Source: Ulota crispa (taxonomy: Eukaryota > Streptophyta > Bryopsida > Orthotrichales > Orthotrichaceae). Taken from it: a stretch of 64,000 nucleotides of DNA. Of this stretch, positions 1 through 64,000 are shown in pieces. The translations under genes were made by a program, and so were the position numbers. Under the pieces are notes generated by a model. That model did not search any database. It saw only the letters and a list, made by a program, of their open reading frames with translations, and had not been told where the DNA came from. The first letter of the stretch is position 1. Each line of letters opens with the position of its first letter. The stretch is taken from assembly GCA_963920765.1 (NCBI GenBank), contig OY987248.1:2671001-2735000 (forward strand), given 5' to 3'.

Positions 1-2194
1 TAGACTCTATTTTAGTTTGGAACCTCAAAATAAAATGCAATTGAACAAAAACAAAAAAAGGGGGCAAATCATTACTATTATCTTTGTTGAGGAAAATACC
101 TGAGCTTTTCTGCCCTAGCTCCACATCGACGTATATGCAATAAAATGAGCCGGGTCATGGGATGCCATATGGTGGGTTGCAATCAAGATTCTTCTTTTGG
201 TTCTGGACCGGTAGCTTCTCAGGCCATATGGAAAATTTTAGTGGTGCAGATATGGCCACACAAGATTTTTTTTAAGTGCAAAATTAGGCTACAAGTGTTT
301 ACACTTTGAGCTTGTTGAAAGTGACAAAAAATCTCTAAAATCAAAAATTGGTGTTACAAGCATGATTTTTTTTTAAAACATGGGTTACAAAACCCAAAAG
401 TTTAGAACAAAAGAGATATTATCTCAAAGAAACTTAAGGGCAGCTTGATTTTCAAACAATACAACTCCACACAATGTGATTATCACTTTGTTCTCTACCT
501 AAGTTCCTAATTGACTAGCTACAAACAACAACATATTCTTTTTTCTAATGCTTAGCAAGCATCTAGATTTGGAACATTGAACAAAATATGGCACCAAGAT
601 GCTATTATTTCTTCATTTTTTTGTATAGGCTTGAAGCTTGAATTATTTTTTGTAGGTTTCTGGCTTTTAAAGCTAGAAAAAAAACCCTAGTCCCAAGGGG
701 TAAAAAATTCCCATTGAACATGGTTGAATTGGATAAGAGTACAAACGGGTACCTTATTTTAATTACGTCAATGGTACCCTCCTTTTAGAGCAAATCAAGG
801 TCTGTGAACCTAAATTTGTATTCTAAATTCCCAAATGAAATCTTTTGGTTTAGAAAATTTCTAAACACTCAAAATGGATGCTTCATCATAGAAGTACACT
901 TCTAAAGTGTTTGTAATGACTAAATTTGCATAAATTTTAATATACAAATTCTTAACCCTTAAGCGCACAAGCCGTGTTCACCAAAATTTTAGTGACAATT
1001 ACAACTTCATTGCAGCATACGCCACTATTTTGAAGATTCACAACAACTAATCATTGAAAGTAAATAGTGCAATGCTTACTTGGAAAATAGGTTGCAAATG
1101 TTGGGAACAATTCAGTGTGGAATACGGAGATCATGACACTTGATCAAACAACATGTGATGCTAAAACTTCATTTTTGCGGCCAATAGTTGCTATGGATTG
1201 ATTTCCACAAAATTCTCAAAGCTTGTTATTTCTTTGAATTTTTTTGAGTATTAAGATTAGTTCTGAATGTACATAGTCACAATTTATTTAAGTGAATATT
1301 CCTTTGTATTTGCTGTTTTAGAGCTATAAATTGCTATTGGGCAAAAAATAGTGACTGGCAAAGTTAGTGAGGGTTGCCACGTCAAGGGTCTCGAACATGC
1401 TGGAACCCTTGCCAGCAAATTTTCAACTATCACAAATCATACGCAAAGAAGCTTGCACGGGTTACTAACCGCTTGTAGCGTGGAAGATGATCATTGTCAC
1501 CTTGTCTTGTACCGTATTACAGCCAATGAATGCTCTTGAGTCTTGAGGCAACTATATGACATTTAATTTGTCTTGCCTTGCCACTACTCCACTTGCATAA
1601 ACCACTTGAATGCCTTGATAATTGTAATTTATAATTAGGTCAACAAAATTAGATACAATGTTAGCATCGTAGTTACATCTAATAATGTTTAGATAATGAT
1701 TGGATGAATTACTTCACAATGAACTATGATTGAAGGCATAAAGATTTACTTTGGATGAAAGATTTGTAGACTATTCAATTCATTATGAAGTGTGAATTAG
1801 TGGGTAACCACCACAAGTGGACAAAATTCTAATAGATGAATTAATTCACTACAAATTGTGAATTATTCAAAAGATGCAAATAGCTAGAGGTAGATACTTT
1901 TGTTGTTCAAGGTTTTAGCATTGCATTTAGACATTTCCAATTGTATGATAAGCGCACGTGATGTATACTGCATGATAAGTGCACGTTAAGTATAGTCAAC
2001 TATAAGTGTACAAGAGATACACTCATTTATATTGAAATTAGAACTTAGTTATCTTCAAGTAAAACATGATAAGAACTATGGCCTTCATCTCAGCAAACGG
2101 AGTGGATAATCAGAGAGGAAAAGAACTCCAACTTTCACCTTCTGCAAATGGTTGGATATGCATGTTAAATATAAAAAGGTAAAAGCAGTTTACT
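1..2194. other. AT-rich intergenic stretch, no gene seen
   Basis: No convincing coding exon was found. The only recognisable mark is a piggyBac-type left end at 952 (TTAA followed by CCCTTAAGCGCAC), for which I found no matching right end. A segment near 590-700 resembles 9,300-9,420 (both carry the words TATAGGCTTGAAGCT and a run of A followed by CCCT), which suggests a dispersed repeat. Confidence 0.5.
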
Positions 2195-2347
2195 TTGTTC
2201 TATTTTTATAAAACTAGTAATAGTACAAGGTGGGGTTTGCAAGGTGAGTTCTTCTTGCAAGCTCTTCTATTTTCATTCTTCTTCACTGTTCATCATCTCT
2301 TTGCATGGTTTTTTCAATTTCAATTTTTTGTGGCTTTAAAAAGAGAG

Positions 2348-3079
2348 ATGGAACCATTCTCAAAATGGATACAAGATCGTTTGGCCTTGGATGACAAAGA
2401 CAAACAGTTTGTCCTTATATCTACAGTGCATGGAGAGCTTCAAACTCGTTTGAGAGATGGAAGTAGGAAACGCAGAGGCCCCCATCCAGGCAAGGCACCA
2501 AACATTGAGAGGGGTTTTCTTGCGGGCCATGAATGCATTTGGAAAGATTACTTTGTCGACGAACTAGTTTTTACTCTAGAGATGTTCCAACGTCAATTCT
2601 AAATGCATAAGTCTCTTTTCTCCAAGATTCATGATGCTATTGTCAATCATGATTCTTAATTTTAGGAGAGAGTTGATGCATTTGGGCGGCCTTGTTTGTC
2701 TTCTATTTAGAAGATTATAGCCGCTTTGCGCATGTTTAGTATTGACATAGCAATGGATGGTGTTGATGAGTACATTTGCATTGCTGAGTCTATTGCTACT
2801 AAATCTTTTAAGAGGTTTGCTACCACTATAGTAGAGATATTTGGTCCAGAGTATTTGAGGCACCCTATTGCAGAGGATGTCTTGCACCAATTGCAAGTAA
2901 ACAAACTTCGTGGGTTTCTTGGCATGTTTGGGTCTATTGATTGTACCCATTGGGTGTGGAAGAATTGTCCAGTTGGATGGCAAGGTCAATATCAAGATAA
3001 GGATGGGAATAAGTCTCTAATCATGGACAAACAAAAACAAAACAATTTTTTTTGGTGTCAGGATGAAGTTCGTGGATGA
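2348..3079 (+). pseudogene. PIF/Harbinger-type nuclease relic, 3' truncated
   Basis: One reading frame, entered at ATG 2348, can be followed to about 3,020. It resembles plant PIF/Harbinger nucleases (DDE_Tnp_4). The frame includes VDEYICIAESIA, then FGPEYLRHP, and the strongly family-typical block GSIDCTHWVWKNCPVGWQGQY, whose Asp corresponds to the first catalytic acidic residue. It is interrupted by four stop codons (two TAA and two TAG, between about 2,600 and 2,715) without a change of frame. After about 3,030 the similarity ends, so the later catalytic Asp and Glu are missing and the protein is dead. It is relevant to the TTA/TAA-flanked MITEs at 21.1, 22.5, 35.9 and 63.96 kb, which have PIF-type ends and would need such a nuclease from elsewhere. 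Element termini were not located. Confidence 0.85.
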
Positions 3080-4352
3080 GACCTGAAGAGGGAAGGCAGC
3101 CTCTGTTCAGGCTACTAAATGTTATGGCAATCGGGGCGTTTTCAAGCTGCCCCGGTAATTCTCTTCACAAGAATGCACTGATTTTTCCTCAATTGTCACC
3201 ATTTCCATCTTCAACTCCAAAATCTCTCAATTTTCCGCCCAAAATCATTTTGTTATCAACTCAATGCCTCCAAACATAAACTGCACCAATTTGAATCCTG
3301 TCATGTCATAAAATGGCTGGATTAGGAACCTAGAATATGCTCCCAATTCATCCAAGAAGTGGAAACTGATGACAAAAGGATGGCATAAGATCAAATATAT
3401 TAAAGCTTAAGATACACTGTTAAAGTTGTTTTCAAACAAGGTTTAATACAGAAGCTCAGCCCCAAACCATTGGCTCAGCCCATAGCCCTAGCCCCAAAAC
3501 CATTTATCCAGCCCATTGCCCCATACCTGCCCCATATCTTGGGTAAGCTCTAGCTATGTTGAAGGAGAGCTAGTCAATATCGAGATGTTAAGAGCTTAGT
3601 AAGCTAATATATCCGTTACTTTCACTTCTTTTTTTCTCTCTCGCCGGTTGATTTCCAAACCTTCCAATATAGTCACTTCCTGGTCGTAGCCTAGTCCCTA
3701 TTAAATTTGCAACCGAATCTCACATACTCCCGTCCAAACAACTTTCACTGGCGAACGAGCAACTCAAGTTTCCTGCACACACAATAAATCATGGACAGCA
3801 GGTCGACCACACAGAGAAATCACTGGTCACTGGTCAGTAGGCCCGCAACAAGAAACAACTGGATTCAGGAAAGCGATGTTCATAAAAAAAACTAGGGTGG
3901 AATACACCCAAGCAACCCAATTCAAGTACAGATTCTACAAAAAAAAACACCTACCTGCACCACCACCACCAATAGGTTCAAACGTTTATACAATTGATCA
4001 GCACTGATACACTCAACGGGAAAGGAAATAAAAAATTATCTGCAAATAAAACATCGCCATTTCTAAAACGTTGCTCCAACTATCAAATGAGGAGTCGCAT
4101 TCCAACATGGCTCCTACAGCAAAGCCTCCCACTGGTTTCAGTGGTACCCCGTCCCTCAGGCCAGGGCCATTCTGGAAGTGTAATACAAAGTTACAGAACC
4201 TAAGCCTCTCTTTTCCAAGGTAGTTCATAACTCAAGGATGGAGTTTCAGGTTGCAGTGTATGGGGGTTGATGACAACTCGGGATTGCTGCCTTTCACGCC
4301 CCCGTTGAGACATTGCTCTTTGCTAATACTGGTGTCACTATTATCTGGTACA
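3080..4352. other. Intergenic region downstream of the TBC gene
   Basis: I see no exon with splice support. The stretch from about 3,470 to 3,540 is a short degenerate repeat rich in CAGCCC and CCCCA words. The part next to 4,353 is presumably the 3' UTR and terminator of the minus-strand TBC gene. Confidence 0.4.
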
Positions 4353-7305
4353 CTAATTATGGGGAGTCTTTTCTGGGCTTGCTTGAGGTTTCTTCATGCG
4401 CTCATACTCTAGACGGAGTTCCTCCAGCCTCTTGGAAACCTGGGGGAAAAAAATGGTTCAATAAATTGTATTTCGAAGCCCTGGGTGGGAATAAACAAGC
4501 TTACTGCCCAAAGAAAGTAGATTTAACTGTCTAAATATTATACATGAACAAGGAACATGACTGGGAGATTGTTGTAGTGGATAAAAGTGGCAGATTGAAG
4601 GACACGTAGATATATCAACCTTAATATTGTAAGCTAGTGGCAGGAGAACGTCTGGCTGCAAAGCATCTTCTGGAAAATTGCGAAGTGCATGGACTAGCTT
4701 TTCAAAAGGTAACTTGATCTGCCAATCAACACCAAGTTGAGATTGTAAACACTAGCATAGATCAAGGCATGATACAGTCCAGTAGAGTACCAGATAACGA
4801 ATTCACAGGCGAAATCATGGGTTTCATTAAACGCAACGGAAGAAATTCGTTCTCGTGAGCACACGACCCGTTCCTAAATTAATACACATACAACAGGTAT
4901 GTAAGAAAATAAAAGTTTGGTAAGTTCAGTGTGATGATGATCTGACCAAATACAAAGCTGCATACTTACTAGATCGTCCTGGCAATATCGGAGGAGAGCA
5001 AGCCCAAGTCTGAAAACAATCTTCACACCCTGCATCCCATTGTCAAGTTAATTTCCTAATACCGCAGTAAGAACACTTCTCAAGGCAATATAGTAGGTAG
5101 GATATGTCAAAAATAATCATATGCCCACAAGTAAGGACGGGACGATCCAGCACTCATAAAAAATAGACCAGCACAACAGATCCACAATAGTTCTGTATCT
5201 TTTCAGATTTGATTAGCAAAAAGTAAACATCAACAGAACCATAGGAAACTGTCCCGGACAGAAAGATGTTCGAAAATGCCTAGAACAGAAATGCAGAAAC
5301 ATATCCATCAAAAATGTATATCAAACTCTCTCTTTGCTAAAATATCAGCCTGTTACAAATTCCGTTGTGCGAGCACAATGTTGACGATATTCAGTACCTA
5401 CCTCTAGACGAACTAAACACCCCATTTCACAAGAATTCAGTCAAGTGGACACAGCTGCTAAGCAGGAAGGGAGTGTGAAATACCTCGTGAAGGAAAACAT
5501 CCCAGATTCTCAAGGCCAGCGAAAAGGGGAAGGAGTAAGAAAAGACGGTGATGAACCATTGACTCGCATACATGCTTGGATTTATCATCTCCCTTTCAAA
5601 ATGCGCGCCAACTTTTGGCACAAGCTCTTTAACCAACCTCTCAAATTGGAAAAGATATTGCTGAACCAACGGGAGACCAACCTGCAAAAAAAGAAACAAC
5701 ATAAAGTAAACACCTTTAATTGTCGTATGGACTATACTCCACGAGAACTTTAATATGGACTAGAATTCCCTTCTTTAAATCCTTCCAAAGAACTGAACAA
5801 CATGGCAATGTAGAAACACCTACGATAGATGGTCTTACCAAGTAAAGACCTTCCATAGGTGCATGGACAGCACCTTTCAGCAGGGCAACTAGTAGCCAAA
5901 AAGCATCTTCCTCACTCATATAAAGCAAAAGCAAGCCTGCTAAAAATCCCATTCCCTGCATACATATACAGCTATAAGAGGATATCCTGAAGCTCCTGCA
6001 AGCACAATTCAAGCCCAGAAGCATGATGAGAAACACTAAAAGAAAAGTAACCGACGTTTCAACACAGATACCTGCACGTAGCCTACATCCCGGTCATAAA
6101 CTGAGTAAGCCTTGAGGACGTTGTACAGAGCCCGTTGGCCGGGCCCATGTCTCTGCTGGAAAAACACGTGAGATGGAAAGGTTCGCGAGATGTCTCTTAT
6201 TATGTCTAGTTCTGCTGCAGATGTTTCGTAAAGCACCAATTGCTGCAAATCCAAGAGACGATCGTGAGAAAGAATCTTTTCATAATGAGACGTCGTCTTT
6301 ACCTGTGCTTCCTTCCAACACTGAACTTAAACGTAAGACTGCAAATTACAAAGTTAAGTCCATCTAAAGATCCTTGGCATTGAAATCATTCTGCAAACCA
6401 AAGTTGCATTAAACATCAGATATTGGGCCAGATAAGGAACCTCATAAATCCCTTGATTCATAAGCAGCAAATCACGACTGCCCGAGATCAGTTGCCAGAC
6501 AAGCCCCCGTAGGCAGTCAGGAATGCCTTTGCGCACTCGCCGTTTCACAACCTGTGGTTTCCTGCGCACATAGTGCTTCCAGTCTGTGCCCCCAACTCCA
6601 ATCATCTTTCGCCATTTGCTCAACCTCCGCTCCTCCCTGCGGATCACAAGTACAAGATCACATCTCAGGGCAAAAGAACTCCAGAAAGGATTCAAAATCG
6701 TCCACGTCAAAAACCAGAACTAAGGTCAAGGATATTAAGACCGTTAAGGAAATGACCTCTGTACTAACAACTACAGATCTATTTATACACTTGGCTACAC
6801 TTATTAGCAAGTGGTGTTAACGTGAATTGGATAAACGTCTAAAACCGCTAATGTTTGCATGGGAGTGAAGTTATCTACTGTCAGTTATAGTGGACCAACC
6901 TCCCACATTAAATGATTGCATCAGAAGTTTTGTACACAGTCATAAAAAATTGATCTCAACAGATTATGCTGCTGCTGTAACCAGAATGATTTATCCACAG
7001 CTCTGCACTTATCTCCCAAAATCACACTTTTAGACATGATAGAGTGCTAAAGTGACGCAAATAGTATCCTCTACTTCAATTGCCGAACTGAAAAAGGCCC
7101 GTATGATTCTCAGAAGTGGAACAAACCTCTCTCGTTCACTCTGATGTCGCCCTTTGGTGGGAGCAGAAGTAGGAGATGCAGGAGTCGACTTCACGAAACC
7201 ATATCTGTCAACTGGACGTAGTGGCGGAACAGGACCTGGCTTGAACTCTAATTCATCCGCCTCCGATTGCCGCCTTTCGCCATCAGTAGGACTGGTAATC
7301 GTCAT
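4353..7305 (-). CDS. TBC-domain Rab GTPase-activating protein (plant PAM1-like)
   Basis: Eight exons on the minus strand: 7305-7127, 6636-6441, 6242-6072, 5955-5839, 5681-5484, 5029-4970, 4718-4620 and 4439-4353. Every intron is GT-AG, all phases close, and the product is 368 aa. It matches the plant family first named plant adhesion molecule 1. Residues 1-58 are a variable Pro-rich leader. The TBC domain runs from about IPDCLRGLVW (98-107) to about residue 335. Both catalytic fingers are present: Arg145 in IIRDISR and Gln182 in VGYVQ, the latter lying exactly at an exon end. The C-terminus is a short charged helix. The expected role is to stimulate GTP hydrolysis by a Rab in membrane traffic. 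ATG 7305 was chosen because it opens the frame just upstream of the conserved leader motif GPVPPLRPVDRYGFVK; a non-coding first exon further upstream is possible. Confidence 0.93.
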
Positions 7306-8700
7306 CCCGGCAGCCTTCCATCAACCGGAGGAGCTCAACATACTGCCATGCCAAAACAATTGTCAGTATTCTCGTGTCCCTTAAATCATAAAAACAAACA
7401 TATCCTACTACACTGCTTTTCACGCTGTAAACTGTGTTCCTCGTATTACCACTGCTCCCAGATACCAACGAATAAAATCATACTTCCAAAATTCAACCAA
7501 ATAAAGCATCGGCTTGCTTTTCAGTAGATAATTGCGGCTACTTGAAGAGTTAGTCTCCAACATAAGTCTGGCCAAAACGACAGTTGCACATCGACGAAGG
7601 TTGCAACACTATCACGAATTCGGCCATGCCGGTCACGCAACGAACACGAAAAGGCACCAAATTCCGCATCCAAAAGCACATCTTACGAAATCAACTCCAC
7701 CGTTCTCTCATAAAGCAAAAAGTGTGCACAACAAAGTATATTCTTTCCTCCTCTTCTGCGAAATTCAATGCTTCCATCGCAATTACAACACCCCCTCCGC
7801 GATCCGCTTCCAGCCAAAAACACGTCGAAGACACGCCCGAGGCAAAATTTTAGGGTTTCAATCGTCCAACACCCCGAGACTCAGCATACGCTAAACACAT
7901 TTGCTACAAGAAAAAACAACTAACTCTTCTATCGCGCTCTCTTCCAACACCTCAGCAATAATCAACATCCTCAAAGTCTTCAAATGGACAACATATTCGC
8001 CAAGCCTATTCTCCAAACCAAAAGCTAAACCTCAAAGAAAGTTCCTTAAAAATTCTTCAGTCTTTGCTTCACGATATTCTCATCATGAGCGTTATATTGC
8101 TCTTCGAACAAGGAAATAAAACAAAAAACAATGGCGTTGTTAAGCTAATATATACTCACCAAGGCGGCAACAAGCCTTCCATAGACAAGAAAGAACCGGA
8201 TCCCGTCACACCAGCAACGCCAGTCCAACCCTCGGCATTTCTTCAAAGTCGAGAACTCCGGCGATCGCAGAATCGGAGAACGGATTTGGAGAAGAGTGAG
8301 CCCGCATTACGCAACTAACTGCACGTGAGAGCAATGGCTACTACTCCTGTGGCGCAAGTGCTGCCATGGAACTAACTGACTAATGATCCTGCAGGGAAAG
8401 CGAGATAGGGAGTGAAAGAAAGAAGAGTTTGTGCCGTGGAGGAGAAGGCGGCAGTGATTCGGACGAATGGCCATGCCCGCAATTTGGCTATGGCAGCGCA
8501 GGATTTGGAGACGACGATGTCGTGAATGGTGATCGTGCAACAGGGCGATTCGAAAGACGGCGCAAAGCCGGGGATGGCTCCTTCATCTCTTCCGCGGTTC
8601 CGCCCCCCTGGGTAGCACGGTCTTACCCTACTTCCGTGGGTATTGTACTGTAGTGCCGTGGCGTTCGAGAAGTATCGTATCGTATTGTACCGGGAGTTTG
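7306..8700 (-). promoter_or_regulatory. Likely 5' UTR and promoter region of the TBC gene
   Basis: This stretch lies immediately upstream of the TBC start codon. It is less AT-rich than the flanking repeats and has no transposon signature. Open frames here are short and lack family resemblance. A spliced 5' UTR is possible because several AG/GT pairs occur, but I cannot place a transcription start. The call rests on position alone. Confidence 0.3.
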
Positions 8701-10459
8701 GGGGTACGTACTTGTATTCATACTGGGTGGAAAGTACTTACTACAGTAGTGCCTCTTTAAGATGAATCTTTATAATAAAAAACACTTACCTAAGATGAAG
8801 GAGATGACTATCCTTAGTTGTTGGAGAGCTACAAAAGATGTGTTTGGTTACAATGAATGCTTTCCTTACACGATATGCTGTCCAGATACCTTCATCTTAT
8901 TGAGGCACCACTGTATAGGGCTGCCGCAGTACTGTACCTTGCTATAGTCAACTTCGGTTTGTTAGGAGCGAGGTTTTTTTTTTTTTTTTTTTTTTTGATC
9001 AAGGGCTATATGGGATTATTTGAAAATGGTTTGTTGCGTGCGGGCTCCATCCCTATTTTGGTTGGAGTTGAAGGTGGTCCCTATGCATGGATTTTTGCAA
9101 CGTCATGGGATTTTTTTTGTAGGCAAACTGTACTCACTGGTTATTTTTTTTTTGAAAATACTCAAATAACCATTGGCATTACATTACTTATTGCATGGAA
9201 TTGGATTAGACAATACCTCAAATAATTTTAAATGGTGGCATCAATTTTCAATTTCATGAGAATTTTTATGAAAGCCTAGGGTGTAATGCAATTTTCATTA
9301 TTGCAATTTGATATTTTTTGAGTTTTTTTCCCCCATTTTTTCTATAGGCTTGAAGCTCACCTTTATTTTTTGAGGCAATTGGGCCTTAAATCGCCCACAA
9401 AAAAAAACCCTCAATAAAAGGGTTTGTGGCACAGTTTCATTCGCCTTGTACTCAACACAAACAACACTAAATATTGCGTTTAAGTTGCCCCACATTAGTT
9501 TCTTGACATTTTATATTGCATAAATTTGTATTGTTCCTACACTAATTTTCATCAAATACTTATTGCAACAAACAATTATTCAAGGGCACAGCAACAACAA
9601 CGTTGTGGAAAACAAACTAATGGCATTCAAGCATGCAAGCTTTAAACCATGTGAAATCCTAATATTTCCATAGTTACATGCGCCTCCAAATGGTAAGGTA
9701 ATGAGTCATGAGGTAATTTTTCAAGAAAAGGCAACCCAATTGTTAAGTCAACCTAAAAGCATTATTTAGTGAACATGTATGAATCAATAGTTTCAAGGTT
9801 TTATTAGTGAATCTAATGATCTCAATTGTCAAAAATGACGTTTTATTAGGTATTAATAGCTGTTGGAATTTATTAAATTTCACAATTTTAATACTTGTTG
9901 GGAGGGTAATCTTGCCAATTGACATATGAAGATGTAGTCACTAATGTGGTAGCAGAAAACATGGTGCTTTCATTTAACACAAAATATGCAAGTTCACAGG
10001 AAAAAATGTTGTTATAACCAAAATTTAACTCCTAATGCTTGAGGCACAAACTTTTGGTGTGCGCACTAAAATTTGATGCCTTGGGCATTTAGGGGTTGAA
10101 TTTTTTGAAAAACTATAACAATTTTGGAAGCTTTTAAGTACCGCAAAAAAATTAGCATCATTCAAAATTTGGCTATTTTGGATATTGAATAAATCCATAC
10201 TACAACAGGGTATCATTCAATGAACCCTTAACTCAATTACACTAAAAGAAAACTGCATTGGAACCCACTAAAAAATAGGTAGTTTATGTTGAGTTCCATG
10301 TTTCCAACGCAAAACTTTGCTGAATAGTGCAAAATTTTCTATTGTTCAGCAAAATTTTGCATTAAAAACATGCATAAACTACCTCACATTTTTTAGTGAG
10401 TTTCAACACAATTTTCTACTAGTGTTACCTCAAAGGAAAATATTGGGTTTTTACAACCC
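8701..10459. other. Intergenic repeats, no gene seen
   Basis: This stretch holds a run of about 24 T at 8,973-8,996 and AT-rich sequence sharing words with 590-700. I found no exon or terminal-repeat pair I can defend. Confidence 0.4.
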
Positions 10460-10697
10460 TTAACCCTTGAGCGCCTAGCTCATGTTTTGACTTGATGGGG
10501 GATTTGGCCATAGAAATAGGCACTAGAGCCTAAAAAATCACAATAAAAAAAATGATAGTAGCACAATCAACACCCCACTCCCCCTCTCCCCCTCTTCCCT
10601 TGTACCCTACCTGCAATAGTACAACTGTGCAACCTAATTAAAACCTACTTTCAATCCCTAGCAACAGGATCTTGTCGATGGGCCGCCTAGGGGTTAA
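10460..10697. mobile_element. piggyBac-type MITE, 238 bp
   Basis: The left end is TTAA CCCTTGAGCGCC; the right end, read inward on the other strand, is TTAA CCCCTAGGCGGCC. Both TTAA target copies are intact. It is non-coding and of the same end type as the element at 24,345. Confidence 0.7.
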
Positions 10698-11236
10698 GGT
10701 TGTGTAGAGTTTGAGGCTTGGTAAACTGCACTTGTGTGTTTGTATATAGAGTTAAGGTGAAAAAGCTTGTACTTTTCACCATTTATAATTGTAAGAGTTT
10801 AAATGTTTATCACCCATAGATTGAATTTGAAAATTTTGAATTCATATTTAGATGAAAGACCCAAATTATATCTAGAACCACTAAAGGAGATACAACTGAC
10901 CACCTAAAATATAGAGGAAACTTTCTTGATGTTACCCTTATTTGTAAAAAATTCTGCTTTTTTTTTTACTTTTTTCATAGTGGCCTTACAAAAATGTATG
11001 TGGAGTGTACTAAGCCGTAGTTAGATGGTGTACAATTTTCGTTAAGGACATCATCAAACCAATCATAGAATATAGCCGTTTTATCAGATTAGTTCTTTGT
11101 GCGTCTAATATAGGGCTTTATTGCTTTGAATTGCAAGGGGGGGGGGATTTTGTACATTGAGAGAAGCTACCCTAAGGAAATTTGAGCAAGTGTCTTACTC
11201 AAAAAGCAAATCGATGTTAGAAGAACTTAATCTCAT

Positions 11237-11488
11237 AGGGGCGGTTCACACTACATTCCATGTCCCAAGTCCCATTAAAATTTGAGAATGTGATTGGTGC
11301 AAAGTTAAAAGTTGAGACTTGGCACTTCACACTCCGTCCCAAATTTCCTGTTTTGGTTGCTTACATGGCAACACTTTAAAAAAAAATTTGACTCCAAAGA
11401 AAGTGAGACTTCACTCAAAATTTGAGTCGTTCTGGCGTTGCATGGACTTGCAGCTACAAGACATGGTACGTAGAGTGAACCGCCCCTT
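11237..11488. mobile_element. MITE with GGGGCGGTTCAC termini, about 250 bp
   Basis: The left end GGGGCGGTTCACACTA and the right end, read inward, GGGGCGGTTCACTCTA form inverted repeats that continue through CCATGTC. Related single ends (CATAGTATGAATCGCC near 31,040 and CATAGTGTGAACTGCC near 33,540) indicate a dispersed family. The target duplication is unclear. Confidence 0.7.
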
Positions 11489-12361
11489 ATAACTTAGTGG
11501 GGCTGCTTGTTTTTATAACTTTGCGTCAAAGGCAACTAAGCCTTACACCCAATCAAGCAAGCCGCATAAATTAATAACGTGAAGGAGGGCCACGCTAACC
11601 ACGTACTCTTACTTGTGTCAAATGTTACTCTTCCTTTGGGAAAAATCTCCTCCCCTTCATTGCATTGAAAGCCCAATATACTATTGTGTCACTCAAAGTT
11701 TCAAATGCTACGTGGAGATTGCAGTATAGAAACCAAAAGTGATATAAGCTTACAGGAGAAGGTTTTTGATATACCCAAGGCCCATCGTCGCAAGCAGTGT
11801 TTCATTTTTTGAGTTTTTGGAGGGATAGCAAAAAGGAAACTGATATAATAGGTCTTTGATAAAATAAAATAAAATAAAACCATTGTGAAAGCTAAAGTTT
11901 GTTACAGAATGTATATTTCCAAACTCAGTTTAAAACTTAAGAGTTTTCTATTGTTTTAGATTCTTCATTAGTTAAAGGAGCAGTTTAATAGACAATCTCC
12001 AATTAATGTAAAAGTAATCTAATTTACAAATAATGTAAAGTTTTATCATTTGCATGTTTGCTTTTTTGCATATTTAAAGTAAAAATCAATGAAATTAACA
12101 CATATAGATTTTCTTTTACAACAATACCACGTGCTAAAGGGGGAGTTTATGAAAGAATAACTCAATATCTTTGTAAATCACTTTATTAGATTGTCTAGTA
12201 AATGGTTTATAGTAGTTAATGGTAGAGACATATTTGGAATCTGAAAGGATCCTTATCCTTGCCTCTAATTGGTTGGGTTTTCAGGATTTGTCTCAAGGCC
12301 TTTGCACCAGGAATCAAGGCTAAGATTTCGGAAAATCGTTTTCTTGTTCATAATAAATATT

Positions 12362-12771
12362 GGGAATTACTACAACGACACCTTAAATTGCTAACAAGAC
12401 ACCTCTTTTGAGCATGAAAATGTGAATTTTTAATGTTGATTTTGCTGATCTTTTTATTTGGATCAAAAGATTTGTTTCACCTTTATCATTCTAAGGCTAT
12501 ACTATAAAAAAATAGGTGTGCTTAAATTTCAAACTAAAAATATAAGACTTTTGAGTTACATAAAGTAAATATATATATAAAAAATTAGTATTGGTGCAAT
12601 AATATTTCATTTTTTTGGGTGTTTGTCATGTTTTCTTTCAAGGAGGTGATAATGTTGTGATTGAATGGATGATGGACCACTTAATAAATAAAAAATAGCA
12701 CTAAACTATCAAATTTCATGCTATGAGGGGGTGTCTTGTTAGCAATTTAGGGTGTCGCTGTAGTAATTCCC
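12362..12771. mobile_element. hAT-like MITE, 410 bp, perfect 8-bp target duplication
   Basis: The terminal repeats begin GGGAATTACTACA and continue for about 45 bp (through TAAATTGCTAACAAGACACC) at both ends with two or three mismatches. The flanks are identical 8-bp duplications, TAAATATT at 12,354-12,361 and 12,772-12,779. An 8-bp duplication with no coding capacity is typical of non-autonomous hAT elements, though the ends lack a classic hAT motif. Intact ends and flanks suggest a fairly recent insertion. Confidence 0.8.
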
Positions 12772-12977
12772 TAAATATTTTATTGCTCAAATTCAATACT
12801 AATATAGCTCCAACTTTGAGAATTGAAATCACCTCAAAAAGGAGGCAGTTTTGTTACCTTCCCAATAGAAAATAACTTTTTTGGTTAGTCCATATTGTAT
12901 GAAGGAGCACCTAAACTAGTTGGTCTAAAATGTTGAAGGCTTGAATCTTGGCCTCAGCCTCATTGTGAGCAGATATA

Positions 12978-13111
12978 AGGTATGTATATCCATTCCCGAC
13001 CATCTACCCAATTCCGTCACTATGTACAGTGGTAATTTTAGAATTGAAATGACCACGATAGGTACGTAGTGACAAAATTGGGTGGATGGTCAAGAATGGG
13101 TATACCTACCT
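12978..13111. mobile_element. Near-palindromic MITE with AGGTA termini (AGGTA family), 134 bp
   Basis: The left arm (AGGTATGTATATCCATTC...) and right arm (AGGTAGGTATACCCATTC... inward) pair along most of the element, including TCTACCCAATT / TCCACCCAATT. It is flanked by TA on both sides. Its right edge overlaps the TTAA that starts the next piggyBac-type element. Relatives lie at 22.85, 34.31, 34.78 and 38.25 kb. Confidence 0.7.
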
Positions 13112-13887
13112 TAATCCCTAAAGGACCAAAGAGCCCAATATGGCCAAATGGGGTTTTTGAAGGTGTAAAAGTAGACAATAAAGGGGTTGCATGCTCAAGT
13201 TTTGGTCTGCCATTCAAGTCCAAATGGAGCTAAAAGTCTAGCAAAACTTTTGGATTGGCTTGTTGTTCCTTGAAGCTTTAAGATTTTGCACCCAAACATT
13301 TGAATTTACTATTTTTAATATTAACACTATTAGTGAGAGTGTACATAGGCATTGTACATTGCATTGTGGATGGAGGAATTTTGGATGGGATGTGTTGGAA
13401 GCCCACACTCCCATGTATAGGAGAGAAGGTTGGTGGTGTGTCACTTTTTTTCTCTTGGTTGGGCAAGATTTTTGTAGCTCTAAAGTAGTGAGCTAGCTAG
13501 AACCACTTACTTTGAATGACCATGAGTTTTGGAGTTTTTTCCCATTTGAGGAGTTTTTTTTTCCATCAAGTATAGCTAGACACGGTCTCATGGGATCAAC
13601 CTTTAGGTAATATTTTTTTTTGGGAAAAAATCACATCAAAGTCCAAAATCCACATTGTGAACTACTACCCAAATTAACAAACATGAGATTCTCAACGGTG
13701 GGGATTTTGCAGATTTACTTGGATTTAAAATCAGACTAGCCTTAAACTTTTGATTTATAGTTGGATATAGAATGACCGGTTTGGATTGTGTGAATACTTG
13801 TTTGGCTTTCTAAAAATTGAGGGAACGTGCTAAAGGTTCCATATTGGAGGTATGCTAAATTTTCTTAGCAAGACGCTTAGGGGTAAA
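13111..13887 (+). mobile_element. piggyBac-type non-autonomous element, about 777 bp (copy 1)
   Basis: It starts TTAA TCCCTAAAGGACC and ends, read inward, CCCCTAAGCGTC; the right TTAA has decayed to TAAA. Nearly its whole length recurs in opposite orientation at 52,220-52,997. Short open frames seen in both copies are conserved only because the DNA is, and no transposase motif occurs. Confidence 0.8.
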
Positions 13888-14070
13888 AGACACCACCCTT
13901 GTTGTATTTGTGTTACAATGAGTGCCTGACGCCATATGGTTTGAAGTTTGATTCAGATGGCTCCAAGTTTTCAGAGGGCTCAATTCCCAGCATAAACTAA
14001 CCTTGCACGTCAAGGACTACCATTCCAATCGTTGAGTTCGTTTCATAAACATGACAAGAAGACCCCAAAA

Positions 14071-15095
14071 TTAAAAACCAGAGAAAGTAATTTCCGCATT
14101 TAGGCATGTAACTCTAGCCAACGTTTCTGTGCAAAGGACAACATTGAAATCCTCACACCAAAGTAAAGTGAACTTTAGACACGGAGGCAGCTCCGAACAC
14201 CAGATGCACCGAATTGAAGACAACGAACGTCTTTGCAGTTGGTTGAGGATTGTAACAGTATCATGTGCTTTGAATGGACCTGGAGGAATGACGACGTTGG
14301 CACTCCATTTCTTCTGGCGAAAGCGTTCCACAATTTCATCATCCAGGTGCACGGATCTGATAGGTGGCGACAGACATTCAGAAACAGCTCGTTTTTAAAG
14401 CTTCACAATGATTGCATTACTAGGTGCAGGTTATCACAAGAAATATGCTCATGGGAGTCATGGCTTCCATGACTTCCTCACAAGTCATCCACCTGCAAAA
14501 CAAATTTCTTCTATAGCTATCACAGAAAGAAAATTATACGAAGTGATGTTCCTGGAGTATAAATCGGTTCAAATCTTCACCAGAAAAGATGGTATGTACG
14601 AAGTATAGGAGTACGTCGCTTCAAGGCAGCACAAAGAGTTCGTGCTGTATGTACCGGTGTGCAAGCTGCAAGCAGATAAGAGTACGAGATTAAGGTTCCT
14701 TCACTCTGGTATAAAACGATGTCTTGTCACCTAAGCACGGCATGCAAACGAAGGTTTTCATTCAATAACGCTCCTTCATTATTTTGACGCATATCTAAAA
14801 GTACACATTGGGAACTGATGTATTCATGTTATACTCCATTCTGTCAAACTTGCTTGAACATGGCAATGCACCAGTCCCTTCATACAGCATCGGGAAAGGA
14901 TTGCCAACAACAACATTTCAAGTAATATAACTTGAGACCAAGACTAAAATGACACAATCGTCGAGCGAGTGCAGTTTCTGCACTCAGCTTTCAGAATTTG
15001 CATTATTAACTAACCTTCACTTACAAAAATTGAAATAATTTTCCTCAGCTAATACGCGGTCCTCTCTCGCTAATTGCAGTACCTTCTCTTCCACC
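14071..15095 (-). CDS. Unresolved exons 3' of cyclin H, unknown product
   Basis: Two exon-like pieces lie just downstream of cyclin H on the same strand. The first, 15095-15025, has a canonical acceptor (TTTTGCAG) and a strong donor (GTAAGTG) and is open in one frame (VEEKVLQLAREDRVLAEEN). The second is an open frame from about 14,395 to 14,071 that contains LDDEIVERFRQKKWSANVV and PPGPFKAHDTVTILNQLQ, which look protein-like. I could not join them in phase and recognise no family. They may belong to a small separate gene or to a spliced cyclin H 3' UTR. Confidence 0.3.
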
Positions 15096-15326
15096 CTGCA
15101 AAATGGAAACAATATTTGTTTACCATCTAGGATCGATATTTCTCGGCCAAAATCCAACGTGAATGCAGTGAGAGTCTTAATCCACACATCAAATGTTCGT
15201 ATTCATTAAAAAAAAATCCCAATACAGATTTTCTAAGTTCTTCCACAATACACTCACCATGGCTCGTATGATCACATAGTGAAAACAAAGAGAAGATTTG
15301 TGATATTTCATTCCGAGCGCTTGTAC

Positions 15327-18300
15327 CTAAGTCATTACATCTCCCTCACTTTGTCTTCTTTTCGCACCATGTGGCACGTTGAGATCCCTGTAAACCCGTA
15401 AAACCACTAAGTTTCTTTGCACTTATGACGACACATGGCATCACGCAAGAATATGTATAAGTTGCAAAAAAATATAATTTAGATGATACAAATAATAGAA
15501 GTAAGAATATTAATGACAACATACAGGGGTTCATCAACGGCGTTGGCCATTGCAACGTCGCTAGGTGGTCGCTTGCGATCGCCTTTCCTGGGCTTGCGCT
15601 CACGTTTTCCCTTAGCCCTGCAGTTTGCAATTACATAATGTATCTCAAATAAAACCTCACAACCGAAAAGGAGGAAACCGTTTCAAAGCATCAGATCCAA
15701 CTGCCTTCATTTTTCTGAATGTTTTAGATAATTTCTTGTTATTAAGGGAGGTGAAGACACATACTCATCCTGTAACCTTGGATTTCTACAATATTTCAGC
15801 TTGAGGTCAATCTGCCTCACTTCTGCCTCTAAGGGCTGTTTAGTCTCCTTGACCTGTCAGTTGCAATAATAAAACATAATTAGCATCATTTCGTTTCTAT
15901 CAGGCAAGACAAATCACAACAAAGATCAACCAACAGACAAACACGTAATTCCACAAAGGTGACGCTGATGCCTAGCTATCCTCCAGTTCCATCTTTCCTA
16001 AACTAAGTGAAGTAAGGGTTCCACCTAAAGGCAAGAGAACATGAACATAAGCATTTGTTTCCTAAGGTGGTCTTCACAGTATTCTTCGATGCTGATCAAG
16101 GTAACTTACCAGCAGCTGAATGGCATCAAGCTTGGCAATCAATTCGGTGTAAGATTGCTGAAGCCTTTTATGTTCAGGTAGAGCTTGGAGATACCTGCAT
16201 CCATGGAGGTGATGTTAGGTCACGGTGCACCAATATATAAGGATTTACACCTTCACCTCTTCATCCACGAGGCATTCGGGTATAACAATTTGTTAGTGTT
16301 CATAGGCCAAACACGCCCCCTCGGTTTGCATGCACCAAAAAACGAAAATTGAACTAAGAACGAACTCAGCATGCTTCACCTATCTACTACCAATTTACAG
16401 AAAAAAATGGTACCCGTCAAAATCCACCTTCGGCTCTTCTTGGTTCGCAATACGCAGTGCAGCTAATGCTAACTACAAATGCAAAAGAAAACGACTCTGT
16501 CAGCCCTACTGAGTCAGACATGGAAACCCTTTTCTCTAGTAGTAAATTTTCAACGTGCCGTTACAACTCACCTGAAGTACCACTTCTGTACCAAAATTGA
16601 TATTATCCAAACCACCAATACTAACAAGCTTGCAGTACAAAGCACAGAGAGATTGAAGTCTATTTACAAATCAAGAGGGTTGAACTCATTATAGATTAAC
16701 CTGGCCTGGAGGGTAAAGAAGAGGAGCATCTGTAAGCATCATATTATCCACGACAGATCCCGCTGCTGTTCGGAACCCCTGTTAAGAATGCAATGAATAT
16801 TGTCATATTTACGATATCATGTTAGATACAATATGAACCTTAACCCTTACTACTCCATTGTCCAGATTTGGCCGCTCCCGTTTCTCATATTCAGGAAGAT
16901 AGATAGTCCAACCTGGTTTTTCAATGTAAAAAGTTGAGTTTTAAACTTGTCCATGCTATTCTCGAACAATTTTATTAAGTTGAGGAACAATTGATTAGCT
17001 TAGTTTTCTAAAACCTCTTTCGGCAAATTTCCTGTAATTTGATACAGTGGAAATATGTCTTACCAAAAACTTCAAAGAACGTAGTTCAGCAGAGCACTTA
17101 CAAATAAATTCATGAATTTATGCAATATCAAAGCTTGAAAAAAACCAACATATGAAAAGTATCACGTTTCAAATCCCTTCCAACAGATTTTACACAAAGA
17201 ACTGTTAATGCTGTTTGCAATCAAATTTAAAAGGATATTTCAACTTTTACTTTCAAATTTCGTATCAAATTCTAGTGAAAGAAACCATAAATCTGACCAT
17301 ACAGATATAGTCTACAATTCAAAAGCTACAACTTTTTTTACACGCAACTTCAAACAATTTCTCCATGTTGCATCGTCAAGTAGATCTTTGAAAATCTTCA
17401 AACAAGAAGATGGGTAGGATCCTTAAGAGTAAATCAACATGCCCAAATAATCAAGTCCTATCTAGGAAGAGCAACAGTTTAATATAAAATCCAATCAAAC
17501 AGATAGTTCGTTGCGAACTAATGAAGCCGCGCAAGTACTAATGCTGATTGTTTGGACAGACTCGAGAAAGACATAAAGAAATATAGTCTACAAGTCGCAC
17601 CTGCAATGCTGGCAAGCCGGCTGGGCCCATCCGTTGCACAAAAGGCTGCAGTACATGAACCACGTACCAAATCAGCAGACATAAAGCTACTCTTGATTGT
17701 CAAATAACGTTGGGGCAAAGAGCATGCTTTGCTCGAATCCAATAACATTTGCTTTTCCACATCTTCTGTTACAAAACTACGCAGAGAAGATTTGAGAAAG
17801 TTTCAGTACTAATGCAATAAAAAGATACCAAAATGAAAATAAGTCTTCAAAGGAATGGCACCTTTCTAAGACAACAAAAGAGAGGCTATTGCTTATACCG
17901 ATAGATGCACACTGAGTGAAAAATGTGCACTCAAAGGGTCTTACCTCTAAATCATAGATGAAGCCCTCCATGGAACGATAAGGGGTGTATACAATGAGCT
18001 CAAATTCCAAGCCCTGAATGACAGAGGGCCCAACGTTGGTACAAATCATACGTTATTCAAATTCAGTTCTCCTCAAACTCAAAAGTGGGCCAAAAATGCA
18101 CCAAAAGATGCAAGTGGATCACAAGTAATAGAAACTCTGCGTTTCATATTAGCAAGAACAAAGGGTCCCTTTAAATATACGTCATTTTACTCCGGGAAAA
18201 AGATTGAACAATTTATCTGACCGACTACGCTTCACAAAACCAGGCACATAGACGGTAAACATGAGGTATATACTTGTAATACAATCATCTCATTTTTGAG

Positions 18301-20557
18301 AACCACTTGAGGATCTTGCTGGATACCCTTTCCCAGTTCTTCAGCAGAAACATGGGACTCTTCTACTTTGCATGCCAAGTATATACACGTGAGCCTGCCA
18401 ATCACACGAAAATCCCAGTTCTACTCAGAAACACTGCTTCAAAGGGAACATGCATGTACTTGAATCAAGTTGACAACAAATACCTGTACGTTACTGAGAA
18501 TGGGAAAGTCATGGAACGCATATATATAAGAAATGCAACTCCAAGCCTAAGAGACGATTACACTAGTTCTGAAAGAAACTGTGCCTCTACATCAACGCTC
18601 AATATTAAAACAGCTCTCATAGAATGGCATTAGTGCAGAGGCTCATTACATAGGCGAAAGATTGAGAGCGTAACAAAACCATACATGATACTCTTGGGGT
18701 CGTGCTCCATGACCGACCATTGTTGATAAAACCTTTTGAAGTACATTATAGCTGTTGCCTGCAAAAAGAGTTTCCCCAATGTGAAAACGCAGACTCTCCA
18801 AGAGGAACCAGTGAGTCCAACTGGAGGAAATACACTAAAAATCTCGTGTCGATGTCATGCAAAAAAATACAAAAACAAAAATTAAAAAATCTCCAGATGC
18901 CATTCACAGAATGCATCAGAGAGGAAATCTGAAGAAAGTATCCACAGGCACTCTTGAATACTTTGCTATGAGTACAAAATCCCTGAGTCAATTCAAATTC
19001 ACCTGAATTTTGTTGGGAAGTCTAAAAGCTGCACAAACTTGCTGAATTTTATTCTCATAAAATCTCCGAAGAAGAAGCTCTTCTTCAATTGATAGATGCT
19101 CTGGTAAGGACCCCCTCCTTCCTGATGAAACCAGGAAGATACATAAGAAAAGAACACGGTCGCAATGAAAGACGGTAAAAAAATCATGGCTTAGATTTCG
19201 GACACTTCGATCACACAGCAGATAGTTATATTTAGCTTTGATTTAAAGATGCGGTCTCGCACTAGCATCACCAAATAAGAATCCTTGCTACCCGACTATC
19301 AATACTATTCGTAATTCAAATTTGCATAGCAATCGAGAAATTCAGGAGCCAGACAGAGAATTACAGACCATTTTCTCCATCTCCACCAGCACCAGGATAG
19401 GTCAAGCTTCCATCGGTCTGTACTTCTACTCTAGTTGCGCCATACTGCCATGACCAAGGCGTTGCCCACTTTATTTGAAACACATCAAACATGAAAGTGG
19501 AGATCATGACAACCTCTCAGCTGAAGCCAAGCTGATTATGAATCAGGATTTCAAATTGCGCTAAATCAAGGACTAACCGAGATTGAATTGCACTTAACAA
19601 CTTCGGTATTGACAGAGAATAGAAAAAGATGAAAAAAACCAAAAAAACTCATTCAGTTGAGGAAGCTTGAGAGAGACATGCAGACAATGCAACATACCTT
19701 CTGTAGAGCATCTACTGCCCGCTGATTCGCCACTTCGTGCCTTCTGATCTGCAGACAAGAACACACATTTACCACAGCAACCAAACACTCTCATCTAAAA
19801 ACATAGTAGAAAACAATCCATTTCAACTTCGACATGACGTATGCAATTTGAATTAATCGAAAATTAGTTATGAGGAGGTTCAGGGCCATCCAGGCTCCAA
19901 AGCGCGATGCCAACACTTCGATAGAGAGTTAACGCGGGCTCACACGGGACAACAACATTCATGTAAACCCTAAGTCCCTGTTCCAAAACGTAAGAAACAG
20001 GCTCGCGGGCAGAGCAAAACAATCTACGTCAAGTGCCTCATTGCAAGACCTCCGTCGAGTTCGCGATGACTACAACTTGCTGATTTGAATTAATAAGCAA
20101 TTACGTATCTCTGCGAGTAAATAGTAAGCAGCAGTCTATCCAATATAAGATACAAAAATGCTTCCTCCTCCTCCTCCTCCCTTCCAAGCCTTTTCTCTCA
20201 ACCTCAGCTCGCAAGATAAAGAAATGCAATATCAAACCACATTAATACACGTAAACCAGTAATTACATCTCTTAAATATGTCTTAATCATGTTCCTCCTC
20301 AACCATTCCAGAATCAAAATCGTGCATAGCAAGCTGAGCATTAAACATATCAAAAGTCAAAAAATTCAAACCCTTGCCAATACCTGTTCCTCTTCCTAAG
20401 CCAGTTAGCGTATTAATCCGCTGCAAATCCTATTCTAAATGACGAAGAACATAAACACATCAAACACGAAAGAAAGAAATCGAGGATGAGACTATACCAG
20501 ATCATGCGGACTGAGGATCCACCGCTTTCGATGCGTAGAAGTCGTGAAATCCGCCAT
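15327..20557 (-). CDS. CYCH: Cyclin H, regulatory subunit of CDK-activating kinase / TFIIH
   Basis: Fourteen exons on the minus strand: 20557-20498, 19748-19698, 19444-19369, 19121-19003, 18758-18685, 18394-18274, 18013-17945, 17395-17342, 16778-16701, 16472-16414, 16194-16110, 15853-15765, 15617-15525 and 15387-15327. All phases agree and the product is 362 aa, close to other plant cyclin H proteins (about 335 aa). Diagnostic segments are the start [13 protein letters not shown], then [11 protein letters not shown], the cyclin-box core [17 protein letters not shown] and [19 protein letters not shown], then [17 protein letters not shown] and [20 protein letters not shown]. The tail is Lys/Arg-rich (about 313-333), as in the family. 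It partners CDK7-type kinase (CDKD) and MAT1 to phosphorylate CDK T-loops and the RNA polymerase II tail. Exon 8 ([18 protein letters not shown]) is the least certain join, as that linker is variable in the family. Confidence 0.94.
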
Positions 20558-20844
20558 CGGTGTTCAAACCTGCACGTTCTCTCCAGCTCTTTTTCAAACC
20601 TACAAAACGGTGAAAACTCTACATTCACGGCGTTAGATGTCTCGAACTCAAATCGCAGCCATATTCAATCACAGGAATGTCTTGAGCATGAAGAAAGAGA
20701 TGCCGAAGATAGCACGCTGGACGAGATGTGAATTTGAATGCAACGAGGGGATTCAATGTGGTGCCGTTTGCGGGAGAGCAGCAGAGCAGTGCTCGCCATC
20801 GCCATCACTTCTAGAGCTGGAAGGAGTTGAAGAGGACGACAGCA

Positions 20845-20945
20845 CGCTCTGGATGAATGAATAAATGCCTTTGGCTGAATACATGGCTTTGGATGAATGA
20901 GAAAATGCCTTCGGATGAATGAGTAAATGCCTTTGGATGAATGGT
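20845..20945. repeat. Minisatellite upstream of cyclin H
   Basis: About four imperfect copies of a roughly 30-bp unit (core CTTTGGATGAATGAGTAAATG) lie 290-390 bp upstream of the cyclin H start codon, in its presumed promoter or 5' UTR. Confidence 0.7.
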
Positions 20946-21107
20946 GCTCCAGAAGGACACTATTCCTCATCCCAACGGATACGCTATTATAAAACGTTGC
21001 TGTTGTGGTCATGGGTGAGCACTGGCTATAAGGTAAATGCGCCTATCACCACCCCGTGTTCACTTCCAACATCTACGTAACTGATCCAATTTTCCGTTAA
21101 CTTGTAA

Positions 21108-21549
21108 GAGCATCTCCACCCCGGCCGCCAGGCCGGGCGCTTCAACCCGGCAGGCAGCCGGGTGGGAGCCCAAGCGGGTTGGCGGGGTGGCAGGCGCAGC
21201 CCCACCCCGGCCGGAGCATTGCATCTCGGTAACTCAATTTTGTTGGGCAGTTTTTCTTGCAGCCTATCGAAATGTGCCATGTGTCAACATCTGATTGGAC
21301 TTTGCAGCTCCCTGCGAACTAAGAAGCACAACTAGTTGTAGATAGACACGTGTCAAATTTTTATTGGAAGTGAGCCTCGGCATTTTCCCTCCCTGCCCGC
21401 CAAAAGGAAAGAAAATGCCAGGGCTCGAGCTCCCAGCTCGCAACCCGCCCCCTAGCCTGGCATTGCCGGCATGGGGTGGGGAGGACAGGCTCCCCAACTC
21501 GCCAAGCCGGTATTGCGTTGCCGGGCCAACGAGCCGGGTGGAGAAGCCC
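21108..21549. mobile_element. PIF/Harbinger-type MITE with GC-rich body, 442 bp
   Basis: The left end GAGCATCTCCACCC and right end, inward, GGGCTTCTCCACCC are flanked on both sides by TAA. The 3-bp TAA/TTA duplication and GAGCATCTCC termini fit the PIF/Harbinger (Tourist) class. The internal GC-rich arms near each end contrast sharply with the AT-rich surroundings and can fold on themselves. Confidence 0.75.
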
Positions 21550-21896
21550 TAAATGTCGAAGAAAACGTCCGCCGACTCTGAAAAAAGATTATGTGATTTA
21601 GAAAAAAGTTTTTTTCATCTAATTTTTTTCAGGAGTGACCATAAACACGTGGTCCATCATGGAAAACAAAAAATTACCTCTTAAGATGTATTCATTTGTT
21701 TTTGTAACCCAAATTGTGATAAGATTCAAAAACATGGTGTTAGCTCCCAAGCTACCCTTCTTGCAATTTTCATGAAGGCACCATGCATTGTTCACTTTTC
21801 CAACTTTTTGAAGCAATACTACTAGTGCCCATGTGCAAAATGCTATAGACTGCTATAGGCCGGGCAAGCATTAGTGATCCATCCGTCTTTTAAGGG

Positions 21897-21900
21897 TTAA
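21897..21900. mobile_element. Solo piggyBac-type right end
   Basis: CTTTTAAGGGTTAA reads inward as TTAA CCCTTAAAAG, a piggyBac-type terminus. No partner left end was found within a few kb, so this is probably a truncated element. Confidence 0.4.
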
Positions 21901-22482
21901 TGTTTTCTTTTTATTGTCAGACTAGTATAGGCACCCATCGGTCCGACAAGATGCAAAATAAGATCGAGCATACTTGCATAAAACATTTCCTCCGCAAGAA
22001 AATAATCCTTAATTTTTGTCAATGCACTCCAATTTCAAATTTTACCCATGCTCTAAACATTTGTCTTTGTTTATAAAACATTCCCTTGCAGTAAAGCACA
22101 TTTTTGTTTTGTACCCATACAATTTTTTACCCACGCAATAAAAGGAAAATCCTAATTTTTTGTACAAAAAAATATTATTTATTTTCTACCAACACAAAAT
22201 TTTTACCCACATAGTAATTATTCACGCAATTTTGTTACATTTTTTGTTACTTACTCATGCATTTTTTTACACATACAATTTTTTATCCATATTTTTTTGT
22301 CTCATGCAAGTTTTTACCTATGTAGATTTTTACCTATGCAATTTTTTTACCCAACCAAATTTTTACCCATGCAAGTTGATTTACCCACACAATAAAAATA
22401 TCACAGTAAAAGGATTGCCAAATGGGTAAATTGTATTTTGTTATATAGATAGATTTACAAATAGGATTTGGTAGAGATCTTA

Positions 22483-22843
22483 GAGCATCTCCTGCAGCAT
22501 GTTAGATCAGCCCTTTGTGTTCAACTTGTAACAACTTCTATGATTCAAGTTCCCAATAACACTCAACAAGTCCTTGTGCAGGTTGCGGGGTTTTAGATTC
22601 AGCCGCATAACTGTCAAATTTCAGCTTTCTCCAAGCCCCATTCACGGTCCATGGCAAGCATTGTTCATGCACAACCCCACTCCATTACCATGGGTACTTG
22701 TGCAATTTGTTGTAACGCAGGTGCAGGCTTGGAAGGTTTCAAAGCTCTAAGAGAACTTCAAGCCTTGCTGTGAAGGTTTGTATCATTCTCCCTATGAAAT
22801 CTCATTTATCCAAGTGTTGCAAAGTGTGCTGCAAGAGATGCCC
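22483..22843. mobile_element. PIF/Harbinger-type MITE, 361 bp
   Basis: The left end GAGCATCTCCTGCAGC and right end, inward, GGGCATCTCTTGCAGC carry TTA duplications at 22,480-22,482 and 22,844-22,846. It has no coding capacity. Confidence 0.8.
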
Positions 22844-22845
22844 TT

Positions 22846-23341
22846 AAGTAAGATAGCAGCATCCATAATCGTCAGATTAAGGCTTTTGAACATGATGATT
22901 ATTAAATAACATCTAGCAAATTATAAGGTCCTATTAGCAAGAGAAAAATGATGAGTCTGCACTTTCAAATGTATTATTTCAATACTATGAGAATAAGTTG
23001 TGAATTTCTAAAGAACCAACTACCATTGCACCTAGTAGTCTAGTACCAACACTAAGGTTTGTTTACATGTTGTACATCCTTGTAATTACATCTATTCACT
23101 TCCACACATTTTTCAAGATTCTAGAGGTGATGGTCATGCGTATAAAATGTACAATCACTACAATGGAGCATTGTCAATTTGGACATTTTTTGTTAATAGA
23201 TCAGTCTCATTTGGACACTTTTCTGTCAATTTTAACATGTTTTTGTCAAATTTTTGTCAATATGGACATTTTAGTCAATATGGATGTGTCACTGCTGATA
23301 GTTTTTCTTGTAATGAATGATGGTTATGGGTGTTGCTACCT
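22846..23341 (-). mobile_element. AGGTA-family element, about 495 bp
   Basis: Most of it is the reverse complement of 34,778-35,085, including a shared block around TTGTACATCCTTGT and CACTTCCACA. The right end reads inward AGGTAGCAACACCCATAACC. It begins at the TTA flank of the preceding MITE and ends inside the TTAA of the next element. Confidence 0.65.
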
Positions 23342-24270
23342 TAACCCCTAAAGGACCAAGCCTTTTTTATACCAAAATCACTAAACACTGCCACTTCTAA
23401 GAGGTTTAGAAAAAAAGGATTTTATGTTATGTTTTTGGGAAATCCAACCATAGGATCTTCCCCAAGACTAGAAGAGGTACTTGTGAGAAAAAAATCAGCC
23501 CATTCCAAAAGGAGAGGAGTGAGATATTTACATATGAATTGCAGAAAAAAGTTTTTTTTGCTGCTGCCCAAAAATTTTAGAAGGCTTTGACCACTCTTAG
23601 ATCAAAAAAATTGCTTTACCCAAAGTTGCACTTTATTTTTTCCATGTAGGAGATCAAGTTAGGTATGTGTGGGAGAATTTTCAAACCAATTGGAATTATA
23701 CAACACATGGAAATAACTAGTAAGTAAAAAGAAGTAGAGAATGACTCAAAACACTAAATTGTTAAGAATTTAATTATGAAAATGAAAAATGCAAATATCA
23801 ATAGTGATAATGATGTGATAAAAAATCTACTTCCTTTAGTTTAATTTTTTTTTCAAAATATTGAGTAAAATAAAGGACTTCAAAGTTTATTTTAGAGTAG
23901 AGATTCCATAACTGCTCGCAAACAAAAACCCCTCATAACTTTCATGTCATTGATTGAAATTGAATGATTCAAAGCTTTTCATGAATATAAAAAATCTCAA
24001 GAACCAATTTCAAATTTGTGTTTAAAAAAAAGTAATTTTCAAAGAAGCTTTGGGCTGCCCGGATGGGCAATCCTCCCCAAATTTTCATAAATTCATGCAT
24101 AACTTCTTTGTCAAATGTCAGAATGAAGAAAAAATTAGATGCCCATGTAGATCTTTGAAGTCTCCACCTTCAATAAAAGTCTTAGAAAATCACACAAAGT
24201 AGTTTAGCCATAGGTACATGCCTGAAGTTCAACATGTCCCCCAAAGGGACAACGGTCCTTTAGGGGTTAA
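23341..24270. mobile_element. piggyBac-type non-autonomous element, 930 bp
   Basis: Both ends read TTAA CCCCTAAAGGACC inward: a perfect 13-bp terminal repeat with intact TTAA on each side. The interior is AT-rich with no transposase motif. Confidence 0.85.
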
Positions 24271-24344
24271 AATGTATAGAAATAAAATTGGCAAGTTTGG
24301 AACTAGTAACTTAATGTAATGTATCGCACTTTGTTTGATGATGT

Positions 24345-24423
24345 TTAACCCTTGAGCGCACAGCTTTTCAAAATAAGACAAGATCGTGGACCAAAACGGT
24401 CCACTTAGGTGCTCAGGGATTAA
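24345..24423. mobile_element. Ultra-short piggyBac-type element, 79 bp
   Basis: The left end is TTAA CCCTTGAGCGCAC; the right end, inward, is TTAA TCCCTGAGCACC. Between them is a small palindrome (GTGGACC AAAAC GGTCCAC). It is essentially two termini back to back. Confidence 0.6.
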
Positions 24424-24940
24424 TTGATTTCTATAATTGATTATGATTTTGAATAAATGGTTATACATGAAAAGTTGAGGCGAGAGCTGAGGGCATTTGA
24501 AAAGTATGGTGAGTTGTTGGCACGAATCTTATAATTGTACACAAGTTTTTGAAGAGAATATGACTAAAAAGGTGATAGCAAAAATCTACTTTGTTGTTTA
24601 GTCATTGGGGACACGCTTTTTTATTCTAATGGTAATCATTTGTGTTGCGATAAACCAATATTTATGATTGGTAATCAAAATCCAAGTTTTATGAAATCTA
24701 TAGTTCATTGAGTGTCTATTTGATTTCGTATGAAAAAATAACTATAGCTATTTCATTTAAGTAGTAAGCAATGTGGCTTAGTGTCAAGCAATGGTCCTTG
24801 AAAGATATGTTCATCCTAAATGTAGTGAACTTTATCCTATATTTTACTTGACAATTGATTGACTGATTATATTTTAAATGACCTTGGTAAGTAAAGGCGG
24901 CTAGCAAGCCAGGTGGGGTCTAAGAATGTTAAGGATTCTC

Positions 24941-27900
24941 TTAACCCATTAAGGACCATGGTTGATTTCAGGGGTGGGCCAGCCCTTTTTGGGTTTTAGG
25001 ATGGAATTGTAATAACTATTGAATGGAAGTGCCTACCATATATCTAGTCGTATGGATTGAATTGGGTTGCAGCAAATACAGTTTAGCACTGAAATTTTAG
25101 GCCAAGGCGGTTCATGAAGCAGCTTTTTTTTAACAAATCTCTTTGCTTGTATGCATTTGAGTATTTACAAAGGGCAAGCTCTACGGTCTAGCATATATTT
25201 CCTTACGAGGGTGTTTTTTAGGGCGCTCACAGAGCCATGTAGGCCTTCCTTTTGGGTCATTATGGGTCCCCATGTAGATCCCAGGCTCTTGGGAACGCAA
25301 CCTTGAAGTTCCCCACAAACCCCCCTTACACGTGCAAATGACATTGAGCTGAACTTGAGTAGTTGCCTCACAGGTTTAGCTAGGCTGCATCCACAACAAG
25401 CGAGGGGGGGGTGTTACACTGATCAATGTTTAGTTAGCCGGCATCCAAGTGTCTAGGATCACAAAGCAAACTCCAGCATGGCTAGTATTTTGCAACAACA
25501 TTGCGTTTTACAGTGAAGCAACCATGTGAAGTACAGTTCTAGGATCCGTTTAGCTTGGAATCCAAAGCAAGAAAATTTGGGCATGCAATGGCAATTCAAC
25601 CCTTGCTCCACTTGAACCACCAAAGGCATCAATTTTGCCAAATGTAACATGACGACTACAATGAAAAAACATATGTGTTCACAGTACCACACATAAGAGG
25701 GTCAAGATTGCTGGTACTCAATGCACTTCAAAATCTCTAGTTCTGCCGTAAGCACTCTAGAATGTGGCACACTACAATTCAAGGGTACTGCATAAGCATT
25801 TTGAAAATCCCGGGCAACATCAGCTATCACTCTATGATTCTAACAACAAACAATGATGCCGCATGTGCTGGGCGCTTTTGAAATCATCAAAAAAACTAGA
25901 TGTAAAGAACTAGACAAAGGTCTTCAAGGATAACTGCAGGTTTACTACGCTCCATGCCGATTTTGACGCTGACTACCATGGTCACACAAATGCGCCTCTG
26001 AACCTTGCAAACCAAGCTAAACACGGTCAGCCAACCAGGCATTACATGTACAATGTCCGGGCATGCAAATTCAAGCAGAAACATAAGCTCCAGGTATACG
26101 GCAATTGCCATGGTGAAAATTGAGAATTGCAACAACATCGGAGATGAAGGTCTTACTATTGCTTGGTAAGAACTGCCGACAGTGCTACATGCAATTTCCA
26201 CGTGAATGAAAGAGTGAGAAGCACTTCGATGTGCATAAATGCACAGTGTCGCACTGTGGGCACACGTGGAAAGTATGGCGCTTGCAAATGAAACATACTC
26301 CATGCAAGTTGGTCTTCTAAGGGTCGTGACCATAGCTCGGTTGACGTGGTCAAGGTGGGACATTCGGTAAGGCCAGACCAGCACTCTCCGCACCAACAGG
26401 ACGGTAACGTCGTCCCATGAGACTGTAGGCAACATGGAGCTGGAACTCTTTGTGAGTTAGAGGTCTCTCTTGCAAAGTCTTACAAGTTGCTTTGTGAATT
26501 GTGTAGGCGTTGGCAAGCCAAGAGTCAACGCAAAAAAAGTAGACTCGATGCCACCATTTCTTGGTCCCCAACTGTGTGCTATAGTAGGATCAGTTTTGAT
26601 CAGCAACGTCAACACCACCCATCATCCGGGAGTACAAGAGCTAGATAGGGGATGTGAGAACTTCAACAATATGCTGCCCAAATACTCTACTGGTGACCAT
26701 GCCGCCCGGCACCATCGGATCAATAGTTGTTGCAAGGAGACATATGGCCTTTGTATCCTGCCAAAGGATTGCAGCCATCCTCTTGTCTCTATGCACCCAA
26801 ATGTGAAGTGTCTTGCGTGGTTGCTCGTGCGTGATGCCCAAGCTTGTGGGAAAGCCCTTCTGCTGCATGCAAGCTGTTCCAACAGTGTAGAAACCATGAG
26901 AGAGCAAGTCATCAAACAAGTAGGGGGAGGTGAAGAAATTATCACAAGTTATGGTATACTAGTGCCCTTCTAGAGAAACCGTCAATCGACGGACCACCTG
27001 CCCCACCATGTCAATGTGCTGTGCAGCCAGTTCTCTAGGATATTTGTTGTCTTTGCCAACATAAATCTCCATCTTGTACACATAGCTAGAAATGGAGCAC
27101 GCCATTGTCCAAATCTTGATGCCGTGAGTAATAGGCTTAGTAGGCAGGTACTGCTTGAACGCTCAAAATTGCCCATTGTAGGCCATCATGCACTTGTGTA
27201 CAGTCATGTAAGGGGAGAGATTCCAAAAATGTTGAAACTTGCCCTTCACATGTTGAAGAATCCACTTGCATTTCCTAATTGGGTCATACAGTGGGCTCTT
27301 CGTGTCGGTGATGTAGTCGGTCCTCGAGGTCATATGCAAGCAGCGCAAAATATACTCAAACCGCCATCTAGACATGGTCTGCGCCACATTTGCACAAAAC
27401 AAAGTCCCATTCCCTCTACGCCAGTAATTTCAGATATAGGGTTGTCTCTTCACACCCATGAGGCAACAGATTCCAAAGAACTATTTGTAGTCTTGAGGTG
27501 TAATTTCCTTGGCTGCAGGTTCACCGCCCTTTCGCTTCCCTATTTTTTTATTGACAAAATTAGTGTAACTATTACTTTCTCGGACAATCTTGCGTTGAAG
27601 TGCCTCATTCCAGAAAAGGGTGAAACACTCCATGGGCAACAGGAGAACGTTTGTAGGAAGATGCTAGCTTGGGCCCGCTGGCTTTCCAATGAATGGATGC
27701 TGGCCTTGAAGGGACCATGACCTAGCGTGCTAGTTCACCTCGGAATACCTCTCGTTGAGGTCATAACTAAAAGGTTTTGGCCCAAATGGATAAACTTCCA
27801 ATTCTCCCAGAAGCAGCATGGAGTCATCCTTGTTCACATCAACTGAGCTGGCACCATTTGACAAGACACCGTGGTCACTCCCCAAATCCGATAGGGCTGG

Positions 27901-30412
27901 ATCCTAGTCGTGGTCCAAGTCACTATCCTCCAATTCCCAACTAGGCAAATCTCCTTTTTTTACACGTTGCCGGTTACTGGCCTGTGGTACATAAAACAAG
28001 CCATTTTCATGTCAAAACTGGAATTGATCGTCTTAGTTGGGCCACCCAAGAGGGAACCCTACCCAATTACCCAATACTTACGATCTTCTAACATACAATA
28101 TGTTCCAGGGCTCAAAATTCCAAATATGCATGTGCAATATGGCAAAGTTTCACAACTAATTTGAACATAGAGTACATCACAATAACCTGAAAATAGATGA
28201 TTCACTAAATTTGACAGAAGGGAAAGGAAAATTGTGATGATTTGTAGTGCACAGTGATATTGAAATCTTATTCTCCTACACAAACCACGTAAAAGACATG
28301 TGTACAAAACTAGGAACAAAGAGACTAGGAGCACAAACCTGGACGACACGAGCAGGCGCCAGCACTTCAGAGACAGCTCCATTAGCAGCTCGATGAACCT
28401 CCTCCGCGTCTTGGCAAGCACTAGCACAAAGCGTTTGGACACCCAGGTAAGTGCCAAAGTCGACCTCCAGCATGTCAATGCCATCTGATCCAAACTCTTG
28501 CGCTAGCACCGTTCCAAAAGCGAATGGGCAGGGAATGTTGATCACTTCCCCGCCCCAATGGAGGTCCCGGAGCAAGACACAAACGTATCGTAATTGACCC
28601 AACCTTGCCCTTGTAATCGATGGAATGGACGTAATCAAATTCTGCAACATGGACGCAAAAATGTCGTCTTTGCAAGCAATACTTGTTGGAGAAATGGTTG
28701 GAAAGCTCCCCTGACCCCACCTCCTCCTCGACCCCGTTGCCCCCCTTTGTTGCATCCTCCGCCTGGAGCTGACCTTGTAGCCACGCCAATGGCATTATGA
28801 AAGTTGCTTGTGTTGACATTTCCTTCCACCCGTATTCCATCTCCCTTAATTGGTACTTTGTCACTAGTTAAGCTCGGAACAAGCCTCTGCCGTTGCATGT
28901 ATTTTTGCTTTTGCTTTGGCGGAGACAAAATTATTGCATTTCTTCTTGTTCAGATTCCCACCTGCCCAGGATATGTCTTGCAAACATATTTGCGCTTTTG
29001 CTTCAGGACTTGCCCATTACTGCCAAATGGAAGGGGGACGTTTTCCTTCTCCATTCTGGCAAATTCCAAGGAAAGCAATTGAATTGCGTTGGAGTCCACT
29101 TGCAGCGTCAACTGCGTCAATTTCGTTGCGGGCCTTGTCTAAAACGCATCTGCTCCGACACCATCAACACAAACCTCTTTGGCAAGTCCAAGTGTAGGAG
29201 CCCAGACGTCATGGATAAACGACTTGGTGCAAGTTGGCGTGGAGCTGCCATGGGAATCCATTAGGGCTCCCTTCTTCTCGTTGTCGCCGCCAACCAAGCA
29301 AATTTGCAGAGTGCCGGTAGAAAAGGTAACGGAGCTATGCTCTAGACAAGTCCTCCAGCCTCTTGTACCCAAGTGCACCAGCCGGAATGGGATGGAGAGT
29401 GAGGTATGTTTGATCAAGTAAACCGACTAGAACTTGGCGCTTCTTAGAGGAGAATCGGAGGCTTGTGGCCCATGTGGACAAGATTGTGACAGTGCGGGCA
29501 AACTCTTGAGGAGGCGGCGAGGATTGCGGCCACACATATCCCTCGCGGCGTTGCCTCTATGGCTTGCTTGTGCCTGCCATTGTCTTGTAACCATAGTAGC
29601 ACGCAAGGAACAAACCATAAAACTTGAAATCGGCTCAATGAAGACTCTTACATGTCATTGACGGTCGTGGGCGGCTTGCATCCAATGTTGGCCTCATTTC
29701 CCTCTATGCTCCTGTGTATACAGATTGTGCAGGAGGTGCCAAATCTTGGGCGAAACCACAATGAGTCCCAATCGTTCCAGCTAGAAGAAAATTTGCAGCA
29801 CTAAACAATAACTGTCACACGTAAATTGGGCTCTCCATTTCTTGATTTTGCTCAACCACCTAAATCCTCAAAAACTAAACCCTAACTCCGGTAGTAGGAC
29901 CTCCCAATACCCTAGATTGCTCTTCACTATAGATCGTAGTTCCCAAAGCTGCTTTTGACCATGGCGTGCTATGCAACAATGGGGAGAGCCTTAGCTTCAA
30001 AACAAACAACCATCTGATCCGCCCTTCCCACACAAGTTTTGGATGTAGAGAATGTCGAGCTGGCGCCTCTTGACAGGGAACGTCCCCGTTCTTGAAGAGA
30101 GTTTCCCGACCTCCTATTGACACGCGTCAGCAGTGCAAAGACTCGTAAATTGTACGCAACCCCATCTTTCACACTTGCACACATCTTTAGTTACCAATTC
30201 GTGTATTCTCTGCCAGCAGTTTTTTGGTTTTTTTAACTTTTTGTCCACGTGCCAGCTCAGATTCCCCTCATTCTTGGCCCAAAGTCTGCAGTTTCTAATT
30301 CCCCATCCACGTCCCTTTTGTCAAACTAGCAAATTCCTAAACATTCTCTGCCAACCTAGCAAAAAGGGCCAGAATCAACCACAAAGTGGTCAACTAGTCC
30401 TTAATGGGTTAA
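24941..30412 (-). mobile_element. Full-length piggyBac element, 5,472 bp, inactivated
   Basis: The termini read TTAA CCCATTAAGGAC inward at both ends, with intact TTAA at 24,941 and 30,409. Subterminal words also match (GGTTGATTTC near 24,962 and, inward from the right, GGTTGATTCT). The element contains a minus-strand transposase relic. About 1.7 kb upstream of the conserved transposase region (28.7-30.4 kb) holds several open fragments that I could not identify, possibly its first exon and promoter. Confidence 0.9.
26185..28755 (-). pseudogene. piggyBac transposase with ten premature stops and a changed catalytic Asp
   Basis: The main exon, 27981-26185, is 599 codons in one unbroken phase but carries ten premature stops (six TAG, four TGA, no TAA). 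Motifs in order: LPTNVLLLPMECFTLFWNEA, MSRWRFEYILRCLHM, then TVHKCMMAYNGQF where the first catalytic Asp and its neighbour Glu are His (codon 262) and Lys. CDNFFTS follows with the second Asp (codon 347), then GVDVADQ with the third (458), KKWWHRVYFF, and a C-terminal Cys-rich zinc-binding domain (CFICK, CPQC, CTSKC). Spacing matches the piggyBac DDD family. A probable upstream exon lies at about 28755-28339: it ends in phase at donor CCAG|GTTTGTG and joins acceptor CACAG|GCCAG at 27,981. The protein cannot be made intact and lacks one catalytic acid. Confidence 0.9.
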
Positions 30413-32356
30413 GCATCTATTCCAAGCAATGGCCAAATTTGACACACCAGCAATTATAAATTACATATGTTTTTAAAGAGCTCTTTAACTTCATGTTTAT
30501 CACCCTTATTTATCAATTGTGTGCCATACCATAGTCAATTGATCAATCATCAATTCAAATGCAAGATAGAACTTACTAAACTTTAGATGAACAAAAATAT
30601 CAAGGACCATTGCTTGACACCTTAAGATTGCATGTCACAAGAACATTTTGAGGGGCTTGAAACATTTGTCATTTAAGTTTGACATATCAATCTTTCATCA
30701 AGTTCCAAAGCAAGTGCTCTTATCAGCACTTTGCACTACATCCCCCATCTATGCAAGTCTCACCTCAATGTTAGATCCAAAAAAACATGAATATTTCATT
30801 CAAAAATATTGTTGGGACTTGGGCTAAAGGCTAGGTTTAACAAAATGGTTGATCCAAATCCCACCCTCTTTGGCACCAAATCCTCCAAAAAAAGCTATGA
30901 GGTAGGATTGTAGGTAAAATGTAATTCACCCAAATGTGGGACGTTGTGTGGAACCCCAAGTTGCAACTTGCAATTTTACACCAATCAAATTCTCAAGTTT
31001 CTCAAATTTTTTTTCAGATTTCAGTGGAACTTGGGACATAGTATGAATCGCCCATTAACCCCTAAGCGCCCTAGTGCCCCATATATGGCCTCCTATTATT
31101 TTCAATCCCTATTTTGAGGGACTAGGTCTAACTTTTTGGTCTTACTTTACACTATAATTATGAAGGCATTCAAGTTGTCCATGCCAATGGATTACTGGCA
31201 AGGAAAGCCAAATGTTGTACAAGTGCTACAAGAGATTTGATTGGGTGAAAACATCATATGGGAAGTGGTGGCATCGTACAAGGTGTGTTGGCAAGTAGCG
31301 TTTTACAGGCTACAACCAATCAATATCCCTTGCAAGCTTCCTTGTGTAAGCTTTGTGGTAGTGGGAAAGTTGTCGGCAAGGGTTCAAGCATGTTCTAGAC
31401 CCTTATTATGGCAACCGTCACCAACTAGGCTGGTCATTGTTTTATGTGCAATAGCGATTTGAAGCCCTAAAACTTGACATAAAAAGAAGTGTAATCTTCA
31501 ATAATTTATAAGTGTGTGCGTTCACATCTAATCTTGCTACTCACAAAATTTGAGATGAATCTGGGACTTATAGAATTTTGTAAAAATTATCAAATAGCAG
31601 CTACCTACCAAAAAATGAGATTTTGTCATTACATGTTGTTTGATCAAATGTTATAATCTCCCATCTCTTGCAATGAATTGTTCCCAAAATTTGCAAACCA
31701 TTTTCTAAGTAGCTGCTCCACTACTTTCAGTGGTCACTTTTTGTGGATCATCCGAGATACAATGCATCAAAGTGGTCGGTCTCCAAAAACCCTGATTTTC
31801 GTGGAAACGGCACCCCTGAGCTCCAAATTATGGCCCCTAGTTCAAAGTGACTCAAGTACAAAAGTCACTTGTGAGAGGGTACCGACTGGCCAAGTGCTCC
31901 GGGGTGAAGGCAATCTTCACTTAGATTTCCTTCACAAGAAGAGAACTCCCAACTGCATGCGCCTGTACCACCACGCCAGCAGTTCCATTGAAGACAACCC
32001 TCTGCCACATCACGCCGCCCTTGTCACTTGACTCACTTCCACACAAGCTTCATCAAAGGCACTGCAACTCTGCAACGAACTCCGAATCCTCAGCCCATGC
32101 TCTCATTTATTCCCCCTCTTTAAAAAACACCTTCAAACCACATGTTGCAAAATACCCGCTAACTTAATTAACACATGTTCAGAACAGCAACAATTACAAA
32201 ACCCTTGTGCTCTGTACCAGTAGCAGCAGCAGCATGGACAATTATGCAACACCATTAATTCTCTTGCCAAGTATAAGTATTCGTAAGCATGCAAGGAATT
32301 CCGAAACCTTCTTTCCTTTGAGTCAAAAGCCTCTGTCATTCCATGATGACGTAGAG
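30413..32356. other. Intergenic region with element fragments
   Basis: It contains a segment (about 30,780-31,050) homologous to 33,360-33,560 and ending in the GGCGATTCATAC terminus related to the 11.24-kb MITE. A solo piggyBac-type left end follows at 31,055 (TTAA CCCCTAAGCGCC). An open frame at 31,678-32,031 has no recognisable motif and is not annotated as a gene. Confidence 0.5.
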
Positions 32357-32436
32357 ATTTCTGCATATTTCTGCATATTTCTGCATATATCTGCATATTT
32401 CTGTATGTTTCTGCATACTTCTGAAGAGTTCTGAAT
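32357..32436. repeat. 10-bp minisatellite, eight units
   Basis: Eight consecutive 10-bp units with core TTTCTGCATA and a few substitutions. It ends 13 bp before the EPF-type start codon, so it lies in the presumed 5' UTR or core promoter. Confidence 0.8.
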
Positions 32437-32448
32437 TGGGGCGTTAGG

Positions 32449-35409
32449 ATGAGTGCTGAGCTTGTGCTTCGGATGGGACTTGAAGCGGGATTTGCGTTGC
32501 TAACGTTGCTCATATTCTTGAACTTTGGCATGACAGATGCTCGTGAGTGTTTAGGTGCATTTGCGTGACTGGTGTTGTTCGGGAGATTTTGCTAATTGAT
32601 CGGAGTAAGAGAGAGAGGGTAATATTATGGAAAAATTTCATGGATACACCTGAAGTATGTAATATTTTCATAGATACCCCTGTTTTTTATAAAAAAATTC
32701 ACAAATACCCTTGCACCATAATTTTCAGGCGTTTGTTTTGCTGTGCATGTCACTTCCCTTTGTCCTTTGTTGCATGTTTTTTTTGTTTCATTACATTCAT
32801 TGTTCCAACATTGGTCAAGAAGAAAGTACAAGCACAACAAATAAATGCGTAAATTTTTTGATCGAATGATATTTGTGAAATTTCTGAAAAAGCAAGGTAT
32901 CTATAAAAAATATTGCAAACTTTAGGGGTATCCATAAATTTACCCTAATATTATTGAAGTTTGGAGTTTTTTATAGAAATGTTTGAATGATACTTGGTTG
33001 TTGTGCAGAAGGTGAAGAGGTGCAGAGGGTTTCTATTGGAGCTCCGATCCTTACTGTTCTGGGGGTGAAGTATAATTTGAGGGCGGTTCAACCTCGTTTG
33101 AAGGTACGTCAATCTCGCAAGCCAGACATACATACAAATCAGGCTTTCGAATTCCTTTGTGTATTCTTGTGCAACAGTTCAGCTAAAAAATCTGCTTGAA
33201 AACTCATTATAGTGGTGGATTTTAATTTAAAGACGAGCTGCTGCTTATGGCTATCCATAACCGGGGTTACTCCTGAGGCCGGTTCATATTACGTCCTACG
33301 TACCATATGAACGAGTCCCTCACGATTCAAGCTTTGTTGGGCTATCCAACGAGTACTATAGAAAGTCATGAACATTTTCAGCAAAAATATTGATGGGACT
33401 TACGTTGGAAGTTGAGTTAACCAAAATGGTCTACCCAAGTCCCACCTTTTTGTTGCCAAAAGTTCCAAAAGTGCTGCCATGTTGACAAGATGCAATGAAT
33501 TTGTAAGTGAGATAAAGACTCGGGAGTCGGGACATAGTGTGAACTGCCAAGTCCCAACTTTCTACTCTCAATCTATGGGATTCTTACTCTCAATCTATGG
33601 GATTCTTAGATAGTGAGACGTAGAACATAGTGCAAACCGCTCTAAACACAATATTCATCAATTTGGGAAAAAAAAACCTAAGTTGGAGACTTTTGGATTT
33701 TATGTTCATCAAAGATTATTCAGTAAAATACTCTCTTTGAGGATGTTAAAACTCAAACGTACCAAAATTGAGTTTTTTCTCAAATTAATGAATATTGTGT
33801 TTCTAACAGTGAGTGGAGGATACTACTGTATTTGCATAGCATAAGTAAGCGAGACGCGCATTAGGGGAGAGATTTAGCCAAACCTTTTCTGTAACTAGGG
33901 ATGAGCTTTCTCCAAATCTAAAACGAAATACTTAAGCAGGGGAGACAATAGTAAGTCCACCGAAGTAATCAACCTCAAATCCATTCACAAATGCGAAGTT
34001 CGATCTCAAGTTCTGCTTAGTACCCGCAAGCTACTGATTCAAGAGCCAAGATGAGTTGCTGCTGCTTCTGCTGCTCAGATCTGGTCCGTAGATAATGCTT
34101 GAGCAAGTTACAACTGACACCATATTAGGTAAATTGGGAAAAACAAAGGGACCATTTTGTACTTTGTCTTAATCCCACATCAATAAATGGAGGCATTATT
34201 ATTGCTCAAAAGTTGTAATCACTGAAGTTTTTGGAGGCAATCACTGAGACTTCACTATGTACAAGAAAATATACGCTTGTTTTTTATGATATGTTAATAT
34301 ATACATAAGGTAGTCACACCCATAAGCGCCGTGTCCCCATGGGCACCACTTGTCACAATTAGGGACTACTAAATACAAAATCAAATGGTTATGTGTGAGA
34401 AAGTGATGGTTATGGGTGATGAAGTGATGGTTGTGGGTGATTGCATGACCGTTTTGAGTACCCATCTCACTATTTTAGAACCAATCAGCCTTGCTTTTAA
34501 CATCTCTTACACATTGTTCTTACAATTTCAGTGATTTTGGACTTTGAAAAATCTTTGTGAACAAATGCTTGCAATTGGAACCTTGAAATTGATGCCAATA
34601 TTTTTGGTTTCCACTTCCTAACTTACAATATTTTTTTTCAAAATTAGTCAATTGTTTTACCTACTCCAAAACCCTTATTTCCACGCTTATGGGTGCGCCT
34701 ACCTTAATGGCAAAAATAGTGAAAGTCCCAAAATGTATTATTTTTCCCAATGTTGCAAAATTGAAGCCAGAGTTTTAAGGTAGGAACATCCATAAGCGTC
34801 AGTGTCTCCACAACCGTCACCTTTGAAATCTTGAAAAATTTGTGGAAGTGAATAGATGTAATGACAAGGATGTACAACATGTGAACATGAATTCTTAAAA
34901 GTGATTATGGGTGCAATGACAGTTTGCTCTTTAAATATTCAAAACTTATTCTCACAATATCCAAATAATACATTCAAAAGTGCAAACTCATTTTTTTTTG
35001 TTCCTAATAAGATCCTATGCTAGCTGTTTATTGATACTCATCATGTTCAAAACCCTTAGTTTGATGCTTATGGGTGTACATACCTTTACTTGTAGTAATG
35101 TGCTTGCGTGTTGTGGATGTGATGGTGCAGCAGAGAGACAGCAGGGGAGACGTTGTGGAATCTGCGGTGGCAATGATGGTGTTGCAGCAGCAGGCACCAG
35201 TGCTTGATCAGTTGTTGGGACGGAAGTCGACGAGGCGAGGACTGATCGGGTCGGCGGCGCCAGAGTGTGGGCACACGTGTGGGGCGTGTTTGCCGTGCAA
35301 GTTGGAGGTGGTGAGTTACGATTGCAGCGAGGGCCTGGAAGCGCATGCCGAGGCATGTCCGATGGGGTATCTTTGCACCTGCCACGGCATGTCCTTCCCC
35401 ATCCCTTGA
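32449..35409 (+). CDS. EPF-type secreted cysteine-rich signalling peptide precursor
   Basis: Three exons on the plus strand, 32449-32542, 33009-33103 and 35131-35409, join in phase to give 155 aa. The first exon encodes a signal peptide with a hydrophobic core (FALLTLLIFLNFG, about 15-27). The mature region is C-terminal: GSAAPECGHTCGACLPCK, then VSYDC, EACPMGYLCTCHG and a final FPIP. Its eight cysteines are at 109, 113, 116, 119, 128, 139, 145 and 147. This is the EPIDERMAL PATTERNING FACTOR fold signature with the extra cysteine pair of the EPF1/EPF2/EPFL7 type. Basic residues before it (GRKSTRRG) suggest proteolytic release. Known members are apoplastic ligands of ERECTA kinases and TMM that space stomata. 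Donors are strong (GTGAGT, GTACGT); the last acceptor (GGTGCAG) has a weak pyrimidine tract, and 35,134 is an equally in-phase alternative. Both introns carry MITEs. Confidence 0.87.
32620..32953. mobile_element. MITE with TAATATTA termini, about 334 bp, in EPF-type intron 1
   Basis: The left end TAATATTATGG...ATTTCATGGATAC and the right end, inward, TAATATTAGGG...ATTTATGGATAC form about 40 bp of imperfect inverted repeat that continues as CCCCTAAAGTTTGCAATATTTT on the right. It occupies most of the first intron. Confidence 0.7.
33646..33803. mobile_element. Short MITE, TTTGGGAAAAA family, about 158 bp
   Basis: The left end ACACAATATTCATCAATTTG and right end, inward, ACACAATATTCATTAATTTG are followed by runs of A and GACTTTTGGATTTT. 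It lies in intron 2 of the EPF-type gene. Other copies or halves are at 34.12, 38.58, 39.19, 43.14 and 44.78 kb. Confidence 0.7.
34121..34259 (+). mobile_element. TTTGGGAAAAA-family terminal arm, 139 bp
   Basis: It starts CATATTAGGTAAATTGGGAA and is the inverted counterpart of 38,578-38,719. Matching words include GGACCATTTTGTACT and GGCAATCACTGAGACTTCAC. It lies in EPF-type intron 2. Confidence 0.65.
34308..34704. mobile_element. AGGTA-family MITE, 397 bp
   Basis: The left end AGGTAGTCACACCCATAAGC and right end, inward, AGGTAGGCGCACCCATAAGC are flanked by TA on both sides. It lies in EPF-type intron 2. Confidence 0.75.
34778..35085. mobile_element. AGGTA-family MITE, 308 bp
   Basis: The left end AGGTAGGAACATCCATAAGC and right end, inward, AGGTATGTACACCCATAAGC form its termini. 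The interior matches 22.85-23.34 kb in reverse. Its right end lies only 45 bp before the EPF-type exon 3 acceptor. Confidence 0.75.
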
Positions 35410-35585
35410 CCGCCATTGCCGTCCCCGCCAGAGCACAACAAAGCCTTTCGAGCAAAGCTCCCAAAGGGGTAGAGTAACAAGCAGAACCCGAGGGACATGA
35501 GCCACCACCGAGGACATGAGTCACCTGTAAGGACATGAGCCACCTGCAAGGACATGAGCTACCAAAAGGGACATGAGCCATTGTA

Positions 35586-35825
35586 TTAACCCTTAAAGGA
35601 TCGAGGAGCCCTTTGCAGTCAATATAGTATTTAGTATTTTCTTGTATTTGGAATGCATCCACATCTTTATTCCATTTGAGATCAACAAAGAAGTTAGAAT
35701 ATAGATCAATGCGGTTCTAATGAGTTAATCAACATCCCAAATTAAAACTTTTTCTTGGTAGCAAATGCCAATTATACAACACCATATTTACTATGTAATA
35801 TGTAGAGCGGTCCTTTAAGGGTTAA
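35586..35825. mobile_element. piggyBac-type MITE, 240 bp
   Basis: The ends read inward TTAA CCCTTAAAGGATC and TTAA CCCTTAAAGGACC, with TTAA intact on both sides. It lies 177 bp after the EPF-type stop codon, probably in or near its 3' UTR. Confidence 0.8.
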
Positions 35826-35877
35826 GCTTACTAGAGATTTTTTGGGTGTTGCAATACTCAAAGAAAAACCTTTGTTA

Positions 35878-36518
35878 GAGCATCTCCACCGTTGCTTGCC
35901 ACGCTTAGTTTGTTCAAAGTTTTCATTTCTCTTTTGAAGAGCCCTCAAGGGTTGGTCACAGCAAAATTAAACTTGCATTTTGTTTTGCATAAAACAAGTG
36001 ATGGTATTTATTTTTGTGTATAGAAGTAGATTTTGTTGTTTTCTACGGACACTTTTCTGATTTGTTTAAAATTAACGTTTCTAAGTGTTCACAAATCGGT
36101 GTCTCAAAACTTTTGTTGTAGAATGGTAGAGAAGCTATATATTTGTGGTAGAACAATAGATGAAACCTTGAAAAAGTGATTATGTCATAATTTTCCAAAA
36201 ACACAAATTGTTTTTTTCATTTGTTTCAAACCAGTTGTTTTGGCATGTGTGGCCTTGGCATTAGACTCCTTGAATCTTCACCCATGTCTTTCAAAAAGGT
36301 GACCCTTGCACTTCAATGTGCCCCATATATAGTCATTTGACCATTCATCAAGGGAAATAGAGGATAAGGATTTTTAAACTTAGAATGAATAATGTTTTGA
36401 CTGACGATTGTTATACATGCTAGGTAGAGTGCCATGAGATTGTTTCCAAGAGCCCGGAACACTTATCATCCAATTCTAGCAAGAATCCAATCTTGCGAGG
36501 GCATTGGTGGAGATGCTC
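35878..36518. mobile_element. PIF/Harbinger-type MITE, 641 bp
   Basis: The left end GAGCATCTCCACCGTTGC and right end, inward, GAGCATCTCCACCAATGC carry perfect TTA duplications at 35,875-35,877 and 36,519-36,521. It is non-coding. Confidence 0.85.
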
Positions 36519-36917
36519 TTACATAGTGTTTTTTTTTCTTGTTAGTTAACACAATTTCATCCAGATTTTGTCCTAAATTTGTCCACACTTGGATGGAAAT
36601 TTTCTCTGGATTGGAACAGATTGTGTTAAATTACCAAAGCCTCACAGTCTACAATGTACTCAGCTTGGTTTATGTACGTGAGGAGCGAGATATGATTAGT
36701 AAGGACATTTTCCAAAGGAGACACGAAGGACCACGAGCTCCATGGAAGCTCCACAAGAGAACACGCTTCAGCCATTCGTAACTAGCAGAGCCACACGAAG
36801 GTAGTAACTTGAATCACTCCAAGTTTGTAAACACCGAACAACAGATGTTTCTGCAATTAGCATCAGAAACAAAAGGATACAAAATCCTTTCAAGTCCTAA
36901 TCAAACACCGAAAGCAA

Positions 36918-37222
36918 CAAGTTTTTGATAACTAGTTCAAGGAGTTAGAAGGAAACACACAAAAAGCAAAGAATGAGGACCATTTGTTGAACATAGGTGG
37001 CCAAGAGTTTGCAAACACAGAAATAACAAGTTTCTGAAAACTAGTGCAAGTAAACCAAGGAGTCGGAAAGAAGCACAAAAAGCAAAGAACGAAGACCATT
37101 TAACAAGTTTTTGAAAAATAGTGCAAGTAACCACAGAGTTGGTGGGAAATAAACACACAAAAAAGAAAGCAAAGAAGAAGGACTATTTGTTGAACATATA
37201 CAGGTGGCTAAGAGTTTTGGTA
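36918..37222. repeat. Three-copy degenerate tandem repeat
   Basis: Three imperfect units each start near CAAGTTT(T/C)TGA(T/A)AA (36,918, 37,027 and 37,104) and include AAAAAGCAAAGAA and GACCATTT words. It is purine-rich and lies directly upstream of the next gene's start codon. Confidence 0.6.
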
Positions 37223-37284
37223 TATGAGGCAAAAACAAATTTACACAGCAAAAGGGGGGCATATTAAGAAAAGGGGGGGAGAGA

Positions 37285-39092
37285 ATGCCAGTGCTGGGAG
37301 AGAGCGAGAAGGCAAGGTTACAGAGAATATTCGAGTGGAGCAACAGAGGAATCGGCATACCAGAACCGAACAGATGGCAAGACAACGACCAAGCCACCAC
37401 CGAGGAAGTGCAACTCATCAGGAAACAAGTGCTGGGGCGAGGGGCGTTGCGGAAGCAGAAGCGGTGGTTGGACATTTTGGCGAACGAGGTGGTGGAGCGA
37501 GAGACGGTGCTCAAAGTGATGCGAGCCGAGGGGCAGGAGCACTTGTCCAAAGACAAGCTCCGCCACGAGATCCACGACCGCATCAAGCGCATGAAGGAGA
37601 TCCAGAACAGCATCGCCCGCCAGGAACGACAGGAGAAGCAGAGCCAGATGGCGGAGCTCGTGGATCCCACCAAGTGTTGCCAGGCCACGTACAACGCTCA
37701 ACGGGACAAGAGCCACCACCAACACCATCTTAGGTGACTTGATAAAAACAATACATTCTCGGGACTTTCACTATTTTTGTCATTATGTACAACTTAGCAT
37801 ATTACTAAAAAACAAGAGAATTGATATGTGCACACCGGGGTTGACATTTGCACACCCCCCTGGGGATAGATTTGTAACATCAACCTGAATTTTAGAATTT
37901 TAAATTCAGATTTGGACTTAGAGACCATGATTTAGTATAGAAACATTAAAAAAAAAAGTCGCAATTAAACAACATCCAATGAAAAAGCTTATCTTATTTA
38001 CGAACAAAAGTAAAAGTAACACTTTTTCTCCTAGCTAAGCTTTTTCATTGAGTGTTGTTCAATTGCAACTTTCTTTTATGTTTCTAGGCTAAATCATGAT
38101 ATGTAAGTCCACATCTGAATTTGAAATTCTAAAATTTAGGTTTTTGATGTTAGAAATCTATAATTTATCTCCAAGGGGGTGTGCAAATATCAACCCCGCG
38201 GTGTGCACATATCAATTCCCAAAAACAAACATGCACTTTCTTATACAATAAGGTAGGAGTGCTCATAAACCGACCATCTAAGGGCTGAAACTGAATTTTG
38301 GGGAGGTGAAACTTCTTGAAATATTTTTCAGTAAATTTTCCTCAAAAGACAAGAGGAATTAGCATCTACCCCAAGTTGTTTCATTTATTTTGGAGCTTTG
38401 GGGAATTAGTTATTAAAATTTGAAGTTGAAGTGACATAGGGTTCCAAAATTGTCCACCTCCTCAAATGTACATTTTCCGTACATTGTTGAAGCCTGTGAA
38501 AAACAGCATGTACAAATAGAGTACATTTGAGAAGGTGAACGGTTTTAGAGCCTGAGCAAAATATGAGCTTCCTACCTTGGTGAAGTCTTAGTGATTGTCT
38601 CCAAGAATTTCAAATGATTACAGCTTTGAGCTATAGCTATGCCTGCATTTACTGTATGTATGTAAGACAAATGTGGAGTACAAAATGGTCCCTCCGTTTT
38701 TCCCAATTTACCTAATATGCTGCGGTGACCACAGCAAGTCCACTACCGACACCACCAACAAGTCGACCAGTGGCTTGTCGTCCCAGTCCAAACGCTTGCT
38801 GGAACATAACCTCAACACCTCCGCCGACAAGCCTGCTGCCAATCACCGTCGGTACAAACACTCCCTTAGCCCTCCCACCTTGTTCCCCCTCAAAAGTTCC
38901 TGTGGCAGTAGCAAAGTTGGGGAACAACAATCCAAAGAAAACCATCACCACCACCACCGACACAAGGAGAATCACCGACACCATGCTGAGAAGCGACCCC
39001 AAGAGAGTGCCAGCCTCAAGTCATCCAGACATCACAAGACGAGCTGTAAAAGTGAAAGTGGACTCAAAGCCAAATCTGCATCTCGACCATGA
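37285..39092 (+). CDS. Unknown protein, coiled-coil-like front and His/Lys-rich tail
   Basis: Two exons, 37285-37733 and 38735-39092, join in phase (AG|GTGACT donor, CCACAG acceptor) to give 268 aa. I do not recognise a family. Residues 1-140 are highly charged and probably helical, with segments such as LRKQKRWLDILANEVVERE and KLRHEIHDRIKRMKEIQN suggesting a coiled coil. The second exon is low-complexity: Ser/Thr/Lys-rich, then a His cluster (NHHHHHRHKENHRHH), then basic to the end. Evidence that it is real: GC-richer, codon-like sequence on both sides and an exact phase match across an intron filled with three mobile-element pieces. There is no signal peptide or membrane segment. The poly-His tract could bind metal or direct nuclear speckle location, but that is speculation. 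Confidence 0.6.
37817..38220. mobile_element. GGGAATTGATATGTG-family MITE, about 404 bp
   Basis: The left end GAATTGATATGTGCACACC and right end, inward, GGGAATTGATATGTGCACAC extend as long palindromic arms with inner words AAACCTAAATTT and CAATGAAAAAGC. A second copy is at 63,443-63,853. It lies within the intron of the unknown gene. Confidence 0.8.
38251..38577. mobile_element. AGGTA-family MITE, 327 bp
   Basis: The left end is AGGTAGGAGTGCTCATA; the right end, inward, is AGGTAGGAAGCTCATA. Inner arms pair around TCAAATGTAC / GTACATTTGA. It abuts the next element with no spacer. Confidence 0.65.
38578..38719 (-). mobile_element. TTTGGGAAAAA-family terminal arm, 142 bp
   Basis: It is the inverted partner of 34,121-34,259 and ends CCCAATTTACCTAATATG. 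It finishes only 16 bp before the splice acceptor of the unknown gene's second exon. Confidence 0.65.
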
Positions 39093-39189
39093 GTTTTTGT
39101 AAAAATAAAATTTGCTCACAATTTCTCTCAAAATTTCGATTCCAGTCTCATTTGTAAGTCTTATGAAAATCATCGACTTGCCGTTTGTA

Positions 39190-39441
39190 ACACAATATTC
39201 GTTAGTTTGGGAAAAAGTCTTCCCACAACCGATTTTGGGATATTGGATTTTTACAATTGAGGGACTGTTTTGATAGTTTAAAGTGAAATTTTTGATAACT
39301 CCTTTCTAAGTATTTCATCATTGACGTATGCTTTTTTTTGAATCATCATAAAATTCACTCTGTATCACCAAAAATCTCTTAAAAACATAAAATCCAAAAG
39401 TCCCAATACTGCATTTTTTTCCCAAATTAATGAATAGTGTA
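39190..39441. mobile_element. TTTGGGAAAAA-family MITE, about 250 bp
   Basis: The left end is CACAATATTCGTTAGTTTGG; the right end, inward, is ACACTATTCATTAATTTGGG. Inner GGATATTGGATTTT pairs loosely with AAAATCCAAAAGTCCC near the right end. It lies between the unknown gene and tRNA ligase. Confidence 0.6.
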
Positions 39442-40063
39442 CACAATGTGTACAGTTTTGTAGTGACGGTGATTTTCTATAGGAGAAATGAGAATTGGGA
39501 GGGCATTTGAGACACTTAAGTAACTATTTGGTAAGAACAGACTGTGGCTACTGTGCCTTCTATTTAAGCCCCACTACCTCGACTGCAGCTTTTGCCAAGC
39601 TGAGAATGGTAGTGATTGAAGAGAAGCTACCAGAGTTTAAATATTTGGTTTTAGACTTTTAGTGAAACTGAGAGGGGGGGTGGCCGTGTTGTAAGCCATA
39701 CCTGGATAGTAGTAGCATTTATGTCGAAAGCAGAAGTGGAACGCTCTCTACAAATATGTGTCACTGTCAAGTTTGCACGAATTGGCATTCGTTCCAGTAA
39801 TAACCTGATTGTTGAAAATATGAATACCTTATGGAAAAAAGAAAAAACATTCGCAATCGATTACTGGAAAAACTCAAAAGAGAGCATGAATATAGCTTGA
39901 GAAAGAAAATTTGCATTGGAAATTTGGCTCCTTTGAATTTGCACAAGTTTTTGTTACATATCGGTTGGGAAAAGCAGGATCAGGAGGGCAGCATATTATG
40001 TCATGTGCTTCCCAAGTCACCTATGTTACACAATATCCTCTTCTCTCAAAGTCCTTCAGTTTC

Positions 40064-43000
40064 TCAGTAGAAGTTGATACGTCCAGTTACGGTGACTGGT
40101 TCGGCTAGATCGACACGATTGGCTTCACCGCTCTCCACCATCTGTGGCAACTTGTTCGCATCCTTCGCTTGCATTCCAGATCCAGTCCAAACCTGCCACA
40201 TCAATAACAACAACAAGCGTCTGTAAATTTCAACTCTCAATATACAACAGTCTGCAGAAAATCCACATTTAAAAGTGATTCATTAGTCCCATTGCCACAG
40301 AATCTTCAAATCTGCAGTCAGGTTTTCAAAAACGTTCAAAGCGCGATATTAGTTTACTTGAGAAAAAACTTCAATTTTGGGATTTTTGAGTTTTTCATTT
40401 TTAAGAAATTTTATGCGATTTAGAGTGATTTTAATGATAATTTTTTCAAGACCTTACATCAATGATGAAACATCTTGAAGGAATTATTAAAAAACTCACT
40501 TTAGATCACCAAAATATCGAGTTTCAAGTGCCTTTAAAAAGAGGCTCCACAATCAAGGAGCGAGTAGGAGCAAGTAGAATTTGTCATATTATGCGAGTTG
40601 GGGCCATCAAGAGTGTCTTTCAGAAGCATGCAGATGACAGATCACCTAATCCGACAGATCTCATAGGGTTGGACATAATAGGATTTTGGGAACAAAAAAA
40701 CGCCTGAATCTATGAAAATGCCTGAATATTCCTGAGTACTTTAAAAGTTACTCAAAAAGGCCCAGTGGATCAAATATGACAACCACGCCGCTAGCATGTA
40801 CATTAGAACCAAGTCGGATGGACAGAGTTTGTGGTATCGGTTACCGTTAAATGAGGCCACTCGTTCTTTGAAGACACGTCACTTGCTGCAAGTCGGACTT
40901 CGAGAGCAGCCAGCTTTTCCGAGAAGAGGAGAGACGTAAGCTCCAGTTGAGTTTCGGTGCCACGTAAAGGAGCATACGCTGCAACTGCAGCTGCTCCATG
41001 AGCAGTTTTATGTGCCAACGTAATATGTGCTGATCCCACAGACCCTTTCAAATTCCTCGACAGCACGGCTTCCACGTGAGGGTTTTGCAGTCTCACCTGC
41101 AAAAAAAGGCTCAGTCAAGCCAATACTATCCTGTTCTATCCACGCTTACGGACACTTCATGCAACGCTTTCCAACAACTTGCATTCCAGATATAGTAAAA
41201 AAAATCTCAGATCAGTATCTCCAAATCGACAACTATTACAAAATATGTATGTTGCAACAATAAACTGTAGACGGACCTCTTGCAGAACGTCCAACAATTG
41301 GGCAGTGTCTAAGGCAACAGCAACAAATCTGAAAGTCTTGAACGATCGCTCTTCTTTGACAATTGGAACATGCATGTTGAAATCTCCACTTGCAATGGCT
41401 GTCAGTTGCTGCTGTACAACGTCGACTACTGTTTGAAAAGGTACCTATCACAAAAGCAAGCAGGGAGGTGCAAATTGCACTTGGCGTTTGCGAAGGATTT
41501 TTCTTTAGAAAAGTTAGGGAAAAAACTATGCAAGCATGATGAGCACAATCTAGGAAGAAATGGGAAATACCTGTACTTCGAGAAGATACTGTTTATGTGC
41601 TGATAGCGTTTGCTTCAGGCTCTTTTCCCATCTCATCCATTCATCTTTAAGGGAGCCGTGGAGACTCTCCAGCCTGCAAATAATGCAACCTACAAGTTTT
41701 AGCAAAAAAACTCTTAAGATATTTTGATTCCTCTCGGTGTACGCATTAAAATACTTATAAATAATGAAGATAGTATACCCCATATTCGCCACTTGTGACT
41801 TTGAGAAGCAGTAGTACAACATTGCCGTTTTCCATAAGCAAATCAAAGGTCATTCTTTACCTTCCATGCAAACTTGTGTGACGCTGGTAAAGATCTAAGC
41901 CTTGTGCGATGACGTTCGTCACAGGGGTAGGCATTAATTTCCTGACAAAAAAAAAATTGAACATTGTACAACGGTCTGTCAAACAAAGATTTTCAAAAGA
42001 AGCTAGAATGATTTTTTGTAGATTGAATCGATATATAAGTCATAAACTAACTTGGAACTCACTGTTCAATAGGAAAAGGGATGGAAAATAGGTACTCTAC
42101 GGCCATACTGGACCTGAAACTACACTAATGAAAACCACAAATACTGATGATGGTGTCCCCAACGTAATTCCACGCAGCATTCGGAGAGTTTTTGAGCTTC
42201 ACCAGCAAATAATCAGTCCCTTTCCATATTCAACCAGTTTTTTTAATAACTACTCCAGATATTGTTTCTAGATGTATTTTTCTGAAAATTTTGACAGGTT
42301 TTCTCCTGCAGTTTGAAAGTTCATTTGAGTTTATTTCATTCATTTTGTTAATTCAAAATATATTATTACCTTGATCATGGAAGCTCCATGTACATCAGCT
42401 CAACTGACCTGTTCTTATTTAGCACGGGCATTTTCACGATTTGGCCGAATTGTTGTTCGAGTACCTCTTCAAACTCCTTGCGGTCCTGTACAAGGTCATC
42501 CGAGTTACTAGTAGCAGTGCAAAAGTGATTCTCATAATTAGCTCAAGTGGCTATAAACACTGCTAAATGCGCTCAAAAATTCGAATCTAACGCTGATATT
42601 CACGTTTTCCTGTAACTTACAAGCATTGTTTTTGAGCAAAACGTTTGCAAAATTTAGCTACATTTGTGAACAGCTATTACTGAATAGCATTAATGAAACT
42701 GTCAGCACAAGCGGCTTTTCCTTAGATTTGTGTTATTTCAACATACTATTACTTGAGATCATCCCTCATGCAAACTACATGAGCTTAAATAACTCATGTG
42801 AATAAGAGCCATCAGAGTGTTGTATATAAGTATGCCATGTGTTACTGAAATCATTCATAAAAGCAATATTACAATGCTTTCTGAGAGTTCTTACCATGCC
42901 ATCGTACAAATTATAAAACATCAGCAACACATATCCAGGATTTGGAGTATTTTTATCCAACTTTCCCTGTAAATAGGCAACATGTCAAAAAACGTTCAGG

Positions 43001-46000
43001 TATATTCCAAAGGTTGTTTAAAAGTAATGACCTCAAACGGGACTTTCATAAATTGCTTAAATAGCTAAAACTCCGGTGAATGTGCTAAATATTCAACTTA
43101 AACACTAGCTTCTTTACAACTTTGTAGCTATTATAGCTACATTCGATAATTTAGGAAAAAAAGTAATTTGGAACTTTTGGATTATATGCTTATAAAAAAA
43201 TTCTGGTGGTTTAAAGTATATTTCATGATGATTTCTTCAAGACCTTACATCAATGATAAAATATCTTGAAGGAATCATAAAAAAACTCACTTTACATCAC
43301 CAAAATATTCTCACAAATGCAAAACTCATTATCTTTAAAATCGGTTTTGGGAAAGACTTTTTCCATAATTAACAAATATCGTGTGTATAATAACTTCTTG
43401 GTCGAGATATTGCAAAATTTAGTGAATCTTGACAACACTAGTTGGTACATTCAACAATCAAGACCAATGTCCACATCAGCAAACCGTGAAGAGTAAATAC
43501 ATCAAAACGAAGAAAAAAAAACATATTTTTATTTTCTTGCAGTCCTTCTGAAATCTCGTAAGATCTTCTGAAATCTGTACCGGGTGGTTGGTCCTCATTA
43601 AGACTCGATACATAAAGACTGCCAGTACATCGAGTGAATACGGATTAAGCCTTGTGCCTGCACATTTTCAAATAACTTGAAATTTAAAAACTACATTCTA
43701 GACTGCATGAATTAAAAAAAAAAGGTGCTAAATCTTGAAAACTTATCAAGTAGGGTTTAAATGTTTGAGGGATCGAAATAACCTTCTGAATCAAGGACAA
43801 CGGGTACTCCAATTGCCTTTGTGACAGTACATATATTCCCAATCTGCCAAATGTCCATTTGGGGAAAAGTGATGAGTCAGAAATGTAAGTGTAAAATCAA
43901 AGTTGAAATAAATTCCACGTTCTAAAAGCTAAAAAGAGGGGCAAAAAGATATTGAAATCTAAGGTGTGGCCTAATAGTGACTTCAAGAGCCTTTTGGGCA
44001 TGATTTAAAATGTTTTTGAAATTTTGTACTACCACTTACTCTTGATTGATACATACACCTCAAATTATAATACCACTTGTCCACCTTTCTCATTATTTAA
44101 AATATTTAGTTAGTTTAAATTTGGTAAGAAATTGACCGTGTGGGAAGAGTTCAAGTGAGGAATGGGTCTTTTTGTCGCCAACTCTACCAACACATTATTT
44201 ATATCCAAAATACGCAAGTATCTAATGGTTCATGTGCTGAATGACTTACTGTTTGCCAGACCTCCTTGTTTGGTGCATTCTTATCAGCAAAAGTAATTCT
44301 ATGGGGTTTCTTAACCCTCTCGCTTTTAAGCTTTGGCCAATACTTTCCTGAACAAAATCAACAAGCCAAAATAACCAATGTCAGCATTTATTACTGCAAA
44401 CATATGACATTTCTATTCTCGCAACGTTCCAAGTAAGAATAATTTTGAAAGACTAGGTTCTTTCATGTTTTTATTTCAAAACCAAGCATACGTACCCGTT
44501 ATCATGTCGCCCATCAAACTGTGCATGGGAAGATCATATGACAAAGTCATAATTGCTTTACAAAGTGCAGATTTGGCACAACCAGGCAATCCTAAAGGTC
44601 AAACAAACCAAGTCAGTCTAAAATGCTCACAAAAAATGGAAAATACACTGCAGATAGCCATGCTTTCAAAAAAAGGAAAGAAAACAAATTAAAAAATGAA
44701 CTGATACTTTTATTGCTCTTTCTAGAATCACAAAAAGGAAAGAAAACCATTTAAAAAATGAACTAATATCCAATAACACCATATTAAGTAAATTGGGAAA
44801 AAATGCAATTTTGGGACTTTTGGATTTTTTTTTTTTTAATTCACTAAATGCACTTTAAAAAGCACAAAATCCAAAAGTCCCACAATTGCATTTTTTCCCA
44901 ATTTACTTAATATGATGTTCAATATTTTTATTGCTCTTTTCCAGAACCAAACGAAAAAAAATGTAAGTAATGAAACTCAATAAGTACCAGGGAAAAAGAC
45001 GAGCATTCCTTGAGCTTTGACGACAGGACCAAGCTGGGCTGGTGCAGGTGCAGTAGTTGTCGAAGCACCTGCAAGTTCAAGTTCACCTTCCGAAACATAC
45101 TCATCCTCATCAAGATGCTGCGCTGCTAAAAAATCACTCACATCGATTTGCACTCCAGCAGCACCAACCAGCTTTTTATTCTTCACACTCCGTTCAGCGA
45201 ATTGCTTCAGAAAAGGTTCTGCTTCCGTTAAGTACGTGTTGCTGCTTAACTTTTTCCCGTTCATTTTCTTCTTAATGTACCCAGCCCTGCAAAAATAACC
45301 AACCAAAAAAAGAAACAAAAAAAACCATTAGATCTCCAAAACTACACATTCCATAGCATTGATATCCCATTGATCAAAGTATCCTCATGACGCTCTCCAT
45401 GAAAACTTATAAAAACCTACAAAACAAACCACAAATCCCAAGCAACCGTTGATTTAATGAAGAGACTTATAATTAGAAGACCCGTAATTCAATGAACAAA
45501 TAGTTCAGAACAGGTACATTTAGTAAAAAACCAATATAATTAAAAACCAGGTAGAGTTTCTCTAGTTCGAGACTGCTGACCACTCTTGATAATGCTACAA
45601 ATGGAATTTCTGGGAGTCTCATTAAGGAGTTCCAAGGGGAAAGGAGCCTATAGCTCAATAACATTGAAAGGACTGAGAAAACAAAGATGTAAAGTAGAAG
45701 AAGATTTTAACCATTCATTTAAAAGTTTGGTCAACTCCTCTTGTTTTTCTAGTGATGTGTCCCATATTGTCATTTGTCTGTGTCACAGCCACAGCCACAA
45801 CGTAAGTATGTTTTGCCTTGACTCCTGCAACAAAAAAATTTATAACCACTTGTTTGTTCTAAAATGCTAAGTTTTTTTGCAAGTCCCTTGAAGACAAAAA
45901 AATAAAACTATCAATCTTTTTATAAAGAAAGTAGAGAAACAACATGCACCTGGTGTAATACTGCTTGTAATCTGCCACGCCTTTCTCAAAAAGCGATGCC

Positions 46001-49000
46001 ATGCCGTTACGTATGAGGAATGTCCGGATCTGTAGAGAAACAGCACCAAAATTTGGCAACTTGCTGAAAAGAAACAAAAACTCTACCAAACATGAAAGAT
46101 CCCAAAAAGATGAGTCAAATTCCTCGCTCACTGTCCGTAAGAGAGAAACATTACTTACCGGTGAAATATTTATGTACAATTCATTTTCATCAAAAATTGT
46201 ATCTCTAAAGGGTTTTTCAAGGATGTGTATGCATACTATCTATTTGTCCTTTCAATGGAATGTTTGATTAGATTCTTCACAATAATCATTCTTAGTGATG
46301 CAAAATCAAATTTGCAATCCTCAATAATTTTGATCAATCTAATCAAATTTCAATTCTTGCAAATTGAGATATTCTAAGGTGAATTTGTACATTTCAATGA
46401 ACCATTGCTCAACTTCACTTGAGTAGATTTATTTTGAATTTTAACAAATGTATCAAAAATTTATCAATAACAAATTTTCCAAACTTGGTTCCAAAGTTTT
46501 AGTGTAAAACATCAATGTGCACAACTTCCTTCTTTTTTGAATATACATCAAAAAAGTGATAAGACTTGTCATGCACAAATATTAGTGTTACAATTATGAC
46601 ATGCTCAAGTTTTATTACAATTATGACATGCTCAAGTTTTGTATACACTATTCAATTAAACTTGCAAATTTGACTTATCATGCTTAGAAGAACAGAATTG
46701 GTCATATCATAATGGTCAATTTTATAAACTAGGATATTATGAAATCACCACTTACAAAATTTGGATCTATCACAGTTATATGACATTGAAATTTGCACAA
46801 AACAAGTCTTGTAACTTTGTTTATATATTTTCAAAAAAGAAGGGCGTTGTGCACATTGATGAATCTTACTGAAATTTTAGAACCAAATTTGGAAATTTGT
46901 TACCAACATTGTTCTTGAAAAAGTGAAGTCAACTAATAACTCTTTATAATAGACATTCCTATCAAGTGTTTTTTTGTTCTTTAATTTTGCAAAGTATGAA
47001 ACTTCATATGATTACTCAATAGAGTATGAAGATACAAAGTTGATTATGCATCACAAAGAATGGTAATTGTGAAGAAGCTAACAAACATGCCTTCCCAGAG
47101 ACAAATAGGTAGTATGAATGTTTGAAGGAACTGAATAATTATAGTTTTCTTAAAAATCACCTTATACGGCAAAAATTTCAACTTCAACATCAAATTTTGT
47201 GTTTCATCCACTGAGTCATCCTGCCCAAATTCACCATGGCCTCTTGTTTTCTCATCAATATCATCCGCACGGCTATTCACGTCCACTGTCGCTAGAACAG
47301 CGTTGCCATTAAGAACACGCACATCTACGAAAAATCCTGTAGTCAAAGTCGTCCAGAAAGTCAAAGTTTTGAAAAATCATCCACAATTGTAGTATCAAAA
47401 ATGTAATAACAGTAGCTCACCGTCACTCGCTCCAGCTTTTGCTCTGAAAACATGACTAGCTACATGTCAACAATTGAGTCAATCCGTATCCATTGCACAT
47501 CTTATGTTGTAAATTTTCATAAAATTGCGTGTGCTTCATAATGCAATTAAAGCAGTGTTTCAATGTTATCGAGTCTCACACTGATCCAAGTAAACAATTT
47601 AATACTCAGAATAAGAAAACATACCTCTGTACAAAGGCCATAGACCTGGGTGTTTACTGCAGAACACATATAACTTTATAAATATCACCGAAATGGGAAA
47701 GAAAAAAACATAACCAAAATCCTACTGAATTTCCAGAGACAAGTCTGTAAAATACAGATGATATGGGAACTATTCGAAAAAATAACCAATGTTCTATAGC
47801 AAATGCAAAGGTATTATAATTAATACTGATTTTAGTACGTGTCAAATTATGTAAGAAAGCGGGTTTCCACACAGAGACGATCAGTACAGTACCTCATTTC
47901 TTTCTGATACCGCCGGAATGCAGAATCTGTGTATACATGCACTGTCATCTTAAATTGCGAAACTATGTTTTCTTGGTCATTGGCTCTCTGTCCGGACGAA
48001 GTTGTGTTGCACTTAAAGCGGACAGGTAATTTTGACTTATGGATCACCTGAATCATCTCCTGAACAGAGAAAACATTTTTATGATGAGCATGAGCATAGA
48101 AAAAAATGACAAACACACTGCTAAAGCTTCAACAACCTATGTCCATAAAATCAACTAATGAAGTATCTGTAGTCTAGGTGATGCACATGAACACAACAAT
48201 GTGCAATTGACTACAAACCCTTCAGCACTTGCATCAGAAATCGACATTAAAGGTTTTTTGTGCAATGGAGTCAATGAATTAAGAAACAGTCGAGGGGGGA
48301 CATGTACTTGAAGTTTTCTTGTAGGATAATCTGAAGGCGTTGAGTGCAAAAAGGTTTCTAGCATCGGATACAAATGATTCTTCTTTGCGCTTCCTTGCTC
48401 TGCAACTTTATCCTCAAGCCAGTCTGTCAAGTCGGAGCAGAAGTCTGGGCCTACAGCTTTCAGAAGGGCCTCCACTTGCTGCAACAAATACCACACGCGA
48501 TTGGTTATTAAACAAAACAAAGATATAATAGGAGTGAACTCAAATATCTGTATATTGGTGAGAAAACGGACTAAAGACATGGGGAAGATAGCATACGTCC
48601 AGGAACAACAGTTCAAATCTTTACTCTCACAGTACTAAGGATTTTAAGCCCAGCTTCAAGGTACCTTTTTTTCACTACCTCGATTAGATGAACATATTTC
48701 ACGAAGTCCATTCCCATTCAAAAGAGCTGCACAGAAGCCAAAAAGTATTCATGAGTTTATCTGGCATTAAACAAATCTGAGAGTTCTGTTGATCTAATAG
48801 GGATGATTTTAGAGCAGGACGCTACTATGTCGTTCACAGACATGGTTCCAAAGATGTATCCCTTGACATCTATCACTCATTTATCATAAACAAGATTACC
48901 AATGAAGCGCTAGAGTGATTTGAAATAAGGTCAATTGCATCAAACACACTTACCCTCTGAGGATGGAGGACGTGGAAACTGAACAAGGATTTCATTTAAG

Positions 49001-51213
49001 CTGGTTACACTCTGCGGAGTCACAATACGAGCTACAAGCCCTTCGAGGATCTCTCCTTGAATATCCTCATGTGCCTTAGTTGCTGAAACACCACACAAGT
49101 GACATCATTCTTCCCGTAAATAAAAACACGGAGTTACACAATAAGCGACCAACAATGGTTGCCAATGCTCAACTATCACGGAAAACAAATATGAGCCAGA
49201 AACTTCATGACTGACGAAAAGAAAGTTAGATACGCACCTGGCAAATAAGTATCAGCAATGTCATTCAAAACGTGCGTAACACTCCTTGCCAATCCTTCCT
49301 CACAGAGTGCATCATAGGCAGTAAAGAAAGAGTTCACAGAATCTCTGCATCATACAAACCAAAGAAACCATTTAGCGCCTGAGCATCCAAGGAGTTTTTC
49401 TGAAATTCCACCTATGAAGGATACAATCGTAAAGAGATACGATAAGAGAGAAGAAAAATGTGGCGGAAAATAATTACTTGGAGGAAAATAACCAATATTG
49501 ATTTGTTGGCAGTCGCCATTGATGACAGAAAGCAATCACATCAGGGGTAGACTGGAAGTAGGGGCGCCCATCCAATTTTGTCACTGCTGTAACCACCACT
49601 GTTAACACCCACCATTGCAGTACAACCTCAGAATCTGATCAAACTGACCTTGAATGAACTAGCCTAAAATCTCCACCAGGAGACTCATTGAGCTCTAGAC
49701 AAGAAATCTACACCAAATTAATTGAAAGAAATGATATCCGAATTGCTACAGAATCTTATCAAAAGCAGAGAGTGAATATAGACATAAAAACGAACCATAA
49801 TCATGCAAAGGGCGCTGTCCATGATCCCCTAACACCGCAGTTACTAGCTCCATCCCAATGCAAATACGATGCTCCTGCAACAAAAAGACATGTCAATCCT
49901 CCAACTTTGACAATTATATCCAGGTGGAATTTAACTTTCGAGCCATAATCAAATGTTGCAATACTTAAAAGCCAAAAACCACAAGAACGAGAACATATCG
50001 AATGGATCAAAACTAGCAAAGAAATTTTTAGTTGCACAGATTGATTGATTATTTCCAAATCAGCCCGGTTGCATTGACAAACAGGCGATGCCAGAAACAG
50101 ACAACATTGAGCCCATACTTGAGATAGCCAAGATGTGATTCAAAAACATGAAACAAACCTTGAGATAAGCGTTGAACTCTCGTTGTTTCTGACCCGCATG
50201 TGTTCCCCATGCTTCCCGGAGAGTGCTTCCCAAGACATACACACCTACTGCTGTGTACCTACATGAACAAAAAAAAGTTTGACAGATCAGGTAAAGATAA
50301 AGAAGATTTCCAACTAGAATTAAATATATGCTTGTTTTGAATTGTACCTAAAATCAAGTGACCAAGGATTGGAATATAAGTACATTTACTATCTTTTAAT
50401 AGAAAGCTCCACCCACATTCAAGTCTGCCACTTAAAAGATAGTTCCCTTACAAGTTTCCATAGCTGTTTTTCGCAAATGCTCCTCCGTTGTCACCTGCAT
50501 AAAGAAAGAGCGACCCGGAATGTTTCATGGAGACCTGCACAAAGTGAAAAACATGAACAATGAGGTCAGACTACTTGATCGTGTTAAACCCTCCAAAACC
50601 TCCAGAAACAATAAGCTGCTCACACGGTTACCAGCTGATGAGAGACGAAACCCTAAACCTACGCAGGATGACTGTAACATTACCTCCAAGATTCCATGTT
50701 CAGCACTAACCACCTCTTGCATCCTCATTCTCACCTGCACAAATACACAATTCAATCGGCAGATTAATTTGCTAACTCAAAAATGCAAAGCCGAGAATAA
50801 GGTACCTATGATTCAGCACGATACCAACGGGATGCATTAGTTCCTTCAATAAAGACACAAAAACCGAATTTAGGGTTTAGATTGCCTTGAGAAGTGAAAG
50901 CGAACAAGCTGAATCGCGTTCGACTGCACGCACCAGAAAAAAGAATATAAAGAGATTCAACAACAATGATGCTCAGCCTTGTTAAAACCCTAAACCAATT
51001 AACTGAGGAAACACTTACCTCTTGATCAGACTTTTCATTTTCGAATTTCGGGTAGAAAGTAGCTCGCAGCTGAGCTTGAGCTACCGTTCCGTCAACTTTC
51101 TTGGGCGTTGCGACGGATTCTTTCTTCTTCCATTTGTGTTGGTGTTCTTTCTCCTCGGTACTCACGCCTCCTGACCGCGGCACCCAAACCGCAGTTCCGG
51201 CTCCTCTCCTCAT
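40064..51213 (-). CDS. RNL: Plant tRNA ligase (ligase, kinase and cyclic phosphodiesterase domains)
   Basis: Twenty-seven exons, high-low: 51213-51019, 50734-50684, 50534-50452, 50258-50159, 49874-49796, 49598-49478, 49344-49238, 49082-48954, 48726-48665, 48478-48308, 48059-47893, 47656-47625, 47336-47161, 46029-45950, 45777-45712, 45286-44988, 44591-44496, 44347-44250, 43843-43783, 43657-43581, 42966-42895, 42485-42409, 41941-41861, 41673-41571, 41444-41277, 41096-40845 and 40192-40064. All phases agree; the product is 1,043 aa (Arabidopsis RNL 1,104). The ligase domain has the nucleophile Lys104 in AFAKNSYGN. The kinase P-loop is GLPGCAKS (640-647). The phosphodiesterase domain has both HxT motifs (HIT 941-943, HLT 999-1001). 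It heals and seals tRNA halves after intron removal and, in plants, can join bZIP60 mRNA in the unfolded-protein response. ATG 51213 is the first in-frame ATG before the conserved VWVPRSGG leader. The Met-rich start is shorter than in Arabidopsis, so a further 5' exon is possible. Confidence 0.95.
43140..43384. mobile_element. TTTGGGAAAAA-family MITE in RNL intron 20
   Basis: The left end is ATTCGATAATTTAGGAAAAA; the right end, inward, is ACGATATTTGTTAATTATGG. The block TTCTTCAAGACCTTACATCA also occurs at 40,446-40,465 in RNL intron 26, which therefore holds a truncated copy (about 40,340-40,530). Confidence 0.6.
44780..44914. mobile_element. Near-perfect palindromic MITE, 135 bp, in RNL intron 16
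   Basis: The arms are about 50 bp and almost identical: CATATTAAGTAAATTGGGAA, then AAAATGCAATT, then GGGACTTTTGGATTTT, read inward from both ends. It is the cleanest member of its family here. Confidence 0.8.
46468..46908. repeat. Long inverted repeat in RNL intron 13
   Basis: Arms 46,468-46,575 and 46,798-46,908 are inverted copies (ACAAATTTTCCAAACTTGGT against the complement of ACCAAATTTGGAAATTTGTT, and CATCAATGTGCACAAC against its complement). The loop includes a 27-bp direct repeat pair at 46,588-46,641. It is probably a decayed MITE. The host intron, 1.12 kb, is by far the longest in RNL. Confidence 0.65.
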
Positions 51214-51648
51214 CTCAACCAAACCAAAACCCTCCGAGCACCCTGATGAGCAGACCGGCGACTGTCACAAAATCGGCATTCACTCCTGCCTCAACCTTTG
51301 ATAATCACTACCAATGCTGATCGTCACGTCATAATCTGCACTCTTTAAAATCCACGCAACCAAAGTCGAGTGCCTCGAAAACTCACCTCCAAACCACTGT
51401 CTGCCTGCAGAAAGATATTGTCTCCTACTCCACAGAGACGCAATTCTGCTCACCTGAGTGGGAACTACGAAACTCCTCCCGAATTGCGACCTCATCAATG
51501 GAGCAGAAAAAGAGCTGAAACGAACTCGAAATTCGGCCAAATCGATCGTAACAGAAATGCGAGTTCTCGCATGACACACTCCGCGAGCTTGTAACGACTC
51601 CGAGGATGGCCAAGGGAGAAAGTCTGATCACAGGCAGCTAATCGAATG

Positions 51649-51715
51649 GCTTGAGCTACAAGGAACATGGGAAAGAGTGTCCACTAAGTGCCAAATCCTA
51701 ATTCTGTCTGTGTGT
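51649..51715 (+). repeat. Direct repeat upstream of RNL, copy 1
   Basis: A 67-bp segment beginning GCTTGAGCTACAAGGAACAT and ending CTGTCTGTGTG recurs at 54,352-54,418 in the same orientation with a handful of mismatches. It lies about 440 bp upstream of the RNL start codon. Confidence 0.75.
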
Positions 51716-52219
51716 GGACACCAGGGCTATTATTTTCATTTTTGGTTTTTATCTTTACCTGTCAAAGACGTGGGTTGTAAGTTAAATATTTTGCAGCCTA
51801 TCTTGAATTCTAGTAGTAGGCAAGTTGTAATATTTTCTCATTTAGTTTAGTTATTTGTTTACAAGTTTTTTCTTGCCTAAGAACTTTTAGCTACATGCGT
51901 GGCAACATATTAGGTCATGAATGGCAACTTTTAAGCTTAGTTCATATATTCTTCAATTATGTGAAACAGTGATGTTTAACATCAATTCTTCAATAGTTGT
52001 TTTATTTTGTTAATTGTAATACTAAACTTGGACATTTGCAAAGTGTACACTAACAATTTTGTCAAGAAGCCACTAAAAGACAATTTAGTACATTCGTACA
52101 AGTGCCAAACCTTACCATGACACAATAACTATAAGCAGTAGTTGATTGATACTCATTGAATTTTTTAATTGGAAGCTTTCTTTTGTGCATCCTCAAGTAC
52201 AATGCCAAAAGTCTTTCTC

Positions 52220-52997
52220 TTAACCCCTAAGCGTCTTGCTAAGAAAAATTTAGCATACCTCCAATATGGAACCTTTAGCACATTCTCTCAATTTCTAGAA
52301 AGTCAAACAAGTATTCACATAGTCCAAACCGGTCATTCTATACCCAACTATAAATCAAATGTTTTGAGCCAATTTGGTTTCAAATCCAACTACATCTACA
52401 AAATCCCCACCATTGGGAATCTCATGTTTGTTAATTTGGGTAGTAGTTCACAATATGGATTTTGGACTTTGATGTGATTTTTTCCCAAAAACAATATTAC
52501 CTACTGGTTGATCCCATGAGACCGTGTCTAGCTATATTTGATGGAAAAAAAAAACTCCTCAAATAAGAAAAAACTCCAAAACTTATGGTCATTCAAAGTA
52601 AGTGGATCTAGCTAGCTCACTACTTTAGAGCTACAAAAATCTTGCCCAATCGAGAGAAAAAAGGTGACACATTATCAACCTTCTCCCCTATACATGGAAG
52701 TGTGGGCTTCCAGTCCATCCCATCCAAAATTCCTCCATCCACAATGCAATGAACAATGCCTATATACACTCCCACTAATAGTTTTAATATTAAAAATAGG
52801 AAATTCAAATGTTTGGGTGCAAAATCCAGAGGCTTCAAAGAATAGCAAGCCGATCCAAAAGTTTTGTTGGACTTTTAGCTCCATTTGGACTTGAGTGGCA
52901 AACCAAAACTTAAGCACGCAATGCCTTTTTTATCTACTTTTACATCTCCAAGAACCCCATTTGGCCATATTAGGCTCTTTGGTCCATTAGGGGTTAC
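52220..52997 (-). mobile_element. piggyBac-type non-autonomous element, 778 bp (copy 2)
   Basis: It is the inverted copy of 13,111-13,887. The left end is TTAA CCCCTAAGCGTC; the right end, inward, is CCCCTAATGGACC with a decayed TTAA (GTAA). Similarity runs along the whole element, including TATAGCTAGACACGGTCTCA-type words. Confidence 0.85.
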
Positions 52998-53059
52998 CTA
53001 AATTGTATACTTATTTAAGAATGGACGTTGATTTATCCACTTTTTGTACAAAAATTCCA

Positions 53060-53960
53060 CCCTAGACTGCACCCAACGATGGGTGCATTATCTAAATCAG
53101 ACATTTCAAAGTCCATTCCAATTTTCTTTGGATTGGAAGGTAAAAGAATAAAAAATTTGTAAAAAATCCAAAAAGTATCCAATGTTTCCCCAAATTTGCA
53201 AGTGAGTGCGTAGTATAGTAAAAATCAACAAAAGTATCACACGTGAACTGCACCCGGAGTAGTGCACCCAAAGTAGTGCTCCTTGTTTGGGTGCAGTATC
53301 AGATGTGATTTTTTTTGAATGTCTTCTTTTATGATTAGAATACTCGAGTGGGTTGAGTGCATCTAGAGTTGGGTGCAAGCATGCAACTTGTAGTGAACAA
53401 GAGTGGAAGGGAGGAGATTATTGAAAAATGAGAATCTATATGAGTTAGTTTTTAATGAAATAGGATTTGTAGGATGTACTAATTTTGCTCATCGAAAACA
53501 ACAATGTCATTCTATAATATATATTATTCCTTGTGAATTTACATTAAAAAACTCAACTTTTTGGAAAATACTTAAAGGTGACATAGTACTAGATTGTCTT
53601 TTTCTACTCATAGTTTTTGAGATGTACATTAGGAAAGTCATATGAGGTAGAGACACTTCACAAAATTTCAAGTTTTTTTCACCTCCTATTACTTTTATTA
53701 TGTCAACTTTGCTTTGACTTTTCATCCAATACAAAATGGCCTTTCAAATATCTAGCTGCAAGTACAAATCCATACTAAACACAATCTTGTACATAGGACA
53801 ACTCCAAGTCTTGTGCACCATAGTGCATCCACCAATGAATGCAGTCCAAAGTCAAGACTCCATTGTTGGATGTAGTCCATAGTTGATAGTGCACCCACCG
53901 TTGGGTGCAGTCCATAGTGCAACCATTGGTGGGTGCAAGCTACCACTGCCCTCAACTTTT
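53060..53960. repeat. Dispersed GGGTGCA/TGCACCC words
   Basis: Many copies of TGCACCCA and its complement lie here, densest at 53,250-53,300 and 53,810-53,945, where a unit of about 30 bp built on GGGTGCAGTCCATAGT repeats. No gene is seen. Confidence 0.5.
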
Positions 53961-54351
53961 CATCTACAAACGTGACATTTCTTTTTTGCCGGTCTTGCAG
54001 GTAATATTTTGTTGTTGTTTCCCTCATCATTGGTGGGGTCTCTTTGAGTCGTTTGATGGAGGGCATGTGAATAAATAGCGCAATTATAGTTAGCATTATA
54101 GCTAGGTGGGGGGAAATCAAATATGATTAATGGCTATTCAAGTTGTTTTAATCCAAGATCACATCAGCAATAAGGTAGCATTTTAGATTGCACCTCATCT
54201 CAAAGGCAATTTTGCATCTTGAAACTTTGACTATTTTTAATATTTTCCTCTTTGTTTTTACAATACAATATTAGCGCAACAAAATTTGAGATAGAAATTT
54301 TGCTAAATTTAGCCAAATTTATTACCATTGATCACAAGTAGTGAATCAAAG

Positions 54352-54418
54352 GCTTGAGCTACAAGGAACATGGGACAGAGTACCCACAAAGTGCCAAACC
54401 CTAATTATGTCTGTGTGT
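54352..54418 (+). repeat. Direct repeat upstream of RNL, copy 2
   Basis: Copy of 51,649-51,715. The 2.6 kb between the copies holds the piggyBac-type element and GGGTGCA repeats. Confidence 0.75.
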
Positions 54419-54566
54419 CAACAATCTTGATGAAGTTGCTTGTGATTGGCTATGATGCCTTCTAATCTAACGTGGACTTCTTGGCTTTCACCAAATAACC
54501 GCTCTCCACGTGGCAGTGAAAAAGTAAGTGGGACACTGGCCAGCAAAGCAAAATAGAGGGCACTCT

Positions 54567-54651
54567 AGGAGCCGCCAGGAGTTGAACCCGGAATCTTGTC
54601 TCCAGTAGGGACCCACTTACATGGAATTGAAGGATTAAGAGCCACGGCTTG
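54567..54651 (-). mobile_element. tRNA-like sequence, probable SINE head
   Basis: On the minus strand, CCGGG-TTCAACT-CCTGG forms a complete T arm with a perfect B box. It is followed by CGGCTCC, which pairs at five of seven positions with CAAGCCG placed 85 nt upstream. The expected A box is poor (TGGCTCTTAATCC) and I cannot draw an anticodon arm. A decayed tRNA-derived SINE is more likely than a working tRNA gene. Confidence 0.45.
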
Positions 54652-57180
54652 ATGTCTTAGTTAGATGTTGACGGGTGATTGCAAGAAACACTAGTACTAT
54701 TTGATCTCTCCTTCACCTCTTGCAAGTGCTTTTTGGCTTGTAACTTTTGCTCAGCAAGTTCTTTTGAGCTGAAATTTCAGAGGCAGGTAAACGTCATAAT
54801 TATTGACCTTCCATTATTTTTGCAATTTTTTTAAAATTATTTACTATTTTTAAATAACCCCCAAATAGGTGTCTACCTTGGCCATTTTGGGGATTTTTAG
54901 TACTATTTTGGGTCCAAAAAAGCAAATCTTATGCCATAAATTAGGGAAGTTGTTCATCAAAGAGCATTACATGGTTTTGTAAATTTTAGGAAATTGCAAA
55001 TTCTCTGCCTTCCACATGCTCTCAAAGTGGGCATCCTTTGGTCAAGCATTGGAGAAAGAGAACAAACTTCCCCAAAAAAGCAATTTCACGAGTTCAAGTG
55101 TCTCAAATAGAGCAAAAATGGTTTATTTTTCTTTTATTTTTTTGTACTCTTTTACTATTTTCTAAAAAGCAAAAAGGAAATTGTCTTTTTCTTGGTAAAT
55201 TCTGTCCATCTATTTTTGTGCATAACTTTTAGAATAAAAAATTTCTAAGTCTGAATTTTCACAAGTGTGCTACTTTAAGTACCTTACAAATTTTCTATAT
55301 TTTATTTTATTAAAAAAGCAATCATTTCAAAAGCTCATAGTACTCCCTAGTACTACCTGTACTATGGCTGTTTGCAACAAAACTAGCTTGTCTTTCTTGC
55401 AACTACCCTTACTTAGTATTAAATAACCAGCGCAAGCTCATCCTGCAACCTCTTTGCTTGGGCAAGTAAGTTTAGAGGATTTCCCTAAAGAGAAAGAGAT
55501 GTTAGAAGAGAGGGACAATGAAAGTTAAAAATTGAAAATCTAAAGCAGCCGCAAAAATGCTCAACATCTCTTCCCAAGCATTGATCGGCCACTCCAGTAG
55601 CTCTAACATCTAAATGCCCAAGGGGGGTCTTGACTTCCAAATTGTCAGAATTTGGTTGTTTTGGAGAAATGAGCCCACAAACTTCTAAATTTTTTTTTCT
55701 TAATTTCAACCATTGGATCTTGTGTAAATATTTGTTTGGTACATGTGAAAAAAAAATTAGGTCATTTGACTATACAAATCTTATGCAATTTAGTTTACAA
55801 GTTCAATTTCACCCCATTTTAGTGAGACTTTTAGTCAGGCAGCATGCATTTGATAGCCAATAACTTTTTAAATTTTAAGTGGAATGCAAGCATTTTTTGG
55901 TTGATGAATCAAGCATGAAGTTCACAATGTTCACCAAATAAAATAATTTTTTGAACAAAGTCTACTATTTTTTATAGGGCTTGCAATTGCTAGGCCTCAT
56001 ATTTCTGGTCACAGTTCTAATTTTTTTTAGTTCAGTCAACCCACTCTCCCTTTCATGGACACTATTGAGCCCCCACTTTGACAACACTTTCTGTTAGCCC
56101 AATAACCGGGGTGTGATTGTGACCTCCCTACAATATAATATCATAAAGATTAAAATTAGAGAATTGCTTGCAAATGGGAGCTACGTGGCAACGCACTAAA
56201 TTCATGGCTCTCCCTTTCAACTACCCCACGCCTCCCCATCCAATTGCCATCCCACCCAACACCTCCGGTCCTTCTTGATTGAACTATTGCCCTTCCTTCT
56301 TGTCACTTCTCCTACATCCTCCTTGTTGCCCAAAATTGCTCCTCATCTGTTGTTGTTGTTTTTTTAAACAATGAAACTATTGCAAGACTCATATCACACC
56401 AATAAATTTAGATTTTGCCAAACTTAACCTATCCAACTCAGAAAACATCAAAAAGCGATGCCTATGTACATTTGTCATTAATTAATACACAAAACTTCAT
56501 TAGAGTAGATAACAAAAAGATCCATTCCTTACTCAAACCCCTTCCCACACAATTAATGCTCCACCAAGCCTAAAATTAATAATTAAATACTCCAAAAGCT
56601 CAAAAAGAGGAACACAATGCATTAAAATTTGACATGCATCAAATTAGGTGAAGTGTTGGTAAAAAACATTTGAAAAAAACATCAAATCATAGTTAAAATG
56701 CTCTAAAAATCATTAGAAGTCCACTATCAATTAACCACCAATACATTCTCAATCTTTCCTCAATTTACACAAGGCTTATTTGAGTTGAGGCAATTTCAAG
56801 TTCCAAATAGTGGTTAAAAGCTAAAGAGATGTTGGTGGAAGTTTTAAGTTGATGAATATTGCATATTTTACACTGCAAAATTGCACTTGGCATGGAATTG
56901 GAATAGTCCACTCTCCATATTTTAATGCACATTCTCCCCCTTTCTAGACTTTTAAAATAGGTAGTTGGATTCAGATTTGGTGAAGAATTAACTACATGGG
57001 AAAGATTTGAGTGAGGAATTGACCTTTTTGTCCCCTACTCTATTTGGGTTATAAGACTACATAAGATTGTACAACTATTACATAGAACACAAAATACTAG
57101 AACTATAAAACCAAATAGACTCAAATTGAAATTGATTGACATAAATATAGAAGATTATAAATAATCTTACCTTTATTCAT
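54652..57180. other. AT-rich intergenic stretch, no gene seen
   Basis: Short open frames only, with no splice-supported exon or terminal repeat pair. I searched for a left TTAA-CCC end for the transposase relic that follows and found none. Confidence 0.45.
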
Positions 57181-59062
57181 CTAAAATGTGCCACTATGGT
57201 GGTGCATTTTCATGTAGCATCCACATGTGTAGCACATCCATTGAAATGAGCATAGTGCACAAAAAATATTTGTTCTTTGCTTGCACACAATGCATACTCG
57301 ATGCAGCTGACTTTTTTGAGGACAATGAATTTGAGGAACGTCCTCCTGTAATAGTGAAATGGTTGCTTTCTGCCCCCTCCCAACTCCTTGTCAATGCCTT
57401 GCATAATGCCATGATGAAGTTGAAATGTGATAATATCTTGTTCTCTTGTCCTTTTTCTTCAAAATCTCCTTGTGGAGAATCCACATGTTCACAACACTAG
57501 TATCAATGAGAAAGTAGAACAATCAATGCCACCATTTATGAAAACGCACTTGGCAAGAATAAGAATCGTGGAGTTGATCCGCTATGTCCACTCCATGCAT
57601 GAGAGTGGTATATTCCAAGTGGACCGGTGATGTTTTAATTTTATGGATAGATCCACCTACTCGGCATGGAACTTCCACCACCTCACATGGCAAAGCCAAA
57701 GGCAATGAGCTAGTAGATAATAGGAGGACCAATTTTTTATCCATCCACATCACTACACACATTTTTTGGGAGTCATGCATTGTCCACTGTAGATTTCCAT
57801 GTGGAGACTTCTTGAATCTTTTTTGGTCCTTCACAAAATCAGGAAGCCCTATGCAGTTGCTTCAAAGAGTGCCTATTGCATATGTACCACTCCTTTCCAA
57901 ATTGCAAAATAATTCTACACTAGTAAAAAATTATCCATTACAACTACATGCCCCAAACCCTCCAATCCTTGAAGTAATGTCTCAACCACCCTTTGCCCCA
58001 CCTTTGATTCTCCTTTCTTGGACTCAAAGGCAACCATAGTTTCAATAGATGCTCCACAATATACATCAAAGTTGCTAACAAAACGTGTCTTTGAATCGGC
58101 AAGGCACCAAATTTTGATACCCCATTTCTCATGCTTATTAGGCATGTATTATGACACAAGACAATACACTCCTTTGTAACAAACCATCATCTCATCAATG
58201 GTGATTTTCTCCCCATTGTTTTGTAATGCCTTGCAACGATCACGTATCTCAGTCAACAACCACCTCACTTGATTCACTTTGTCATAAGATGGAGATGTAG
58301 AATCCATGCACATCAAGGATGAGTTGGAGATGTGAAGGCACTTTGATAAAAGGGTAAATGGTTGCACGGAAGAAGCTGGGATATAATGTGGCAATGAAGA
58401 AATGGTTCTGATGTTTGCTAATACAAGCGTATACTAGGAAGTTTCTTCAACCCCATATATAAAGATATTGCAATGAATGTCTTCAATTTGCTCACATCCA
58501 TTGCTTTCCACCCATTGCCACCATGAGTATATGTCTCATAATCATCATTGCATGTAGGGTTTATAATCCCACTCTTCACCCTCCTCTGTTTCTCAGTTGC
58601 ATATTTGTTTGTTTCAAAATAAATATGTCTCACTATTGCAATGGACCAGAACTTGCCAAATAAGTGAAGAATAGAAGGGACTCGATCCCATTCTTGAGCT
58701 AAGCCATGGAACGGCCCACTGAATGATTTCACAAAAGGGTAGAAATTCATGTACCTCTAGGTCCATGTCCTTGGGGCATAGTCTTCTTTTATTTGGTTTG
58801 TCCCTTCCAATGCAGCTAGTATATGATCATGGTCATCAACCATTTCAATTTGGCCATATTAACTCGACCCATGGACTTGCGCTACCATCATGACCTCGAC
58901 CTCTGCCTCTACTGCCATCATGACCTCAACCTCTGCCTCCGCTGCCATCATGACTTCAACCTCTGCCTCCATTGCCATTGTGATCTCGACCTTTGCCTCC
59001 ACTGCCATCATGACTTCAACTGTTGCCTCTATTGCCACGCTTGGGCCTCCTTGCCGCTGCAG
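57181..59062 (-). pseudogene. Second piggyBac transposase relic, several frameshifts
   Basis: Recognisable order on the minus strand: an acidic repeat segment (59,034-58,886), DHDHILAALEGTNQIKEDY, then about 58,750-58,418 with LKTFIAISLYMGLKKLP. The first catalytic Asp is in ITIDEMMVCYKG (about 58,170), the second in VVVMDNF (about 57,920) and the third in HGVDIADQL (about 57,575). These are followed by FHKWWH, NMWILHKE and a C-terminal Cys-rich domain (CIVC, CALC, CYTCGC, HHH) ending at 57,181. All three catalytic Asp codons survive, but the frame shifts at about 58,405, at a T-run just after MDNF, and at least twice near the Cys-rich domain, and several stops intervene. Sequence similarity to the 26-28 kb transposase is low outside the motifs, so it is a different lineage. 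No TTAA termini were found. Confidence 0.85.
58886..59034 (-). repeat. 30-bp tandem repeat, five units, encoding an acidic decapeptide
   Basis: Five units of about 30 bp (GACCTCTGCCTC core on the plus strand). On the minus strand they stay open and encode MMAVEAEVEV-like decapeptides in phase with the transposase relic. Confidence 0.75.
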
Positions 59063-60110
59063 GTAGGCTTAGCTATTGAGAGCCGCTCCCTCCCACTGTT
59101 GCTTCCCGTCCAACGTTGGCAAGGATTTTGCAACGTCTCCCTCTTCAAGAAGTGCTCCTTTTCTTGTTGTGCTTTTGTTGCACTATATCTTCTTGTTCGC
59201 CTTCAAACTTCGGTGTTCCATGCAAAATATTCCTGAGGCACTGCTAGTCTCTAGTATCTTTTAGTCGCTTCTTCCCTTGTTGTAGTTCTAGTATGTGGCC
59301 GTGGACACGTTTGCTTTTTGAAGGTGCCTGCATTGAAGTTGCCTTGCCGCTTCACATGTGAAGGAGGCGTGCATAGGAAGTTCGTGCATGAGAAGGCTTA
59401 TAGTGACGTCTCTCTATCATATTGGTTGCCTTCTTTGTGTTTGCCTTCTTTGTGTTTGCCTTCTTTGTGTTGTTTTTGTTAGTCGTTGGAGTCATCACTG
59501 TCTTCGTCTTCCTGCTAATCTTCAGGCTTGGAGTTGTTGTCTTTGTTGTTCACATCGGAATTGCACATGTTGTTATTACTTTTGTAGAAAGAGTCATTGT
59601 AGCCTCCATAGTTTGTGCTCCCTCCATCACCATCAAAATCAAGTTCAGCAGAGAATATTTGATGCACATTGGCTTTTTTCATAGCTAGGGTAGTTTTGTT
59701 TTTCATCACAATAAAGTACATCTTGTCTTTTGTAATATTGTCAAAGTATGAATACGTGGCCAGTCCTAGACTAAAACCGCATTGCTCCTCATTATCTTGA
59801 TCTTCAGAGCATTTGTTCTCGTCTTGTAGATATGAGTGAAGAACCCTAACTGGCATAGGAAAAGCTGATGCTGGAGTCTCTTCTTCATTGCGATTAGCCT
59901 TGTTATTTTGTAATTCAAGTGATGTGGATGTTTTCTCTAGCAACAATGGCAAAACCTCCTCCAGTAGGCAATGAAGTCAACTTGCGCTTGGGGTTGCTGC
60001 TTCCAAACTCGGTTGTGGTGGCGTCTTCCTCAGCATGGAGTTGTTTGTACGTCCATATGCTAATTGCACCCAATTCCAAGGTTGGAACATGCAACAGTTA
60101 GGTAAACTCC
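59063..60110 (-). pseudogene. Broken open frames upstream of the second transposase
   Basis: The frame 59,952-59,515 (EETPASAFPMPVRVLHSYLQ, FSAELDFDGDGGSTNYGGYN) and, in another frame, 60,090-59,950 (ISIWTYKQLHAEEDATTTEF) look protein-like but are separated by a frameshift. An AAGGCAAACACAAAG unit repeats three times at about 59,438-59,478. They may be the N-terminal part of the same mobile element or a decayed host gene; I recognise no family. Confidence 0.4.
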
Positions 60111-60431
60111 AACCTAATGCAAGTTTTCAAAGAATTGATTTCTAGGTAGAAGCACAAATTTGACAGGTGCAAGATTTTGCAAAATTTAGGGATCAATGAC
60201 TACACAGTGCCAAAAAAAAAAAGAACCTACAAAAGATTTGCAACTTGGAAAGCTAGAAATCATGAACACTAAGATGTAGTTATTTCCTAGAAACTTTAGC
60301 AGAAATTAGTGTTTCTGAGTCTCCTTTTGAATTCATAACATACAATTCAAAGATTTGAAATTTGTCAATATAGGGTTCTTTGCAAATTTTGAATTTGCAC
60401 TTCTTGTGGACCAGTTTGCACCGGGATGTCC

Positions 60432-60800
60432 ACCATCAGGCACTAGCACTCATATGTTTCAATCCATTGGTGCCAGTACATGGCACGGTGGCCACCAGTG
60501 ATTCAATTGGCCCTCAGGGGAACTAAGCAGGTCAAGTGGCCATGCCTTTCTTGAAGATCCCCGTGTTCGGTCAAAACATGCTCTTGTATTGAAGCTTTGA
60601 AGGGCCTCTCTACCCCTCGGATGCCTACTACCAGCACTCACATGTTTCAGTCCATCAGTACTAGTACAGGGCGCTGCGGCCACTAGTGACACAATTGGCC
60701 CTCGTGGAAACCAAGCAAGTCAAGTGCCATGCCTTTCTTGAGGATCCCCGTGTTTGGTCGCGGCAACACCAATTTATATGTGAGGTTGGTTTGTTTGTTT
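60432..60800. repeat. Tandem duplication, 188-bp period
   Basis: Two units in direct order (for example GCACTCATATGTTTCAATCC at 60,446 and GCACTCACATGTTTCAGTCC at 60,634). A short third fragment (GGGCCTCTCTAC) lies at about 60,940. Divergence between the units is roughly one base in eight. Confidence 0.75.
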
Positions 60801-61013
60801 TTGTAATATTGCTTGCCAGTCGGTGCATTAACATGTAGAGTACATTGGATACTCTAAATGCAGAGTTGGAGACTGTACACTTTTTATGGTTACTCAGCAA
60901 ATTGACACAATGTACTTGAGCTTTCTATGCAGCTAAAAAGGGCCTCTCTACTGGTGCTCACTCTAGGCTCTTTGAAATACTCTGATGGCATTTTGTCAAA
61001 AAAAAGGCAAAAA

Positions 61014-61553
61014 CTAACCTGAAGCCAAGGCAAAGGTGTTGTTGAAGTTGTTGGTGTTGACAAGTTCTGGCAGTTGTTTTGTTGTGATTCCATTGCTGTT
61101 GATGTTGTTTGGGTAAAGTTGTTGTTGCAATCTTGCACTTGTCTGGACATTGCTGCCTTTTATTGCAGGACTAGTGACGTTGTAGCTTGAATTGGGGATG
61201 ACCGTACACTTCAGCGATGAAGCCCTCTCTGTCTCCTTCAAGTTGTTGCAAGGGACTCTAACTATTGCAGCTACACTACGGTAATACAATTGACAATAGT
61301 TTTTGTTGGATGGCTGTTTTGGTAGTACTCTAGTCTTTGCAAGTCTTGGTCTAGAAGCAAGGAAGTCTTTGTTCATACATAGAAGTAGAAGCTCAACTTC
61401 AACCTTTGAGGCACTATGCTCATTATGTGTTCTTGTATGACTAGTGCAATCACAGCAAGAGAGGAAGGAACTTAGAGACACAGGAGAGATGAAGATGAAT
61501 CCATGTTTTGATAGGGCTTTTTCAAAGTAGTGCTCTAATTTGATTTGAGGCAT
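61014..61553 (-). CDS. Possible exon of an unknown gene
   Basis: A 179-codon open frame starting MPQIKLEHYFEKALSK ends at a strong splice donor (CTTCAG|GTTAGT at about 61,019). The second half is Asn/Gln/Ser-rich (QLYPNNINSNGITTKQLPEL). I cannot find the next exon with confidence and see no family. It may be a real first exon or part of a decayed element. Confidence 0.3.
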   Translation of the reverse strand: MPQIKLEHYFEKALSKHGFIFISPVSLSSFLSCCDCTSHTRTHNEHSASKVEVELLLLCMNKDFLASRPRLAKTRVLPKQPSNKNYCQLYYRSVAAIVRVPCNNLKETERASSLKCTVIPNSSYNVTSPAIKGSNVQTSARLQQQLYPNNINSNGITTKQLPELVNTNNFNNTFALASG

Positions 61554-63442
61554 TTTCCTTCATTACCGTGTAGGGCAGGCAAAAGAGTAGGTGCATTCAA
61601 TTCTAGTTGACTTTTTGTTTCTCTAATTTGGGCTGTAAAGCTCATTATATTCCCCTAATGTTGTCGCCATTTGTTTGTATTCTTAGTGAAGTGGTTGAAA
61701 TCAAGAAAGGCAAAGGAAGCAGGGCATGTGATTACTTTCGATATTGTAGAAAAGTTAGCAATGCATGTTTCAGCTTTCTACAATACTAGCACTATAGAGA
61801 TCCTAAATTTAGTTTGCTATCAAAGCTTTTAGCACATTCTTGTGTCTTTTGGGCTAGAAAAAGCTTGCTATTCATTGTGACTTGAGAGGAGTCCTTTAGC
61901 CGAAATGGCTGCCAACTTGAAAAGAGCCATTCAGCTGAAAGTGCTGCCAACTGCCACATTCTGACAACATTATTGTTGCTGATTTTAGCGTCTGAGAAGT
62001 TGCTTGGAGCCCTTCTCATGAATTTTTTTATGGAAGGGCAGCACTTTGAATGTATGAAGTGGCCACTTGGTATTGGTTTCAAAATGTAGTTTTCATGAAT
62101 ATTTTAGCTAACACTGAAGCTCCAAAGTTTAAACAAATAAACCACAAGCACTATACAATATTTTTGACTAAATATTTAAGGAAAAGTACCTAAAGTGCTT
62201 GTTGCTACCTCAAAAAATGTTAAGTCGCAAAAAATTTGATTTTTCCAAGCTGGGCAGCCCGGCAAAGTTGGGCAGTGACCAAAAATGGTCAATTGGGCGT
62301 TTAGGGGCTAATAACGTATTCTCAAAGTCGCACTCTCCAAGTACAATAATGAAGTAAAGAGGGATGAGAGCTTGGCTTTAGTTTTTAAGTTATAACCGAG
62401 AGACTAACATGCCTATTGTCTGAGGACGCCGCATTTCTTGCACAAACACATTGCTCATAGGCACTTCCCAGCAAGTGTTATACAGACACAAAGATAGACA
62501 CATGCAATTGAAGATATCTTCGGCCAAATAAGATGCAGTTTCCTTCACGCCGAAAAGTTTGTCTGCCCCATTCCTCCCGCACCATTACTAATGATTCCGA
62601 TAGAGATATAGGCATTTCTTGAGTTGCTTCGTGGTTTCCCACATAGAATTCTATGATGATAGTGCTGTCAAGTTGCTGCAGAAATAACTTCAACCCAAAA
62701 ATTCCATAACAATCTTCTTAATATTCCGTCCAAACATGTAGAGAACCACAATCTCAAAACAAAAACAGCTACCATGACAATCAGCAATATGGATAAAAAA
62801 AAAGATTGAGCACAAATGCTAAAGAGTATAATTTGCCTCAAGCAAAACTAAACTCCAAGTGCAAAATGAAGAGATGTGCAGAGAAGATAAATTTTAGAAT
62901 ACAAAGTAGCTTATAAACATTGAATCCTCTCTCTCCACTCATTGCATCACCATGAGGAAGAATTGTTGAAAGTTTTATCAAACCTACCTTCCGCAGTCCA
63001 AACCCTCGCAGCAGCTTGCATTTGTGCATTCGTGAGCGTGATGATTTGAGCAATAGAAACCAAAAAAAAAAAAAAAGTTCAACTCCATGGTCAGCTTGGA
63101 GAGGGAGAGAAAATGTTTGATGTGACAACTTGCAGCAGCGAGCAAGGAAAACACATGAATCCGAGTCAAGTCTAGAAGTACAATTATACTTTGATCAATG
63201 AAGGCTAATTATACTCCAGCCTTGCTAGTTTGTAATTTCATTTTGTAATTATACTTTATTTAGTGAAGGCTAATTAAACTCCAGCCTCAACTCCAACTTG
63301 ACGGACAAACATCATAACACAATCTCAAGTCTAATATATGTAATGACAATGATGTGTTTAAAAATCTAAAAACTATTTTGTATTTGACAAGAACTTTCTT
63401 AATAACATAAGTTATCTTTATATATATATATATATATATATA
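61554..63442. other. Intergenic stretch with a solo piggyBac-type end
   Basis: It contains a terminus at about 62,297-62,311 reading inward CCCCTAAACGCCC, with CTAA in place of TTAA. No gene is seen. A (TA)n microsatellite lies at 63,419-63,441. Confidence 0.45.
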
Positions 63443-63851
63443 GGGAATTGATATGTGTACCACACCCTTTCAATTATTGTATCACACCCTAGAGTAAAAT
63501 TTAGATTTCTACCATCAAAAAGCTGAATTTGAGACTTTTAAATTTAGATTTGGACTTACAAACCATGATTTAGTCTAGAACCATAAAAAAAAGTTGTAGT
63601 TCAACAACACCCAATGAAAAAGTTTAGCTAGGGAGAAAAGTGTTACTTTTACTTTTATTTGTAAAAGAAGATAATTTTTTTCATTGGGTGTTGTTAAATT
63701 GCAACTTTTTTGTGGTTTTAGACTAAATCATGGTCTCTAAGTCCAAATCTACATTCCAAATTCCCAAATTTAGTTTTTTGATGGTAGAAATCTAAATTTT
63801 ACTCTAGAGTGTGGTACAGTAATTGAAAGGGTGTGGTACACATATCAATTC

Positions 63852-63853
<2 letters not shown>
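63443..63853. mobile_element. GGGAATTGATATGTG-family MITE, 411 bp, inside a (TA)n tract
   Basis: The termini GGGAATTGATATGTGTACC inward at both ends are perfect for at least 19 bp, with arms continuing through CACACCCTTTCAATTA. It is bordered by (TA)n on both sides (63,419-63,441 and 63,854-63,884), consistent with insertion at TA. Its relative is at 37,817-38,220. Confidence 0.85.
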
Positions 63854-63888
<35 letters not shown>

Positions 63889-63956
63889 AACCTATATTTA
63901 TTTTCAATTTTCACAAATTTTTTGAAAAATTTACAATTTGTGAGAGATATGTATAA

Positions 63957-64000
63957 GGGCATCTCCACCGGTGGCTCAAACTAGCTCAAACTCACTCAAA
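63957..64000 (+). mobile_element. Left end of a PIF/Harbinger-type MITE, cut by the window edge
   Basis: TAA followed by GGGCATCTCCACCGGTGGCT, matching the ends of the elements at 21.1 and 35.9 kb. Confidence 0.6.

What the first reader, a model, noticed from the sequence alone, without database searches (positions are those of the whole stretch)
24941..30412. Complete piggyBac element in a plant genome
Matching TTAA-flanked ends, a co-oriented transposase with all family motifs and the C-terminal zinc-binding domain make this a whole piggyBac element. Established knowledge: piggyBac is common in animals but scarcely reported from land plants. Two distinct piggyBac lineages in one 64-kb plant window would be notable.
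Basis: partly seen in the sequence, partly recalled or inferred. Interest (0 to 1): 0.75.

Follow-up and report, generated by a model that had tools for sequence, protein, structure and literature searches.

The report
Dead piggyBac transposon in a plant
This is the complete but long-dead remains of a piggyBac jumping gene in a spore-bearing plant's genome, one of about a hundred relatives there, alongside what look like thousands of short elements with similar ends, so a transposon type best known from animals appears to be an old resident of this plant.

Summary
The observation mostly holds. Window 24941-30412 is a 5,472-bp element with TTAA at both ends, identical 12-bp inverted repeats, and a minus-strand piggyBac transposase (PF13843, E 3.9e-62) with a C-terminal Cys/His pattern. 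"All family motifs" is wrong: the first catalytic Asp is His (Asp in 32 of 34 other copies read) and the frame has 11 stops, so this copy is a fossil.

It is resident: the unnamed 274.8-Mb genome gives 120 PF13843 rows on contigs C1-C11, six EPF matches (one 4.8 kb away) and radial-spoke-3 matches, pointing to a non-seed land plant. The second relic (57202-58771) is real and of another lineage.

Beyond the finding: 34 of 35 loci of this lineage carry a conserved coding module 1.4-3.8 kb upstream (dN/dS 0.2-0.5; no Pfam or PDB match). A ~412-bp TTAA element is an internally deleted form. The end of a 930-bp TTAA element, TTAACCCCTAAAGGACC, occurs 8,154 times (reversed control 0). Not shown: an empty site, transcripts, structure, or which enzyme moved the 930-bp family. 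A true piggyBac in an unusual host; the ancestral gene probably has a variant architecture.

The parts
24941..30412 (-). whole piggyBac element, 5,472 bp including TTAA at both ends; transposase reads on the minus strand
24941..24956 (+). TTAA plus terminal inverted repeat CCCATTAAGGAC (transposase 3' side); this 16-mer occurs 130 times genome-wide, reversed control 0
30397..30412 (-). matching inverted repeat plus TTAA (transposase 5' side); the terminal ~216 bp (30197-30412) gives 35 dispersed rows of that size
   Evidence: 40 of 285 candidates scored
26185..27981 (-). transposase exon, broken by 11 in-frame stops (first base on the minus strand: 27906, 27732, 27666, 27483, 27432, 27165, 26961, 26643, 26592, 26352, 26319), no frameshift
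   Evidence: exon start inferred from a possible CAG acceptor
27196..27198 (-). codon of the first catalytic residue: His (CAC) where 32 of 34 other copies have Asp
26206..26298 (-). C-terminal cysteine-rich pattern CxxC-CxxC-CxxxC-H
29353..29580 (-). upstream conserved coding module A (76 codons; begins with Met in the 4 distinct copies that align there; one stop in this copy)
28339..28536 (-). upstream conserved coding module B (66 codons), followed by GT at the aligned end in 4 of 5 distinct copies (the fifth, L043, has CAG/GTAAAT three bases earlier)
27982..28338 (-). inferred intron between module B and the transposase exon (GT...CAG; phase 0 on both sides in this copy, not in L015)
   Evidence: no transcript seen
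23341..24270 (.). 930-bp TTAA element without coding capacity, TIR CCCCTAAAGGACC; 40 full or nearly full-length copies scored genome-wide, this one included
35586..35825 (.). 240-bp TTAA element, TIR CCCTTAAAGGA(T/C)C, just downstream of the EPF frame
13111..13887 (.). 778-bp element with CCCCTAA-type ends, copy 1 (left TTAA kept, right mutated)
52220..52996 (.). 778-bp element, copy 2, inverted, 90% identical (TTAA kept at 52220, mutated at 52996)
57202..58771 (-). second piggyBac relic, a different lineage; no convincing TTAA-flanked inverted repeat found around it

Best explanation
The element is a decayed but end-to-end complete piggyBac transposon that inserted by cut-and-paste at a TTAA site in the nuclear genome of a non-seed land plant. 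Shown here: both ends, the transposase family, decay by stops and loss of the first catalytic Asp, membership in a lineage of about 35 loci, and 120 piggyBac transposase rows genome-wide. Inferred: in life, the ancestral element made a spliced transposase with an upstream module; the enzyme bound CCC-type inverted repeats, cut at TTAA and re-inserted at TTAA. Internally deleted derivatives (a ~412-bp family keeping 216 bp of one end and ~38 bp of the other) and probably larger TTAA families such as the 930-bp element were moved in trans. This copy can no longer make an active enzyme.
For: TTAA and TIR at both ends. PF13843 E 3.9e-62. Copies descend from a coding lineage: transposase dN/dS 0.09-0.23 in the longest non-saturated piece of each lineage relative (L005 and L011 saturated; short pieces up to 0.42). 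120 PF13843 rows, about 116 loci, on C1-C11; 116 of 528 candidates scored. Lineage: 35 further DNA rows, 34 loci. The exact 16-mer end occurs 130 times, control 0, including both ends 5.5 kb apart at C6:14250317-14255832 around a lineage transposase. The 412-bp family shares 216 bp of the right end (74.5%) and 37-39 bp of the left end (79-81%) in the 2 copies compared. TTAA at 20 of 20 ends of 10 copies of the 930-bp element, with differing flanks (10 of the 39 others, taken from the best-scoring). TTAACCCCTAAAGGACC 8,154 times, control 0; that is 85% of the 9,597 CCCCTAAAGGACC. In L015 two elements abut at a single TTAA-derived TCAA, and in L021 two candidate elements share one TTAA. EPF present; radial spoke 3 present.
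Against: No empty site was found: 0 of 71 rows of the joined-flank search spans the junction, with 40 of 484 candidates scored, so TTAA as a target duplication is inferred for this insertion; held sequence gave none for other elements either. The zinc domain misses its Pfam cut-off. The TIR of the 930-bp element is close to, but not the same as, that of any whole transposase copy I held, so its mover is not identified.
Confidence: 0.93

Rival explanations
1. Contamination or chimera: the element comes from an animal or fungal contaminant joined to plant sequence.
For: piggyBac is known mainly from animals (recalled; the papers treat animals).
Against: 120 PF13843 rows on C1-C11, 34 other loci of its own lineage, dispersed end-sharing elements, and an EPF gene 4.8 kb from the element on the same contig.
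Confidence: 0.02
2. Domesticated host gene: the transposase-like frame serves the plant, and the ends are incidental.
For: dN/dS below 1 among copies.
Against: Eleven stops and loss of the first catalytic Asp in this copy; perfect TIRs with TTAA; purifying selection among dispersed copies is what an active transposon lineage leaves.
Confidence: 0.03
3. The TTAA short elements (930 bp, 778 bp, 240 bp) belong to another TTAA-using superfamily such as Kolobok and only resemble piggyBac at the ends.
For: TTAA is also the target of other superfamilies (recalled). No whole transposase copy with exactly CCCCTAAAGGACC ends was held.
Against: CCC-type ends a few bases from those of whole piggyBac copies (CCCATTAAGGAC, CCCCTTGAGGACT, CCCCTAAATGCCC); the 412-bp family directly shares sequence with this element. 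Other TTAA transposases were not searched for.
Confidence: 0.2
4. The upstream modules are a second, separate gene of the element and not N-terminal exons of the transposase.
For: In L015 module A begins a 210-codon open frame of its own; the stretch between the modules evolves at dN/dS 0.46-1.0; the splice phase does not match in L015.
Against: GT at the aligned end of module B in 4 of 5 distinct copies and a phase-matched CAG before the transposase in the window copy.
Confidence: 0.35

Closest known systems
piggyBac of Trichoplusia ni (transposase structure 6x67; organism of that entry recalled)
   Same: TTAA ends, CCC-type inverted repeats (recalled for T. ni), DDD transposase (E 2.3e-23), C-terminal Cys/His domain
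   Different: 5.5 kb against 2,472 bp (length from PMC10140906, passages); inferred multi-exon gene with an upstream module that has no PDB match at E up to 5; this copy dead
piggyBat (structure 9c0f; Myotis lucifugus)
   Same: closest solved relative by sequence (E 1.4e-25)
   Different: the two animal references group together, apart from the 32 plant sequences (support 0.967; with only two references this says little)
animal piggyBac clades A-F and Pokey of PMC10813416 (passages read)
   Same: TTAA target; TIR 5' motifs CCCAT and CCCTT, both found here
   Different: animals only; that survey set MITEs aside
PiggyMac and piggyBac cysteine-rich domains, PMC8086355 (passages read)
   Same: DDD core followed by a short cysteine-rich domain
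   Different: PiggyMac is a working domesticated ciliate protein; this frame is a pseudogene

Membership tests
piggyBac superfamily | TTAA at both ends as target duplication | tested here: met
   TTAA at 24941-24944 and 30409-30412. That it is a duplication is inferred: no empty site found
piggyBac superfamily | short inverted repeats beginning CCC | tested here: met
   CCCATTAAGGAC, 12 of 12 identical; CCCAT is one of the motifs listed in PMC10813416 (passages)
piggyBac superfamily | DDE_Tnp_1_7 transposase domain (PF13843) | tested here: met
   211 bits, cut-off 22.4, positions 2-349 of 349
piggyBac superfamily | catalytic Asp triad | tested here: not met
   First Asp is His in this copy; the second (CDNF) and third (GGVDVADQ) are kept. 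In its relatives it is met: first Asp in 32 of 34 other copies, three twin loci counted twice, exceptions L002 (Asn) and L043 (frame lost). This lowers the claim of activity, not of descent
piggyBac superfamily | C-terminal cysteine-rich domain | tested here: inconclusive
   Residue pattern complete; zf-Tnp_2 12.4 bits against cut-off 24
autonomous, active piggyBac | uninterrupted transposase frame | tested here: not met
   11 in-frame stops
piggyBac-type MITE (412-bp family) | both ends of a transposase-bearing element, interior deleted, TTAA flanks | tested here: met
   L034 and L035: 216 bp of one end and 37-39 bp of the other, TTAA both sides
piggyBac-type MITE (930-bp family) | moved by a piggyBac transposase | not testable with these tools
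   TTAA and TIR type fit; mover not identified

The most novel reading that the evidence does not exclude
In this non-seed land plant piggyBac is a diversified, long-resident superfamily with several deep transposase lineages. One lineage evolved a spliced transposase with a conserved upstream module unknown to Pfam and the PDB, and piggyBac enzymes drove a burst of thousands of TTAA miniature elements, making piggyBac a main source of short dispersed repeats in the genome.
Probability: 0.5. Interest if true: 0.68.

Novelty: new variant of a known kind. Interest (0 to 1): 0.52.

Why it matters
piggyBac is a favoured seamless-excision tool in animal genetics, and the papers I saw mention plants only in passing. 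A land plant with about a hundred transposase loci, several lineages and apparently thousands of TTAA elements would move piggyBac from curiosity to major player in part of the plant kingdom. It would let one ask whether it came down from early green plants or arrived by transfer, and would give a natural plant-resident set of ends and enzymes to compare. The upstream module, if an exon, is a testable new part of a well-studied enzyme family.

Tried and rejected
Palindromic insertion site: the flanks form a 90-bp inverted repeat (74%), which looked like an older element split by the insertion. The joined-flank search showed instead that each flank matches a dispersed ~216-bp repeat, in opposite orientations; none of 71 rows spans the junction. 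Rejected.

Empty sites elsewhere, in held sequence only: joined flanks of 5 window elements gave no hit reaching more than 5 bases past the junction; for those of 24 candidate TTAA pairs with long enough flanks, none spanned by 21 bases or more on the right. An insertion inside a 930-bp-type copy in L027 and one inside a 412-bp-type copy in L036 show no TTAA junction.

TIRs of the second relic: 480 TTAA pairs tried, none convincing. The relic is not among the 120 rows, which shows that list to be incomplete.

Stops as a methylation-decay signature: relatives have Trp, Gln, Arg, Cys and other codons at the 11 stops, too mixed to argue one cause; not claimed. The rows count some loci twice; one search leaves out 8 locus ids as duplicates.

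Uninterrupted transposase: of 35 sequences read none is shown to be whole in one frame; L012, L013 and L016 have no stop in the aligned parts but fall into several pieces, which may be frame breaks or introns.

Structure of module A: alignment A1 made, but structure prediction was busy at all six tries.

Literature: seven searches in an open-licence library; I saw only the rows listed (3 to 30 per search, of up to 2,517 papers found) and none was about piggyBac elements of a land plant. Two papers recalled as relevant (Bouallegue 2017; Yuan and Wessler 2011) are not held, so priority is not settled.

Corrected on re-check: 13, not 12, of the 17 facing pairs are 903-963 bp long; the lineage has 34 other loci, not 35; module B has GT at the aligned end in 4 of 5 copies, not 4 of 4; C11's length was not seen.
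Full report
What was checked. The finding claims a complete piggyBac element at 24941-30412 of a plant window, with a transposase bearing all motifs, and a second lineage nearby. The ends are exact: TTAA followed by CCCATTAAGGAC at 24941 and the same inverted at 30412. Of 868 TTAA pairs around the transposase this is the best, with 12 consecutive identical bases; the next five listed have runs of 3 or fewer. Over all 21,811 TTAA pairs 100-15,000 bp apart in the window only four reach 13 of 16 matches or a run of 9; two of the other three have the same kind of end (23341-24270 and 35586-35825), and the fourth, 44784-44910, is a palindromic element with unrelated ends. The 16-mer with up to 3 mismatches occurs 8 times in the window, against 0.76 on average and at most 4 in 100 shuffles.

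The transposase lies on the minus strand, about 27981 to 26185. Read with X at stops it matches PF13843 from position 2 to 349 of 349 at 3.9e-62, and by sequence alone it matches the solved piggyBat and 6x67 transposases. It carries 11 in-frame stops and no frameshift. The first catalytic Asp is His. In a residue table of 35 sequences (the window copy, the second relic and 33 fetched loci, with three twin pairs among them; 8 further locus ids left out as duplicates), 32 of the 34 others have Asp there; the exceptions are an Asn (L002) and a frame break (L043). The second and third catalytic sites are kept. The C-terminal pattern CxxC-CxxC-CxxxC-H is complete in the window copy, though the Pfam finger model stays under its cut-off. 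So 'all family motifs' fails at a catalytic residue, and the copy is dead.

Where it sits. The window is C7:2671001-2735000 of an unnamed 274.8-Mb assembly in 157 contigs. A PF13843 search of that assembly gives 120 rows, all above the Pfam cut-off, spread over contigs C1 to C11; four loci give two rows, so there are about 116 loci, and twin loci are counted. Only 116 of 528 candidates were scored, and the window's own second relic is not in the list, so the number is a lower bound. EPF, a plant peptide family, gives six rows, one at window 35245-35400, 4.8 kb from the element. Radial-spoke-3 gives four rows, three of them close together on C2; by established knowledge this points to flagellated sperm and, with EPF, to a non-seed land plant. 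Ten contigs of 15.8-41.4 Mb and a C11 of unseen length would fit a moss karyotype; that is a guess. Cyclin H rests on motif-like exons at 18.3-18.8 kb; database support is weak. The spread and linkage speak strongly against contamination.

Its own lineage. The transposase region has 35 further DNA rows genome-wide at 65-76% identity, in 34 loci. The nearest whole relatives are at C6:14250317-14255832, with the identical 16-mer at both ends, and at C8 (L015), whose start is TTAACCCATTAAGGATC and whose other TTAA has become TCAA, directly followed by a shorter CCCCTAAAGGACC element. The window copy's exact 16-mer end occurs 130 times (70 forward, 60 reverse; reversed control 0 and 0). A search with the right 2.3 kb gives 42 rows (40 of 285 candidates scored), 35 of them short matches to the terminal ~216 bp. 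Two of these, read in full (L034, L035), are 411-412-bp TTAA elements whose first 216 bp match the right end (74.5%) and whose last 37-39 bp match the left end (79-81%): internally deleted derivatives. A third, L036, is the same with a further insertion.

An upstream module. Translated comparison of the element with other copies showed protein-level conservation well upstream of the transposase. Module A (window 29353-29580, minus) begins with Met in the four distinct copies that align there and reads like ...GYxxPxxxxxxQxFAxxxTxLxxWxxxxxxSxxKxxxLLGLLxxTYLxLHPIPxGAxGY.... A genome search with the L015 version gave 39 rows; taking off five second pieces leaves 34 loci, and all 34 have a lineage transposase on the same strand 1.4-3.8 kb downstream, while 34 of the 35 lineage transposase loci (window included) have the module. 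Nei-Gojobori dN/dS is 0.22-0.49 for module A, 0.21-0.31 for module B where not saturated, 0.46-1.0 for the stretch between them, and 0.09-0.23 for the transposase in the longest non-saturated piece of each lineage relative (L005 and L011 saturated; short pieces up to 0.42; some rows are one copy under two locus ids). Module B is followed by GT at its aligned end in 4 of 5 distinct copies; in the fifth (L043) a CAG/GTAAAT lies three bases earlier. The window copy has a CAG that would join module B in phase to the transposase; in L015 the phase does not match. Neither Pfam nor the PDB matches module A. I read this as N-terminal exons of a spliced transposase (about 65%) or a second gene. No transcript was available, and no structure could be predicted.

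Other lineages and the second relic. The relic at 57202-58771 is 23-31% identical to the first in three pieces, matches PF13843, keeps its first Asp and has no convincing TTAA-flanked inverted repeats. In a tree of 32 plant sequences and two animal references it falls with L012, L004, L027, L003 and L008 (support 0.998), away from the main element's lineage (branch support 1.000); the two animal references group together (0.967), which with two references says little about origin. Its best open stretch finds 150 rows, itself and members of all lineages included, the nearest at 70% (150 of 314 candidates scored). Other transposase copies have TTAA-flanked ends such as CCCCTTGAGGGCT/CCCCTTGAGGACT (L022) and CTCCTAAATGCCC/CCCCTAAATGCCC (L013).

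A TTAA short-element burst. The 930-bp element at 23341-24270 has 39 other full or nearly full-length copies at 86-89% identity among the 40 candidates scored of 9,378. In 10 of these 39, taken from the best-scoring ones whose match starts at the first base, 20 of 20 ends have TTAA, with different flanks. The 17-mer TTAACCCCTAAAGGACC occurs 8,154 times exactly (4,072 and 4,082; reversed control 0 and 0), which is 85% of the 9,597 occurrences of CCCCTAAAGGACC (reversed control 3). In the first 100 listed places 17 neighbouring pairs face each other within 2 kb, 13 of them 903-963 bp long, and one pair faces away (the listing is cut and ends with forward sites only). So thousands of TTAA elements with piggyBac-like ends probably exist. 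Whether piggyBac moved the 930-bp family is likely but not shown.

How it works. Shown: ends, transposase family, decay, family context. Inferred from the known biology of piggyBac: a DDD transposase cut at the CCC ends, released the element with TTAA overhangs and inserted it at TTAA, leaving a TTAA on each side. Not shown: an empty site. The joined-flank search found none.

What is known. All papers were seen as passages only. PMC10813416, PMC10140906 and PMC8086355 name plants among hosts without detail and give TIR, TTAA and domain rules; PMC10794571 lists PiggyBac among plant superfamilies; PMC4438587 lists it among superfamilies found in all its taxonomic groups, which speaks against total novelty in plants; PMC6890710 lists 1,230 PiggyBac pieces totalling 122 kb in a fern, and PMC8319324 one 75-bp hit in a grass. 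PMC10619864 uses 'piggybacking' only. Among the rows listed by seven searches I saw no paper about piggyBac elements of a land plant, but two papers likely to bear on this are not held.

Verdict. A real, whole, dead piggyBac element; a member by ends and domain, failing activity tests. The host and scale are unusual, and the lineage carries a probable new upstream part, so I place the lineage as a variant of a known kind.

Noticed in passing
23341-24270: 930-bp non-coding TTAA element with 39 other full or nearly full-length copies scored and an end 17-mer present 8,154 times in the genome.
   Followed up: yes
35586-35825 and 35245-35400: A 240-bp TTAA element lies about 180 bp past the open frame of an EPF peptide gene (PF17181, E 9.1e-10); a possible influence on it was not examined.
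   Followed up: partly
13111-13887 and 52220-52996: Two inverted 778-bp copies, 90% identical, with CCCCTAA-type ends and one intact TTAA each.
   Followed up: partly
44784-44910: 127-bp palindrome (87% self-complementary) flanked by TTAA with unrelated ends (GTAAATTGGGAAAAAA); related pieces at 39.4, 40.4 and 43.2 kb and in L021.
   Followed up: no
37818-38218 and 63413-63884: Two related large palindromes (79% and 84% self-complementary) of about 400-470 bp.
   Followed up: no
2711-3079: Fragment matching the Plant_tran transposase family (PF04827, E 4.8e-18), of PIF/Harbinger type by recall.
   Followed up: no
5427-6719: Exons of a TBC-domain RabGAP gene on the minus strand (PF00566, E 6.7e-21 for two open frames joined with X).
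   Followed up: no
24781-24870 and 30531-30620: Inverted copies of a dispersed ~216-bp repeat flank the element on both sides, about 70 and 120 bp outside its ends.
   Followed up: yes
21885-21900: One more TTAACCCTTAAAAGAC end on the minus strand, its 340-bp neighbourhood 76% identical to a stretch of L016; the other end was not found.
   Followed up: partly
L012 and L013: Inverted twin loci on C2 about 15 kb apart with identical piggyBac hits and no stop in the aligned parts: a segmental duplication or an assembly feature.
   Followed up: no
58855-59037: Short array of 30-bp repeats next to the second piggyBac relic.
   Followed up: no
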